Positions 1-44,124 of a DNA stretch of 44,124 nucleotides are shown piece after piece. The DNA comes from Chelativorans multitrophicus (lineage in GTDB: Bacteria > Pseudomonadota > Alphaproteobacteria > Rhizobiales > Rhizobiaceae). Every line of letters starts with the position of its first letter. Position 1 is the stretch's first letter. The position numbers were made by a program, and so were the translations under genes. Below the pieces are notes generated by a model. It was not told the origin of the DNA. It worked only from the letters and a program-made list of their open reading frames with translations, and did not search any database. The DNA lies in assembly GCF_011317445.1 (NCBI RefSeq), contig NZ_JAAAPL010000011.1:1-44124 (forward strand). Direction: 5' to 3'.

Positions 1-88
1 TTTGAGAATCCGGCCACCACGATTCTCACAATAAAATGCCAAGTCCGGACGAAACCACCGTATTCTTACAATTAAGTGCCAAGCGACA
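1..88. mobile_element. End of an IS21-like insertion sequence (left edge)
   Basis: Read on the minus strand, the element would begin TGTCGCTTGGCACTTAATT at 88 and run left out of the window. Two related boxes follow each other on that strand (TTGGCACTTAATTGTAAGAA and TTGGCATTTTATTGTGAGAA). Tandem boxes inside a TG...CA terminus are typical of IS21-family transposase binding sites. The same 19-bp terminus appears in the opposite orientation at 44037, with different inner sequence, so the two window edges look like the two different ends of one IS type. No transposase gene is inside the window, so the family call rests on the end structure only. Confidence 0.6.
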
Positions 89-1854
89 AGAACGATGGGC
101 TTGCCCTGCTTGAAGCGGGAGAGCGGCTGGATGAGGAGTTTTTCCTGACCGAGGCCTGACCAGTCGCGCTGCGCGTCTTCGATCAGCTCGGCCGAGCGCG
201 ACAGCCACAGGTGCCGGCGGCGTCCCTGGCACCAATTGTCGAGGATGATGCCGGCGATCTGGCGGCCCTTGCCGACACCGGTGCCATCACCGAGATACCA
301 GCCCTGACGGAACCGGACCGTATCGGCGGCATCGTCCGAGCCAAGCTGGGAGACGTCCCAGCTCTTGTCGACGAACCAGCGGCCGGGCAGGTGCTGGCCA
401 TGCGCTTCGCCGGCATAGATGACACTCTCGAGCTGCGCGTCCGAGAGCAGACCTTCGGCGACCACGCGCTCGGGCAGGACCGGCTGGTAGGTCGGCAGCG
501 GCGGCGCGATCGAGGCCATGGCGGCCGACTGCACGAGGCTGGATGGATGCGGCTGCGCGCCGGCGATGTCGATCGCTTGCACCAGGTAGGGCTCGTAGAT
601 GCTGTCGGTCAGCGAGGTCGCGGATGGCGCGGCCGCTTCGCGCGGGCGATAGGTCAACGGCAGCGGCGCCGGCTCGTCCCGTACGATCGGCGCCGGGCGC
701 GGGCGTGCCCGCGATGGCGAAGGGCGCGCTGCGACCCCGGCAGGGCGCATGGTCCCGGCGGCCGTGCGGGCCGCGACGTCGCGTACGATGCTATTGGCGA
801 TGGCGCCGATGGCATTGCCGGCGGTCGAAGGCGACCGCGGCGGCAGGTCCAGGATCCAGTCGAGCAGGGTTTCGACATCGGGCGCCAGGCCGCGCGAGGG
901 CACGAGCTGACCGGGATCGGTGGCCGGCACCTTGTCGATGACGGTGAGTCTCGTTTCGACACTCGTACCATGCCGTGCATAGACCCGCCCCGCGATCGCG
1001 GCGCTCAAGCGAACCGTGCCTTCGGCCTGCAGGCGCTCGAAACCGCGACGCCAGCTCGGATTGTCGGGGGAGAGATTGGCGCCGGTGATTGCGACCAGCC
1101 TTCCGCCCGGGGCGAGCCGGGCAAAGGCGGAAGCGAGGTGCCGCCAGGCGGCGTCGGCGACGCGGCCTTCGACATACGCGCCGGCCGAGAAGGGCGGGTT
1201 CATCACGATGACGGTCGGACGGATCGCCGCGTCGAACCAGTCGTCGATATGAGCGGCATCGAACCGCGTCACCGGCGCTTCCGGGAAAAGACCCTTGAGG
1301 AGATCGGCGCGGGTCTCGGCATAGTCGTTGAGGATCAGGCGGCGCGACCGAGCGATCGCCCCGAAGGCCGCCAGCATGCCGGTGCCCGCGGATGGCTCGA
1401 GGAGGATATCGTCATCCATCAGGCCGGCGGCACGCGACGCGACGAAGGCCAGCGGCATCGGCGTCGACAATTGCTGGAGCGCCTGGCTTTCTTCGCTGCG
1501 GCGTGTATGGGTGGGGATGAGGTCGCTGACGCGCGCGATCATCGTGAGCGCGGCGCGCATCGTTGCGGATTGGGAAAAAATGGCCGCACCGTAGCGGCGG
1601 GCGAAGAGGACCTGTGCAACTTCGCACGCCTCGTAGGCGTCCTTCCAGAGCCAGAAGCCCTCGGCGTCGCTGCCGCCGAACGCGTTGACCATGACGGCGC
1701 GCAGCATGGCACTACTTATCGTCTCGCCGCGGGTGAGATAGTCGAGCAGTTCGCCGCCTGCCGCGAGGATCGGGGTCGCGCGCGAGGTGCTCGGGATGCC
1801 GTCGGGCCGAACGCGATCGGCCGCGAGCGCGGCGTTGGATAGGATAGGAGTCAT
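1..1854 (-). CDS. Methylase/helicase (strawberry-notch-like), cut short by the IS
   Basis: This is the N-terminal part of a very large plasmid protein that combines an adenine-type methylase fold with an SF2-like helicase. The SAM-binding motif EPSAGTGM is at residues 153-160 and the methylase motif NPPF at 219-222. A Walker A motif GDGTGVGKG at about 522-530 opens the helicase half. The start is the ATG at 1854; it has only a weak ribosome-binding site. Homology is lost after residue ~588, where the IS begins at 88; the last codons (88 to 1) are IS sequence read through in frame. Family members usually exceed 1,400 residues, so more than half is missing. It is probably non-functional unless the methylase half folds alone. 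It heads a co-directional anti-restriction block. Confidence 0.8.
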   Translation of the reverse strand, partial: MTPILSNAALAADRVRPDGIPSTSRATPILAAGGELLDYLTRGETISSAMLRAVMVNAFGGSDAEGFWLWKDAYEACEVAQVLFARRYGAAIFSQSATMRAALTMIARVSDLIPTHTRRSEESQALQQLSTPMPLAFVASRAAGLMDDDILLEPSAGTGMLAAFGAIARSRRLILNDYAETRADLLKGLFPEAPVTRFDAAHIDDWFDAAIRPTVIVMNPPFSAGAYVEGRVADAAWRHLASAFARLAPGGRLVAITGANLSPDNPSWRRGFERLQAEGTVRLSAAIAGRVYARHGTSVETRLTVIDKVPATDPGQLVPSRGLAPDVETLLDWILDLPPRSPSTAGNAIGAIANSIVRDVAARTAAGTMRPAGVAARPSPSRARPRPAPIVRDEPAPLPLTYRPREAAAPSATSLTDSIYEPYLVQAIDIAGAQPHPSSLVQSAAMASIAPPLPTYQPVLPERVVAEGLLSDAQLESVIYAGEAHGQHLPGRWFVDKSWDVSQLGSDDAADTVRFRQGWYLGDGTGVGKGRQIAGIILDNWCQGRRRHLWLSRSAELIEDAQRDWSGLGQEKLLIQPLSRFKQGKPIVLVAWHLIVRIRWFRPDLAFYCENRGGRILK

Positions 1855-1950
1855 GGAGGGGTACCGTCGAGAGCGAAGTGGGGGAGGTTCGCGGGGCGCT
1901 CTCTCCTCCTCCGCCGAACCGCCTCCTTCCGACCCGTCTCTGGCTCTCGG
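1855..1950 (-). promoter_or_regulatory. GC-rich purine leader of the methylase/helicase gene
   Basis: In mRNA sense this 5' region is a long purine-rich tract with a hairpin whose arms are GGTTCG and CGAACC, and a GGAGGAGAGAGCGCC core. Related leaders precede ardB, the ParB-like gene, the gene at 8261 and ardC. This copy is the most diverged. Its role as promoter or RNA structure is inferred. Confidence 0.4.
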
Positions 1951-1984
1951 GCGCGGACCCAGCGGCCACCGGTAGCCCGGGCAC

Positions 1985-2016
1985 AAAAAAAGCGCCCCGA
2001 CGACCCGTCGGGGCGC
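1985..2016 (-). terminator. Rho-independent terminator after ardB
   Basis: A perfect 11-bp inverted repeat (GCGCCCCGACG at 1992-2002 and its complement at 2006-2016, loop of three) is followed on the minus strand by a run of seven U (1985-1991). It lies directly downstream of the ardB stop and separates ardB from the methylase/helicase gene. Confidence 0.9.
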
Positions 2017-2024
2017 GGAGCGAG

Positions 2025-2447
2025 TCAATCTATGGCCTGGAAGATTTCCGATGCCTCGGCATGGTTGGCCGCATAGGCGAAGAGCCGACTATAGCCATCG
2101 GCCAAGCGGTCGGATTGGTATTTGAAGGACAGATGCGAGAACGTGAACAGCGTCGCGATGATGCCGGCCGCGTTGGCGCTGACCTCGCCGGAATAGTCAT
2201 TGGTGCGGCAGATGATGCGATAGCGGGGCTTGGACGTCGGCACGAGATAGAGCGGCTTGCCGTCGAGCTCGTAGAAGTTCCAGAAGCCGCCGCCATAGTC
2301 CTCGGGGCTGAGCCATTCCATCAAGCTGTAGAGCGTGTTCTCTCCGACGATCAGGAACTGGAGGCCGAAGAGGTTGGGCAGAAAGTCCGTTCGGCGATGG
2401 TCGGGAACCAGGGTGGCGACACGGGTTTTGGACAGTGATATGGACAT
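2025..2447 (-). CDS. ardB: ArdB/KlcA-family antirestriction protein
   Basis: A 140-aa protein matching the ArdB family, which protects incoming DNA from type I restriction without DNA mimicry. Features seen are the N-terminal RTDFLPNLFG motif, the central LSPEDYGGGFWNFYEL block and the C-terminal FTFSHLSF segment; the length is the usual one. The ATG at 2447 follows GGAGA by eight bases. It is flanked by its own GC-rich leader and a strong terminator, so it is likely transcribed as a single gene. It lies in the same orientation as ardC and the Mom-like gene, which fits an anti-defence block expressed early after transfer. Confidence 0.88.
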   Translation of the reverse strand: MSISLSKTRVATLVPDHRRTDFLPNLFGLQFLIVGENTLYSLMEWLSPEDYGGGFWNFYELDGKPLYLVPTSKPRYRIICRTNDYSGEVSANAAGIIATLFTFSHLSFKYQSDRLADGYSRLFAYAANHAEASEIFQAID

Positions 2448-2902
2448 GGAGTGGATCTCCGGAGAGAGCGGAAACGACGAACCGGAGGCTCTCTCTCGAC
2501 CGCCCGGCTCACCCCGACCGGCCGTCCCTCTCCCTTTCCGGCCTGCCCGCAGGGACCCGTCAGATCTGACGGGTTGCTTCGCCCGGCAGCGGTGGGAAGG
2601 CTGCGGATTTCGCTATCGCGGTAGCGATGTTGCCGGTCGGCAGGCACATAGACGATGGTGTGGTGGGAAAACGCCTCACCGGTGTAGGCCGTGAAGGACC
2701 ATTGCTCGACACGCACCACGACGCCGCCGGTTCCATAGGATGTGCGCACGGCTGTGCCAGGGGTGACGATGTCGGCGACGGTGGCGTCCCGGTCGGGCGC
2801 ACATCGATACCGGGCACGATCGGGTGTTTCGAGGCTTGCGGCGTAGGCCGAGCGCGCTTCCACGATGGTCGACCGCGGTGGGGTCTTTCGCCTGATTTTC
2901 AT
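2351..2902 (-). CDS. Hypothetical protein with an odd C-terminal extension
   Basis: I do not recognise the family. The ATG at 2902 has a strong AAGGAGGG site seven bases upstream and overlaps the stop of the DUF1419 gene (ATGA), so the start is well supported. The first ~115 residues look like a real protein, with GTGGVVVRVEQWSFTAYTG and a SHHTIVYVPADRQHRYRD segment. From about 2560 the frame stays open but becomes rich in R, P and S and runs through the ardB leader into the first 97 bases of ardB. Either the ancestral stop was lost or the tail is a shifted frame. The 183-aa length should therefore be treated with caution. Confidence 0.5.
   Translation of the reverse strand: MKIRRKTPPRSTIVEARSAYAASLETPDRARYRCAPDRDATVADIVTPGTAVRTSYGTGGVVVRVEQWSFTAYTGEAFSHHTIVYVPADRQHRYRDSEIRSLPTAAGRSNPSDLTGPCGQAGKGEGRPVGVSRAVEREPPVRRFRSLRRSTPCPYHCPKPVSPPWFPTIAERTFCPTSSASSS
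2448..2510 (-). promoter_or_regulatory. Leader element of ardB
   Basis: On the plus strand this reads ACGACGAACCGGAGGCTCTC around 2475-2494, the same pattern as the leaders of the ParB-like gene and ardC. In RNA sense GAGAGAGAGC and GCTCTCTC can pair. It overlaps the 3' part of the upstream reading frame. Confidence 0.4.
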
Positions 2903-3492
2903 CCGTGGTCCCTCCTTGCGCCGAGCATTTCGGCAATCTCGGCATCCGTCAGGTTCTCCAGCAGCTTGAGCACCGTGCCGACGGCACCGCCATTGACCAG
3001 GATTGTGCGCTTGCCCCGATGCTCTGGTGGCCAGGCATCGGGACTTGCCGCACCGGCGATGCCCTTGAAGTCGTCGTGCGTGCGATGCCAGACGGCCTCG
3101 AGCTTCTCGGCGCGGGTCATGCTGTCGAAAGCGTCGGTCTCGAAAGCGATGATGGCGGCGCGCATCCGCTCGGGGCTTTGCCGATCGCTGAGATCGCAGT
3201 GGCCGTGGAACCACCGGCGGCGACCGCGAATGGTAATCTCGAAGAACACCGATGTGACGTTGCCGGCCTTGAATTCCGACATGCCGAACATGCCGGTGCG
3301 CATGAAGAGGGGCGGAAGCATGTCGAGCATGAAGAGATAGCCGGCCTGGTCGATTTCGAACCATCCCCCGGCATAGGCCTCACCGGAAATACGCTGCTCG
3401 ATGGGTAGGTCCGCGCCGCGATTGAAAAGCTCGTACATCTGCGGGCCGCCGGCGACACCGGGATGGATTTTGCGGAAAGGTCGGTCGGTCAT
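2899..3492 (-). CDS. DUF1419-family protein
   Basis: A 197-aa protein resembling the rhizobial DUF1419 family, whose function is unknown. It carries the family-like run MYELFNRGADLP, then GGWFEID, LPPLFMRTGMFGMSEF and WFHGHCDLSDRQSPERMRA. The ATG at 3492 has GGGAGGG five to six bases upstream and overlaps the stop of the preceding 83-aa gene, so the two are translationally coupled. It lies in the middle of a minus-strand run of small plasmid genes. I see no membrane segment or catalytic motif. Confidence 0.65.
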   Translation of the reverse strand: MTDRPFRKIHPGVAGGPQMYELFNRGADLPIEQRISGEAYAGGWFEIDQAGYLFMLDMLPPLFMRTGMFGMSEFKAGNVTSVFFEITIRGRRRWFHGHCDLSDRQSPERMRAAIIAFETDAFDSMTRAEKLEAVWHRTHDDFKGIAGAASPDAWPPEHRGKRTILVNGGAVGTVLKLLENLTDAEIAEMLGARRDHG

Positions 3493-3740
3493 GGCGCCCT
3501 CCCGTCGAAGCGGTCCGGTCCGCGTTCGGCCGTGAAGACGACGGTGTCGCCATCGACCGAATAGGGAACGGAGCCGGAGAGGAGCTGGTGCGCGGCCGCG
3601 GCGGGGACGCCGGGCCAACCGTCGACGATGACGCGGCGCAGGACGTCGCGGTCGCGTTGGAAGGCATAGCCGTTGATGGCCCAGGCGACGACGCCGGGGG
3701 CGTGGACGAGCTCGTTTGAGCCGAGCCGGTATATCGGCAT
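3489..3740 (-). CDS. Small hypothetical protein (83 aa)
   Basis: Not recognised. The ATG at 3740 has an AGGAG site seven bases upstream. The sequence begins MPIYRLGSNELVHAPG, is hydrophobic in the middle (AWAINGYAF) and ends in an acidic/basic tail. Its stop overlaps the start of the DUF1419 gene by the ATGA arrangement, which supports it as a true gene in a coupled pair. Confidence 0.6.
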   Translation of the reverse strand: MPIYRLGSNELVHAPGVVAWAINGYAFQRDRDVLRRVIVDGWPGVPAAAAHQLLSGSVPYSVDGDTVVFTAERGPDRFDGRAP

Positions 3741-3864
3741 GGTGATCTCCTGATTTGGCATTGGATGAGAACAAGGACCCGGAGCGAACCGGGCGTGCTT
3801 GAAGGCACGCTGCCGCTTCGAGGTTCGGGTCGGTGACAGCGCTAAGGTCGTGCCGGATCGGGCT

Positions 3865-4299
3865 CTATGGACGTTCGACGTCGTAGCGGGGATCGCAGCC
3901 GTCCTCGCCGGGATACCTGTTCTTCGGGTCGCAAAGCATGACCTGAAGCACGCCATAGGTGTCGTGACCGAAATACTGACTGGCCTGGATCGTGAAGCGA
4001 TCCCGAGCAGCTGGGCCGGACATCCGGATCTTGACCGGAACGGACCATCCGATGTCGACCAGGCCGAGAGGCAGCGGACGCCCGTCCTCGCGCATCTTGG
4101 CGCCGAGATCATTGAGCAGCAGGCCGATGATGTGTGCCGGAAAATTGCCGATCACCAGAAGTTCGGGCAGACCCTGCTCGGCATTGCCGACCGTGTAGGC
4201 GAAAGCGTCGCTCTCGGCATCGCCGAACACCTGGAACAGGTGCTGGCCGAAGGCATCGATGTTCTGCTTGACCTCGCGCATCTTGCCGGGCGGTGTCAT
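3865..4299 (-). CDS. DUF4262-domain protein
   Basis: A 144-aa protein with the layout of DUF4262: FAYTVGNAEQGLPELLVIGNF near residues 33-53, a hydrophobic helix (IIGLLLNDLG) after it, and a C-terminal GHDTYGVLQVMLCDP stretch. The function of the family is unknown; members are common on plasmids and often sit with antirestriction genes. The ATG at 4299 has GGAGGA six bases upstream. It is co-directional with its neighbours, with gaps of about 80-125 bases on either side that hold no other gene. Confidence 0.75.
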   Translation of the reverse strand: MTPPGKMREVKQNIDAFGQHLFQVFGDAESDAFAYTVGNAEQGLPELLVIGNFPAHIIGLLLNDLGAKMREDGRPLPLGLVDIGWSVPVKIRMSGPAARDRFTIQASQYFGHDTYGVLQVMLCDPKNRYPGEDGCDPRYDVERP

Positions 4300-4377
4300 G
4301 GCTGTCCTCCGTTCAGGGCTAGAGACGAAATGGGGGTGAAGCGCCTGGCGGTGGACCGCCCCGGTCGCAGGACATGT

Positions 4378-4767
4378 TCATGCGGCATGGGAAATCTCTC
4401 CGCTGGCCTGGCGACCGACGCCGGTGATGGCGTGGACACTGGCGGCAAGCGCCGGGATGTCGTCGAGCAGGGTGAGCGCGGCGAAGTGATTGGCGCCGCC
4501 GGTATAGTCCTTGCGGCCCTTGCAGGTGCGGATCAGGATGCCGTGACCCGAAGACAGGCCGAACTGTCCGACCTGGATGTAAGCGGCGGTGTGGTGCAAA
4601 GTCACCTCACCCGATACGGCGACTCCGCCTCGATTCGAGCGGATGTCGAATGTACCGGGCGGCAGGTGAAGCTCGGCGGCGAGCTGCCTGAGGCGCGAGC
4701 GCGCCATGGAATGAAAACGGCGCTTCTGTGCCTCGTCGTAGGAACAGGACTTGGTCCAATCGAACAT
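4378..4767 (-). CDS. Hypothetical protein (129 aa)
   Basis: Not recognised. The ATG at 4767 is chosen over an upstream in-frame start because GGAGA lies at the right distance and the upstream codons overlap the terminator of the preceding gene. The protein starts MFDWTKSCSYDEAQ, has a basic helix (MARSRLRQLAAELHL) and a beta-rich middle (GGVAVSGEVTLHHTAAYIQV), and ends in a helix. It contains no catalytic motif I can name. Its position suggests a conserved member of the plasmid's transfer or maintenance block. Confidence 0.6.
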   Translation of the reverse strand: MFDWTKSCSYDEAQKRRFHSMARSRLRQLAAELHLPPGTFDIRSNRGGVAVSGEVTLHHTAAYIQVGQFGLSSGHGILIRTCKGRKDYTGGANHFAALTLLDDIPALAASVHAITGVGRQASGEISHAA

Positions 4768-4780
4768 GATGATCTCCATG

Positions 4781-4820
4781 AAAACAAAGGCGCCCGACAA
4801 TCGCTGAGCGATGCCGGGCG
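4781..4820 (-). terminator. Rho-independent terminator after the gene at 4849-5325
   Basis: On the minus strand a bulged hairpin (outer arms CGCCCG/CGGGCG at 4815-4820 and 4791-4796, inner arms ATCGC/GCGAT) is followed by CCTTTGTTTTC. It sits between the two hypothetical genes. Confidence 0.7.
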
Positions 4821-4848
4821 GCAGGGATTGATGGTTGAAACGCACCTC

Positions 4849-5325
4849 TCAGGCCGCGGCGCGGCCCTCGACCACGTCGGCGCTGACCTCGTCGGCGGTG
4901 ACTTCCTCGAAGCGCACGTTGAAATGCGGGTGGCGGGCAAGCCAGAGTTCGGCGGCCTGCTGACTTTCTGCGAGGTTGATCAGCTCGCTATTGTCGCCGA
5001 CCGCCTGGATCACGCGGACCATGCCGATCGCCGGCCGTTCGGCGACCTTGAAGATGAGCGCGCTATCGACGGAATAGGTGCGCATGACGGTGACGATGAT
5101 CATGCCGCCCTCGCCGAAATTCCCCTCATGGAGCGTGAAGTAGGCGGGCGAGCTATATGTCGGCCGCTCGCGCGGCGGCTCCTTCTTCACCAGCCGGCCG
5201 ACGCCGTTGCGCGATTCCCAGTCCCGCAGTTTGCGGGTGAACCGGGCGGGCGGTTTCGGGGCGCCGTCGGCATATTTTATGAGACTGCCCAGAGGGGCGT
5301 GGTCGTAAATGTGCTGTGCGGACAT
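4849..5325 (-). CDS. Hypothetical protein (158 aa)
   Basis: Not recognised with certainty. The ATG at 5325 has GGAGA six bases upstream. Residues ~65-100 carry LHEGNFGEGGMIIVTVMRTY followed by SVDSALIFKVAERPAIG, a well-formed beta-rich core. The C-terminus is acidic and alanine-rich. It is bracketed by two rho-independent terminators, so it is probably transcribed alone, and it follows the ParB-like gene. Confidence 0.6.
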   Translation of the reverse strand: MSAQHIYDHAPLGSLIKYADGAPKPPARFTRKLRDWESRNGVGRLVKKEPPRERPTYSSPAYFTLHEGNFGEGGMIIVTVMRTYSVDSALIFKVAERPAIGMVRVIQAVGDNSELINLAESQQAAELWLARHPHFNVRFEEVTADEVSADVVEGRAAA

Positions 5326-5343
5326 GATTGTCTCCGTGTCCAG

Positions 5344-5375
5344 AAATGAGAAAGGCCCGGCGCTGTGGCCGGGCC
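5344..5375 (-). terminator. Rho-independent terminator after the ParB-like gene
   Basis: On the minus strand GGCCCGGC (5375-5368) pairs with GCCGGGCC (5361-5354) across a six-base loop, followed by TTTCTCATTT. It lies about 30 bases past the stop of the ParB-like gene. Confidence 0.85.
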
Positions 5376-5405
5376 CCGGGGCGGATGACGCGATGCGGTG
5401 CGGTG

Positions 5406-7496
5406 CTATTCGGCCGCCTGCATGGCTTCGGTGGCGGGATTGCCATCAACAGGCTCACCGGCGTTGTCGCTGAGATAGGCGGGCAGTTCGGTGCTCTCGG
5501 CACCGGCGTCGGTATCCACCGGTGGATCCGCTTCGATGACGGCATCGAGGCGGAGGACTTCGGGAAGCCAGCCGGAGCCCTTGAGGACACGGACAGCCTC
5601 GGTCACCATCTTGGCCTTCGGCGAGTCTTCCATGAGATAGGCCTGTTCCTCGCCCTTGGCCTCGCGGACGGCTTCCAGGATCCGCCGCTTGGTCACCCGG
5701 CCGATATAGGCCTCCTCGGTGGGCTCCCATCCGGCTTCCGCCATGTCGAAGCCGATCGTGCGCGCGATCTGGTTGGCATGGGCGATGGCCCCCGGGCGCT
5801 TGTTCCAGGGCTCGATCACAGCATTGAGGCCCTGAGCGGCGCAATGCGCGAACAGGGCCTGACGGCTCGCCGGGTCGAGGACGAAGAGGAAGTCCCAGAG
5901 GGCGTCGGTGGACCTGGGGAGCTCGCGACCCCAGTTGTCGTGACGCTCCGCGATTTCCTTGGCCCAGACACTGCCGCCGAGACCCTGGACCTGGCTGAAG
6001 CTGGCGCTCTTGAGGCTCAGCTCCAGGCAGCTTTCGCTGGCATAGTGGTAGAAGGTCTGGAGCACCAGGGAATGCAGGACTGCCACGAAGGCGGTGTCGA
6101 CGTCCTGCGCGAGGGCGTTGCGCAGCGCCAGCGTGCGCTGGGCGGTGAGGTCCATGATGAGCCGGTCGGGCAGCGGCCGAATGACCTCGTCCGATTCCTC
6201 GGTCGAGACGTCGTTGGAGGCAGAACCGCCGACACTGTCTGCCTGCCGACCGTTGACGGACGCCTCACCGTCAGCGGCATCTTCATCTGCACTGGATTGG
6301 TCGATCGGCGCTTCATCCTCGGGCTTGACGAAACCACGCTCGATGCGCAACTCGCCATCGGAATCGAGAGTGACAAAGGCCCCGGCGCGCGCGACCTCGT
6401 CGGGATCGTAGACATCGGGACGATCGTTGAGCGCATCGAGCTCGTTGCCGAGCGCTTCGAGCTTCTTTTCGGTCTCCTCATCATAGTCCGGCGCCTCGGC
6501 ATATCCGGCGTCGAGCTTGTCGAATTCGGCCTGGAGCTGGTCCTGGCGGGCGAGTTCTTCCTCGCTCAATGGCGTGGGTTCGCCATAGACGCGGCGCAGA
6601 CCCGAGGTGTGGCCGTAGCCGAAATCGATCGCCGCGGCGACCCACTTCCAGCCCTCGGCCTTGACCGTCTCGCCATCGGCCTGCAGCTTGTCGAGCACCA
6701 GCTTTTCGAGCAGTGCCGGATCCTGGAACCAGCCGCCGCCATCCTGCTGGAACAGGTCGCGCAGGACGATGCCACCTGCCGTTTCATAGGCCTCGGCGCC
6801 GACATAGACGGCGCGGCGATCGTCGGCTCGCACCGCCGTCTCGGTCAGCAGGCGCTTGATGTAGTATGGCTCCTGCACATGTGAGCGCGACACGGTCGCC
6901 CAGACATCTTCCTGGCGCGTGTGATCCGAGGTGATCGAAAACGCCTTGACCTGCTCGAGCTTGAGTTCGCCCTTGCCGTAGAGATCGAGGAGCTTGGGCG
7001 ACACATCGGCGAGGCGCAGCCGCTGCTTGACCGTGTCTGCCGTCACCTTGTAGCGGGCCGCAATATCCTCCTCGCCAAGACCTTGATCGTGGAGGATTTT
7101 GAAAGCGCGAAACTCGTCGAGGGGATGCAGGCTTTCGCGCTTCATATTCTCGGTGAGCGAATCGTCCTCGGCCGAGGTCGTTTCATCGCGGTTGACGATG
7201 CAGGGTGTCGGCTGGTCCTTCGCCAACCGCTTCTGCTTGATCAGGATGCCAAGCGCGAGAAAGCGCCGGCCACCGGCCGGGACTTCATACTGACCGGTTT
7301 CCGCGCCAGTCTCGTCGCGCAACGGACGAACGTTAAGGCTCTGCAGAAGTCCCCTGCGCAGCGCGATATCCTCTGCGAGATATTCGATCGTGACGCCGTC
7401 CTTGATGCGGCGGACGTTTTTCTGTGAGAGCACCAGCTTGTCGTAGGGAATGTTCTCCGACTGGTTCAGGGAGATTTTCGGTGTGGCCTTCGCCAT
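5406..7496 (-). CDS. Large ParB/RepB/Spo0J-family nuclease-like protein
   Basis: A 696-aa protein with a ParB N-terminal domain: NVRRIKDGVTIEYLAEDI at about 27-44, then a VPAGGRRFLAL box near 73-83 and the ENMKRESLHPLDEFRAF segment. A helix-turn-helix follows at about 146-169 (EEDIAARYKVTADTVKQRL). The rest is an acidic linker rich in D, E and S and a C-terminal domain of unknown role. It is far longer than the partitioning RepB at 14396-15403 and is not next to a parA, so it is probably not the segregation protein. Such long ParB-like proteins are common in plasmid and ICE transfer regions. The ATG at 7496 follows GGAG. Confidence 0.85.
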   Translation of the reverse strand: MAKATPKISLNQSENIPYDKLVLSQKNVRRIKDGVTIEYLAEDIALRRGLLQSLNVRPLRDETGAETGQYEVPAGGRRFLALGILIKQKRLAKDQPTPCIVNRDETTSAEDDSLTENMKRESLHPLDEFRAFKILHDQGLGEEDIAARYKVTADTVKQRLRLADVSPKLLDLYGKGELKLEQVKAFSITSDHTRQEDVWATVSRSHVQEPYYIKRLLTETAVRADDRRAVYVGAEAYETAGGIVLRDLFQQDGGGWFQDPALLEKLVLDKLQADGETVKAEGWKWVAAAIDFGYGHTSGLRRVYGEPTPLSEEELARQDQLQAEFDKLDAGYAEAPDYDEETEKKLEALGNELDALNDRPDVYDPDEVARAGAFVTLDSDGELRIERGFVKPEDEAPIDQSSADEDAADGEASVNGRQADSVGGSASNDVSTEESDEVIRPLPDRLIMDLTAQRTLALRNALAQDVDTAFVAVLHSLVLQTFYHYASESCLELSLKSASFSQVQGLGGSVWAKEIAERHDNWGRELPRSTDALWDFLFVLDPASRQALFAHCAAQGLNAVIEPWNKRPGAIAHANQIARTIGFDMAEAGWEPTEEAYIGRVTKRRILEAVREAKGEEQAYLMEDSPKAKMVTEAVRVLKGSGWLPEVLRLDAVIEADPPVDTDAGAESTELPAYLSDNAGEPVDGNPATEAMQAAE

Positions 7497-7575
7497 GGTG
7501 ATTTACTCCACGACGGGGCGGTTCGGAGCCTCTCTCCGAACCTCCAACCCCATCGCGAAGCCCCCTGCCCTCCTC
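7497..7575 (-). promoter_or_regulatory. Leader element with hairpin before the ParB-like gene
   Basis: In RNA sense GGTTCGGAG and CTCCGAACC form a perfect 9-bp stem with an AGAGG loop, followed by CCGCCCCGTCGTGGAG shortly before the ATG. The same downstream box (CCG-CCGT-G-GGAG) appears before the gene at 8261 and ardC. Confidence 0.5.
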
Positions 7576-7656
7576 TTCCTCTCATGACCGGCCGCACCGC
7601 CCCACCGGCGCGGCCGGTTGGCCACCGGCCGGGGCGACCGTTTTGACCGCACGAGC

Positions 7657-7857
7657 CTATGAGCCATCTCGGCTGCGTACCTGTCCCGCCTGGCGGAGCG
7701 CGTCGACCAAGCGCGAATGGTCCATCAGGATATGGATCAACGCCTCGCGTTCGACCGTGATGAACTTGCTAGTACTGCGGGTCCGATCGTGCCGTTCGTG
7801 CAGATGCTCGAACTCGCTCATCGTGGTGTAGAGCTCGATCAGCGGGCGCGGACTCAC
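7657..7857 (-). CDS. Small hypothetical protein (66 aa)
   Basis: Not recognised. It starts with a GTG at 7857 that overlaps the stop of the preceding gene (GTGA), and GGGGAA lies upstream. The sequence is charged, with a histidine-rich stretch (FEHLHERHDRTR). The overlap and shared strand support expression together with the gene at 7854-8261. Confidence 0.5.
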   Translation of the reverse strand: MSPRPLIELYTTMSEFEHLHERHDRTRSTSKFITVEREALIHILMDHSRLVDALRQAGQVRSRDGS

Positions 7858-8261
7858 AGCGAGGTTCCCCTGATCGCTGATTGCCGGGACGCGGGAATCC
7901 CGGGCACGTTCCAGACCTCGGCGCCCGCTTCGGCATAAGCAAGGGCGATCTCCTGCAGCGACGCAAAGGAGAGGCAGTGCCAGGGCTGGGGATCGGGATC
8001 GCGCCCTACGGCGACCATTGGGCCGCGGATGGCGAGGTCCGCGACGGCGTCAAACGGGACCGACAGGCTGTCGATGACTGGCAGCCCGGCGGCGATGCAC
8101 TCGGCCTTGATCGGCTCGATGTCATAGCCCGACAATCGAGCGCCGTTCCCATAATGGAGGGTGAAACCGCCGCGACCGATGCTGAGGTGCCCACCATTGG
8201 TTTTCAGCGCGTTGTCGATATCGGGCTTGTAGCGCGAGCTGTCCGGCTGGTTCGTGGTCAT
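7854..8261 (-). CDS. Hypothetical protein (135 aa)
   Basis: Not recognised. The ATG at 8261 has GGAGAAAG at a good distance and is preceded by a leader closely similar to that of ardC. The protein has a GRGGFTLHYGNGARLSGYD segment near residue 30 and a C-terminal helix (LQEIALAYAEAGAEVWNVPG). No signal peptide or catalytic motif is visible. It overlaps the 66-aa gene downstream. Confidence 0.6.
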   Translation of the reverse strand: MTTNQPDSSRYKPDIDNALKTNGGHLSIGRGGFTLHYGNGARLSGYDIEPIKAECIAAGLPVIDSLSVPFDAVADLAIRGPMVAVGRDPDPQPWHCLSFASLQEIALAYAEAGAEVWNVPGIPASRQSAIRGTSL

Positions 8262-8320
8262 ATTCTTTCTCCGCGACGGCCGGCCGGGGACCTCCTCGAC
8301 CTCATCGAGCCGTCACGGCG
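8262..8320 (-). promoter_or_regulatory. ardC-like leader before the gene at 8261
   Basis: On the plus strand, CTCCGCGACGGCCGGCCGG and then, about 20 bases on, GCCGTCACGGCG line up with CTCCGCAACGGGCGGCCGG and CCCGTCACGGCG in the ardC leader (11256-11310). The spacing is nearly the same. Confidence 0.5.
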
Positions 8321-8352
8321 AAAGGCCGCCCCTCTGGCGGCGGGCGGCGGTG

Positions 8353-8868
8353 TCATCGATGTAAGATTGTTGAGCGAGAACTGCGCGACCGCTTATCGTC
8401 GCACCATCCCCAGATGACCTTGCTGCGCCCTTTGCGCTTGGTTCGCTGGCCGGTGCCGCTGCGCGATCGGCCGACGGTAACCCAGCCGTCGAACCTGTAG
8501 AGATTGCCCCGATGTAGAACGGCGTCCTGATAGCTCACGGCCCACGTGTAGCCGCCCTCGGCGCAAATCGCTGGAAAGACGACTGCGCGCCAGAGGCGCA
8601 ACACGACACGGGTGAGGTCCGGTCGCGCCGCTGCGAGACGCGAAAGCTCGATCGCCTGGGCACGATCAAAGCCGGCGACACGCTCGCGGATGAGTCGGTC
8701 GGTGGCAACGACGGCAACGGGTTGCCCGTCGTGAAAGAGCCCATGCGACCAGCCGCGGTTCGGACGCCGGACCGGTCCCATGCGGTGCTCCCATTCGACC
8801 AGGAGCAGATTGAGATCGGGTCGCTCAATCGCACGGAACTGCACATCCGTGAAGCGAGGACTAAACAC
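8353..8868 (-). CDS. Mom-like acyltransferase (DNA modification / antirestriction)
   Basis: A 171-aa GNAT-like protein. The C-terminal half follows the pattern of phage Mu Mom, which modifies adenines in DNA and so blocks restriction: a basic ELSRLAAARPDLTRVVLRLW helix is followed by WAVSYQDAVLHRGNLYRFDG, where the SYxD and HxGxxYRxxGW elements are diagnostic. GLFHDGQPVAVVATD near the centre is the expected beta strand pair. The start is a GTG at 8868, four codons inside the end of the upstream gene, with GAGGG about ten bases upstream. It sits beside ardB, ardC and a methylase, which fits an anti-defence role. The match is by motif only; the substrate is unproven. Confidence 0.65.
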   Translation of the reverse strand: MFSPRFTDVQFRAIERPDLNLLLVEWEHRMGPVRRPNRGWSHGLFHDGQPVAVVATDRLIRERVAGFDRAQAIELSRLAAARPDLTRVVLRLWRAVVFPAICAEGGYTWAVSYQDAVLHRGNLYRFDGWVTVGRSRSGTGQRTKRKGRSKVIWGWCDDKRSRSSRSTILHR

Positions 8869-9775
8869 CGCACATGCCCTCGCATTCGAGCGGCCAGAGG
8901 TCGAGCTGGTTGCTGTCATCGGAGAGGTCTGCCTCGTCGAGCGGGACGCAGGAGCGATGCAGGTAAAGCTCGGCGCGCATGCCGCGAAAGCCTGTGCGGA
9001 TACGCCGATCGGCATCGACAGCGTCCGCCCATCCCGTCGGATCCTCGTCGCGGATCTGCCGCCAGCGGGCATTCGAATGGAACGGACAGCCGAGGCAGGC
9101 GCTCTTGGGCGGAATTGGGTAGCCGTGGCGTTGCAACCAGGCGATGCAATCGGACCGGCTCATCCGCTTTTCGATCAACGGCCAGCGATTGATCTGCCAG
9201 GCTTGGAAGCTCGGCTTTATCCGGATCGCCTCGTCGGTCGAGATTCCGATCCATTGCTCGACGACGGGATAGGAGGGCGAACGTAAGCCCTCCAGCCCGG
9301 CCAGCACGCGGACATGACGGCGGATCGGCACGAGCTTGTATTCGGTCGTGCATTGCCGGATAATCATGCCGATCTCGATCTCGTCGCACTCGAGAATGCG
9401 ATGGCCGACCGGCCGGCGTTCGCCGTCGGCATCCTCCTCATAGTGAATGATGCGGGTGCCTGCCTGCGTGACGGTCCGCGAGAAAGCGGGGATCGAAGCC
9501 CAGCGTTGCCCGCGCGCCGCGCATCAGGCCATCGCGGATATTGCCGGCCGAGACGGTGTGGATCGGGAACGGCAGGACGTCGGGCGATGATAGCCAGTCG
9601 AGATGCTCGTAGACGCGAGCCGGCTCCCAGCCGGTGTCGGCGAAGATGGCGAGATCCGGCATAGGGCCAATCTCGCCATGGGCTGCCATCAACGCCAGCG
9701 TTGTCGATTGCACGCCGGCGCCGAGGCTGAGGACGCGCAGGCCGATACGATCGGGATCGTAGGCGGGGTCAGCAT
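8861..9775 (-). pseudogene. PP-loop (PAPS-reductase-like) protein, frameshifted
   Basis: Two frames together give one protein. The first part carries LRVLSLGAGVQSTTLALMA, a PP-loop-like nucleotide-binding motif, then LAIFADTGWEPARVYEHLDW. The second carries QAWQINRWPLIEKRMSRSDC and a CLGCPFHSNARW cysteine box, ending LDLWPLECEGMCGV. The frame changes at a T run at about 9483-9485. The N-terminal part also lacks a start codon in its own frame; an ATG at 9775 overlapping the upstream stop is one base out of phase. One missing base near the start and one extra base at 9484 would explain both. The family is loosely annotated as PAPS reductase/sulfotransferase; its real substrate is unknown. Confidence 0.7.
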
Positions 9776-10335
9776 GACCGCCTCCCGCCCTGCGGATCGT
9801 TGAGCCAGGCCACCATGCGCTGTCGCATGATGCCGATCGGAGCCGAGATTTCGACGATGCGCGCATCGGGTGCGACGCAGCCCATGCGCTGAAATCCCGA
9901 CAGGAAGGCGCGCATGACTTCGACATAGAGACAGCCACCGACCAGGGCGACGTCGCGGAACGGCACCCTGCCTTCCCGGGTGAGGCAGAGCGAGGCGATC
10001 TCGGCGCCGGGGTGCATGCCCGAATTATCCGGCCGGTTTGGTGATGGCGGGCGCGGCCACCGTGTGATCATGCCGCCGACGATCATGCGGTCGGCAAGCT
10101 CGCGAGTGAGGCGTGCGTCGCAGTCCTTGATCAGGGTATCGGCGGCGCGGAACCCGAAACGCGCCGAGAGAAAGCCGACCTTGGCGAGAACGCCGTTTGG
10201 GTCGGCGCGCAGGGTGCGCCAGAGCGGGCCGTCATACCGATCCCGGGCCGGGATTGTACCGGGATCTGGGCGCTTGCTCGCGGAGCCGGCGAGGATCAGC
10301 AACCGATCCCGGCGCAGTGAGAGGTTCACATCCAT
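9769..10335 (-). CDS. YaaA/DUF6884-like protein
   Basis: A 188-aa protein with the outline of the YaaA/DUF6884 group: LLILAGSASKRPDPG near the N-terminus, RYDGPLWRTLR, and LSARFGFRAADTLIKDCDARL. Related proteins include the peroxide-stress DNA-binding protein YaaA, but here the usual cysteine of the first motif is replaced by glycine or alanine. I chose the ATG at 10335, which overlaps the ardC stop (TGATG) with GAGGAG upstream; a GTG one codon earlier is possible. It is translated in a chain with ardC and the PP-loop gene. Confidence 0.6.
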   Translation of the reverse strand: MDVNLSLRRDRLLILAGSASKRPDPGTIPARDRYDGPLWRTLRADPNGVLAKVGFLSARFGFRAADTLIKDCDARLTRELADRMIVGGMITRWPRPPSPNRPDNSGMHPGAEIASLCLTREGRVPFRDVALVGGCLYVEVMRAFLSGFQRMGCVAPDARIVEISAPIGIMRQRMVAWLNDPQGGRRSC

Positions 10336-11249
10336 CACGCCATCTCCTCGTTCGGCAGCATGTGCTCGGTCGCAGGCTGCATGGCGTGCATCCAGTCGGC
10401 GGCGGCCTGGGCCTGTCCGGCGGATGCAAAGATGGCGCGGGGATCGTTCTTGAGTGCCTCAATCCAGTTGGCGACATAGGCGGCGTGGTCCGGGCGAGGC
10501 TGGAAGGCAAGGTCGAGGTCGGCCAGGATGAAGGCGGCCGTAAGTTCGGCGACGATCTCTTCCATAGCCGCGGCCCGAGCCGAAAACCGCTTCTCGAGAT
10601 TTCTGTCCAGGCGGTGTTTTGCCCCCGTCGCATGGCCGGCCTCATGATAGAGGACGCCGTAGAAGGCCAAGGGGTCGACAAACGCCGAGAACGACGGCAT
10701 GAAGACGCGATCATCGGAAGGACGATAGAACGCGGATGCCGCGTCGAACTGTGCCGGGATGCGCAAAGCGTTGAAGAAGGCATCGGCGTGTCGAATCCGT
10801 TCGGCCTCGTCGAGGCGTTGAATTTCCGCGGACTCAAAGCCATCGACCTGGCAGCGGTTGAAGACAGTGTAGCCCCGACCGAACATCCGCGTCCGGCCGG
10901 CAGGCGCCGAGGCCTCGTCGGCGGACGCGGACTCCTTGTCCTCGGCCGATGCGAGCCGCCAGAATATTATGGTCGTGCCGCGTTCCCCCTGCCGGACCTG
11001 CGCGCCAAGCGCTATCCATTGCCGGTAGGTGCCCCAGATCCCGCTCGTGAAGTGGGCATTCTCGGCGGCTGCCCACAGCACGAGAATATTGGCGCCTCGA
11101 TATCCTCTGCCGCTGGCGATATTGGTCGGGCGGGTGGTGACGGACCCGTCATGGTGCCACGGCATTCGAAATGTCGCGGCGCCGGCTTCGATCGCGGCAA
11201 CGATTTGGTTGGTGATACGTTCGTAGATGCTTGCGCGCTCATCGCTCAT
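10335..11249 (-). CDS. ardC: ArdC-like antirestriction protein (ssDNA-binding, zincin-like)
   Basis: A 304-aa protein with the two ArdC parts. The N-terminal ssDNA-binding domain runs from YERITNQIVAAIEAG to about residue 130 and includes RGYRGANILVLW and QVRQGERGTTIIFW. The C-terminal zincin-like part has a YHEAGHATG metal site near residue 197 and a downstream EEIVAELTAAFI helix. ArdC proteins protect transferred single-stranded DNA. The ATG at 11249 has GGAG eight bases upstream; an in-frame upstream start would lie inside the leader. It is the first gene of the coupled set ardC - DUF6884-like - PP-loop - Mom-like. Confidence 0.88.
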   Translation of the reverse strand: MSDERASIYERITNQIVAAIEAGAATFRMPWHHDGSVTTRPTNIASGRGYRGANILVLWAAAENAHFTSGIWGTYRQWIALGAQVRQGERGTTIIFWRLASAEDKESASADEASAPAGRTRMFGRGYTVFNRCQVDGFESAEIQRLDEAERIRHADAFFNALRIPAQFDAASAFYRPSDDRVFMPSFSAFVDPLAFYGVLYHEAGHATGAKHRLDRNLEKRFSARAAAMEEIVAELTAAFILADLDLAFQPRPDHAAYVANWIEALKNDPRAIFASAGQAQAAADWMHAMQPATEHMLPNEEMA

Positions 11250-11310
11250 GGTGGGAACTCCGCAACGGGCGGCCGGAGGCCTCTCCTCCAGCCCTTCTCC
11301 CGTCACGGCG
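11250..11310 (-). promoter_or_regulatory. Leader element of ardC
   Basis: In RNA sense it contains GGAGG-AGA-GGCCTCC, able to fold, followed by CCGCCCGTTGCGGAG before the ATG. It is the best match to the leaders at 8262 and 7497. No canonical -35/-10 pair is obvious, so it may act as an RNA structure or a single-stranded promoter. Confidence 0.5.
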
Positions 11311-11967
11311 TCCGCCCGCGACCTCTCACTCTCGGCGTCCCCGGCACCCGTCGCCATCGCCCTTCCCGGCCCGCTACCGGAGCAGGCGAAAATCTTTGCG
11401 CTCGCGCCGTGTTCCCTGTATGTTCACAAGCGCCACCGGACAGCTCCTCATTGAGAAACAATGAGCTTCAACTGGGACGATATCGTCGCGACCTACATGA
11501 GCCAGCCGTGGTGGGGTCTGGGTGAGTCGGATCGTTGGTCTGTGGGTGGCGAGCAAGGCGCTCGTTCGCGCCTACGCCGAGCGGCCGATCATGTCCGCCA
11601 ATGTATTTCGGCAGTGCGGCGTGCGCCTCGGACGAATGAACTAGCCGTCGAGCGGTACGCAATACAAGTTCGGCTCGACGGCAATGTGCCGGAGTGACCG
11701 GGCACCATCAATCTGTCGAAGAATGGTTTCCAAGCGATTGCCGACTGCGATATCTTGAGAATTGCACACGGTTTCGCGCGACACGAGCAGACCAGCTTTT
11801 GGAAGACGATCATCGCGAACAATCGTCAGGGCGACAACCGATCGAGCTTCTGTCGCTCGCGCTGATGCTCATTCCCTTGAAGTGCGACGGTGTCCGTCGC
11901 ATGGTTTTGCTTGTTCTGTCGCCGACGGGACTCAGAAAGAGCGCGGAGCCAACAGCTAGACAAAGCG
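11311..11967. other. Degraded stretch with gene remnants, nothing intact recognised
   Basis: This stretch holds no gene I can name. A plus-strand frame from 11461 begins MSFNWDDIVATYMSQPWWG and may continue after a one-base shift into VSRIVGLWVASKALVRAYAE, ending near 11643. On the minus strand a frame without a usual start codon runs 11868 to 11641 and ends GARSLRHIAVEPNLYCVPLD; it reads like real protein and may be a small gene or fragment. The evidence for either is weak. Confidence 0.3.
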
Positions 11968-12263
11968 ATGAACGACAGGCTTTTCGACGCTCCCGTTTCG
12001 TCAAGGCTGGACCATTCACGATCATGGAAATCGCATCCATCGGCGACGCGCTGGACGTTCTGGAAGAGTGGCCAGTCGAACTTCAGGATGCCGCATACGA
12101 GACGACCGCGCAGGTTTGCTGTTCCGCCCATGATGGCCAGCACCCACTCAGTTCGGCGCGCGCAATCCCCAAGGCCGACTTCGACCTCTGCCCGTCGTAC
12201 CGCACGTTCTTCGACAACGCCGCGCAACGCGGCAATAATTTCCTGCCGAAGCGGAGAAGGATC
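11968..12263 (+). pseudogene. DUF982-domain gene, frameshifted copy
   Basis: This is a broken relative of the intact gene at 12676. It starts at the ATG 11968 (MNDRLFDAPV), but the frame changes at about 11993-11998, where one base seems missing, and the rest continues in another frame as FVKAGPFTIMEIASIGDALD and VLEEWPVELQDAAYETTAQV. After LSSAR the match to the intact copy ends, so the 3' end is also diverged. DUF982 proteins are short rhizobial proteins of unknown function, often in tandem copies. Confidence 0.65.
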
Positions 12264-12503
12264 ATGAGGGAATTGCCAGGCGACATCGATGTCGAGCTAG
12301 TCATCGAGATCGCTCGCCGTGTCGATGACGGAGATCCCGGTCCCATCCCGATCAGGAAGGTCGTCAGGCGGATCCGACAGACGACTCCGACGCGGCTTTC
12401 CGATCGGGCGATCGAAGAACTTGTAGTTGAGATGGCATCGAGGCGGGGCCTGACGGTGATCTTCGACAATCTGGCAGCCGAGATCGAGCGCGATCGGAAG
12501 TAA
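12264..12503 (+). CDS. Small hypothetical protein (79 aa)
   Basis: Not recognised. The ATG at 12264 has GGAGAAGG upstream. The sequence is helical and charged (DVELVIEIARRVDDGD, then PIPIRKVVRRIRQTTP and AIEELVVEMASRRGL) and has a composition typical of a real small protein. It follows the broken DUF982 copy and could be part of a DUF982-linked pair. Confidence 0.5.
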   Translation: MRELPGDIDVELVIEIARRVDDGDPGPIPIRKVVRRIRQTTPTRLSDRAIEELVVEMASRRGLTVIFDNLAAEIERDRK

Positions 12504-12675
12504 CGCTGCAGATGCGTCGACATGAGTAGTAGCTACGGCGGCCGACAGTGCATCTCGTAGGCTGCCTGTCGTACGCTCGGCGAGCCACCGCTGATAACTT
12601 GAAGCCCAGTGGCGCCAAACTCATATTCTCGCTTGGCCATGATGCTTGCAGCGCGGGAGAGCCCAGGAGTTTGTA

Positions 12676-12978
12676 ATGAAAGACAAGATTTTCGACAGTC
12701 CGGTCTTCGTCAAGGATGGAAAGTTCACGATCGTGGAAATCGCCTCCCTCGGCGACGCCCTCGACTTTCTCGATGAGTGGCCGATCGAACTCCAGGATGT
12801 TCTCTACGAAACGACGATGCGTGTTTGCATGTCGGCACATGATGGCGGCCATCCGCTCAACGCCGCCCGCGACACCTTCGCCAAATGGGCAAAATCCGCC
12901 AATATCCTCGAAGACGTCGCACTCATGCCGGCCTGGATGACGGGACCGAAGTCGGGCCCGGGCGGCGTTCTGACCTGA
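12676..12978 (+). CDS. DUF982-domain protein
   Basis: A 100-aa protein with the DUF982 pattern: FDSPVFVKDGKFTIVEIASL, then ALDFLDEWPIELQDVLYET and ACxxAHDGG-like CMSAHDGGHPLNAARDTFAK. Function is unknown. The ATG at 12676 has AGGAG six bases upstream; an in-frame GTG/ATG further left is less well placed. It is an intact tandem relative of the frameshifted copy at 11968. It lies convergent to repC, whose stop is about 55 bases downstream. Confidence 0.8.
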   Translation: MKDKIFDSPVFVKDGKFTIVEIASLGDALDFLDEWPIELQDVLYETTMRVCMSAHDGGHPLNAARDTFAKWAKSANILEDVALMPAWMTGPKSGPGGVLT

Positions 12979-13032
12979 GGACGACGTGGATGAGCCGGCC
13001 GGCATGGACGGATCTCTGTGAATGGTCACCAG

Positions 13033-14241
13033 CTACCCTGCCCTTCTTTCCAGCGGCGACGCATTGGCTTTGAGGGCCGCCATCAGCATCGGTCCGACCG
13101 AGAATTGCCCTGCCCTCGCCTTGTCGGTCAGCGCCCGCAGATAGCCGCCGGCCGAATTGATGTGCTGGGCACGCTGCAGAATGCACGCCACGACTATCGC
13201 CGCCGTTTCCGGCCCCATGACGTGGCAGGCATCCTCATAGGCCGACGGGGAGACCCCGAGGTAGCCCTTCACCTGGGCGGCGGTCACCATCAGGTCGCGC
13301 CAGTTGGCGATCCCGGCGGCGGCATAATCCGCAATATCCGGGCAGGCTTTCAGTACAAGTCCTAGTTGATACGTCTTTGGCGCCTCATACGGTCGCGTTT
13401 TTGGCTCACCGGTTGCCCTGGCTTTCTCGAAAGCGGGTTCAAATTCAAAATGGGAGTCGGGGTTTGAATCAGATTGCTGCGGCTCATTTTGAGACTCATT
13501 GGCGCTCGGATTCGTAACATTGATGAAGTTTTTCAATGTGATATCCACTTCTTCGCGCAGCGCGTCGAGATCGGCCGCGAACGGCTCCAACTCCGAGATG
13601 CTTGCCTTGCGCGGCAATCGGTCGACAATCGCTCTGAAGCGCCGCCAGAGAGCCTGCCAGGCGCCTGGCGCACCTTCCTCGATCGCGGCGTCAATCAACT
13701 TGCCGATGTCGCGGCGCTGCAGCGTGATACGCTCGCGCATGAGTTTCAGCGCTCGATGGTCCGCCCTGACGCGCTCGGCCGCGGCCTGGAACTCCTCGGC
13801 GCGTGCCAGCAGCGGCGCCAGGGAGAAGCCAAACGCGTCATCGAGCTCCCCTGCCCTGCCCTTGCGGGAGTAGCGTTTGCCGTTGGGACTGTCCCGGCGC
13901 AGGATGATCCCGCACTCAAGCAACGCTGCAAGGTGCCGGCGCAGCGTGGCGTTTGCCATGCCATGCGAGCGCAGCGACAGCTGCTTGTTCGACGGGAACA
14001 CCATCAACCCGTTTTCTTCGGACAACTCATCATCCGGATAGAATGACAACAGGCCCGCCAGGACGGCCAGGGCGCGATCGCCGACCCCGACAATGCCCTT
14101 ACCCTCGCACAGATCGCGATAGACCTGCCATTTGTCGACGGCCTTGCCGTCAGGAATCTCTTTGGCTTCCATCTGCGCCGTCACCAGGGCAAGCGACATC
14201 CGCCGACTCCCAAAGGGAGTCGTTGCAATTTCCCTCTCCAT
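13033..14241 (-). CDS. repC: RepC, replication initiator of the repABC plasmid
   Basis: A 402-aa initiator of the RepC family, the replication protein unique to alphaproteobacterial repABC plasmids. The N-terminal part has the TTPFGSRRMSLALVTAQ motif, the DNA-binding helix region NGLMVFPSNKQLSLRSHGMA and ATLRRHLAALLECGII. The C-terminal domain has YLGVSPSAYEDACHVMG and GGYLRALTDKARAGQF. I prefer the ATG at 14241, with GAAGG upstream, to a GTG three codons earlier. A visibly AT-richer stretch at about 13435-13560 lies inside the gene; in this family the origin of replication lies within repC, so this may be it. It is last in the repABC operon, controlled by the RNA at 14334. Confidence 0.92.
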   Translation of the reverse strand: MEREIATTPFGSRRMSLALVTAQMEAKEIPDGKAVDKWQVYRDLCEGKGIVGVGDRALAVLAGLLSFYPDDELSEENGLMVFPSNKQLSLRSHGMANATLRRHLAALLECGIILRRDSPNGKRYSRKGRAGELDDAFGFSLAPLLARAEEFQAAAERVRADHRALKLMRERITLQRRDIGKLIDAAIEEGAPGAWQALWRRFRAIVDRLPRKASISELEPFAADLDALREEVDITLKNFINVTNPSANESQNEPQQSDSNPDSHFEFEPAFEKARATGEPKTRPYEAPKTYQLGLVLKACPDIADYAAAGIANWRDLMVTAAQVKGYLGVSPSAYEDACHVMGPETAAIVVACILQRAQHINSAGGYLRALTDKARAGQFSVGPMLMAALKANASPLERRAG

Positions 14242-14298
14242 TTCCTTCACCTTCTATCAGGCAAAAGAAACTTGCTCGCCGAATCGACGCCTAAACTC

Positions 14299-14327
14299 TT
14301 GACAGTGATTCGCGGAAATGTGATTCT
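14299..14327 (+). promoter_or_regulatory. Promoter of the counter-transcribed RNA
   Basis: TTGACA at 14299-14304 is followed after 17 bases by GATTCT at 14322-14327, on the plus strand, opposite to the rep operon. The -35 is perfect and the -10 is weak. Confidence 0.55.
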
Positions 14328-14333
14328 CGATCT

Positions 14334-14388
14334 TGCTAGGAATACGAGAGAGGCTTCCGCGGTTCGCCGTTCGGGGGCCTTTTTCTTT
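14334..14388 (+). ncRNA. repABC counter-transcribed RNA (incompatibility RNA)
   Basis: repABC plasmids carry a ~50-60 nt antisense RNA in the repB-repC gap that represses repC translation and sets incompatibility. Here the gap has a plus-strand promoter, an expected start near 14334 and a terminator ending near 14388, giving a transcript of the expected size. The exact 5' end is inferred from the promoter. Its target is the minus-strand repC leader. Confidence 0.7.
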
Positions 14389-14389
14389 T
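14351..14389 (+). terminator. Intrinsic terminator of the counter-transcribed RNA
   Basis: AGGCTTCCG (14351-14359) pairs with CGGGGGCCT (14372-14380), using two G-U pairs, and is followed by TTTTTCTTTT. The hairpin is also the likely antisense recognition loop. Confidence 0.8.
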
Positions 14390-14395
14390 GCGGCT

Positions 14396-15403
14396 TCAGA
14401 CTCCTGTTGATGTGTTTTCCGACCTTCGGAAAGCTTCGTAGAGCTCGTCCAGCCGCTCTGCGATGTATGTTGCGAAGCTCGGTCCATTCTTGGCTTCGTA
14501 GGTCACAACCACCCTCTTTGCCGTCGTCTTGACGGTGACGCTGACAGAACCATCTTCGGGCGACCAAGGCTTGGATCCTGGCGCTTCGGTGATCGGTCGC
14601 GACGGCGTCAGCGCATCAAAGGCTTCTTGAAAGCGCTCGTCGCTTGAGTTGTCCGCGGACAACGAAGCCAGAACTCTTTTCAATTCGACCTGCGCGCTCG
14701 CCAGTTTTTCTGCCAGTTCCAACCAACGCCGGCGCCCGATCTGCGGAGCTGCACCTATCGCCTCTATCAGCTCGATCGGGATTTGGCGCACCACCGAGAT
14801 CATCTTCGACAACGCTGCCTTGTCGACGTTGAGCGCTGCCATGATCACGTCCCGCTCGAAGGATCGATCCTCAAGGCGGGAGGCGAACAACGCCCGCTCT
14901 ATGTACGTCAGGTTCGTTCGAGCGTTGTTTTCCTGCCCTTGGCTCACGACTAGTTGGTCGTCGGACATTTCCCGGATAACGGCTTTTACCTTGAAGCCGA
15001 GCTGCCTTACCGCCGCCAGCCGGCGGTGGCCATACGCGACCTGGTAGCGGCCGCCGGTCATTGGATGGGGACGAACAAGGATCGGCACCTGCTGCCCATG
15101 CTCGCGGATCTGGTTTACGAGGTCGCCCAGTTCCGTGGGGTCCATGCCGAGGCGGTCGCTGATGAAGGAATTGTCGACCAGGGCCGGATCGAGTTCGACG
15201 ACCAGCTTGCCCTCAGCCAACTGCTTCTCGATGTCTTGCGCGCGCTCGAACTTCTGGGTGATATTGCCAAGGGTGCGCGTGATGCCGCCGATAGGCGCGC
15301 TGCGGGCCTTTGGCGGAATGAAGCCGGCGATCGGCCTCACATCCGCTGGCGTAGCCGGAGTCTCGTCCGAAGAAGATATCCCTATGAGATTCTTACGTGC
15401 CAT
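14396..15403 (-). CDS. repB: RepB, plasmid partition protein (ParB type)
   Basis: A 335-aa centromere-binding protein. It begins MARKNLIGISS, has the ParB nuclease-like core (LVVELDPALVDNSFISDRL, then VPILVRPHPMTGGRYQVAYG and HRRLAAVRQLG), and a helix-turn-helix region (LNVDKAALSKMISVVRQIP). The ATG at 15403 has AGGA five bases upstream and shares one base with the repA stop, so the two are translationally coupled. One perfect parS palindrome lies inside the gene at 14648-14663. It works with RepA to segregate the plasmid and to repress the operon. Confidence 0.92.
   Translation of the reverse strand: MARKNLIGISSSDETPATPADVRPIAGFIPPKARSAPIGGITRTLGNITQKFERAQDIEKQLAEGKLVVELDPALVDNSFISDRLGMDPTELGDLVNQIREHGQQVPILVRPHPMTGGRYQVAYGHRRLAAVRQLGFKVKAVIREMSDDQLVVSQGQENNARTNLTYIERALFASRLEDRSFERDVIMAALNVDKAALSKMISVVRQIPIELIEAIGAAPQIGRRRWLELAEKLASAQVELKRVLASLSADNSSDERFQEAFDALTPSRPITEAPGSKPWSPEDGSVSVTVKTTAKRVVVTYEAKNGPSFATYIAERLDELYEAFRRSENTSTGV
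14648..14663. promoter_or_regulatory. parS: parS site inside repB
   Basis: A perfect 16-bp palindrome GTTGTCCGCGGACAAC. The same 16 bases form the core of the longer palindrome upstream of repA. RepB of repABC plasmids binds such sites. Confidence 0.8.
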
Positions 15404-16596
15404 TATTTCCTGCCCCAAGTGATGCGCAGCAGACCCTCGATCTCGGAATTTACAGCGTTGAGTGATTCCATCGCCCTGTCATAAGTGCCTCGCGTGAACT
15501 GAGAGCGCTCGACCTCATAGAGCGTCTGCTTGGTAACTCCCGCATCGGAAATCGCGGTGGACTTCAGCATATGGTTCTGGAGCATGCGATTTCCGAAAAT
15601 TGCCCGCATGAAGCCGGTCATCTGGCTTTGAGGACCGTCATTCGGCTCGTATCTGGTCACGAGATATCGCATCCAATCATAGCTGGTACGGCCTCCGGCT
15701 CTCTCGACGACGGCCATCATCTCGCTCGTCATCGCAAGAAACTGGCTCATCGACATCACATCGAGCATCTGGGGATGCACGGTGATCAGCGCTGACGTCG
15801 CCGCGCACAGAGCCGACATCGTCAGAAAACCAAGCTGCGGGGGACAATCGATGATCACGACATCATAAAGGCTCTCAATGTCGGCCAGCACTTCTCCGAT
15901 GCGCGCGAAGAACATCGATTCCGCCGACCCGGACGTAATCGCTCTCGGCGTCTCGTGCTCGAATTCCATCAGTTCGAGATTACCTGGTACGATATGAAGG
16001 TTCTGCGTGTAGGTGGCTCGAACGATCCCGGCGATGGGTACTGGCTCCTCGTAGCGGATTGCTCCGTAGAGGGTTTCGTCTTCGCCAACATCAAGCTCAG
16101 GCTGATGGCCAAAGAGTGCGGAGAGCGAGGCCTGCGGGTCGAGGTCGATGGCAAGCACGCGATAGCCGCGCAATGCCAAGTACTGGGCCAGATGCGCCGA
16201 TGTAGTCGTCTTCGCAGAACCGCCCTTGAAGTTCATGACGGCGACGACCTGCAGCTTCTCGCCAGGCCGCCTGATCGGAACATACTTCGGGGTTCCGTTC
16301 TTCTCATCGAGCGTTCGGCGGATGTTTTCCATGTCGGCGGGCGAGTAGATGCGGCGGCCGTTAGCCAGCGGCTCCGGACCGTTTCCTTCCGAAGCGACCT
16401 GCCGCAGGTAGCCCTCACCGATGCCAATATAGTACGCAGCTTCGGCCGGAGTGAAATGTCGGATCGTCTTTTGGGACGTCGGCGGAAATATCTTTTGCTG
16501 GTGCAGTTGGAGCTGGCGTGACAGCTCTAACGAATCTGCGGACAACAGCGACGGAAGGTGCTCCTGCTCCCTTCCTTGGTTGGTCGTCTGCAGCAT
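15403..16596 (-). CDS. repA: RepA, plasmid partition ATPase (ParA type)
   Basis: A 397-aa ParA-family ATPase. The N-terminal region has a MerR-like helix-turn-helix (FTPAEAAYYIGIGEGYLRQV), then the deviant Walker A NFKGGSAKTTTSAHLAQYLA, the A' motif LAIDLDPQASLSALFG and the Walker B YDVVIIDCPPQLGFLTMSAL. The ATG at 16596 is preferred because GAGGA lies six bases upstream; an upstream in-frame ATG at 16638 has no ribosome-binding site. It is the first gene of the operon and the RepA-RepB pair is expected to autoregulate from the promoter just upstream. Confidence 0.92.
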   Translation of the reverse strand: MLQTTNQGREQEHLPSLLSADSLELSRQLQLHQQKIFPPTSQKTIRHFTPAEAAYYIGIGEGYLRQVASEGNGPEPLANGRRIYSPADMENIRRTLDEKNGTPKYVPIRRPGEKLQVVAVMNFKGGSAKTTTSAHLAQYLALRGYRVLAIDLDPQASLSALFGHQPELDVGEDETLYGAIRYEEPVPIAGIVRATYTQNLHIVPGNLELMEFEHETPRAITSGSAESMFFARIGEVLADIESLYDVVIIDCPPQLGFLTMSALCAATSALITVHPQMLDVMSMSQFLAMTSEMMAVVERAGGRTSYDWMRYLVTRYEPNDGPQSQMTGFMRAIFGNRMLQNHMLKSTAISDAGVTKQTLYEVERSQFTRGTYDRAMESLNAVNSEIEGLLRITWGRK

Positions 16597-16714
16597 AGTG
16601 ATTCCTCGAACTGCGCTTCTGATTGGAATTTCATTCAATCTGCGCAGTTACAGTATGGCCCGATTCGTAAATAATTTACAAACGTTTAACCATGAGAGAA
16701 ATGGCCGCCCGAAA

Positions 16715-16738
16715 ACGAGTTGTCCGCGGACAACTCGT
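16715..16738. promoter_or_regulatory. parS: parS site upstream of repA
   Basis: A perfect 24-bp palindrome centred between 16726 and 16727, with the core GTTGTCCGCGGACAAC at 16719-16734. It lies about 120 bases upstream of the repA start, a usual place for a repABC centromere, and could also contribute to operon repression. Confidence 0.85.
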
Positions 16739-17391
16739 CATGGGTGCGAGAACGATTTGATCGCATGGCGATCCATCGTAACAACGCTGCCTCCAAGCGG
16801 CGCGGCCTCTAACTCAAGGCTCTCGCCGTTCGCTAAGGGGTCGGGTCGTTGTTCATGCCGGACCAGACGAGTGCCGTTGCCATATCCTTCGCGCTACGGA
16901 GCTCGGCGGATGGCTGTAACCACTCTTACTGCGTCACTGAGATCGCCCAGAAATTCCGGTCGGGCTTCCTCGGGATGGCGCATTTGGCGGTCGTGTATGC
17001 GATTGCGACATGAAGCCATACTGCACAATCCTGGGGCATCTTCTGTTGATCGGGGGGCCTGGGCCATCTCGATCACTCCGGACGAAGTTCGAACGCCACG
17101 CAACCGGCACCCGATCAGATTTTGCCTGCCACAGGCGATTTGGTGAACCAGCATATCGAGGAGTCGGGTGCAAGCAGGGCGGACGAGGCACCATCCAAAT
17201 CTTGCCCCAGTAAATCGTCTCGCGCTTGCCCGTGCGCAACTCCAGCCACGCGCTCTGTAGTCTAGTCTGCTCATCCGTCGAAATGCCGGAACTGACGATC
17301 AAGCGGCTGTCTGGTTAGGGGAGGGCGCCGGGGCATTCAGTCCGACTCGCGTACCGTTGGATAGCCGACCGGTTGTTAGCAACACTTGTGG
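16739..17391. other. Non-coding or degenerate stretch between repA and the 17392 gene
   Basis: I see no convincing gene. Minus-strand open frames between 16894 and 17302 lack recognisable motifs; the best stretch reads MIVSSGISTDEQTRLQSAW at the start but soon becomes proline- and arginine-rich. No RNA gene or strong terminator is evident. Confidence 0.4.
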
Positions 17392-18036
17392 CTACCACTT
17401 GGGATCAGGCCATTCCGCGTTTGCCCACAATGCCAGTTCTCCAGGAGATACCAGGTTCTTTTCTCCGCGCTGGAGACGGAGCGTGTAGTAGCTGTCGTAA
17501 AGCGGATCAAAGCTGGTCAGAAGATAGAGGAATCTCCGCTTTCGCTCTGCCTTCGTCCATGAACAAAAAATCGCGCCGCGGCTTCCAAGCATTTCGAACA
17601 CACTCGGTTGGGCTGGATCTATACGTTGCCACAGCGCAACCGCGTCTTTTCCTTGCTGCCCAAAATCTTCAAGAAGAGCCTGCTCGATGATTGTTTCCAG
17701 TGCGTAGGCAATGGCTTGGGTTTTGGCTGTATGGTCGAGATAGGCGAGCGAGGATCGCAGCATTCGTTGTTGAAGCAGGAGAACCGGCCACAGAATCCTT
17801 ACACCGTAACGGAGGCCTATCTCCTCGTAGTGCTCGGGCGCCTTGAGAATTTCGCGCTGCTGCTCGTATGCCTTGCGGACATCGTATGCGAGGCCAAGAA
17901 ACATCCCTTCCTTGTCACGAACGAGAGGCGAGCGCTCATTAACGTCGTGGACGACCTCGTGGAGCCAGCGAAGCGAGGTGTAGTCCCCGACCAGCAAGAT
18001 GCCAGCATGGTTCTTCAGCAGGCGATACGACAGCAA
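17392..18036 (-). CDS. Hypothetical protein (DUF6904-like)
   Basis: A 214-aa protein of unknown function. The start is probably the TTG at 18036, seven bases after GGAGG, giving MLSYRLLKNHAGILLVGDYT; the GTG at 18042 is too close to that site. The opening, including LHEVVHDVNERSPL, resembles what I remember of the DUF6904 group, but I cannot confirm it. The middle is helical (RILWPVLLLQQRMLRSSLAY) without transmembrane character. It sits just downstream of vapBC in the same orientation. Confidence 0.6.
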   Translation of the reverse strand: MLSYRLLKNHAGILLVGDYTSLRWLHEVVHDVNERSPLVRDKEGMFLGLAYDVRKAYEQQREILKAPEHYEEIGLRYGVRILWPVLLLQQRMLRSSLAYLDHTAKTQAIAYALETIIEQALLEDFGQQGKDAVALWQRIDPAQPSVFEMLGSRGAIFCSWTKAERKRRFLYLLTSFDPLYDSYYTLRLQRGEKNLVSPGELALWANAEWPDPKW

Positions 18037-18087
18037 TTCCACCCCTCCTTCTTGCAGTCCGCGTCGGATGTATTGCTCGCCGGCGGC

Positions 18088-18510
18088 TCACACGGACCAG
18101 GGGTCGAAGAGATCGATTCCGAAGCCTTCAAAATCCTTCGTGTTGCGGGTCGCCAGGGTGAGCTGTTTCACGGTCGCCGTTGCGGCGATCAAGCCATCCA
18201 TGGATGAAAGGCCGCGACCGCGCCGCTTCGCCAGAGCCATCAGATCGCCCCAGGCCAGAGCGATCGGCTCGTCAACATGGAGAACTCTTTGCTCGAAACG
18301 CTGTGGGAGATCCTGCGCCAGCCATTCGGCCAGAGTCTCCCGTTTCCGTCCCTCGTCCATGAGGGCAACACCACGCCGAATTTCGGCGATCGACACAACA
18401 CTGATGAAGGAGCGATCTTCATCAAGACTATCCAGCCATTCCAGGACGCGTGCGTCGGGAGCCGGCTTCGTCACTTCGGACAGGACATTGGTGTCGAGCA
18501 AAAGCCTCAT
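18088..18510 (-). CDS. vapC: VapC-like PIN-domain toxin
   Basis: A 140-aa PIN-domain ribonuclease, the toxin of a type II toxin-antitoxin pair. The first strand has the catalytic LLLDTNVLSEV, a middle acidic residue is in SIAEIRRGV, and the C-terminal acidic site is in SSMDGLIAATA followed by TRNTKDFEGFGI. The length is typical. The ATG at 18510 overlaps the antitoxin stop. All expected acidic residues are present, so it is probably active. Confidence 0.9.
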   Translation of the reverse strand: MRLLLDTNVLSEVTKPAPDARVLEWLDSLDEDRSFISVVSIAEIRRGVALMDEGRKRETLAEWLAQDLPQRFEQRVLHVDEPIALAWGDLMALAKRRGRGLSSMDGLIAATATVKQLTLATRNTKDFEGFGIDLFDPWSV

Positions 18511-18773
18511 AGCTGCACATCGCGCGGTTCGTCGCGGAGCCGCTCGATGTCAAGATCGGTGCCGCGCAACGGCGATTCCAGCAGGAATTCCGCAAGCGTG
18601 CCCTTGCGAGCGATCTTGCGCTGCCATTCCTCGGCTGAAACGACAACAACGCTCGGCTTTCCGTTGCGGGTGATCGTCTGTGGCGAAGATTGCGCGCGCT
18701 CGATCACTTCCGAAAGTCGGGCCTTTGCCCCGGCAACGGTCCACTTGGCATCCTGTTTATGCGAAGATAACAT
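18507..18773 (-). CDS. Phd/YefM-type antitoxin of the VapC-like toxin
   Basis: An 88-aa antitoxin. The N-terminal part (KWTVAGAKARLSEVIERAQ, then QTITRNGKPSVVVVSAEEW) matches Phd/YefM antitoxins, and the acidic/basic C-terminus (LDIERLRDEPRDVQL) would wrap the toxin. The ATG at 18773 is six bases after GGAGG; two upstream in-frame ATGs lack such a site. It is first in the pair and overlaps the toxin start by four bases, the usual arrangement for dose control. Confidence 0.88.
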   Translation of the reverse strand: MLSSHKQDAKWTVAGAKARLSEVIERAQSSPQTITRNGKPSVVVVSAEEWQRKIARKGTLAEFLLESPLRGTDLDIERLRDEPRDVQL

Positions 18774-18781
18774 TGTCGCCT

Positions 18782-18814
18782 CCATGACCATTCTGACTAC
18801 TATGACTATATAGG
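18782..18814 (-). promoter_or_regulatory. Operator/promoter of the toxin-antitoxin pair
   Basis: In transcript sense this reads TATATAGTCATAGTAGTCAG and then AATGGTCATGG, with three spaced AGTCA/GGTCA repeats next to a TATA-rich box. This fits autoregulation by the antitoxin-toxin complex. Confidence 0.45.
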
Positions 18815-18863
18815 ATCTGCGATATGGCTTGCAATAGGGGAGGGGAGAGGCTTTTTAGGCGCC

Positions 18864-19997
18864 TTACAGCCCGGACGCCTTGGTGAGATTGACACGAAAG
18901 CGGTCTCGGCGGCGCTGATATTTGCGGGTCATCTCCGCGCTCGCATGGCCGAGCTGCTTCTGCACGTAGCGCTCGTCAACCTCGGCCGAGGAGGCGAGGC
19001 CCGCACGCAGGGAATGGCCTGCGAACTTCTGCCCGCGCTCGCCTTCCGGCAGATCGCCGCGAACGCCGGCAGCGAGGGCGGCGCGCTTGACCAGACGCGC
19101 GACTTCCTGGTCTTTGAGCCGATCGGCGCCGACCGCCTTGCTCTGGCCGGTGACGCGTCTGAATACCGGGCCATGGGCGATGCGGGCAAACTTCATCCAG
19201 GTTTCAAGCGCGACGATCGGGCAGGTAGCGTCGGACGAGCCACGGCCGATCTCAACCTCGCGCCAGCCGGTCTTGCCCCGCAAGGAAACGAGCATGCCCT
19301 TGTCGAGGATCTCGATCCAGCCACGGCCGTCTTCGGTCTGATCACGCGCGACGTCCAGGCCGACGATTTCGGAGCGGCGCAAGCCACCGGCGAAGCCGAG
19401 CAGCAGCATGGCGCGGTCGCGCAGGCCGCGCAGCGAGCCGCGATCGAGTGTCTCGAGCATGGCGACGAGGTCGTCGCGCAGGATCGCTTCCTTCTGGCGG
19501 GGAGGGGAGGCGTGTTTGTTACGGATGCCGGCCATGACGGTCGCGATATGCCGATCCTTGCGGTCTAGCGGCTGGCCACGCTGCGAATAATTCCAGGTCA
19601 GCGAGGACAGGCGACGCTCGATCGTCGATACCGATTTCTTATCCCGTCCTGATGCTGAGGCCTGGGCGGTGATGTAGAGTCCGACCGTCTGTGGATCGGG
19701 CGGCATTAGCGAGAAACCCTGGCGGCGGCACCAGCTCGCAAAATGCTTCCAGTCGGACGCGTAGGCGCGGCGGGTGTTGGAGGAACTCGCCGCCTCGACA
19801 TAGCCGCGCGCGCGATCAGCCAAACCGTCCAGATGGCTTGGGATCTGGTTTTCTGCTCGGTGTGCTGCGGGCAGGGCAGGGGGGTTGGGCTTGTCGGAAC
19901 CGCTTTGCCGTTCCAGTTGCGTCGGACGGCACATCTCCTTCACGAGATCGACGATGTCGGGCAGATCATCCGCGGGCTGATGGACGGTATTGGTCAT
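18864..19997 (-). CDS. Tyrosine recombinase (phage integrase family)
   Basis: A ~377-aa site-specific recombinase. The N-terminal SAM-like domain includes SSSNTRRAYASDWKHFASWC. The catalytic domain shows FAGGLRRSEIVGLDV (first Arg), GHSLRAGLASSA (HxxR), QLGHASAEMTRKY (second His and the nucleophile Tyr). The start is uncertain: ATG at 19997 (MTNTVHQPADDLPDIV) or 20084; neither has a clear ribosome-binding site. It may resolve plasmid multimers or have moved an element; no att repeats were recognised next to it. Confidence 0.88.
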   Translation of the reverse strand: MTNTVHQPADDLPDIVDLVKEMCRPTQLERQSGSDKPNPPALPAAHRAENQIPSHLDGLADRARGYVEAASSSNTRRAYASDWKHFASWCRRQGFSLMPPDPQTVGLYITAQASASGRDKKSVSTIERRLSSLTWNYSQRGQPLDRKDRHIATVMAGIRNKHASPPRQKEAILRDDLVAMLETLDRGSLRGLRDRAMLLLGFAGGLRRSEIVGLDVARDQTEDGRGWIEILDKGMLVSLRGKTGWREVEIGRGSSDATCPIVALETWMKFARIAHGPVFRRVTGQSKAVGADRLKDQEVARLVKRAALAAGVRGDLPEGERGQKFAGHSLRAGLASSAEVDERYVQKQLGHASAEMTRKYQRRRDRFRVNLTKASGL

Positions 19998-20183
19998 AGT
20001 CGAGATTCTAGCGTGATTTGGCAGGCGAAGGCGAGGGGCGACGAACTCTGCGCTTCGGCCATCAAAGGCAGCTATCCGGGTCATTCGACGCGGCAGTTAT
20101 GTACGCCTTTAAGACACATATCGTTGACCGGGTGGGCGCCGTTCGACAATATGAGCCCGATGGTGAGATGAAAGGTGGCAATT

Positions 20184-20462
20184 ATGCCTCGGGCAGCGGT
20201 GGAAGCGAATGAGCGGATGAATCTCAGGGTGGCCGCGCGGCAGAAGGCGATGTTGATGCGGGCGGCGGCGCTTGTGCATTCGGATCTGACAGAGTTCGTC
20301 ACCCGCGCGGCTATGCGGGAGGCCGAAGCGGTGATCAAGGACGCCGAAAGAATAGAAGTCTCGGAGCGGGATTTTCTGCGCATTTTGGAACTGCTGGACA
20401 ATCCGCCGCCACCGAACGAAAAGCTCCGTGTTGCGATCGCCGCGTTGCCGCGGGACCGATGA
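20184..20462 (+). CDS. tacA: TacA-like antitoxin (DUF1778)
   Basis: A 92-aa antitoxin with a ribbon-helix-helix N-terminus (ERMNLRVAARQKAMLMRAAA) and the DUF1778 pattern (SDLTEFVTRAAMREAEAVI). The C-terminus is proline-rich and would bind the toxin. The ATG at 20184 has AAAGG about ten bases upstream. Its stop overlaps the start of the GNAT toxin gene. The antitoxin is intact although its toxin is broken. Confidence 0.85.
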   Translation: MPRAAVEANERMNLRVAARQKAMLMRAAALVHSDLTEFVTRAAMREAEAVIKDAERIEVSERDFLRILELLDNPPPPNEKLRVAIAALPRDR

Positions 20463-20999
20463 GCCTTCCTGCGTGGCATGAGGAGCCGATCTCCAAGGAG
20501 CACGATCGGGGCGGCTTCGATTGCGGCGATCCCGACATGAACGTGTTTCTCGCTCGCTATGCGCGTCAGAGCCATGAACAGAACGCCACAAAGACCTATT
20601 GCGCGATCGAAACGGCGCGGCCTGGGCACGTATTGGGATTCTATTCGATTGCCCCTCGGCTGTCGCCCACGCTGCCGTGCCGTCGCGGATACCGAAGGGG
20701 CTCGCGCGTCACGAGGTCCCAGGTTTTTTGTTGGCGCGGATTGCCACCGATAAATCGGTTGCGGGGGAGGGGCTTGGTGGACAGTTGTTGGTAGCCGCAG
20801 CCAGGCGGTGCCTTCGTCTGGTGGCGGGAGGGCGGCGGCATTCTCATGATCATCGACGCCAAGGGCGAACGCGCGGCCAGGTGGTACGAATCCTTTGGGG
20901 CCGAGCGCTTGCGCGACCAACCTGAAGGCCACGCTCCACGGCTGGTGCTCCACCTGACGACGTTCGCGACCGATCTGCGAGCTTCCGGCCATCTCTGAT
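20459..20999 (+). pseudogene. tacT: TacT-like GNAT toxin, two frameshifts
   Basis: TacT toxins acetylate aminoacyl-tRNAs. Three frames are needed here: the first gives EEPISKEHDRGGFDCGDPDM and VLGFYSIAP, the second VPSRIPKGLARHEVPGFLLA and DKSVAGEGLGGQLLVAAARR (the acetyl-CoA site), and the third ILMIIDAKGERAARWYESFG and LHLTTFATDLRASGHL. The breaks are at the CCCC run at 20652-20655 (one base short) and at about 20815-20835. Every family segment is present, so the breaks are recent or are sequence errors. Confidence 0.8.
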
Positions 21000-21387
21000 G
21001 GCCAACTATCCAGCGATTGCACTTTGGCGGTCACTGCGTCCGCAGATGGAGCATTGGCTAAGCACTGACGCGCGAAACGCCGGCACCCAATGCGTCTGCT
21101 GACGACAGCTTCGTATCCGGCCGTTGCGGAAACGACGAAAATGGGCTACACAGAAACAGTTGGTCCGCATGCGGGCTTGATTTGCGACGCACGAGCCGCG
21201 GCCGGTGACCGGACCAACGAAAAATCTCAAAAATCCGCTCGAAAAGCGCTCCGGCGAACGGGTTCCTGCGTACTTCCAAAAACGACCGATAATGCAATTT
21301 TATCGTTCCTTATAGGCATACTACAGCCACAGCGCTTTTTCCGCATTTTCGTTGTAAAAAGCGCCGCCATGATTCATCCTCCCTCGG
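21000..21387. other. Intergenic stretch before the DUF1403 gene
   Basis: No gene is supported here. The right end (about 21300-21385) is AT-richer and probably holds the promoter of the DUF1403-scpB pair, but no clean -35/-10 pair stands out. Confidence 0.4.
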
Positions 21388-22401
21388 ATGATTCTTCGGC
21401 CCAAACCTTTACCGTCTCGCCTTACCTCGCGCGGCGCCGCCGCGTCGGCCGCGCCGGGAGCGACGGTGCCAGCCTGGCTGCGCCGTGCTGTCCCGGATCC
21501 GCAAAGCCTTGCGGGAAAACAAGTCGAGGACGTCGCGCTCACCGCAGGCGCTGTCCTCGGCGCGCTCGATGCGGTGGTCCGCCGGCAGGAGCGCTGGGCC
21601 GGGGCCTGGCGGCAGCGACTGGCGCTTGCCGCCGCCGCGGTAACGGCACAGCAGGCCGCCCGAGTCGAGGATGAGGCGGCGCTGCGCGATGCCGCGCTGC
21701 TGACGAAGGCTGGTGACGATGTGGGCCCCGCGGGCCGCATGCTTTTGGCGTGGCGCCGGTTGGCCACTCTGCCGCCGGAGGACTTGCTGACGGGAAAAAA
21801 CCTCGGCGCAGTGCCCGAGGAGTTCGGCCACGCTTCTGACGGTGAGGCTATCAACGAGCTGCTGGGCGAGCTCCACCGGCTCTCCGCAGGCGGGATTGTC
21901 GAGATGGTGACTGGTGCCTTCACCGCCGCCGAGCAATACGGCGTAGGGCGCGCGGTCGGCGCCTGGCTCGCCGACGCTCTTGTCGCGCAGCGTCTGGGCT
22001 GGACCCATGCCGTGCCGCTGCTGGGCGCGGAGGTGAATGCAGGTCGCGGTGCCAGTCGTCCGCGCCGATTTGGAACCGCCATTTTGGCGGGCATGGAAGA
22101 TAAAGGCGCTCAGGTGAAGAGCCTGCTTGCCGCCCAGGCCCGTGCTGCGTTGCGCGCGGTTGATCTGTCCTCCGAACTCGGTCGCCGATCCGAGCGGCTG
22201 CTGGCGGTGGCGCCGAAGTTGCGGGCTCGGGCGTCCGATCTTGTCGTCGAAAGACTGTTGTCCGACGATGCGATTGTCGCGTCCGAGAACATCGCCGGTA
22301 TGAGCGACCGCGGCCTGCGTCGCCTGTTCGACCGGCTGGTGGAACTCGGCGTCGTGCGTGAGCTGTCCGGCCGACCAACCTTCCGCATCTACGGGCTGTA
22401 A
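21388..22401 (+). CDS. DUF1403-family protein
   Basis: A 337-aa protein of the DUF1403 family, found mainly in rhizobia and near integrative elements; its function is unknown. It is alanine-rich and helical, with LAGKQVEDVALTAGAVLGAL near residue 40, WLADALVAQRLGWTHAVPLL near 200, and a C-terminal winged-helix-like end (LRRLFDRLVELGVVRELSGR). The ATG at 21388 is used; it has no strong ribosome-binding site. scpB begins five bases after its stop, so the two are an operon. Confidence 0.8.
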   Translation: MILRPKPLPSRLTSRGAAASAAPGATVPAWLRRAVPDPQSLAGKQVEDVALTAGAVLGALDAVVRRQERWAGAWRQRLALAAAAVTAQQAARVEDEAALRDAALLTKAGDDVGPAGRMLLAWRRLATLPPEDLLTGKNLGAVPEEFGHASDGEAINELLGELHRLSAGGIVEMVTGAFTAAEQYGVGRAVGAWLADALVAQRLGWTHAVPLLGAEVNAGRGASRPRRFGTAILAGMEDKGAQVKSLLAAQARAALRAVDLSSELGRRSERLLAVAPKLRARASDLVVERLLSDDAIVASENIAGMSDRGLRRLFDRLVELGVVRELSGRPTFRIYGL

Positions 22402-22406
22402 AGACG

Positions 22407-23102
22407 ATGGCGGAGGCTGCGCGCAAACGACGGGGCAGGGCGGACGAAGATGCCCTGTTCGATCGCGAGCTGGATCACCTGCCGCCGGAAGCACGCTGGC
22501 GCGAATGGATGCAGCGGGTCGAGGCGACGATTTTTGCCGCCAGCGAACCGGTCGGGCGCGAGACGCTGGCAAAGATCGTCGGCAAAACCTGCAGCATTGA
22601 TCTGCTCATCGACGACATCCGCGAGGAACTGCGCGGCCGGCCTTATGATCTCGTTGCGGTCGCCGGTGGCTGGAAACACCTGACCCGGCCGGCCTATGCC
22701 GACGCCATCCGGACGGCCGTCGGTGGAGGTGAGAAGGCGACCAACCTGACGCAGTCCGAGGTGCTGGTGCTGATGTGCATCGGCTATTTCCAGCCGATCA
22801 CGCGCGGAGAGCTTTCTTCCTTCTTCGGCAAGGAAGTGTCGCGCGACCTGATCGGCCATCTGCGCGGCGCAAAGCTGATCGCGTCGGGACCGCGCAGCCC
22901 GACGCCGGGTGCTCCCTATACTTACGTCACGACAAAGGAGTTCCTGCTGGAGTTCGGGCTCGACACGCTGCGCGACCTGCCGGATTTTGAGGCGCTAGAG
23001 GACGCCGGGCTGTTGTCGAAGGAGAAGCTGCTGGCCGGAGACGTCATTTCGAACTTTGCCGGCAACGGCGAGTCGGAAATCGGCATGATGGCCGATGAAT
23101 AG
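22407..23102 (+). CDS. scpB: ScpB-like segregation and condensation protein
   Basis: A 231-aa homologue of ScpB, the winged-helix kleisin partner of SMC. Recognisable parts are RVEATIFAASEPVGRETLAK, LVAVAGGWKHLTRPAYADAI, LTQSEVLVLMCIGYFQPITR and APYTYVTTKEFLLEFGLDTL. Chromosomal ScpB normally pairs with ScpA; no scpA is nearby, and it instead follows DUF1403. It may be a plasmid-specific version acting with DUF1403 or the tyrosine recombinase; that link is inferred. Confidence 0.85.
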   Translation: MAEAARKRRGRADEDALFDRELDHLPPEARWREWMQRVEATIFAASEPVGRETLAKIVGKTCSIDLLIDDIREELRGRPYDLVAVAGGWKHLTRPAYADAIRTAVGGGEKATNLTQSEVLVLMCIGYFQPITRGELSSFFGKEVSRDLIGHLRGAKLIASGPRSPTPGAPYTYVTTKEFLLEFGLDTLRDLPDFEALEDAGLLSKEKLLAGDVISNFAGNGESEIGMMADE

Positions 23103-23398
23103 GTTGTGCGCGTATTAAGCTGCTTGCGCCGCTGCAGGTCACCTGCTCCAGCAGTGGCCTGCAGATGACTGTCTAAGCGCCCCGCTTTGACCTGTGGACA
23201 ATCTTTCATCATCGCCGACGTAGAGCTTTTAGATTCGCTGTAGTTGTTGCGGCACGGCTCCCAACGGTGCATCGATAATCCGGCAAGCTGCACGCACTGG
23301 AAGTCAAAGCTGCGTAGCCGTCAAACGTCCAGAGCAAAAAAGTTGACTTCCATTTTCTTCCAACGTAGGCTCCGTCAGCGTTGATCGGAGCATGAGTG

Positions 23399-24511
23399 AT
23401 GGACGGCAACAGCTTGGATTTTACGGCCATCCGCGGCGTGCAGGCTGGCAGCGCTTACTTTGTCATCATGGTCCCGCTGAAGGTCGTGCCACGGCTGTTC
23501 AAGTTCGACGACGAGGCTATGCCGGCTGAGTTGCGCGCACAACGGGTGTTGAACAGAGCGCGGGTCCCAGCGATCGCGGCCTACATCACCAACAACGCAT
23601 CAGAATATATTCTCTCGTCACTGTGCGCTTCGATCGACGGCGAGATCGAATTCGAACCGGCGGCGACGGAGGGTCCGTTGCGAGCTGTCGGAAAGTTGCG
23701 CATCGCCATGGCCGCGACAATCCTCATCAATGACGGCCAGCACCGGCGGGCGGCGATTGAAGAAGCGATCCGCGAACGACCGCTACTCGGCGATGAGACC
23801 ATCTCAGTGGTGGTGTTCGCCGATCGAGGTCTCAAGCGTTCGCAGCAGATGTTCGCGGACCTCAACATCCATGCGGTGCGGCCGACGAAGTCGATCAAGC
23901 TGCTCTACAACCATCGCGACGCGTTGGCGGCCCTTTCTCGCGACGTCGTCGCTGCCGTGCCGTTGTTTCGCGACTTCACTTGCTACGACAGCAGCAGCAT
24001 TTCCAACCGGTCGATCAAGCTGTTCACGCTTAGTAGCCTGCACCAGGCGACGGCCGAAGTGATCGGGAAAAGCGGCGCAGGCCAGGTGGAGCCTGACGAC
24101 AAGGACAAGGCCATCGCCTTTTGGACGGCAGTTATTGCCAACATGCCGGATTGGCAGCGGGTGGGAACGCGTGACGTCGCCTCCTACGAGCTGCGGCGAG
24201 ACTACATACACGCTCATGGCGTGGCGGTGCAGGCGATCGCGACGGCAGGCGCGCAGTTGATGAAGAGCGTGCCAAAGGCTTGGCCAGCGCGTCTGGCCAA
24301 GCTGCGCACCATTGACTGGTCGCGGGCCAATCGTGCGCTTTGGGACAATCGCGCCTTGGTCGCCGGCAAGGTGAACAAGTCGAAAAACAACGTAACCCTC
24401 GTGACCAATGTGGTTGTAACGGCTTTAGGCCTGCCGCTGTCCGCTGAAGCCCAGCGGATCGAGGACCTCTACGCACCCTCAACCGAGGCGCGGCTGAAGG
24501 TCGCAAGCTGA
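23399..24511 (+). CDS. dndB: DndB, regulator of DNA phosphorothioation
   Basis: A 370-aa DGQHR-domain protein, first gene of the dnd operon. DndB represses dnd transcription and tunes modification frequency. The hallmark ILINDGQHRRAAIEEAI is near residue 110; FADLNIHAVRPTKSIKLLYN follows. The ATG at 23399 has GGAG eight bases upstream; another ATG at 23392 is out of frame. Its stop overlaps the dndC start (TGATG). The ~296 bases upstream have no gene and should hold the operon promoter and any DndB operator. Confidence 0.88.
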   Translation: MDGNSLDFTAIRGVQAGSAYFVIMVPLKVVPRLFKFDDEAMPAELRAQRVLNRARVPAIAAYITNNASEYILSSLCASIDGEIEFEPAATEGPLRAVGKLRIAMAATILINDGQHRRAAIEEAIRERPLLGDETISVVVFADRGLKRSQQMFADLNIHAVRPTKSIKLLYNHRDALAALSRDVVAAVPLFRDFTCYDSSSISNRSIKLFTLSSLHQATAEVIGKSGAGQVEPDDKDKAIAFWTAVIANMPDWQRVGTRDVASYELRRDYIHAHGVAVQAIATAGAQLMKSVPKAWPARLAKLRTIDWSRANRALWDNRALVAGKVNKSKNNVTLVTNVVVTALGLPLSAEAQRIEDLYAPSTEARLKVAS

Positions 24512-25998
24512 TGGTGCGGCCCTCGCCTTTGGATGGTGCCATCGTCGAAAGCCGGCTCCGCGAGATACGGGAGGTATACCTTTCCGACAATCGCCCATGG
24601 GTGATCGGCTATTCCGGCGGCAAAGACTCAACCTGCGCCCTACAGCTGGTTTGGACAGCCCTGCTCGGCCTGCCCGCCGAACATCGGACGAAGCCGGTCT
24701 ATGTGATCACCTCGGATACCTTGGTCGAGACGCCAGTGATTGTCCGCTACATCGACGTGACGCTGGCCCGCATTGCGGCGGCCGCGGCCGAACAGGGCCT
24801 ACCTATTAAGACTGAGAAAGTGACGCCCAACGTTGACCGCAGCTTCTGGGTTAACCTGATCGGTCGGGGCTATCCCGCGCCATCTCGCCGGTTCCGCTGG
24901 TGCACCGAGCGCCTGAAAATCGAGCCGGCCAACGACTTCATCAAGGCGCGCGTCGCCGAGTTCGGCGAGGTCGTTATGGTGTTGGGTGTTCGCTCGTCGG
25001 AGAGCGCTACGCGGGCCCAGGTCATGTCGTTCCACCGCATCAAGGGCTCGGTGCTCTCCCGGCATTCCTCGCTACAGAACGCCTTCGTCTATGGGCCCAT
25101 CGAGGCCTTTTCGACGGACGATGTCTGGACCTACCTGCTGCAAAGCCCGTCGCCTTGGGGGAACAACAACCGCGACCTCGTGGCGATGTATCGCAACGCC
25201 CAGGCGGGCGAGTGTCCACTGGTGGTGGACACCACGACACCCAGCTGCGGCAATTCCCGGTTTGGGTGCTGGGTCTGCACCGTGGTCGAACGGGATCGCT
25301 CGATGGAGGCGATGATCGATTCCGGTGAGGATTGGCTTGAGCCACTTCTGGAATTCCGAGATCTGCTGGCTGAGACTCAAACGCCCGAGAAGAAGCGGCT
25401 TTATCGGGAATTCCGTCGCCGTAACGGCCACGTCTCCTTCATCCGGGGCACTGACACCCCCGTGCCCGGACCCTATACGCTGACCTACTGCAAGACCCTC
25501 CTAGAGCGTCTGCTCGAAACGCAGGTGCGTGTACAGCGCGAGGCGCCGCCCGGCGACGACACTCTGTTGATCCACGATGCGGAGCTGCATGAGATTCGCC
25601 GCATCTGGCGCGCTGAGCGGGGCGATTGGGCCGACTCGGTTCCGACCATCGTGCGCGCGGCCATTGGCCGCGAGCTCGACTGGGTGATGGAAGACAGTGT
25701 CAGGTTCACGGCTGAGGACGGCCGCCTGCTCGAGGAGGTTTGTAGCGAGCGTTCTGTGCCGACCGAGCTAATCATACGATTGCTCGACGTGGAACGCGCC
25801 GCCCATGGCCTGAAGCGCCGACACGCCATCCATACCCGGATCGAGGAGTTGTTTCGTCAGGAGTGGCGCGACCTCGAGACGGTGCTGCAGGAACGCCTGG
25901 GGAGCCGCTCGGCGGACATTGTTGAGGTCGATGATCTCGAGGAGGCTGACGCGCTGGAGTTGCCATTAGGGGACGCGCAGGCGGAGAGCGCGCCGTGA
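24511..25998 (+). CDS. dndC: DndC, phosphorothioation ATP pyrophosphatase
   Basis: A 495-aa PP-loop enzyme of the PAPS reductase family that activates DNA for sulfur insertion and carries a 4Fe-4S cluster. The PP-loop WVIGYSGGKDSTCALQL is at about 31-47. Cysteines likely to hold the cluster are in RFRWCTERLK, TTPSCGNSRFGCWVCTVVE. The length is usual. It overlaps dndB and ends by overlapping the GTG of dndD, so translation is coupled. Everything needed for activity appears intact. Confidence 0.93.
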   Translation: MVRPSPLDGAIVESRLREIREVYLSDNRPWVIGYSGGKDSTCALQLVWTALLGLPAEHRTKPVYVITSDTLVETPVIVRYIDVTLARIAAAAAEQGLPIKTEKVTPNVDRSFWVNLIGRGYPAPSRRFRWCTERLKIEPANDFIKARVAEFGEVVMVLGVRSSESATRAQVMSFHRIKGSVLSRHSSLQNAFVYGPIEAFSTDDVWTYLLQSPSPWGNNNRDLVAMYRNAQAGECPLVVDTTTPSCGNSRFGCWVCTVVERDRSMEAMIDSGEDWLEPLLEFRDLLAETQTPEKKRLYREFRRRNGHVSFIRGTDTPVPGPYTLTYCKTLLERLLETQVRVQREAPPGDDTLLIHDAELHEIRRIWRAERGDWADSVPTIVRAAIGRELDWVMEDSVRFTAEDGRLLEEVCSERSVPTELIIRLLDVERAAHGLKRRHAIHTRIEELFRQEWRDLETVLQERLGSRSADIVEVDDLEEADALELPLGDAQAESAP

Positions 25999-28010
25999 TC
26001 CTGCGTAGCATCAGACTTGAAGACTTTGGCCTTTATGCGGGGGTGACCGATTTGGATCTCGTCCCGCGACAGCGCTTGGGCGGTCCAACGCCGATCATTC
26101 TGATCGGTGGGAAGAACGGCGCTGGAAAGACGACGCTCCTGGAAGCGGTTCGCCTTGCGCTCTATGGTCGGCGAGCCCTTGGCGCTCGCGTCAGCCAAGC
26201 TGACTACGAGGCCTACCTGCGTCAACGTATCAATCGCGACGCGACAACTCCCGCGGCCGCCGTCGCCCTGGAGTTCGACTACGCCGAGGCCGGGACGGTG
26301 CATCGCTACCGCGTCCGGCGGGAGTGGGCGGTGCGCGGCAAGAGCCTTGTCGAGAGCTTGCTTCTCGACAAGGACGGAGCGGCAATCGCCTCGGTACCGC
26401 GCGAGGAATGGCACCACTTCCTTCAGGAGCTGATCCCCCCTGGAGTTTCGCAACTGTTCTTTTTCGATGGCGAGAAGATCGGCGAGATCGCCGATGCCGA
26501 GGAAGACAACGAGCAGTTGGCCGAAGCCGTTCGGGGCCTGCTCGGGATCGAGCTGGTCGGCCGCCTGCGCACTGACTTGGGGCTCTATCTCGCCCGGCAT
26601 CAGCGGGACGATGATGGGGAACTCGTCACTCGTCTTGAAAACCTGCTCCGCGACATCAGCGTCGCCGAGCGCCAAGCCACGGTGCTGGGCGACGAGGTTG
26701 CCGAGTTCACGTCGGCGCGAGACTCCCAGGCGCGCGCGGCGGAGCAGGTGAGGCGCCGATTTGTCGCCGAAGGCGGTGACGCGGCGGTTCATCGGGTCCG
26801 GATCGAGGCCGAACGTGAGGAAGTCCGGCGCGCCATGCACCGCAGCGAGCATGAACTTCGGGATCTCGCCAACAAGCTACTGCCGTTCTCTATGGCGCCG
26901 AAGCTGATTGGCGCGTTCCGCAAAGCGCTGTCCCGCGTGAGCGGTGGCGACGCTACGGCGATGTCCACCGAAGCGCTAGAGAAAGCGCTGGTAGCTTGGC
27001 GCACCGGCGACGGGCCTAAGCGTAACGCTGCCTGGAGCGAAAAGCACTGGACCGACCTTCGACGTTTCATGGAAGCCCATAGCGGCAGGGCGGCACTGGC
27101 TGTGACGTCGCCGGCGTTCCGCGAAGTGGGTGACGGCACCGCAGCCTTGACCCGGCTGGCGGAGGTCGAAACCGTGGTGCGGCCGCGGGCGCTCGCCCTG
27201 CTGGACGAATTTGACGCGCTCGCTCGGCGCAGTCGCGAGTTGGAGGTCATGCTCGCTCGGGCCGATAACGCCGCCTCGGGGATCATGCTCGACGAGCTGC
27301 GCTTAGCCGATCAAAGGGTCGGATCGACGGAATCGCTCCTCAAGGGTAAGCAAGAGGAGCTCAAGCTGCTCCGGGGCCAGTTGGTCACGATGGAGCGTGA
27401 GCGCCGACGTCTTCTTGAGGAGCAGGCCGGTTCGGACGCCGCGACGCACCGGGCGGAACTCGCCTCCCGGACTGCACAGGCCCTCGCGGACTACGAGCAT
27501 CGCCTTTTGGACCACAAGCTTACGCAGCTGCGCGCCGAATTCGTGCGCTGCTTCAATCACCTCGTGCGAAAGGTCGATCTAATCGCCGACGTGCGCATCG
27601 ACTCGGCGTCCTTCGCGGCCACCCTGATAGACGCTGCCGGCCGCGAAGTGCCGAAGGCGGCACTCTCGGCGGGAGAAAAGCAGGTCTACGCCATAGCCAT
27701 GCTATGGGCTTTGGCGCGGACCAGCGGCCGGCCGCTGCCGATGATTATCGACACCCCGCTGGCGCGGCTTGATTCCGAGCACCGAGCCAATCTCGTCGGA
27801 CGTTATTTTCCTGCCGCGTCACATCAGGTGATCTTGCTATCGACCGACACCGAAATCGACGATCACCTCGTCGGGGACCTGCAGGCCAGCGTCTCGCACG
27901 CCTATCGCCTGGACTATGACCCGGCCAGCGGCCGAACGGTGGCCTCGCATGGCTACTTCGCTGATACCCAAACCAAGCGGGAGGGCCGTCGTGCACTACA
28001 GCAAGCTTAG
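25995..28010 (+). CDS. dndD: DndD, phosphorothioation ABC/SMC-like ATPase
   Basis: A 671-aa SMC-like ATPase that nicks DNA or provides energy in the Dnd complex. The Walker A IGGKNGAGKTTLLEAVRL is at about 38, SQLFFFDGEKIGEIAD is a DndD signature near 155, the ABC signature is ALSAGEKQVYAIAMLW, and Walker B is LPMIIDTPLARLDS. A charged coiled-coil region links the two ATPase halves. The GTG start overlaps the dndC stop. dndE begins 20 bases before its end. Confidence 0.92.
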   Translation: MILRSIRLEDFGLYAGVTDLDLVPRQRLGGPTPIILIGGKNGAGKTTLLEAVRLALYGRRALGARVSQADYEAYLRQRINRDATTPAAAVALEFDYAEAGTVHRYRVRREWAVRGKSLVESLLLDKDGAAIASVPREEWHHFLQELIPPGVSQLFFFDGEKIGEIADAEEDNEQLAEAVRGLLGIELVGRLRTDLGLYLARHQRDDDGELVTRLENLLRDISVAERQATVLGDEVAEFTSARDSQARAAEQVRRRFVAEGGDAAVHRVRIEAEREEVRRAMHRSEHELRDLANKLLPFSMAPKLIGAFRKALSRVSGGDATAMSTEALEKALVAWRTGDGPKRNAAWSEKHWTDLRRFMEAHSGRAALAVTSPAFREVGDGTAALTRLAEVETVVRPRALALLDEFDALARRSRELEVMLARADNAASGIMLDELRLADQRVGSTESLLKGKQEELKLLRGQLVTMERERRRLLEEQAGSDAATHRAELASRTAQALADYEHRLLDHKLTQLRAEFVRCFNHLVRKVDLIADVRIDSASFAATLIDAAGREVPKAALSAGEKQVYAIAMLWALARTSGRPLPMIIDTPLARLDSEHRANLVGRYFPAASHQVILLSTDTEIDDHLVGDLQASVSHAYRLDYDPASGRTVASHGYFADTQTKREGRRALQQA

Positions 28011-28368
28011 GATTTCCGCTGACGCCACCAGCAAGCTGCGGTCGCTGCGCCAGCGCACAGGCGTCACACCCAACCTGCTTTGCCGGATGGCCATCATGAC
28101 CTCGCTCGAGGAAGGCCCGCTTGGCGGCGCCGCCATACCAGACGAGGACGGCTCGGAGTTCAACGCCTACACGCTAACTGGCGAGTATGGGGCATTGATA
28201 GCCGCCTTTCTGCGCTTCGTCGAAGAGGGCCAGGAACCCGACCCGCCGCTCGAGGACGAGATTTTGCTGGACCGGTTGCGGGGCCACATTCATCGGGGCG
28301 TCGGGACTTTGTCGGTGCGGGCAAAGTCGCCGGCCGACATCCTGCGCCTCGTGCCGACTTCCGCCTGA
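27991..28368 (+). CDS. dndE: DndE, phosphorothioation protein
   Basis: A 125-aa DndE, which binds nicked DNA and works with DndC and DndD. The opening HYSKLRISADATSKLRSLRQ and the middle CRMAIMTSLEEGP are typical, followed by an acidic ELTGEYG-like segment (NAYTLTGEYGALIAAFLRF). The GTG at 27991 has GGGAGGG about five bases upstream and overlaps dndD in another frame. Confidence 0.9.
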   Translation: MHYSKLRISADATSKLRSLRQRTGVTPNLLCRMAIMTSLEEGPLGGAAIPDEDGSEFNAYTLTGEYGALIAAFLRFVEEGQEPDPPLEDEILLDRLRGHIHRGVGTLSVRAKSPADILRLVPTSA

Positions 28369-28379
28369 GCGATCGCGCC

Positions 28380-29546
28380 GTGGCCAGTCCCCTCTATCTC
28401 GATCACAACGCTACGACGCCGATCGATCCAGCCGTTGTCGCCGCGATGGAGCCCTTCCTGCGCGAGATATTCGGGAATCCGGCAAGCGTCGAACACGCGC
28501 ATGGTCATGCGGCCGGGTTGGCGGTGGACCGCGCGCGGGCGCAAGTGGCCGAAGCGCTGGGAGCGCAGCCTAAGGAGATCGTGTTCACCGGCAGTTGCAC
28601 CGAGGCAAACAACCTCGCGATCCTGGGCGTCGCACGGGCTCACCCTAACAAGAAGCATATCGTCACCACCGCAATCGAACACCCCGCGATCCTTGAGCCG
28701 GCCCGCGCGCTTGAGCGAGATGGCTGGCGCGTCACGTACGCGCCGGTGGACGAGGCTGGTCGGGTGAGCGTCGATGCGATCGCGGATGCGATCACCGACG
28801 AAACGACCCTGGTCTCGGTAATGGCGGCAAACAACGAGGTCGGGACGCTTCAACCCATTCGGGCAATCGGCGAACTCTGTGAAGCGCGCGGCGTGCTCTT
28901 CCACAGCGACCTGGCTCAGGTGGTCGCCTATGGCACGGTGGACGTCGAGCGCGACCACATTCATTTGGCCAGCCTGTCAGCCCATAAGGCCTATGGGCCG
29001 AAGGGCATCGGCGCGCTCTACATCCGCTCGCGCAAACCCAAGGCCCGCGTCGCCCCGATCTTCTTCGGCGGCGGTCAGGAGCGCGGTCTGCGCCCGGGGA
29101 CCTTGAACACCGCCGCTATAGTCGGGATGGGCGAAGCCTTGGCGATCGCGCGGCGCTGCGCGCAGGCGGATGGCGTTCGTCTTCGTGCCATGTGCAACCT
29201 GTTTCGCGACAGGCTTCAAACAAGCCTGCCCGGCGTCAAGCTCAACGGGCACCCGGCGGAGCGGCTGGCCAACAACCTATCGTTCTCGATCGAAGGGGTC
29301 GAACCACTGGCCCTGATCCGCAACTTGCGAGCGGACCTGAGTTTCTCTGCCGCCAGCGCCTGCGCAACGGACAAGATCGAGACTTCCCACGTCCTGAAGG
29401 CGATGTTCGGCGACACGGGGCGCGCGCGAACCGCGTTCCGGATCGCGCCAGGGCGTCACACCTCGCAAGCCGACATGGACTGCGCCCTTGACCTAATTCT
29501 CGCCGAAGCGGGAATATTGAGCAGCTTCGCCCGGCCCGCGGCCTGA
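28380..29546 (+). CDS. dndA: DndA/IscS-type cysteine desulfurase
   Basis: A 388-aa PLP-dependent cysteine desulfurase that supplies sulfur to DndC. It opens LYLDHNATTPIDPAVVAAM, with TGSCTEANNLAILG, the PLP lysine in HLASLSAHKAYGPKGIGALY, and the catalytic cysteine in FSAASACATDKIETSHVL. The GTG start at 28380 is eleven bases after dndE. In many dnd loci dndA is divergent or absent; here it is the last gene of the operon, so all five proteins can be made from one message. Confidence 0.9.
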   Translation: MASPLYLDHNATTPIDPAVVAAMEPFLREIFGNPASVEHAHGHAAGLAVDRARAQVAEALGAQPKEIVFTGSCTEANNLAILGVARAHPNKKHIVTTAIEHPAILEPARALERDGWRVTYAPVDEAGRVSVDAIADAITDETTLVSVMAANNEVGTLQPIRAIGELCEARGVLFHSDLAQVVAYGTVDVERDHIHLASLSAHKAYGPKGIGALYIRSRKPKARVAPIFFGGGQERGLRPGTLNTAAIVGMGEALAIARRCAQADGVRLRAMCNLFRDRLQTSLPGVKLNGHPAERLANNLSFSIEGVEPLALIRNLRADLSFSAASACATDKIETSHVLKAMFGDTGRARTAFRIAPGRHTSQADMDCALDLILAEAGILSSFARPAA

Positions 29547-29552
29547 CCGGCT

Positions 29553-30710
29553 TCAAGGAGTCATGCGAAACACTTTCAGGGCGACTTGTTCCAGGTCGGT
29601 CTGCCGCGCTTCGACAACCGCCGCGGTCCAAGCAGCGTTCTTGGCGATCTCCTGATTGAGGCCGACAAGCGATTTCTCGAAGATGGCCTTCTTTTTAGCA
29701 AAGGGCTTGTTGCCAGCGGCGTCGTTGTCGGTCGAACCCAGAAGCGTCAGATTACCCAAGGTGTCGAGCAAGGGATCAAGGCTTGCATCGGCGGCTGAGG
29801 CTTTCTCTGGGTAAACGTGTTCCACCGTCGTTGCCGACGGATCAAACACTACCATCTTGTCCAGGCACCTTGGCGCGCCCTTCGCCCCATCGCGATACCA
29901 GCGGAGATAGCTCTCTAAGGTGATAAGCAGGTACTTCAGAGGCTTATTGGTGAGCTCGCGCTCATACATCATGCCCTGAAGCCGGCTTTTGAAGACGGCG
30001 TCGTTGGCGCTCTTGTCGAGCAGCGCCTGAAGCTTCTTACGGAGGTTAGCGATCTTGTATGCCGCCGGCGCCTTGCGGATAGCCACGGCCTGCTCGTGGT
30101 AGACGCTGGTCGCCGCCCCAATGTGGGCATCGGAAATCACCTTGTAGCGGAACATGAAGCGCTCAAGCATCTGCACGACATCGGCGAAGTCCTTCTCGGC
30201 CAACTGAGTGGCGGCGAGTAGCAGCGGCATGCAGTTTGTGTGCTTGAGCTCGTTGATGAGGAGGCCCAAGCGACTGCGGTCCCAGGCGGTGACCTTGGTG
30301 CTGGACGAGAACGGCCATTCGCCGCCCTGTAGCTTCACCAGCAGATGGATCTCCTCATGCAGCTTCTTGACCTTGGCGACGACCCCGGCAACGTCGCCAG
30401 CCGACAAGGGCAAGCTGGCGAGTTCGGGAAAACAGCCGGCGAGGAATTCGTCCAGCAAGGTCGTCTTCCCCGGCCGTTTGCCAATCCGGGAGGCATAGAT
30501 CGAGCGCAGTTGCTGTTCGACCACGTCAGGCGGCTCTGCCAAGATTGTGTCCCAAGTATCCTCGACGCTTTGCATCTCGACTGGGGTCGCGACGCCGTCG
30601 AGCGCCTCAAGAAGCTGCGCGCGGAGCAGTTCGCCTTCGGTGAGGCCTGTCCCACGATCGTTTAAGACTCGGAAGAGGCGGTAGGCTTCAGCCTTGGAGT
30701 CAGTGATCAT
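29553..30710 (-). CDS. GmrSD-like nuclease, C-terminal part (end of DUF262 + DUF1524)
   Basis: This frame holds the rest of a GmrSD-type enzyme whose N-terminal part is in the overlapping frame at 30700-31371. It starts MITDSKAEAYRLFRVLNDRG, the end of the DUF262 domain, and runs to a DUF1524 HNH-type nuclease with TTVEHVYPEKAS, LDTLGNLTLLGSTDND and GNKPFAKKKAIFEKS. The nuclease residues are intact. DUF262+DUF1524 proteins include GmrSD, BrxU and the phosphorothioate-sensing SspE. Here the gene meets the dnd operon tail to tail, only six bases after dndA. The break inside DUF262 at about 30719 suggests a frameshift; the internal ATG could still allow separate translation. Confidence 0.8.
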   Translation of the reverse strand: MITDSKAEAYRLFRVLNDRGTGLTEGELLRAQLLEALDGVATPVEMQSVEDTWDTILAEPPDVVEQQLRSIYASRIGKRPGKTTLLDEFLAGCFPELASLPLSAGDVAGVVAKVKKLHEEIHLLVKLQGGEWPFSSSTKVTAWDRSRLGLLINELKHTNCMPLLLAATQLAEKDFADVVQMLERFMFRYKVISDAHIGAATSVYHEQAVAIRKAPAAYKIANLRKKLQALLDKSANDAVFKSRLQGMMYERELTNKPLKYLLITLESYLRWYRDGAKGAPRCLDKMVVFDPSATTVEHVYPEKASAADASLDPLLDTLGNLTLLGSTDNDAAGNKPFAKKKAIFEKSLVGLNQEIAKNAAWTAAVVEARQTDLEQVALKVFRMTP

Positions 30711-31371
30711 GTGGATGAGGATTCCAGTCCTCCTCCATCACGGTGTCGACTAGGGAGAGGGCCTGCGCTTTTTCGACGTCCGTGTTCTCGCTGGCGACAA
30801 TCTGTGCTAGCTTCGCCCCTATTCGGTCCCAGGCCTGCTTGAGCAGCCTGTGAGACATGCGACTCGGGGTCGGGTTGCGGCCTTCGACGAGGTCCTTGAA
30901 GAAGATCAGGTCGGGTTTGGAAAGTTCAAGCCTGTCGATTTCGACGACCTGCAGCTTGATCTTGTCCTTATACCGCTCGAACTCCGCCTTCAGGGTCTTG
31001 GCGAACTCCAGCAGGAATTCCTTGGGATTATCCGGCACTGCGGCGTCCACCGACTCCGCAAGCTGAACAGCGGCGTTGCGCAACTGCGCCGCTAGCATGG
31101 AGAACGACGCCAACCGTTGCTGACCGTCGATGACCTCCATGTTTTGGCGGGAGCTCCCCTCGACGTCCGTACGGACGGTCACCAGGCCGCCGAAGAAATG
31201 CTCGCGGCGATTGCCGCCGGCGCGCGCCTTCAGGCAGAGTTCGAGGTCCGCGAGGAAGTCGCCGATCTGCTCGGCGTCCCAAGCGTAGTAGCGCTGGTAG
31301 CGCGGGACACGGAAAATGAGGTTAGCTCCGAAAAGCTGGCCGACGCTTTCCAATGCGGGATGGATCGACAT
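30700..31371 (-). CDS. GmrSD-like nuclease, N-terminal part (DUF262), frameshifted
   Basis: The first 223 residues of a DUF262 NTPase/sensor protein: LIFRVPRYQRYYAWDAEQIG near residue 18, HFFGGLVTVRT, and the nucleotide site MEVIDGQQRLASFSMLAAQL near 80. It ends EEDWNPHPHDH; one base fewer at 30719-30720 would read EEDWN-IHMITDSKAEAYRL and join the next frame, giving about 605 residues, normal for the family. In SspE and GmrS the DGQQR motif couples nucleotide use to recognition of modified DNA. The ATG at 31371 is 21 bases after the 153-aa gene. Confidence 0.8.
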   Translation of the reverse strand: MSIHPALESVGQLFGANLIFRVPRYQRYYAWDAEQIGDFLADLELCLKARAGGNRREHFFGGLVTVRTDVEGSSRQNMEVIDGQQRLASFSMLAAQLRNAAVQLAESVDAAVPDNPKEFLLEFAKTLKAEFERYKDKIKLQVVEIDRLELSKPDLIFFKDLVEGRNPTPSRMSHRLLKQAWDRIGAKLAQIVASENTDVEKAQALSLVDTVMEEDWNPHPHDH

Positions 31372-31392
31372 GCGGTTGGAACACTCCGGGGC

Positions 31393-31854
31393 TCAGGCGG
31401 TTGGCTCGGCGTCCACATGCCAGAAGCGGTGGTAGGCCACGAGGAATTCCTCGATCGTACTCGGTGGCATGATCTTGTCCTGGATCATCGCCAGGCCGGC
31501 GGCGGCGTAGAGATTCAGCAGCTTGTCGCCATCGTTGTTGAGGCGCGTGGCGGATGTCGGATCGATGAGCCGGGTCATCTCGCGTTCGATGCTGGCGCGG
31601 TCCTCGGCCTGGATGTCCTTGCGATCGAGCTCGGCGTCGATGAGCAGACCCGCGATGATGTCGGCTTGGCCCTTGAAGTCGTCCGGATAGCCATTGAGGA
31701 AGGGATCGCTGTCCAGGTCTTCCGCCGATCCGATCTTACGGGCGTCTAGGCCAGCCATCAGACAGCAGTAGTAGGCGTCGAACATCAGGAACTTCGGCGG
31801 GGCGATGATCCCGCGGAAAAATGTACGACCGGATTGGCTGATTACGAAGCTCAT
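31393..31854 (-). CDS. Conserved small component of the ATPase-helicase operon (153 aa)
   Basis: Function not known. The protein begins MSFVISQSGRTFFRGIIAPP and continues KFLMFDAYYCCLMAGLD; the end is FLVAYHRFWHVDAEPTA. Size, position directly after a DndD-like ABC ATPase and helical character recall the 'middle component' of ABC-three-component (ABC-3C) conflict systems; that assignment is an inference from context. The ATG overlaps the ATPase stop (ATGA), so the two are made together and probably bind each other. Confidence 0.65.
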   Translation of the reverse strand: MSFVISQSGRTFFRGIIAPPKFLMFDAYYCCLMAGLDARKIGSAEDLDSDPFLNGYPDDFKGQADIIAGLLIDAELDRKDIQAEDRASIEREMTRLIDPTSATRLNNDGDKLLNLYAAAGLAMIQDKIMPPSTIEEFLVAYHRFWHVDAEPTA

Positions 31855-33788
31855 GCTCCCGCCTCGACCTGATGGAACGACTGGAAGACCGGTAACCCGT
31901 CGCGAACCTCCGTGCGCTCGCTGTCAGCCCGCCAGAGTGTGATGTAGCGCACGCCCGTTCGGCCATAGAACGCGTCGGCGAAACCTTCCCGCTCGCTGGA
32001 GATTACGAACATGATCATCTGGTCGAAGAGGTCGGGGATTAGGTCGCCGACCTCGCGCCGCACTGCCGTGTCGAGTGAGACCGCTGGGCTATCGACGATA
32101 AAGGGCAGCTTGTAGGGTGCTTCGGTAAGCAGCGAGGTCAGGAAGGCGTAAGCCACTGCCAAGCTCTGGCCCTCGCTCACGCCGCCTTTGGCCGCCAGGC
32201 CGCTTGACCCGAGCTCTAGGGAGCCACCGATGCGCGCCACCTGCAGTAACTCGCTGGGGACGAACTGGACCAGCTTCGCATTGGTTGCGACCCGGACTCG
32301 TTCGCGCAGCCGCTCAAGGGCCAGCGCGGCGACCGTGCTCACGAGCTCCTTCACCCGCTCCGATTGGAGGACAAAACGCAGGGTGTCGGTGGCGGTCGCG
32401 AGCTTCTCCTGACAGCGCTTCACTTCTGCGTCGCAGAGCGGGATGTTATTTTGATCGCTGGCGTCCAACAGCCGTTGCCGGATCACGTCGCGGGTGGTGA
32501 GCTTTTCGAGTTTGGTCTCAGCGGTCTCCAAATCCCGACCCAGCTGATTAACCTCAGCGCGCAGGCGCTCGAGTTCGGTGTCGCCGGCCTCGACCCGCTC
32601 CAGTTCCAGCTGATCGTGCGCCCTCTTATTGCGCCGTAGGTCGCGCAGGGCACCGTTCAGCGTTGTGGCGATGCTGGTATATTCGGCCGCGTCGGCGCTG
32701 CTCTCGCGCAGGGCAAGCTTCATCTTGTTGATTACAAGGATTTGGTCCTCCGCAAGGTAGCTGTCGGCTCGCGATAGAATTGCCGCCTTGTCCTTCGGCG
32801 TGATCTCGCGGCCGCAGACACATTCGGGCTGTTCCGCCAACTCCTTGAAGAACTCGGCCGAAATCGTTTTTGGGAGCTTGAGCCGGGTCAACTTGTTGCC
32901 GAGTGCGCGCAACCGTTCGACTACGTTAGGATGGATCTTCGCTGGCAGCCGAAGGACGCCCATACCCTGGGTGGTGGCCTCGAAAATGGCGCGGTCGATA
33001 GTCTCGCGCTCGGAGTCCAACTGCGACTTGCGCAGCTTGAGCGCGTCGTCCTGCTCGATCCGCTCGTTGATCTCGGCCGCCAGGTTGGTCCGGCGTGCCT
33101 CCATTTCCTTGCGACGCTTCTGCAGTTCGCGCTGCTCGGCGGCCAAGGCCGTCTTGCGGGCGACGGCCGCGTCGTAGGCTCGCTTCCAGCGGGTTACCCC
33201 CTTGCGTTCAGTGGCGGTCGAGACCGCGGCCGCGCGCTGCTGTTGCTCCTCGACAAGCCGGCCGATCTGCACATTCAGGTGCTCCAGCCTGTCCAGGCGG
33301 TAAAGAGTTCGGATCGCCATCGCCGCCCGGTCCTTGCCCACCGCGCGAATCTCTTTGGCCAATTCCCCATCGAACACGAAGAGCCGCGTGAAGTCGGACG
33401 TCATGAGCCGCTTCAGATCGACCGGAAGGGAGAGGCCCTCTTCCAGGCCGCCGCTGCGGACCTCGGAACGGGCGGTCCAATATTGATGCGTGCCGTCCTT
33501 GAAGTTCAACCGGATCTGGATGCGAAACGGCTTGCGATCGATCGAGAGGCGGACCTCGAATAGGCCATTGTCGACGTCGTCGGCGGCGCGCAGATCGCGC
33601 ACAAATTCGGGCGTTAGGTGTTCGCCGGAGAACGCGGCCCGGAACAATGACATGGTCGTGGTCTTGCCTGTGCCGTTCGGCATCTGAATCAGGGTCCAAC
33701 GGCCCGGCGCGCTCTCCAGGTCGATGCTGACGTCGCGCAAACCGCCGCGCAGGTTCTCATAGCGCCAACCTAGAACCCTGATCTCCAC
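31851..33788 (-). CDS. DndD/SMC-like ABC ATPase with zinc-hook-like motif
   Basis: A 645-aa ATPase with split ABC halves and a coiled coil. The Walker A LIQMPNGTGKTTTMSLFRAA is near residue 35, LFVFDGELAKEIRAVGKD resembles the DndD FDGEKI motif near 140, PECVCGREITP near the middle is a zinc-hook-like CxC, the signature is GGVSEGQSLAVAYAFL, and Walker B is LPFIVDSPAVSLD. I use the GTG at 33788 with GGAGG upstream rather than an unsupported ATG further on the left of the transcript. It is a second DndD-type ATPase next to a complete dnd operon, in an operon with a helicase and a nuclease. Confidence 0.85.
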   Translation of the reverse strand: MEIRVLGWRYENLRGGLRDVSIDLESAPGRWTLIQMPNGTGKTTTMSLFRAAFSGEHLTPEFVRDLRAADDVDNGLFEVRLSIDRKPFRIQIRLNFKDGTHQYWTARSEVRSGGLEEGLSLPVDLKRLMTSDFTRLFVFDGELAKEIRAVGKDRAAMAIRTLYRLDRLEHLNVQIGRLVEEQQQRAAAVSTATERKGVTRWKRAYDAAVARKTALAAEQRELQKRRKEMEARRTNLAAEINERIEQDDALKLRKSQLDSERETIDRAIFEATTQGMGVLRLPAKIHPNVVERLRALGNKLTRLKLPKTISAEFFKELAEQPECVCGREITPKDKAAILSRADSYLAEDQILVINKMKLALRESSADAAEYTSIATTLNGALRDLRRNKRAHDQLELERVEAGDTELERLRAEVNQLGRDLETAETKLEKLTTRDVIRQRLLDASDQNNIPLCDAEVKRCQEKLATATDTLRFVLQSERVKELVSTVAALALERLRERVRVATNAKLVQFVPSELLQVARIGGSLELGSSGLAAKGGVSEGQSLAVAYAFLTSLLTEAPYKLPFIVDSPAVSLDTAVRREVGDLIPDLFDQMIMFVISSEREGFADAFYGRTGVRYITLWRADSERTEVRDGLPVFQSFHQVEAGA

Positions 33789-33789
33789 T

Positions 33790-33978
33790 TCAGTCCTCCA
33801 GGCCGTCGTCGATGGTGGCGAGCTCGATGACCTCGCGGACGTCGTCATCGCCGAGGTTCGAAGTTGTGGCGTTCTCGATTAGCTTGCGCAGCCGGCGCTT
33901 GAATTCCGCCGATTGATCGACGGCGGCCGACAAGGCTTCCGCTACCGCGGTGTCGAGGTCTGAGTGCAAGGCGCCCAC
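33790..33978 (-). CDS. Small acidic/helical protein (62 aa)
   Basis: Not recognised. It starts with GTG at 33978 after a GGGGA stretch and ends one base before the ATPase start, so it is clearly part of the operon. It is helical (DLDTAVAEALSAAVDQSAEF, KRRLRKLIENATT) with an acidic end (DDDVREVIELATIDDGLED). It could be a small subunit or adaptor of the ATPase; this is inferred from spacing only. Confidence 0.55.
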   Translation of the reverse strand: MGALHSDLDTAVAEALSAAVDQSAEFKRRLRKLIENATTSNLGDDDVREVIELATIDDGLED

Positions 33979-34038
33979 ACGCGATCCCCTTTTTTTGCTG
34001 CTTTAGTTGAAATGACGCTAGCACACAAAGCAGAATGG

Positions 34039-35697
34039 CTAGGTCTGTTTGCTAGCGGAGAGATCCCGAAACCAGTCACGACGCTCTTCGTCGGCGCTCA
34101 ATTCCCCAGTTGGATCATTTTGATCATCATGTTCCACTCGAATGAAGTCCACGACAGTGGCGCGCTTCTCGGTGTTGTTGGGGTCGATCCTCAGACACCG
34201 GCCGAGGCGTTGAACAGTCTCTAAGCGCGCCCGAGCTGAAGCGAAGAGAACTATGTTATTCACCGACTGAATGTCGATGCCTTCCGAAATCCGATGGCAG
34301 GTTACGAGGCAACCGAGCTCGCCGCGCGCAAAACGGCCAAGGTTCGCCCGGTCGTCATCCCCATAGTAGGTATGGAAATCGACATGCTGAGCCATGAGGA
34401 TGTCTTGAACGAGCAGACCATATTCCGCAGTCTCGACAAATATGAGCGAGCGCTGCAGAACTTCCGGATGCTCCCTCACGTAGGAGCGGAACGGCGGGAT
34501 CTTCTCCTGGGACAGTTTGCGTATGCGTGCGATGTCTTGATACAGCGCTTCAATCGGGGGTGCGTCACCGGCGCGTGCCTTTGCGTGATAGCGGCGGATC
34601 GCCAGGGCCAAGGCCGCGCGATCCTCGTCGGAAAATTCATACTCTAGCTCTACATAGTCGAAGCCGCAGAGAATGCCTTTTTGGATGGCGTCCTTCAGGC
34701 CGAACTCGAAGATCACCGGCCCGATTTCGTCTTCGATGAAGCGATTGCCGTCGCCGTCATATTCGCGCTCGGGGGTGGCGCTTAGGCCGAGCCGGTAGGC
34801 GAACGGCCTTAAACGACCGGCCAGTGACGCAACCAGGCTGGGCGATCCCATCCCATGCACTTCGTCGCAGATGAGCAGCGCCTTGGCGAAGGCACCAGCA
34901 CGCAGTTTCGGCAGGATGTCGGCGAGCGACTGACGAGACGCCAGCAAGATCGCGCCGTCGGGATCGTTCAGGAACGACTGCGCCTCATGATGGCGTTCGT
35001 AGGCCCGGAAGACCGGCATGGTCGTGCGGCGAACCAGCTCCTTGTGCCATTGGTCGAGCAAGTCGGTGCCATAGGCCGCCACCACAGCGGTTTTGATCTC
35101 GCCACGCGCTTGGAGTTCCTCGGCGATGGTTAGTGCAGTTCGTGTTTTTCCCGTGCCGGTCGCCATTTCCAGAATGCCGGCCTTAGCCTTGAGAAAAGCG
35201 GCGACTGCATCGCGCTGATGCTCCCATCGAACGGCGCCGCCCTCCGCTTCCGCCGGTGGCGCCGGATAAGGCCGCGCCGTGCGGCTCGTGAACTCGATCA
35301 AATTGCGCCGAACAGCGTCTGGCAGGTCATAGACCCTCAGATTGATGTCACCGTTGTTCCAGATGAGGTTGAACCGCTCCTGCTCGTTCTGGACTCGCAT
35401 GGCCTCGCGACCGTCTATCCAGGAATAGAAAACACTAATCGACTCGTAGTTTCGAAAAGCCTTTTCGCTGTCATTCGGTGACCCATGAAACGCTACCGCA
35501 TCCCCGGCCTCATCTCGAAAAGTCCCAAATTTGTCGTGGAAGTCGCCGTCCAGTTCCCCGGTCGGAATTGCAATTCTAAACTCAAGGAGGCCGTCCGCGA
35601 TCAGCCGGAACTCCCCTCCCGCAGGGTCAACGTGACGAGGCCCGGTGGTCGTGGGATTGATCCAGACAATATGCCCTAGGGATCCTTGGTCACGGTA
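34039..35697 (-). CDS. PLD-nuclease/SF2 helicase, 5' end missing
   Basis: The open frame runs left from a stop at 35698 without any start codon in its first part, so the gene is truncated. The remaining N-terminal part has the second half of a phospholipase-D-type nuclease: FHDKFGTFRDEAGDAVAFHG followed by SPNDSEKAFRNYESISVFYS (HxK, GSxN and NxE pattern). The helicase follows with LEMATGTGKTRTALTIAEEL (Walker A), LLICDEVHGM (DEVH), LGLSATPERE and VQRLGRCLRID (motif VI). If translation begins at the internal ATG 35400, a 453-aa helicase without nuclease would result. It is the first gene of the operon facing dnd. The break lies near 35640-35700. Confidence 0.82.
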   Translation of the reverse strand, partial: YRDQGSLGHIVWINPTTTGPRHVDPAGGEFRLIADGLLEFRIAIPTGELDGDFHDKFGTFRDEAGDAVAFHGSPNDSEKAFRNYESISVFYSWIDGREAMRVQNEQERFNLIWNNGDINLRVYDLPDAVRRNLIEFTSRTARPYPAPPAEAEGGAVRWEHQRDAVAAFLKAKAGILEMATGTGKTRTALTIAEELQARGEIKTAVVAAYGTDLLDQWHKELVRRTTMPVFRAYERHHEAQSFLNDPDGAILLASRQSLADILPKLRAGAFAKALLICDEVHGMGSPSLVASLAGRLRPFAYRLGLSATPEREYDGDGNRFIEDEIGPVIFEFGLKDAIQKGILCGFDYVELEYEFSDEDRAALALAIRRYHAKARAGDAPPIEALYQDIARIRKLSQEKIPPFRSYVREHPEVLQRSLIFVETAEYGLLVQDILMAQHVDFHTYYGDDDRANLGRFARGELGCLVTCHRISEGIDIQSVNNIVLFASARARLETVQRLGRCLRIDPNNTEKRATVVDFIRVEHDDQNDPTGELSADEERRDWFRDLSASKQT

Positions 35698-35704
35698 TCA
35701 GCAG

Positions 35705-35938
35705 GTGATCGTCAAGATCTATCATGCCGTGAAATCGGGCAAGAGTTCGCGAGTGCATGTTCGGCCGGTTGCCGGGCAGCAGTTTCCGCCTACGATGGAT
35801 GTCGAATGCTCCCGTTCCCTGCGCAAGCTGTACCCTGTAGGCACGAAGTTTCGCATCTATGCGAAGGAGACCAACCGTGAAGGCGGCAAGCCGTTTCTGT
35901 ATTCCCATTTCGATTGGCCGTTTGAAGTCGTCGAGTAA
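35705..35938 (+). CDS. Hypothetical protein, probably a 3' gene fragment
   Basis: Not recognised. The frame reads HAVKSGKSSRVHVRPVAG, then ECSRSLRKLYPVGTKFRIYA and ends HFDWPFEVVE, which looks like real protein. A GTG at 35705 is the first plausible start but has no ribosome-binding site. The frame stays open further left, to about 35645, across the point where the helicase on the other strand loses its 5' end. So this may be the tail of a gene cut by the same rearrangement. Confidence 0.4.
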   Translation: MIVKIYHAVKSGKSSRVHVRPVAGQQFPPTMDVECSRSLRKLYPVGTKFRIYAKETNREGGKPFLYSHFDWPFEVVE

Positions 35939-36025
35939 CGCCGACCTGATCCTTTTCCTTCGTCAGCTGCTCAATCCATGATGTCGTTGACCGCGATCAC
36001 GCAAGCGACGGTCCCGCCGCGATCG

Positions 36026-36958
36026 CTACGGGCCATCACTTTCAACGCCCAGGAATTCCGCGAGGTCGCGCACAAGCTTGCCGCGCACGCCCGCCGGGAG
36101 CTTGTCGAGATTGAGCTGCTTGAACCTGACGGCCGGAAGCTCCGCCGCTGCCGGCAGGCCCAGTTTGTCCCAGTCGGGCGTGCCATTCTTGAAGCCGACA
36201 AGGAACTCCCGGTGGGTGGCCGGCATGCCGCCGATCAGGCCTTTGACCAGCTGCTCCCGCGCGGCGATCAGTTCCTCGAGGGTGACGGGATCGCCGCCGG
36301 TCATGCCCACAAAATTGTTCTCGTACTCGGCGGCGATGTCTTTCTGCGGCGAGGCGATCACCTCCCGGATCGGCCGGCCATGGCTGATGAGATAGACGAT
36401 GAAGGCTTGCCGCAGCGTCTCATCGAGCCCTTCATTTGCAAGCAGATCGCGCACATCGAAAAGATCGCGCGGATGCTGCCGGTCAAGGGCCGCCATGATC
36501 TTGCCGGCATAAAGATCGGCGGGTGAGACGACCTGTATCTCCGCGAACCCGTACTCGTCTTCGACGGCCTGCGCCACGGGCCGGATGTCGGACGCGAACA
36601 CCGTGCCGCGCAGCACCGGTGTCACTTCGATCTTGATCTGCGTGCTGCCCAGCTGCACAATTAGCCGGGTGAGCGTGCCGTCCTGCTGGCGGCTCTCAGC
36701 CACCCTCGCCTTGCGCACGCCTTTCTCTATGCGCTCCTTGATCCGCAACAGCGCGGCCTTGATCGCGACGAGTGACTCCTCACGGCCGGCCACAGGAAGG
36801 AAGGTGAGGTCGATATCGACCGATAGGCGCGGCATGTTGCGAATAAAGAGATTGATCGCCGTGCCGCCTTTGAGCGCAAACTCCTTTTCGTCGGCAACGA
36901 ACGGCAGCACCTGCATAAGAAGCTGGACCTGCCGGCGATAATCTTCACTGACCGCCAT
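36026..36958 (-). CDS. abiEii: AbiEii-type nucleotidyltransferase toxin
   Basis: A 310-aa toxin of the AbiE type IV system, which adds nucleotides to tRNA and blocks growth after phage infection. The nucleotidyltransferase site is LKGGTAINLFIRNMPRLSVD then IDLTFLPVAG near residues 29-56. Later parts include LIVQLGSTQIKIEVTPVLRG and the AbiEii-type DLYAGKIMAALDRQHPRDLF. Length is typical and no break is seen. Its ATG lies 14 bases inside the end of the antitoxin gene, so translation is coupled. Confidence 0.9.
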   Translation of the reverse strand: MAVSEDYRRQVQLLMQVLPFVADEKEFALKGGTAINLFIRNMPRLSVDIDLTFLPVAGREESLVAIKAALLRIKERIEKGVRKARVAESRQQDGTLTRLIVQLGSTQIKIEVTPVLRGTVFASDIRPVAQAVEDEYGFAEIQVVSPADLYAGKIMAALDRQHPRDLFDVRDLLANEGLDETLRQAFIVYLISHGRPIREVIASPQKDIAAEYENNFVGMTGGDPVTLEELIAAREQLVKGLIGGMPATHREFLVGFKNGTPDWDKLGLPAAAELPAVRFKQLNLDKLPAGVRGKLVRDLAEFLGVESDGP

Positions 36959-37796
36959 AAAGCTCCTCCGGGACCGTGATCAGGTAGGTGGGATCGAGCC
37001 GGCCGCCATGAACCAGCAGGCGTTTGCCGGTGCCGAGATGAAAAGACTCCTTGTGAAGGTGCTTGCGCCACGGGTGGTTGTGACGGTCGGCGAAGAAGAA
37101 GAAGAGGCGCTTGACCTTGATGCTCTTGCAGTCGGAGAGCAGTTTCTGCAGTCGCCGGGGGCTAAGGGTGTTGAGCCCCTCGAACAGCTTGTCGGTCGCA
37201 TCGAAGCTTTCATGGGCAGGCAGCCCGTCCAGCATTTCAAGGATGGCGCGCTCCGGAGTCGAAAGCGTGAGGGGCCACTCCCAAGGTCCCCACGGCATGA
37301 CCCGGAACGAGCCGCCATGCAGGTTGTCGGCGCGGTGCGCGCTGTTATCCTTCAGGTTCCATTCAAGGCTCGTAAGCCCGAAATGTATCGGCTCGTTGGC
37401 GAACAGGGTGGCGCTGTTGTGATGAAGGAATCTGATCGGCAATGTCAGCTTGTTCAGCCAGGACGGCGGGTTCTCGGGTCCGTAGAGATGAACCTCCCGC
37501 TCCTCCTGCCGCAGGTAGTGGGAAAAGCCGTGAAGGGAAAGTGCTGTGCGTCCGCCGACGACAAGCGGCTTCAGGAGCAGGCTTTGCAGCGATATGACGA
37601 CATGCTGCCAGAGGAGCTTGCCGCCGGGCTTGCGGTAGACGCCATGGAAGGGACGCTCCAGCCAGCCGCTCAGAACGTACTTGCGCAGCAGCTGCGGAGA
37701 GTAGCCGCGCTCTTTGAGCCAGCCGGAATCCACGACCAGGCCCTCGGGGAGGAGACGCTGTAGCTGGTTTAACTTTCCAGTGGATTCTTCACTCAT
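36945..37796 (-). CDS. abiEi: AbiEi-type antitoxin and transcriptional regulator
   Basis: A 283-aa antitoxin. AbiEi proteins have an N-terminal winged helix that represses their own promoter and a C-terminal domain that counters the toxin. Here the N-terminus reads LVVDSGWLKERGYSPQLLRK then YVLSGWLERPFHGVYRKPGG, followed by VGGRTALSLHGFSHYL and STPERAILEMLDGLP. It is first in the pair; repeated sequences near 37779-37890 are likely operators. Confidence 0.9.
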   Translation of the reverse strand: MSEESTGKLNQLQRLLPEGLVVDSGWLKERGYSPQLLRKYVLSGWLERPFHGVYRKPGGKLLWQHVVISLQSLLLKPLVVGGRTALSLHGFSHYLRQEEREVHLYGPENPPSWLNKLTLPIRFLHHNSATLFANEPIHFGLTSLEWNLKDNSAHRADNLHGGSFRVMPWGPWEWPLTLSTPERAILEMLDGLPAHESFDATDKLFEGLNTLSPRRLQKLLSDCKSIKVKRLFFFFADRHNHPWRKHLHKESFHLGTGKRLLVHGGRLDPTYLITVPEELYGGQ

Positions 37797-37890
37797 GGTT
37801 TAGTTTATAGTGGTTTTTCAAACTTCGATCAAGTTTTAGTATCCTTCCTTTGATAAACCCTAAGGCTACAAATCAGTGGATTCTCAAACT
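37779..37890. promoter_or_regulatory. AbiE promoter with three spaced repeats
   Basis: Three related 15-16-bp direct repeats surround the antitoxin start: AGTGGATTCTTCACT at 37779-37793, AGTGGTTTTTCAAACT at 37809-37824 and AGTGGATTCTCAAACT at 37875-37890. AbiEi is known to bind repeats at its promoter. The AT-rich sequence between them may hold the -10 box. The rest of the gap to 38177 shows no gene. Confidence 0.5.
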
Positions 37891-38177
37891 GACATTTCGT
37901 CGCCTCAAGCGGCCGTGATGACGGAGCCGGCGACCAGGCGCAAGCCTGCTTTGATGGTCACCGAGCGTTTCCGCGCAAGCTCTTACCCGGAGGACCGATA
38001 ATCTGCCACAGGGCTCGGCGCACGGCAGCGTAGAGTCTGGTCAGCGCAGAGGCGCCACGACGTCCCGTCTTTGTCCTGCTATATCCTCTTTAGCAAAGGA
38101 GAGTTTCGGATAGCAAACAAGGGATAAGCACCCGCCACCAGCGGTGGGTCGAATATCTCATTCAAGACGGCGGCGAC

Positions 38178-38867
38178 TTACCGAATCGGATCTTCAGACC
38201 GGTGAGATTCACCGTCCCCGTTGGATGGCGGCTTGCGTAGTCGGGATATTTTCGGTGGGGGCGTGTTAATCCAGATAACGACCGTCTCCTGGTCGCTGGC
38301 GTTTCGGTATGTATGGTCAAAATGCGACGGATAGTGGAGTGAATCGCCACGCTTGGCTACAAAGGTCGAATCATTGACGGTGACCTCAAGCTCGCCCTTG
38401 ACCACGTAGATCAATTCTTCCCCTTCGTGAGACATGGACGGGCCGCCCGATGCGCGCGGAGGAAGTTTCAGGAGAAACCCTTCGAGGAGTGCACTCTCAC
38501 TGTCCAAGGTCAGAACTTGGACCTCTATCTCAACCTCGCCGTTTACGACAGTCACAGTCTGTCGAGACTCCTTCTTGATCAGGAACTCGTCAGGAATCTC
38601 CAGCGTGAGGAAAGTGGTGATATCGATCCCCATCGTGTTCGTAATTACGAAAAGAGATTCCAGTGAGGGAACCGATTTGTCATTCTCGATACGAGAAAGA
38701 AGGCTAATAGAAATCGAAGTTCTTTTGGATAGTTCAGCTAACGTAATGCGCTGCAAACGGCGAGCAGCCTTAAGCCTTGGTCCAATACGCAATTGATCCA
38801 CGGAGAAGGGGCTTGCTGGGCCCTTCTCATCCGAGGTCTGTACATTCAATGCATTTATTCCGCTCAT
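38178..38867 (-). CDS. XRE-family regulator with C-terminal cupin domain
   Basis: A 229-aa regulator. The XRE helix-turn-helix is at about 31-75 (RLKAARRLQRITLAELSKRT, then SISLLSRIENDKSVPS). The cupin sensor is at about 130-205 (GPSMSHEGEELIYVVKGELE, then VAKRGDSLHYPSHFDHTYRN). This layout is typical of PuuR-like regulators of polyamine and amino-acid catabolism. It is divergent from the catabolic genes to its right, so it is the obvious candidate to control them, perhaps through the repeated sequence at 39319 and 42357. Its base composition is less GC-rich than the dnd region. Confidence 0.88.
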   Translation of the reverse strand: MSGINALNVQTSDEKGPASPFSVDQLRIGPRLKAARRLQRITLAELSKRTSISISLLSRIENDKSVPSLESLFVITNTMGIDITTFLTLEIPDEFLIKKESRQTVTVVNGEVEIEVQVLTLDSESALLEGFLLKLPPRASGGPSMSHEGEELIYVVKGELEVTVNDSTFVAKRGDSLHYPSHFDHTYRNASDQETVVIWINTPPPKISRLRKPPSNGDGESHRSEDPIR

Positions 38868-39318
38868 ATCTAATCCAGTTTGTAGGACCCCAATATCCGT
38901 GCCGATTATGTCCGTTCACCGTTCGGGGCCGGTTAAATGAAACTTACTTGCTGATATCTCAAGAGGCAAGGGCAAGTCCGATTTGAGCTCTGGCAGGAAA
39001 TGGCTGAACGCGGCAGATCAGGCGGTGTGGTGGCGCAGTGCCGTCGAGTCGATGGCATTAAAAACAAGTTTGACGCTTGCGATGCCCGTTGGCAACCGGT
39101 TTTCGTTCTTCGGGCACGCGAGGGTTCACAACGGCCATATGCCAACTCATGACTTGTTTCGGTCCGGTACAACCAGCCGCGCGTAACGCTCGTCAATGTT
39201 CCAAACCGGCCTGTCCCGCATCCATCTCCTTCTCGCAAATCGGCACCGCTATCGTCGAAACCTCACCGAAAAAGCGACATAATCAAAGCTATCTATTTGC
39301 TGTATCTTGATCTGCCGT
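38868..39318. other. Intergenic region with a possible fragment
   Basis: This is the divergent control region of the XRE-cupin gene. A plus-strand frame at about 38975-39160 reads RFELWQEMAERGRSGG and later FDACDARWQPVFVLRARE. It has no start and I do not recognise it; it may be a degraded gene. Nothing else is supported. Confidence 0.3.
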
Positions 39319-39460
39319 CGGCGACGTTTACCCCACCTTGAGAAAAGTCGATGCGCAAGATATGTGAAATGATTTTAGAAAGAAAAAAATCGTTTGCAAA
39401 ATCGCTAATCGCGTGTAGCGTGACGAATAACAAGTGCGAGGCGGTGTGCAAGGGGATCAG
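39319..39460 (+). repeat. Upstream repeat, copy A
   Basis: About 140 bases that align without large gaps to copy B at 42357-42496. The best-conserved part includes TTTGCAAAATCGCTAATCG at 39393-39411 and GTGTAGCGTGACGA right after it. TTTGCAAA is itself an 8-bp palindrome. Copy A ends shortly before the hydantoinase fragment. Confidence 0.7.
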
Positions 39461-39484
39461 GTTTGGCACATGGTAGAGCCAAAT

Positions 39485-40000
39485 TGCAGTCAATACCCGA
39501 TCCGATTTCCGAGCATTGAAGTGCTTACCATCGGCGCGGGGGGCGGCTCACTCGCGTGGATCGACCAGGCCGGCTCCTTGCACAACGGTCCGCAATCGGC
39601 CGGTTCCGACCCCGGTCCTGCCTGCTATCCGAACGGGGGCGCCAAACCGACGAACACCGACGCCAATGTTGTCCTCGGTCGGTTGGGTACCAGCCTGGCA
39701 AACGGGCGGGTGGTGCTATCGCAGCAAAAGGCGGCCAATGCAATTGACGAAGTCATCGGCAAGCCGCTCGGCCTCGGCACGGAGGACGCAGCACAGGCGA
39801 TCGTCTCGGTGGCGAATGCAAACATGTCGGATGCGATAAGGCTGATTTCCATCAGCCGTGGCTATGACCCACGCGACTTCGTGCTTGTCGCAATGGGCGG
39901 CGCCGGTGCTCTACACAGCGTCGCGCTGGCCAAGGACCTGGCAATTCCGACGGTACTCGTGCCACCGAGTCCCGGCGTCGCGGCGGCACTCGGATGTTGA
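39485..40000 (+). pseudogene. Hydantoinase A/oxoprolinase fragment
   Basis: About 170 residues from the middle of a HyuA-type ATP-dependent hydantoinase/oxoprolinase: VLTIGAGGGSLAWIDQAG, GSDPGPACYPNGGAKPTNTD, then MSDAIRLISISRGYDPRDF and GGAGALHSVALAKDL. Full proteins have about 680 residues; both ends are missing. The frame stops at PGVAAALGC, where normal proteins continue. It is a remnant that once preceded, or was inserted before, the aldehyde dehydrogenase gene. Confidence 0.8.
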
Positions 40001-40036
40001 AGCTAAACTTTTACACGACACAATGGTGGGAAGGAC

Positions 40037-41554
40037 ATGACAATATCTTATGACAAGGTTCGAGAAGTCGCTTCAACTCTCCGCTTCCCAGCACAGGCTT
40101 TCATCAACGGGGAACTATGTTGGGCAGAAGATGGTGATAAATTTGATACGGTCAATCCAGCAACGGGCGAGGTCCTTTGTTCGGTCGCACACTGCAAAAA
40201 GGAAGATGTTGACAAAGCGGTCATTGCGGCACGCCGCAGCTTTAATGACGGAGAATGGTCGCGTGCAGAGCCTGAACATCGCAAGGAGGTTCTGACCAGG
40301 CTCTCTCATCTTATTCGGGAGAATGCATTTGAGCTTGCCGTTCTCGAAAGCCTGGACAGCGGCAAGACAATCACGGATTGTCTTAAGGAAATTGGTACGG
40401 AAGTCGCCAATTTCTTCCAGTGGTATGGTGAGCTTATCGATAAATCGTTCGGCAAGGTAGCGCCGACTGGCGAAAGTGCGTTGGCCTTGATTGTTAAAGA
40501 GCCGGCGGGCGTCGTGGGGATTATCGTGCCTTGGAACTTCCCGTTGCTTATGACGGCCTGGAAAGTAGCGCCAGCGCTTGCTGCGGGATGTTCCTGCATC
40601 GTGAAGCCGGCCGAACAGACACCCCTCAGCGCAATCCGGATGGCAGAACTGGCGCAACAGGCCGGTTTGCCGGACGGAGTGCTCAATATCTTGCCAGGTC
40701 TGGGCGAGACCGCGGGACAGGCAATCGGTCGACACAATGACGTCGACATCATCTCATTCACCGGATCGACTGAAGTCGGTGGCTTCTTCCTTCGGTATTC
40801 CGGTGAAAGCAATCTCAAGGTCGTGGGCCTCGAGATGGGAGGCAAAAGTCCTTTTATAGTTTTGGATGACGCGGATCTCAACGATGATCTCGTCGAGCAT
40901 GCGGTTTCTTCCGCGTTCTGGAACGGTGGTCAAAACTGTTCGGCCAACATGCGTCAGCTGGTCGATACCCGCGTCGCGGATGAATTCGTCGAACGTGTTG
41001 TGGCGCGGGCTGAGAAGTACAAAGTCGGAGATCCTCTGGACCCTTCAACCGATATCGGCGCAATGGTCACCGAAGAACATATGAAGCGCGTGGTTGGCTA
41101 TATCGAGCGCGGTGAATCGGAAGGCGCCCGCCGGCTCACTGGCGGCGCTCGTCAAGGCAGGGGTTATTTTATCGAGCCGACCGTTTTTTCGGGTCTGAGG
41201 CCGGAAATGACGATCGCCCGGGAAGAGATTTTCGGTCCGGTTTTGGGCGTGATGCCTGTCAAGGGGCTGGATGACGCCCTGCGGATTGCATCGGATACGA
41301 TATACGGCCTGCACGCAACCGTGTTCACTCGCGACTTGGATCGGGCGCTTCATCTTGCGCGTCGCCTGCCCTGCGGCACGGTCTCGGTCAATGGCTTCTC
41401 CGAGGGAGATATAAAAACTCCTTTCGGAGGGTACAAACAATCCGGCTCTTTGTCGCGCGACAACGGAACGGAAGCTATGGACCAATATCTCCAGACCAAG
41501 ACGATATGGATAACTCTGCGGGGGCCCTCCAACCGGGGATCTATCGCCGGATAA
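40037..41554 (+). CDS. PuuC-like aldehyde dehydrogenase
   Basis: A 505-aa NAD(P)-dependent aldehyde dehydrogenase, closest in pattern to gamma-glutamyl-gamma-aminobutyraldehyde or betaine-aldehyde enzymes. Seen are VPWNFPLLMTAWKVAPALAA, the cofactor loop DIISFTGSTEVG, the general-base glutamate in VGLEMGGKSPF and the catalytic cysteine in GGQNCSANMRQ near residue 300. PFGGYKQSGS near the end is typical. The ATG at 40037 has GGAAGG just upstream. It likely oxidises the aldehyde made by the FAD amine oxidase encoded nearby. It is intact and less GC-rich than its flanks. Confidence 0.9.
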   Translation: MTISYDKVREVASTLRFPAQAFINGELCWAEDGDKFDTVNPATGEVLCSVAHCKKEDVDKAVIAARRSFNDGEWSRAEPEHRKEVLTRLSHLIRENAFELAVLESLDSGKTITDCLKEIGTEVANFFQWYGELIDKSFGKVAPTGESALALIVKEPAGVVGIIVPWNFPLLMTAWKVAPALAAGCSCIVKPAEQTPLSAIRMAELAQQAGLPDGVLNILPGLGETAGQAIGRHNDVDIISFTGSTEVGGFFLRYSGESNLKVVGLEMGGKSPFIVLDDADLNDDLVEHAVSSAFWNGGQNCSANMRQLVDTRVADEFVERVVARAEKYKVGDPLDPSTDIGAMVTEEHMKRVVGYIERGESEGARRLTGGARQGRGYFIEPTVFSGLRPEMTIAREEIFGPVLGVMPVKGLDDALRIASDTIYGLHATVFTRDLDRALHLARRLPCGTVSVNGFSEGDIKTPFGGYKQSGSLSRDNGTEAMDQYLQTKTIWITLRGPSNRGSIAG

Positions 41555-41681
41555 TTGGCCAGCAAAGGATATAATTTCCGGTAAGCCGGTAATTGAACAC
41601 AGCGACGATTTGCCTGAATGGCGACGTGACGTGCGCCTGAACCGCGTTGCAAGCGTTCCGTCGTAACCAATGGAGTATGAA

Positions 41682-42056
41682 ATGAACAAGGGACTTATCA
41701 CTAACTTTTCCAAGAACGCGCCTGTTCGTCAGGTTGTCGATGATACAAAGAATAACATTTCGGGCGATCCGCTTTTTGGTCGATGGCTGCATTTCGAGGA
41801 CCGGTCGGGTGTGATCCGCTCCGGTGTTTGGGAAGCGAACAAATCAGTGTTTCTCGACGTCATGGATGGCATTGTCGAGTTCTGCCAGATTATCGAAGGC
41901 GAGGTGACCATCAAGTCCCTGGATGATGGAACCGTGCAGACTATGAAGGTTGGCGATGCGTTCGTGATGGAGAATGGTTCCCGCATGGAATGGACCGTCG
42001 ATAACTATGTAAAGAAGACTTTCGTGATCGTAAGAATTGCAGAAAACCGTGATTGA
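41682..42056 (+). CDS. Small cupin protein (DUF861/EutQ-like)
   Basis: A 124-aa single cupin: SGVWEANKSVFLDVMDGIVE then FCQIIEGEVTIKSLDDGT and VGDAFVMENGSRMEWTVDNY. Such proteins often accompany amine or amino-acid oxidation genes; their exact role is not settled. The ATG at 41682 lies eight bases after GGAG; an ATG at 41670 overlaps that site. It follows the aldehyde dehydrogenase by about 130 bases in the same direction. Confidence 0.8.
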   Translation: MNKGLITNFSKNAPVRQVVDDTKNNISGDPLFGRWLHFEDRSGVIRSGVWEANKSVFLDVMDGIVEFCQIIEGEVTIKSLDDGTVQTMKVGDAFVMENGSRMEWTVDNYVKKTFVIVRIAENRD

Positions 42057-42356
42057 ACAGATCTGATTTATCAGGTGGAGAAATCCCTACCTTGTAGATG
42101 ATGTTCCTTGTCGATGTAGTGATAACCCTTTGACCATCTGATGTGGTCGGCTGGATAGGTAGCGTTTCCGGCCGTTTGTGGTCGCCGAGATTGGCCGACC
42201 TGGGTAGAGGGCGGATCAGATCGACGACACCAGGCAAGATGGTTTCCGGTCCCGCATGTCCGCCGCGCAAATAGGCGCTGCGGCCGATCGTAATTCCCGC
42301 CGAGAAAAGCGAGGTAATTCAGAGGCATCCATTTTTCTAACGGTTCGAGGCGCCGC

Positions 42357-42496
42357 CGGCGACGTTACGCCGCCTTGAGCAAAGCCGTGCGCCACTGTTT
42401 AGCAAATCATTCTAGAAACAAAAAATCATTTGCAAAATCGCTAATCGTGTGTAGCGTGACGAGTAACGAGTGCGAGGCGCCAGGCAACGGGTTCAG
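42357..42496 (+). repeat. Upstream repeat, copy B
   Basis: Counterpart of copy A (39319-39460). It contains TTTGCAAAATCGCTAATCG at 42429-42447 and GTGTAGCGTGACGA about two bases later. It ends 77 bases before the FAD oxidoreductase start, as expected for a promoter or operator. The 300 bases before it (42057-42356) hold no gene I can support. Confidence 0.7.
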
Positions 42497-42573
42497 CGGA
42501 TGCTGATGCTTTTGCGAAATGAGGCGAGCGTTGCCGAGCTGGCCGTCCCCTGCGAAGTAGAGAAAGGTATTCA

Positions 42574-43908
42574 ATGCCCGGCCCCTACGTCACACCCGTC
42601 CACGGTGATGCTGACCTGCCCGAGCAGGTTGATGTCGTCGTCATAGGCGGGGGGATCATCGGAACGTCTACCACATTAGAATTGGCCGAGCGTGGACTTC
42701 GAGTGGCCTTGTGCGAAAAGGGCGGCATCGGCAGGGAACAATCCAGCCGCAACTGGGGCTGGGTTCGCATTTCGCGCCGCGATCCGCGCGAGGTGCCGCT
42801 GATGGCCGAAGCGCTGCGGCTGTGGCCGGAGCTGAACGAGCGAACCGGCCGCGAGACGGGTTTTCATCGTGCCGGGATCATCTTCACCTGCGCGACGGAC
42901 CGCCAGTATGCCCAACACGAGAAATGGAACGAATTGCTCGCGCCCTATCAGCTCGACAGCCGGATGGTTTCGGGCAAGGAGTTCCGTGATCTGTTGCCCG
43001 GTTCGACGCTCGACCTCAAGGGTGCGCTCTACACCGCCTCCGATGGCCGGGCCGAACCGCAGCTTGCGGCGCCGGCCATCGCCGAAGCGGCGCGTGACCG
43101 GGGGGCACATGTGCTGATCGAATGCGCCGTGCGCGGAATCGAGACTTCGGCTGGGGCTGTAAGCGGCGTTGTGACCGAGCGCGGGAACATCGCCTGCAAG
43201 GCGGTCGTGCTGGCCGGAGGAGCATGGTCAAACCTGTTTGCCGGCAATGCTGGCGTCGATTTCCCACAGCTCAAAGTGCTGAATTCAGTGCTACGCACCA
43301 AGCCGATCGACGGCGGGCCGGAACAGACTATCTGGCATGACGATTTTGCTATCTCCAAACGAAGGGATGGCGGCCATACCATCGCGTCCGGGCACGAGAA
43401 CATTACTCGGATCGAGCCGAAGAGCTTCAAGTACGCTTTCAAGTTTCTGCCTGCATTGTGCATGGAATGGCGATCGCTGAACCTGCGTTTCGACCTCAGC
43501 TTCCTCGACGAGGCGCGAATACCCACGCGTTGGTCGCTCGACGAGGCCAGCCCGTTCGAATACCATCGCGTGCTCGATCCGGCGCCCAGCAAGCGTCTCG
43601 CCGATTCTGCGCTTTGCGCTGCGCAACGGGCCTTCCCGGTGCTCGCGAAAGCCGAGATCGCCCAGCGCTGGGGGGGCTATATTGACGTCACGCCCGACGC
43701 CGTGCCGGTGATCTCACCCGTCGAAAAGGTGCCTGGGTTCTTCCTGGCCTCGGGCTTCTCGGGCCATGGTTTCGGCATCGGACCTGCGGCGGGCAAACTC
43801 ATGGCCGACCTCGTAACGGGACATACGCCTATTGTGGACCCGAAGGCCTTCCGTTTCAGTCGGTTTTCGGATGGTTCGAAGATCGAGCTCATCACCGGCG
43901 GGTTCTGA
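42574..43908 (+). CDS. FAD-dependent amine/amino-acid oxidoreductase (DadA-like)
   Basis: A 444-aa DAO-family flavoprotein. The FAD-binding Rossmann motif VVVIGGGIIGTSTTLELAER is at about 21-40, followed by SSRNWGWVRISRRDPREVPL, the central AVVLAGGAWSNLFAG and the C-terminal GYIDVTPDAVPVISPVE then FLASGFSGHGFGIGPAAGKL. The length fits D-amino-acid dehydrogenase or gamma-glutamylputrescine oxidase. The ATG at 42574 has GAAAGG seven bases upstream. With the aldehyde dehydrogenase it would form an amine-to-acid route. Its GC content is higher than that of the genes before it, suggesting a separate origin. Confidence 0.88.
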   Translation: MPGPYVTPVHGDADLPEQVDVVVIGGGIIGTSTTLELAERGLRVALCEKGGIGREQSSRNWGWVRISRRDPREVPLMAEALRLWPELNERTGRETGFHRAGIIFTCATDRQYAQHEKWNELLAPYQLDSRMVSGKEFRDLLPGSTLDLKGALYTASDGRAEPQLAAPAIAEAARDRGAHVLIECAVRGIETSAGAVSGVVTERGNIACKAVVLAGGAWSNLFAGNAGVDFPQLKVLNSVLRTKPIDGGPEQTIWHDDFAISKRRDGGHTIASGHENITRIEPKSFKYAFKFLPALCMEWRSLNLRFDLSFLDEARIPTRWSLDEASPFEYHRVLDPAPSKRLADSALCAAQRAFPVLAKAEIAQRWGGYIDVTPDAVPVISPVEKVPGFFLASGFSGHGFGIGPAAGKLMADLVTGHTPIVDPKAFRFSRFSDGSKIELITGGF

Positions 43909-44036
43909 ACTTGCAAATACCTGGCCGGCCCAGAGCCGGCAAAACGAGAGCTAGTAGCGGGCAGGACTAATGGACTTTGTTTCAGCTAGAACCAGACGAG
44001 AAGCGCTCGATTGCCTCGATAGCAGGGGGGATCAGA

Positions 44037-44124
44037 TGTCGCTTGGCACTTAATTATGAGAATGCCATACAAGCGATTCCAGATGCTTCGGCCGGCACAT
44101 AATTTGAGAATTGGCAGTTAATTT
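44037..44124. mobile_element. End of an IS21-like insertion sequence (right edge)
   Basis: The element starts TGTCGCTTGGCACTTAATTA at 44037 and continues right out of the window. Related boxes follow (CGGCACATAATTTGAGAAT and TTGGCAGTTAATTT). The first 19 bases equal the terminus at the left edge, read on the other strand, while the inner sequences differ. This fits the opposite end of the same type of IS. Confidence 0.6.

Follow-up and report, generated by a model that had tools for sequence, protein, structure and literature searches.

A Dnd–PbeABCD phosphorothioation locus with a split DndI-family gene on a repABC plasmid of Chelativorans multitrophicus

Introduction

The closest described relative of the locus reported here is the DndCDEA–PbeABCD system of Haloterrigena jeotgali A29, in which the pbe genes follow the dnd genes in the order helicase/HKD protein, 66-aa small protein, ATPase and 152-aa DndE-like protein (Xiong 2019; PMC6459918). 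Phosphorothioate (PT)-dependent antiviral action has been published for these genes. The same study reports PT dependence and a need for each pbe gene, in part for pbeA; the terms orf5, DUF262, DUF1524, GmrSD and HNH are absent from it. An ATPase clade defined by a CxC motif was later equated with the PbeABCD of Xiong 2019 and described as part of CxC ABC-ATPase–DndE systems (Rakesh et al. 2024; PMC10853773). These systems have in common with the locus described below the CxC motif, a fused HKD and SF2 helicase protein, truncated in the latter, a small protein, a putative DndE-like cognate and a position beside dnd. In the accessible text, the nucleases that Rakesh et al. name at dnd loci are others than the DndI-like one found here, and DUF262 and GmrSD are absent from the main text.

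DndI of Salmonella Cerro 87 (PDB 9JFL; PMC11662687) is a PT-sensing NTPase and nickase that contains DUF262 and DUF1524. The gene is co-transcribed with dndFGH, and the protein also works with IscS-DndBCDE in Escherichia coli JM109. By the count of the DndI paper, dndBCD and dndI occur together in the absence of dndFGH in 61 genomes. In the accessible text of a paper that mentions both DndI and PbeABCD, PbeABCD is named once, in the introduction. SspE is likewise a DUF262–DUF1524 PT sensor, and DndFGH is a restriction partner of Dnd, as pbe would be in the locus reported here. PbeABCD, the CxC–DndE module and DndI have thus each been published already. A description of an operon that joins Pbe to DndI was not found in the literature searched, with neither Xiong 2019 nor the main text of Rakesh 2024 containing DUF262 or GmrSD.

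Overall organization of the locus

The window analysed here is the whole 44,124-nucleotide stretch of contig NZ_JAAAPL010000011.1 from Chelativorans multitrophicus. It contains two convergent operons, whose features are collected in Table 1. A preliminary description had proposed a dndBCDEA operon meeting a five-gene operon tail to tail with six bases between them. The ORF coordinates agree with this arrangement, and strong family matches place dndB, dndC, dndD, dndE and dndA in that order on the forward strand (23399–29546). The similarity scores of the locus genes are far beyond chance. No lesion was seen in any of the five dnd genes; for dndB, an alternative GTG start at 23396 would give 371 residues. 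The canonical DndD has one cysteine in the whole protein and hence no CxC motif.

Table 1. Features of the Dnd–Pbe locus, the replication genes of the window and the corresponding junction gene of locus L003
Feature	Coordinates	Strand	Product and evidence
repC, repB, repA	13033–16638	-	replication/partition genes
dndB	23399–24511	+	370 aa from ATG; PADLOC DndB 496 bits; TIGR03233 446 bits (cut-off 328)
dndC	24511–25998	+	sulfurtransferase, 495 aa; PADLOC DndC 680 bits; TIGR03183 572 bits
dndD	25995–28010	+	canonical ABC ATPase, 671 aa; PADLOC DndD 714 bits; TIGR03185 502 bits
dndE	27991–28368	+	125 aa; PADLOC DndE 127 bits; TIGR03184 108 bits (cut-off 71.85)
dndA	28380–29546	+	cysteine desulfurase, 388 aa; TIGR03235 544 bits (cut-off 480)
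Gap between convergent operons	29547–29552		six bases between the stop codons of dndA and the DndI-like gene
DndI-like gene, C-terminal piece	29553–30710	-	385 aa; GmrSD_C/DUF1524 HNH; Pfam PF07510 69 bits
DndI-like gene, N-terminal piece	30700–31371	-	223 aa; GmrSD_N/DUF262; PRYQR and DGQQR; Pfam PF03235 78 bits
pbeD	31393–31854	-	153 aa; DndE-like predicted fold
pbeC	31851–33788	-	CxC-clade ABC ATPase, 645 aa, with CVC at residue 323; PADLOC PbeC best, 70 bits
pbeB (by position)	33790–33978	-	small protein, 62 aa, GTG start
pbeA remnant	34039–35604	-	HKD-motif region, then SF2 helicase; first ~122 residues gone
HNH+HIT protein gene (locus L003)	L003: 12488–13552	-	354 aa; between pbeD and dndA, on the strand of dnd, in the place of the window's DndI-like gene

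All five facing genes are present as described, with two amendments: the PLD-nuclease/SF2 helicase has lost its N-terminus, and the DUF262–DUF1524 gene lies in two frames. The proposal that they form an alternative PT-linked module, neither DndFGH nor Ssp, agrees with their PADLOC assignments to PbeA, PbeC and Orf5. There is no dndFGH among the identified ORFs of the locus, and the facing genes are of the pbe type. A search of the window's genome for DndH (TIGR03238) gave no match, and its controls were silent too. The modification genes are dnd and not ssp, and the combination of SspE with sspABCD is not found here.

The facing pbe operon

The gene order and sizes of the facing operon equal those of the published pbeABCD, and as in H. 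jeotgali A29 the PLD/helicase, small protein, ATPase and DndE-like protein lie in this order beside dnd. The window differs in that pbe is convergent to dnd instead of following it, in the additional dndB and fifth, DndI-like gene, and in the truncation of PbeA (PMC6459918). The ATPase contains the CxC motif that defines PbeC, as do all 120 of its relatives among the matches listed (CVC in 107, CIC in 13). Its start is most likely the GTG at 33788, which gives 645 residues, as in its close relatives, rather than the initial ATG of the program-made frame (33848).

The 62-aa protein occupies the slot of PbeB between pbeA and pbeC and is recognized by position, not by family model: Pfam Sp-CxC gives 16.8 bits, under the cut-off of 27.5, and PADLOC, with its PbeB model included, gives no match. 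The protein can be aligned with small proteins of the same slot in 11 loci and has hits in 15. For the 153-aa protein, the match of the predicted fold is DndE. Because hhalign against DndE (probability 0.44, E 0.13) and a profile search of the PDB (E 0.44 and above only) score weakly, the DndE identity draws on predicted fold, position, size and published annotation, by which the protein appears to correspond to the DndE-like PbeD. An NCBIfam run on five small proteins and PbeD gave no match. No lesion was seen in pbeB, pbeC or pbeD. The facing genes are very probably the PbeABCD, or CxC ABC-ATPase–DndE, module already described (PMC6459918, PMC10853773). The preliminary description had allowed that its proteins might belong to a described and unrelated system; the system is indeed described, but it is related to Dnd.

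The fifth gene is closest to DndI

The last gene of the operon had been likened to GmrSD and SspE. The likeness holds at the level of domains, but the nearest relative is DndI. For each of the two pieces, 9JFL is the sole PDB hit at E ≤ 0.001, with 210 bits over chain residues 217–594 for the C-terminal piece and 63 bits for the N-terminal piece. A profile of six intact DndI-like relatives matches 9JFL end to end with 374 bits (profile 16–616 on chain 2–594). SspE was rejected as the nearest relative on scores: the same profile gives it 70 bits, and the best stretch covers profile positions 15–131 only. The P-x-Y-Q sensing region, the DGQQR motif and the HNH asparagine of 9JFL align with counterparts in the window pieces. 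These features recur among the 112 relatives of at least 560 aa in the matches listed: 111 have DGQQR, 107 have P-x-Y-Q-R and 103 have a pattern EH..GN..N. The sensing tyrosine is replaced by phenylalanine in two of six intact loci (L007 and L008), which argues against PT sensing being uniform in the family. In genomic position the window's gene departs from Salmonella Cerro 87 DndI, lying split behind pbeD instead of in a transcript with dndFGH (PMC11662687).

PADLOC Orf5, a PADLOC-DB entry without description, is the best family for the window pieces (470 bits for the C-terminal and 231 bits for the N-terminal piece). It is also the best family for three intact relatives (704, 641 and 1094 bits), which the HEC-06 models of PADLOC match less well; the fit of these relatives (641–1094 bits) indicates that the curators have seen this gene. 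A scan of 385 genomes with Orf5 gave 15 matches at E ≤ 1e-40, the window's own included. The others score 230 bits or less and, at such scores, probably represent different DUF262 families.

Distribution among PbeC loci

Scanning named genomes with an alignment of PbeC yielded 31 loci, a sample biased to likeness with the window's ATPase subfamily. Gene calls identified PbeA in all 31, PbeD and an intact CxC ATPase in 30 each, and dndC in 25; hits prior to gene calling numbered 26 for DndC and seven for Orf5 pieces. Absences are upper limits, since several contigs end nearby. Relative to pbe, dndC is convergent in 10 loci, co-directional in 10, divergent in five and not seen in six. The preliminary description had considered that the genes might occur mostly without dnd. 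This is not so in the present sample, where dndC is near 25 of 31 loci, but Xiong 2019 reports dndCD near only 233 of 553 PbeAC (PMC6459918). Among plasmids, one of Rhizobium leguminosarum WSM1689 is annotated with the same convergent layout, the fifth gene being absent and the small protein labelled 'CxC ATPase DNA modification system associated small protein'. In Halorubrum trapanicum CBA1232, which Xiong 2019 mentions by name (PMC6459918), dndCDEA and the four pbe-type genes lie on a plasmid.

It is quite possible that pbe and the DndI-like gene are separate devices that happen to be neighbours, with the DndI-like protein working with dndBCDEA alone; in E. coli JM109, DndI works in this way with IscS-DndBCDE and no DndFGH (PMC11662687). 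In 25 of the 31 loci, no DndI-like gene was found beside PbeD. The Orf5 hit of L025 is weaker (196 bits) and lies elsewhere, on the opposite strand, and the junction of L003, the locus closest to the window on the PbeC tree, has no DndI-like gene and an HNH–HIT gene instead. On the other hand, the Orf5 hit lies directly downstream of pbeD on the same strand in six of the seven loci that have one, and in these six of 31 loci a DndI-like gene is called there. In a tree of 33 PbeC proteins (the window, 30 of the 31 loci and two plasmid copies), parts of which some long branches make unsure, a DndI-like gene next to pbeD occurs only within one clade of 11 rows (support 98/97), in seven of them, the window included. 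Its distribution takes two changes on this tree, a number reached in 0 of 500 shuffles, as expected of an operon member. Lists of 120 PbeC and 120 Orf5 relatives also have 19 contig sizes in common, compared with 0–2 in ten shifted controls. Further Pbe–DndI loci may be present among the 61 genomes that have dndBCD and dndI and lack dndFGH (PMC11662687).

Apparent damage to the nuclease genes

The two pieces of the DndI-like gene (31371–30700 and 30710–29553) lie in different frames and do not form one continuous gene; the window copy is at most a broken member of the DndI family. A programmed frameshift was judged unlikely because 112 of 120 relatives among the matches listed have at least 560 aa in a single frame, the window's protein being one of the eight short ones, and the four closest have 605 aa. 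These four are 89–96% identical to the window over the C-terminal piece. A genome search listed no second copy of Orf5 in the window's genome, and none of PbeA.

The truncation of pbeA is of a different kind. PbeA homology begins at 35604, which corresponds to residue 123 of 644 in the intact L003 protein, and none was found upstream of this point. PADLOC PbeA gives 521 bits on 34039–35400 and up to 69 bits on 35401–35697. The HDKFGTF motif is in frame (about 35538, computed), but the first in-frame ATG, GTG or TTG is downstream of it, at 35400. An ordinary start could yield the helicase part but not the nuclease motif. The preliminary assignment to a PLD-nuclease/SF2 helicase is thus right for the family, with the N-terminus lost and the motif placed before the first start. 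Among 385 genomes of the class, 133 match PADLOC PbeA at E ≤ 0.001, a tally that is unusable as a frequency since 11 of 14 control genomes match too; above 200 bits there are only seven places, the window's own among them.

Both lesions could be sequencing or assembly artefacts in a locus that is intact and active. The window comes from the assembly of a single genome, and the ATPase, the small proteins and the dnd genes are free of lesions. We consider this explanation unlikely, as two unlike lesions, a change of frame and an N-terminal loss without PbeA homology, in both nuclease genes are hard to produce by assembly error alone. The cluster that contains the window's 301-aa fragment also occurs on two contigs among the matches listed, although the second could stem from the same genome, obtained from a different source.

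Plasmid setting

The presence of repABC genes, together with matches to the S-element and ctRNA_p42d RNAs in the repC–repB interval, identifies the contig as a repABC plasmid or part of one. The first 23.3 kb of the window resembles 302 plasmid records, of which Rhizobium (108), Agrobacterium (71) and Mesorhizobium (37) form the biggest groups; none reaches 80% coverage. A DNA search of plasmids with the pbe half gave five records, again none with 80% coverage. A search for the ATPase in 40 other relatives, including 15 from the same genus, gave no match at E ≤ 1e-30, which agrees with acquisition of the plasmid locus.

Several neighbouring genes were also recognized. An AbiEii/AbiEi type IV toxin–antitoxin pair (36026–37796, reverse strand; PADLOC 389 and 320 bits) lies upstream of the truncated pbeA. 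At 20175–20794 (forward strand), a TacA1-like antitoxin gene (82 bits) is followed by a short ORF without a Pfam match, which may encode a shortened GNAT toxin, judging from its sequence and from a GNAT/DUF1778 pair on a similar plasmid. A DUF1403 gene and an ScpB-like gene stand in tandem (21388–23102, forward strand), and the majority of the ten rhizobial-type plasmids that match best have this pair too. A Hydantoinase A fragment (39434–40000, forward strand; 174 bits over profile positions 101–282 of 291), apparently a remnant, precedes an aldehyde dehydrogenase gene (40037–41554).

Discussion

Pfam contains models of ABC-3C middle components. The best Pfam family for the 153-aa protein is no better than E 0.12 and its predicted fold points to DndE, so it finds no support as such a component. 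The preliminary view of an undescribed restriction module, with an ABC-3C-like core of ATPase and middle component joined to a GmrSD effector, draws on a single operon that holds an ABC ATPase, small proteins and a GmrSD-type effector, and on a weak PADLOC LmuB match of the ATPase (41 bits), but it is unsupported and highly improbable given the PADLOC assignments to PbeA, PbeC and Orf5, the CxC motif of the ATPase, the resemblance of the predicted PbeD fold to DndE and the agreement of order and sizes with published pbeABCD (PMC6459918).

We conclude that this repABC plasmid very probably carries a Dnd–PbeABCD island for PT defence, in which a DndI-family gene is the fifth of the pbe operon, and that the island is partly decayed. 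In intact relatives, the Dnd proteins insert sulfur into the DNA backbone at a short motif, with DndB as the reported regulator of this step. Following the proposal of Rakesh 2024, PbeC, the CxC ABC ATPase, and PbeD, a DndE-like DNA binder, may scan DNA, and PbeB may be a small regulator. PbeA, with its HKD nuclease and fused SF2 helicase, would serve as the motor and nuclease arm, and PbeABCD together would block incoming DNA without the sulfur mark. The DndI-like protein may act as a second sensor, whose DUF262 half would read the mark and hydrolyse NTP to release marked self DNA, while the HNH half would nick DNA without the mark. The two effectors may act side by side.

In the window, no damage is apparent in the modification half or in PbeBCD, but both nuclease proteins look damaged. 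From this pattern of lesions, the plasmid would be expected still to mark its DNA, with restriction weak or lost. We tentatively suggest that PbeABCD and a DndI-family nuclease constitute a two-effector Dnd subtype, in which PbeCD would scan and engage PbeA and the DndI-like protein would be a backup that reads the mark and nicks unmarked DNA. The junction on the dnd side would then be an exchangeable nuclease slot, and this plasmid would have lost both nuclease arms and kept the mark.

The locus provides a bacterial, plasmid-borne Dnd–Pbe example whose pbe operon includes a DndI-family gene. Should the pairing prove functional, it would join two published PT-dependent effectors in one unit and offer a test system for the dispute over DNA cleavage by Pbe and over how Pbe relates to the other restriction modules of Dnd. 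In its decayed state, this copy would be an example from nature of modification retained after the loss of restriction.
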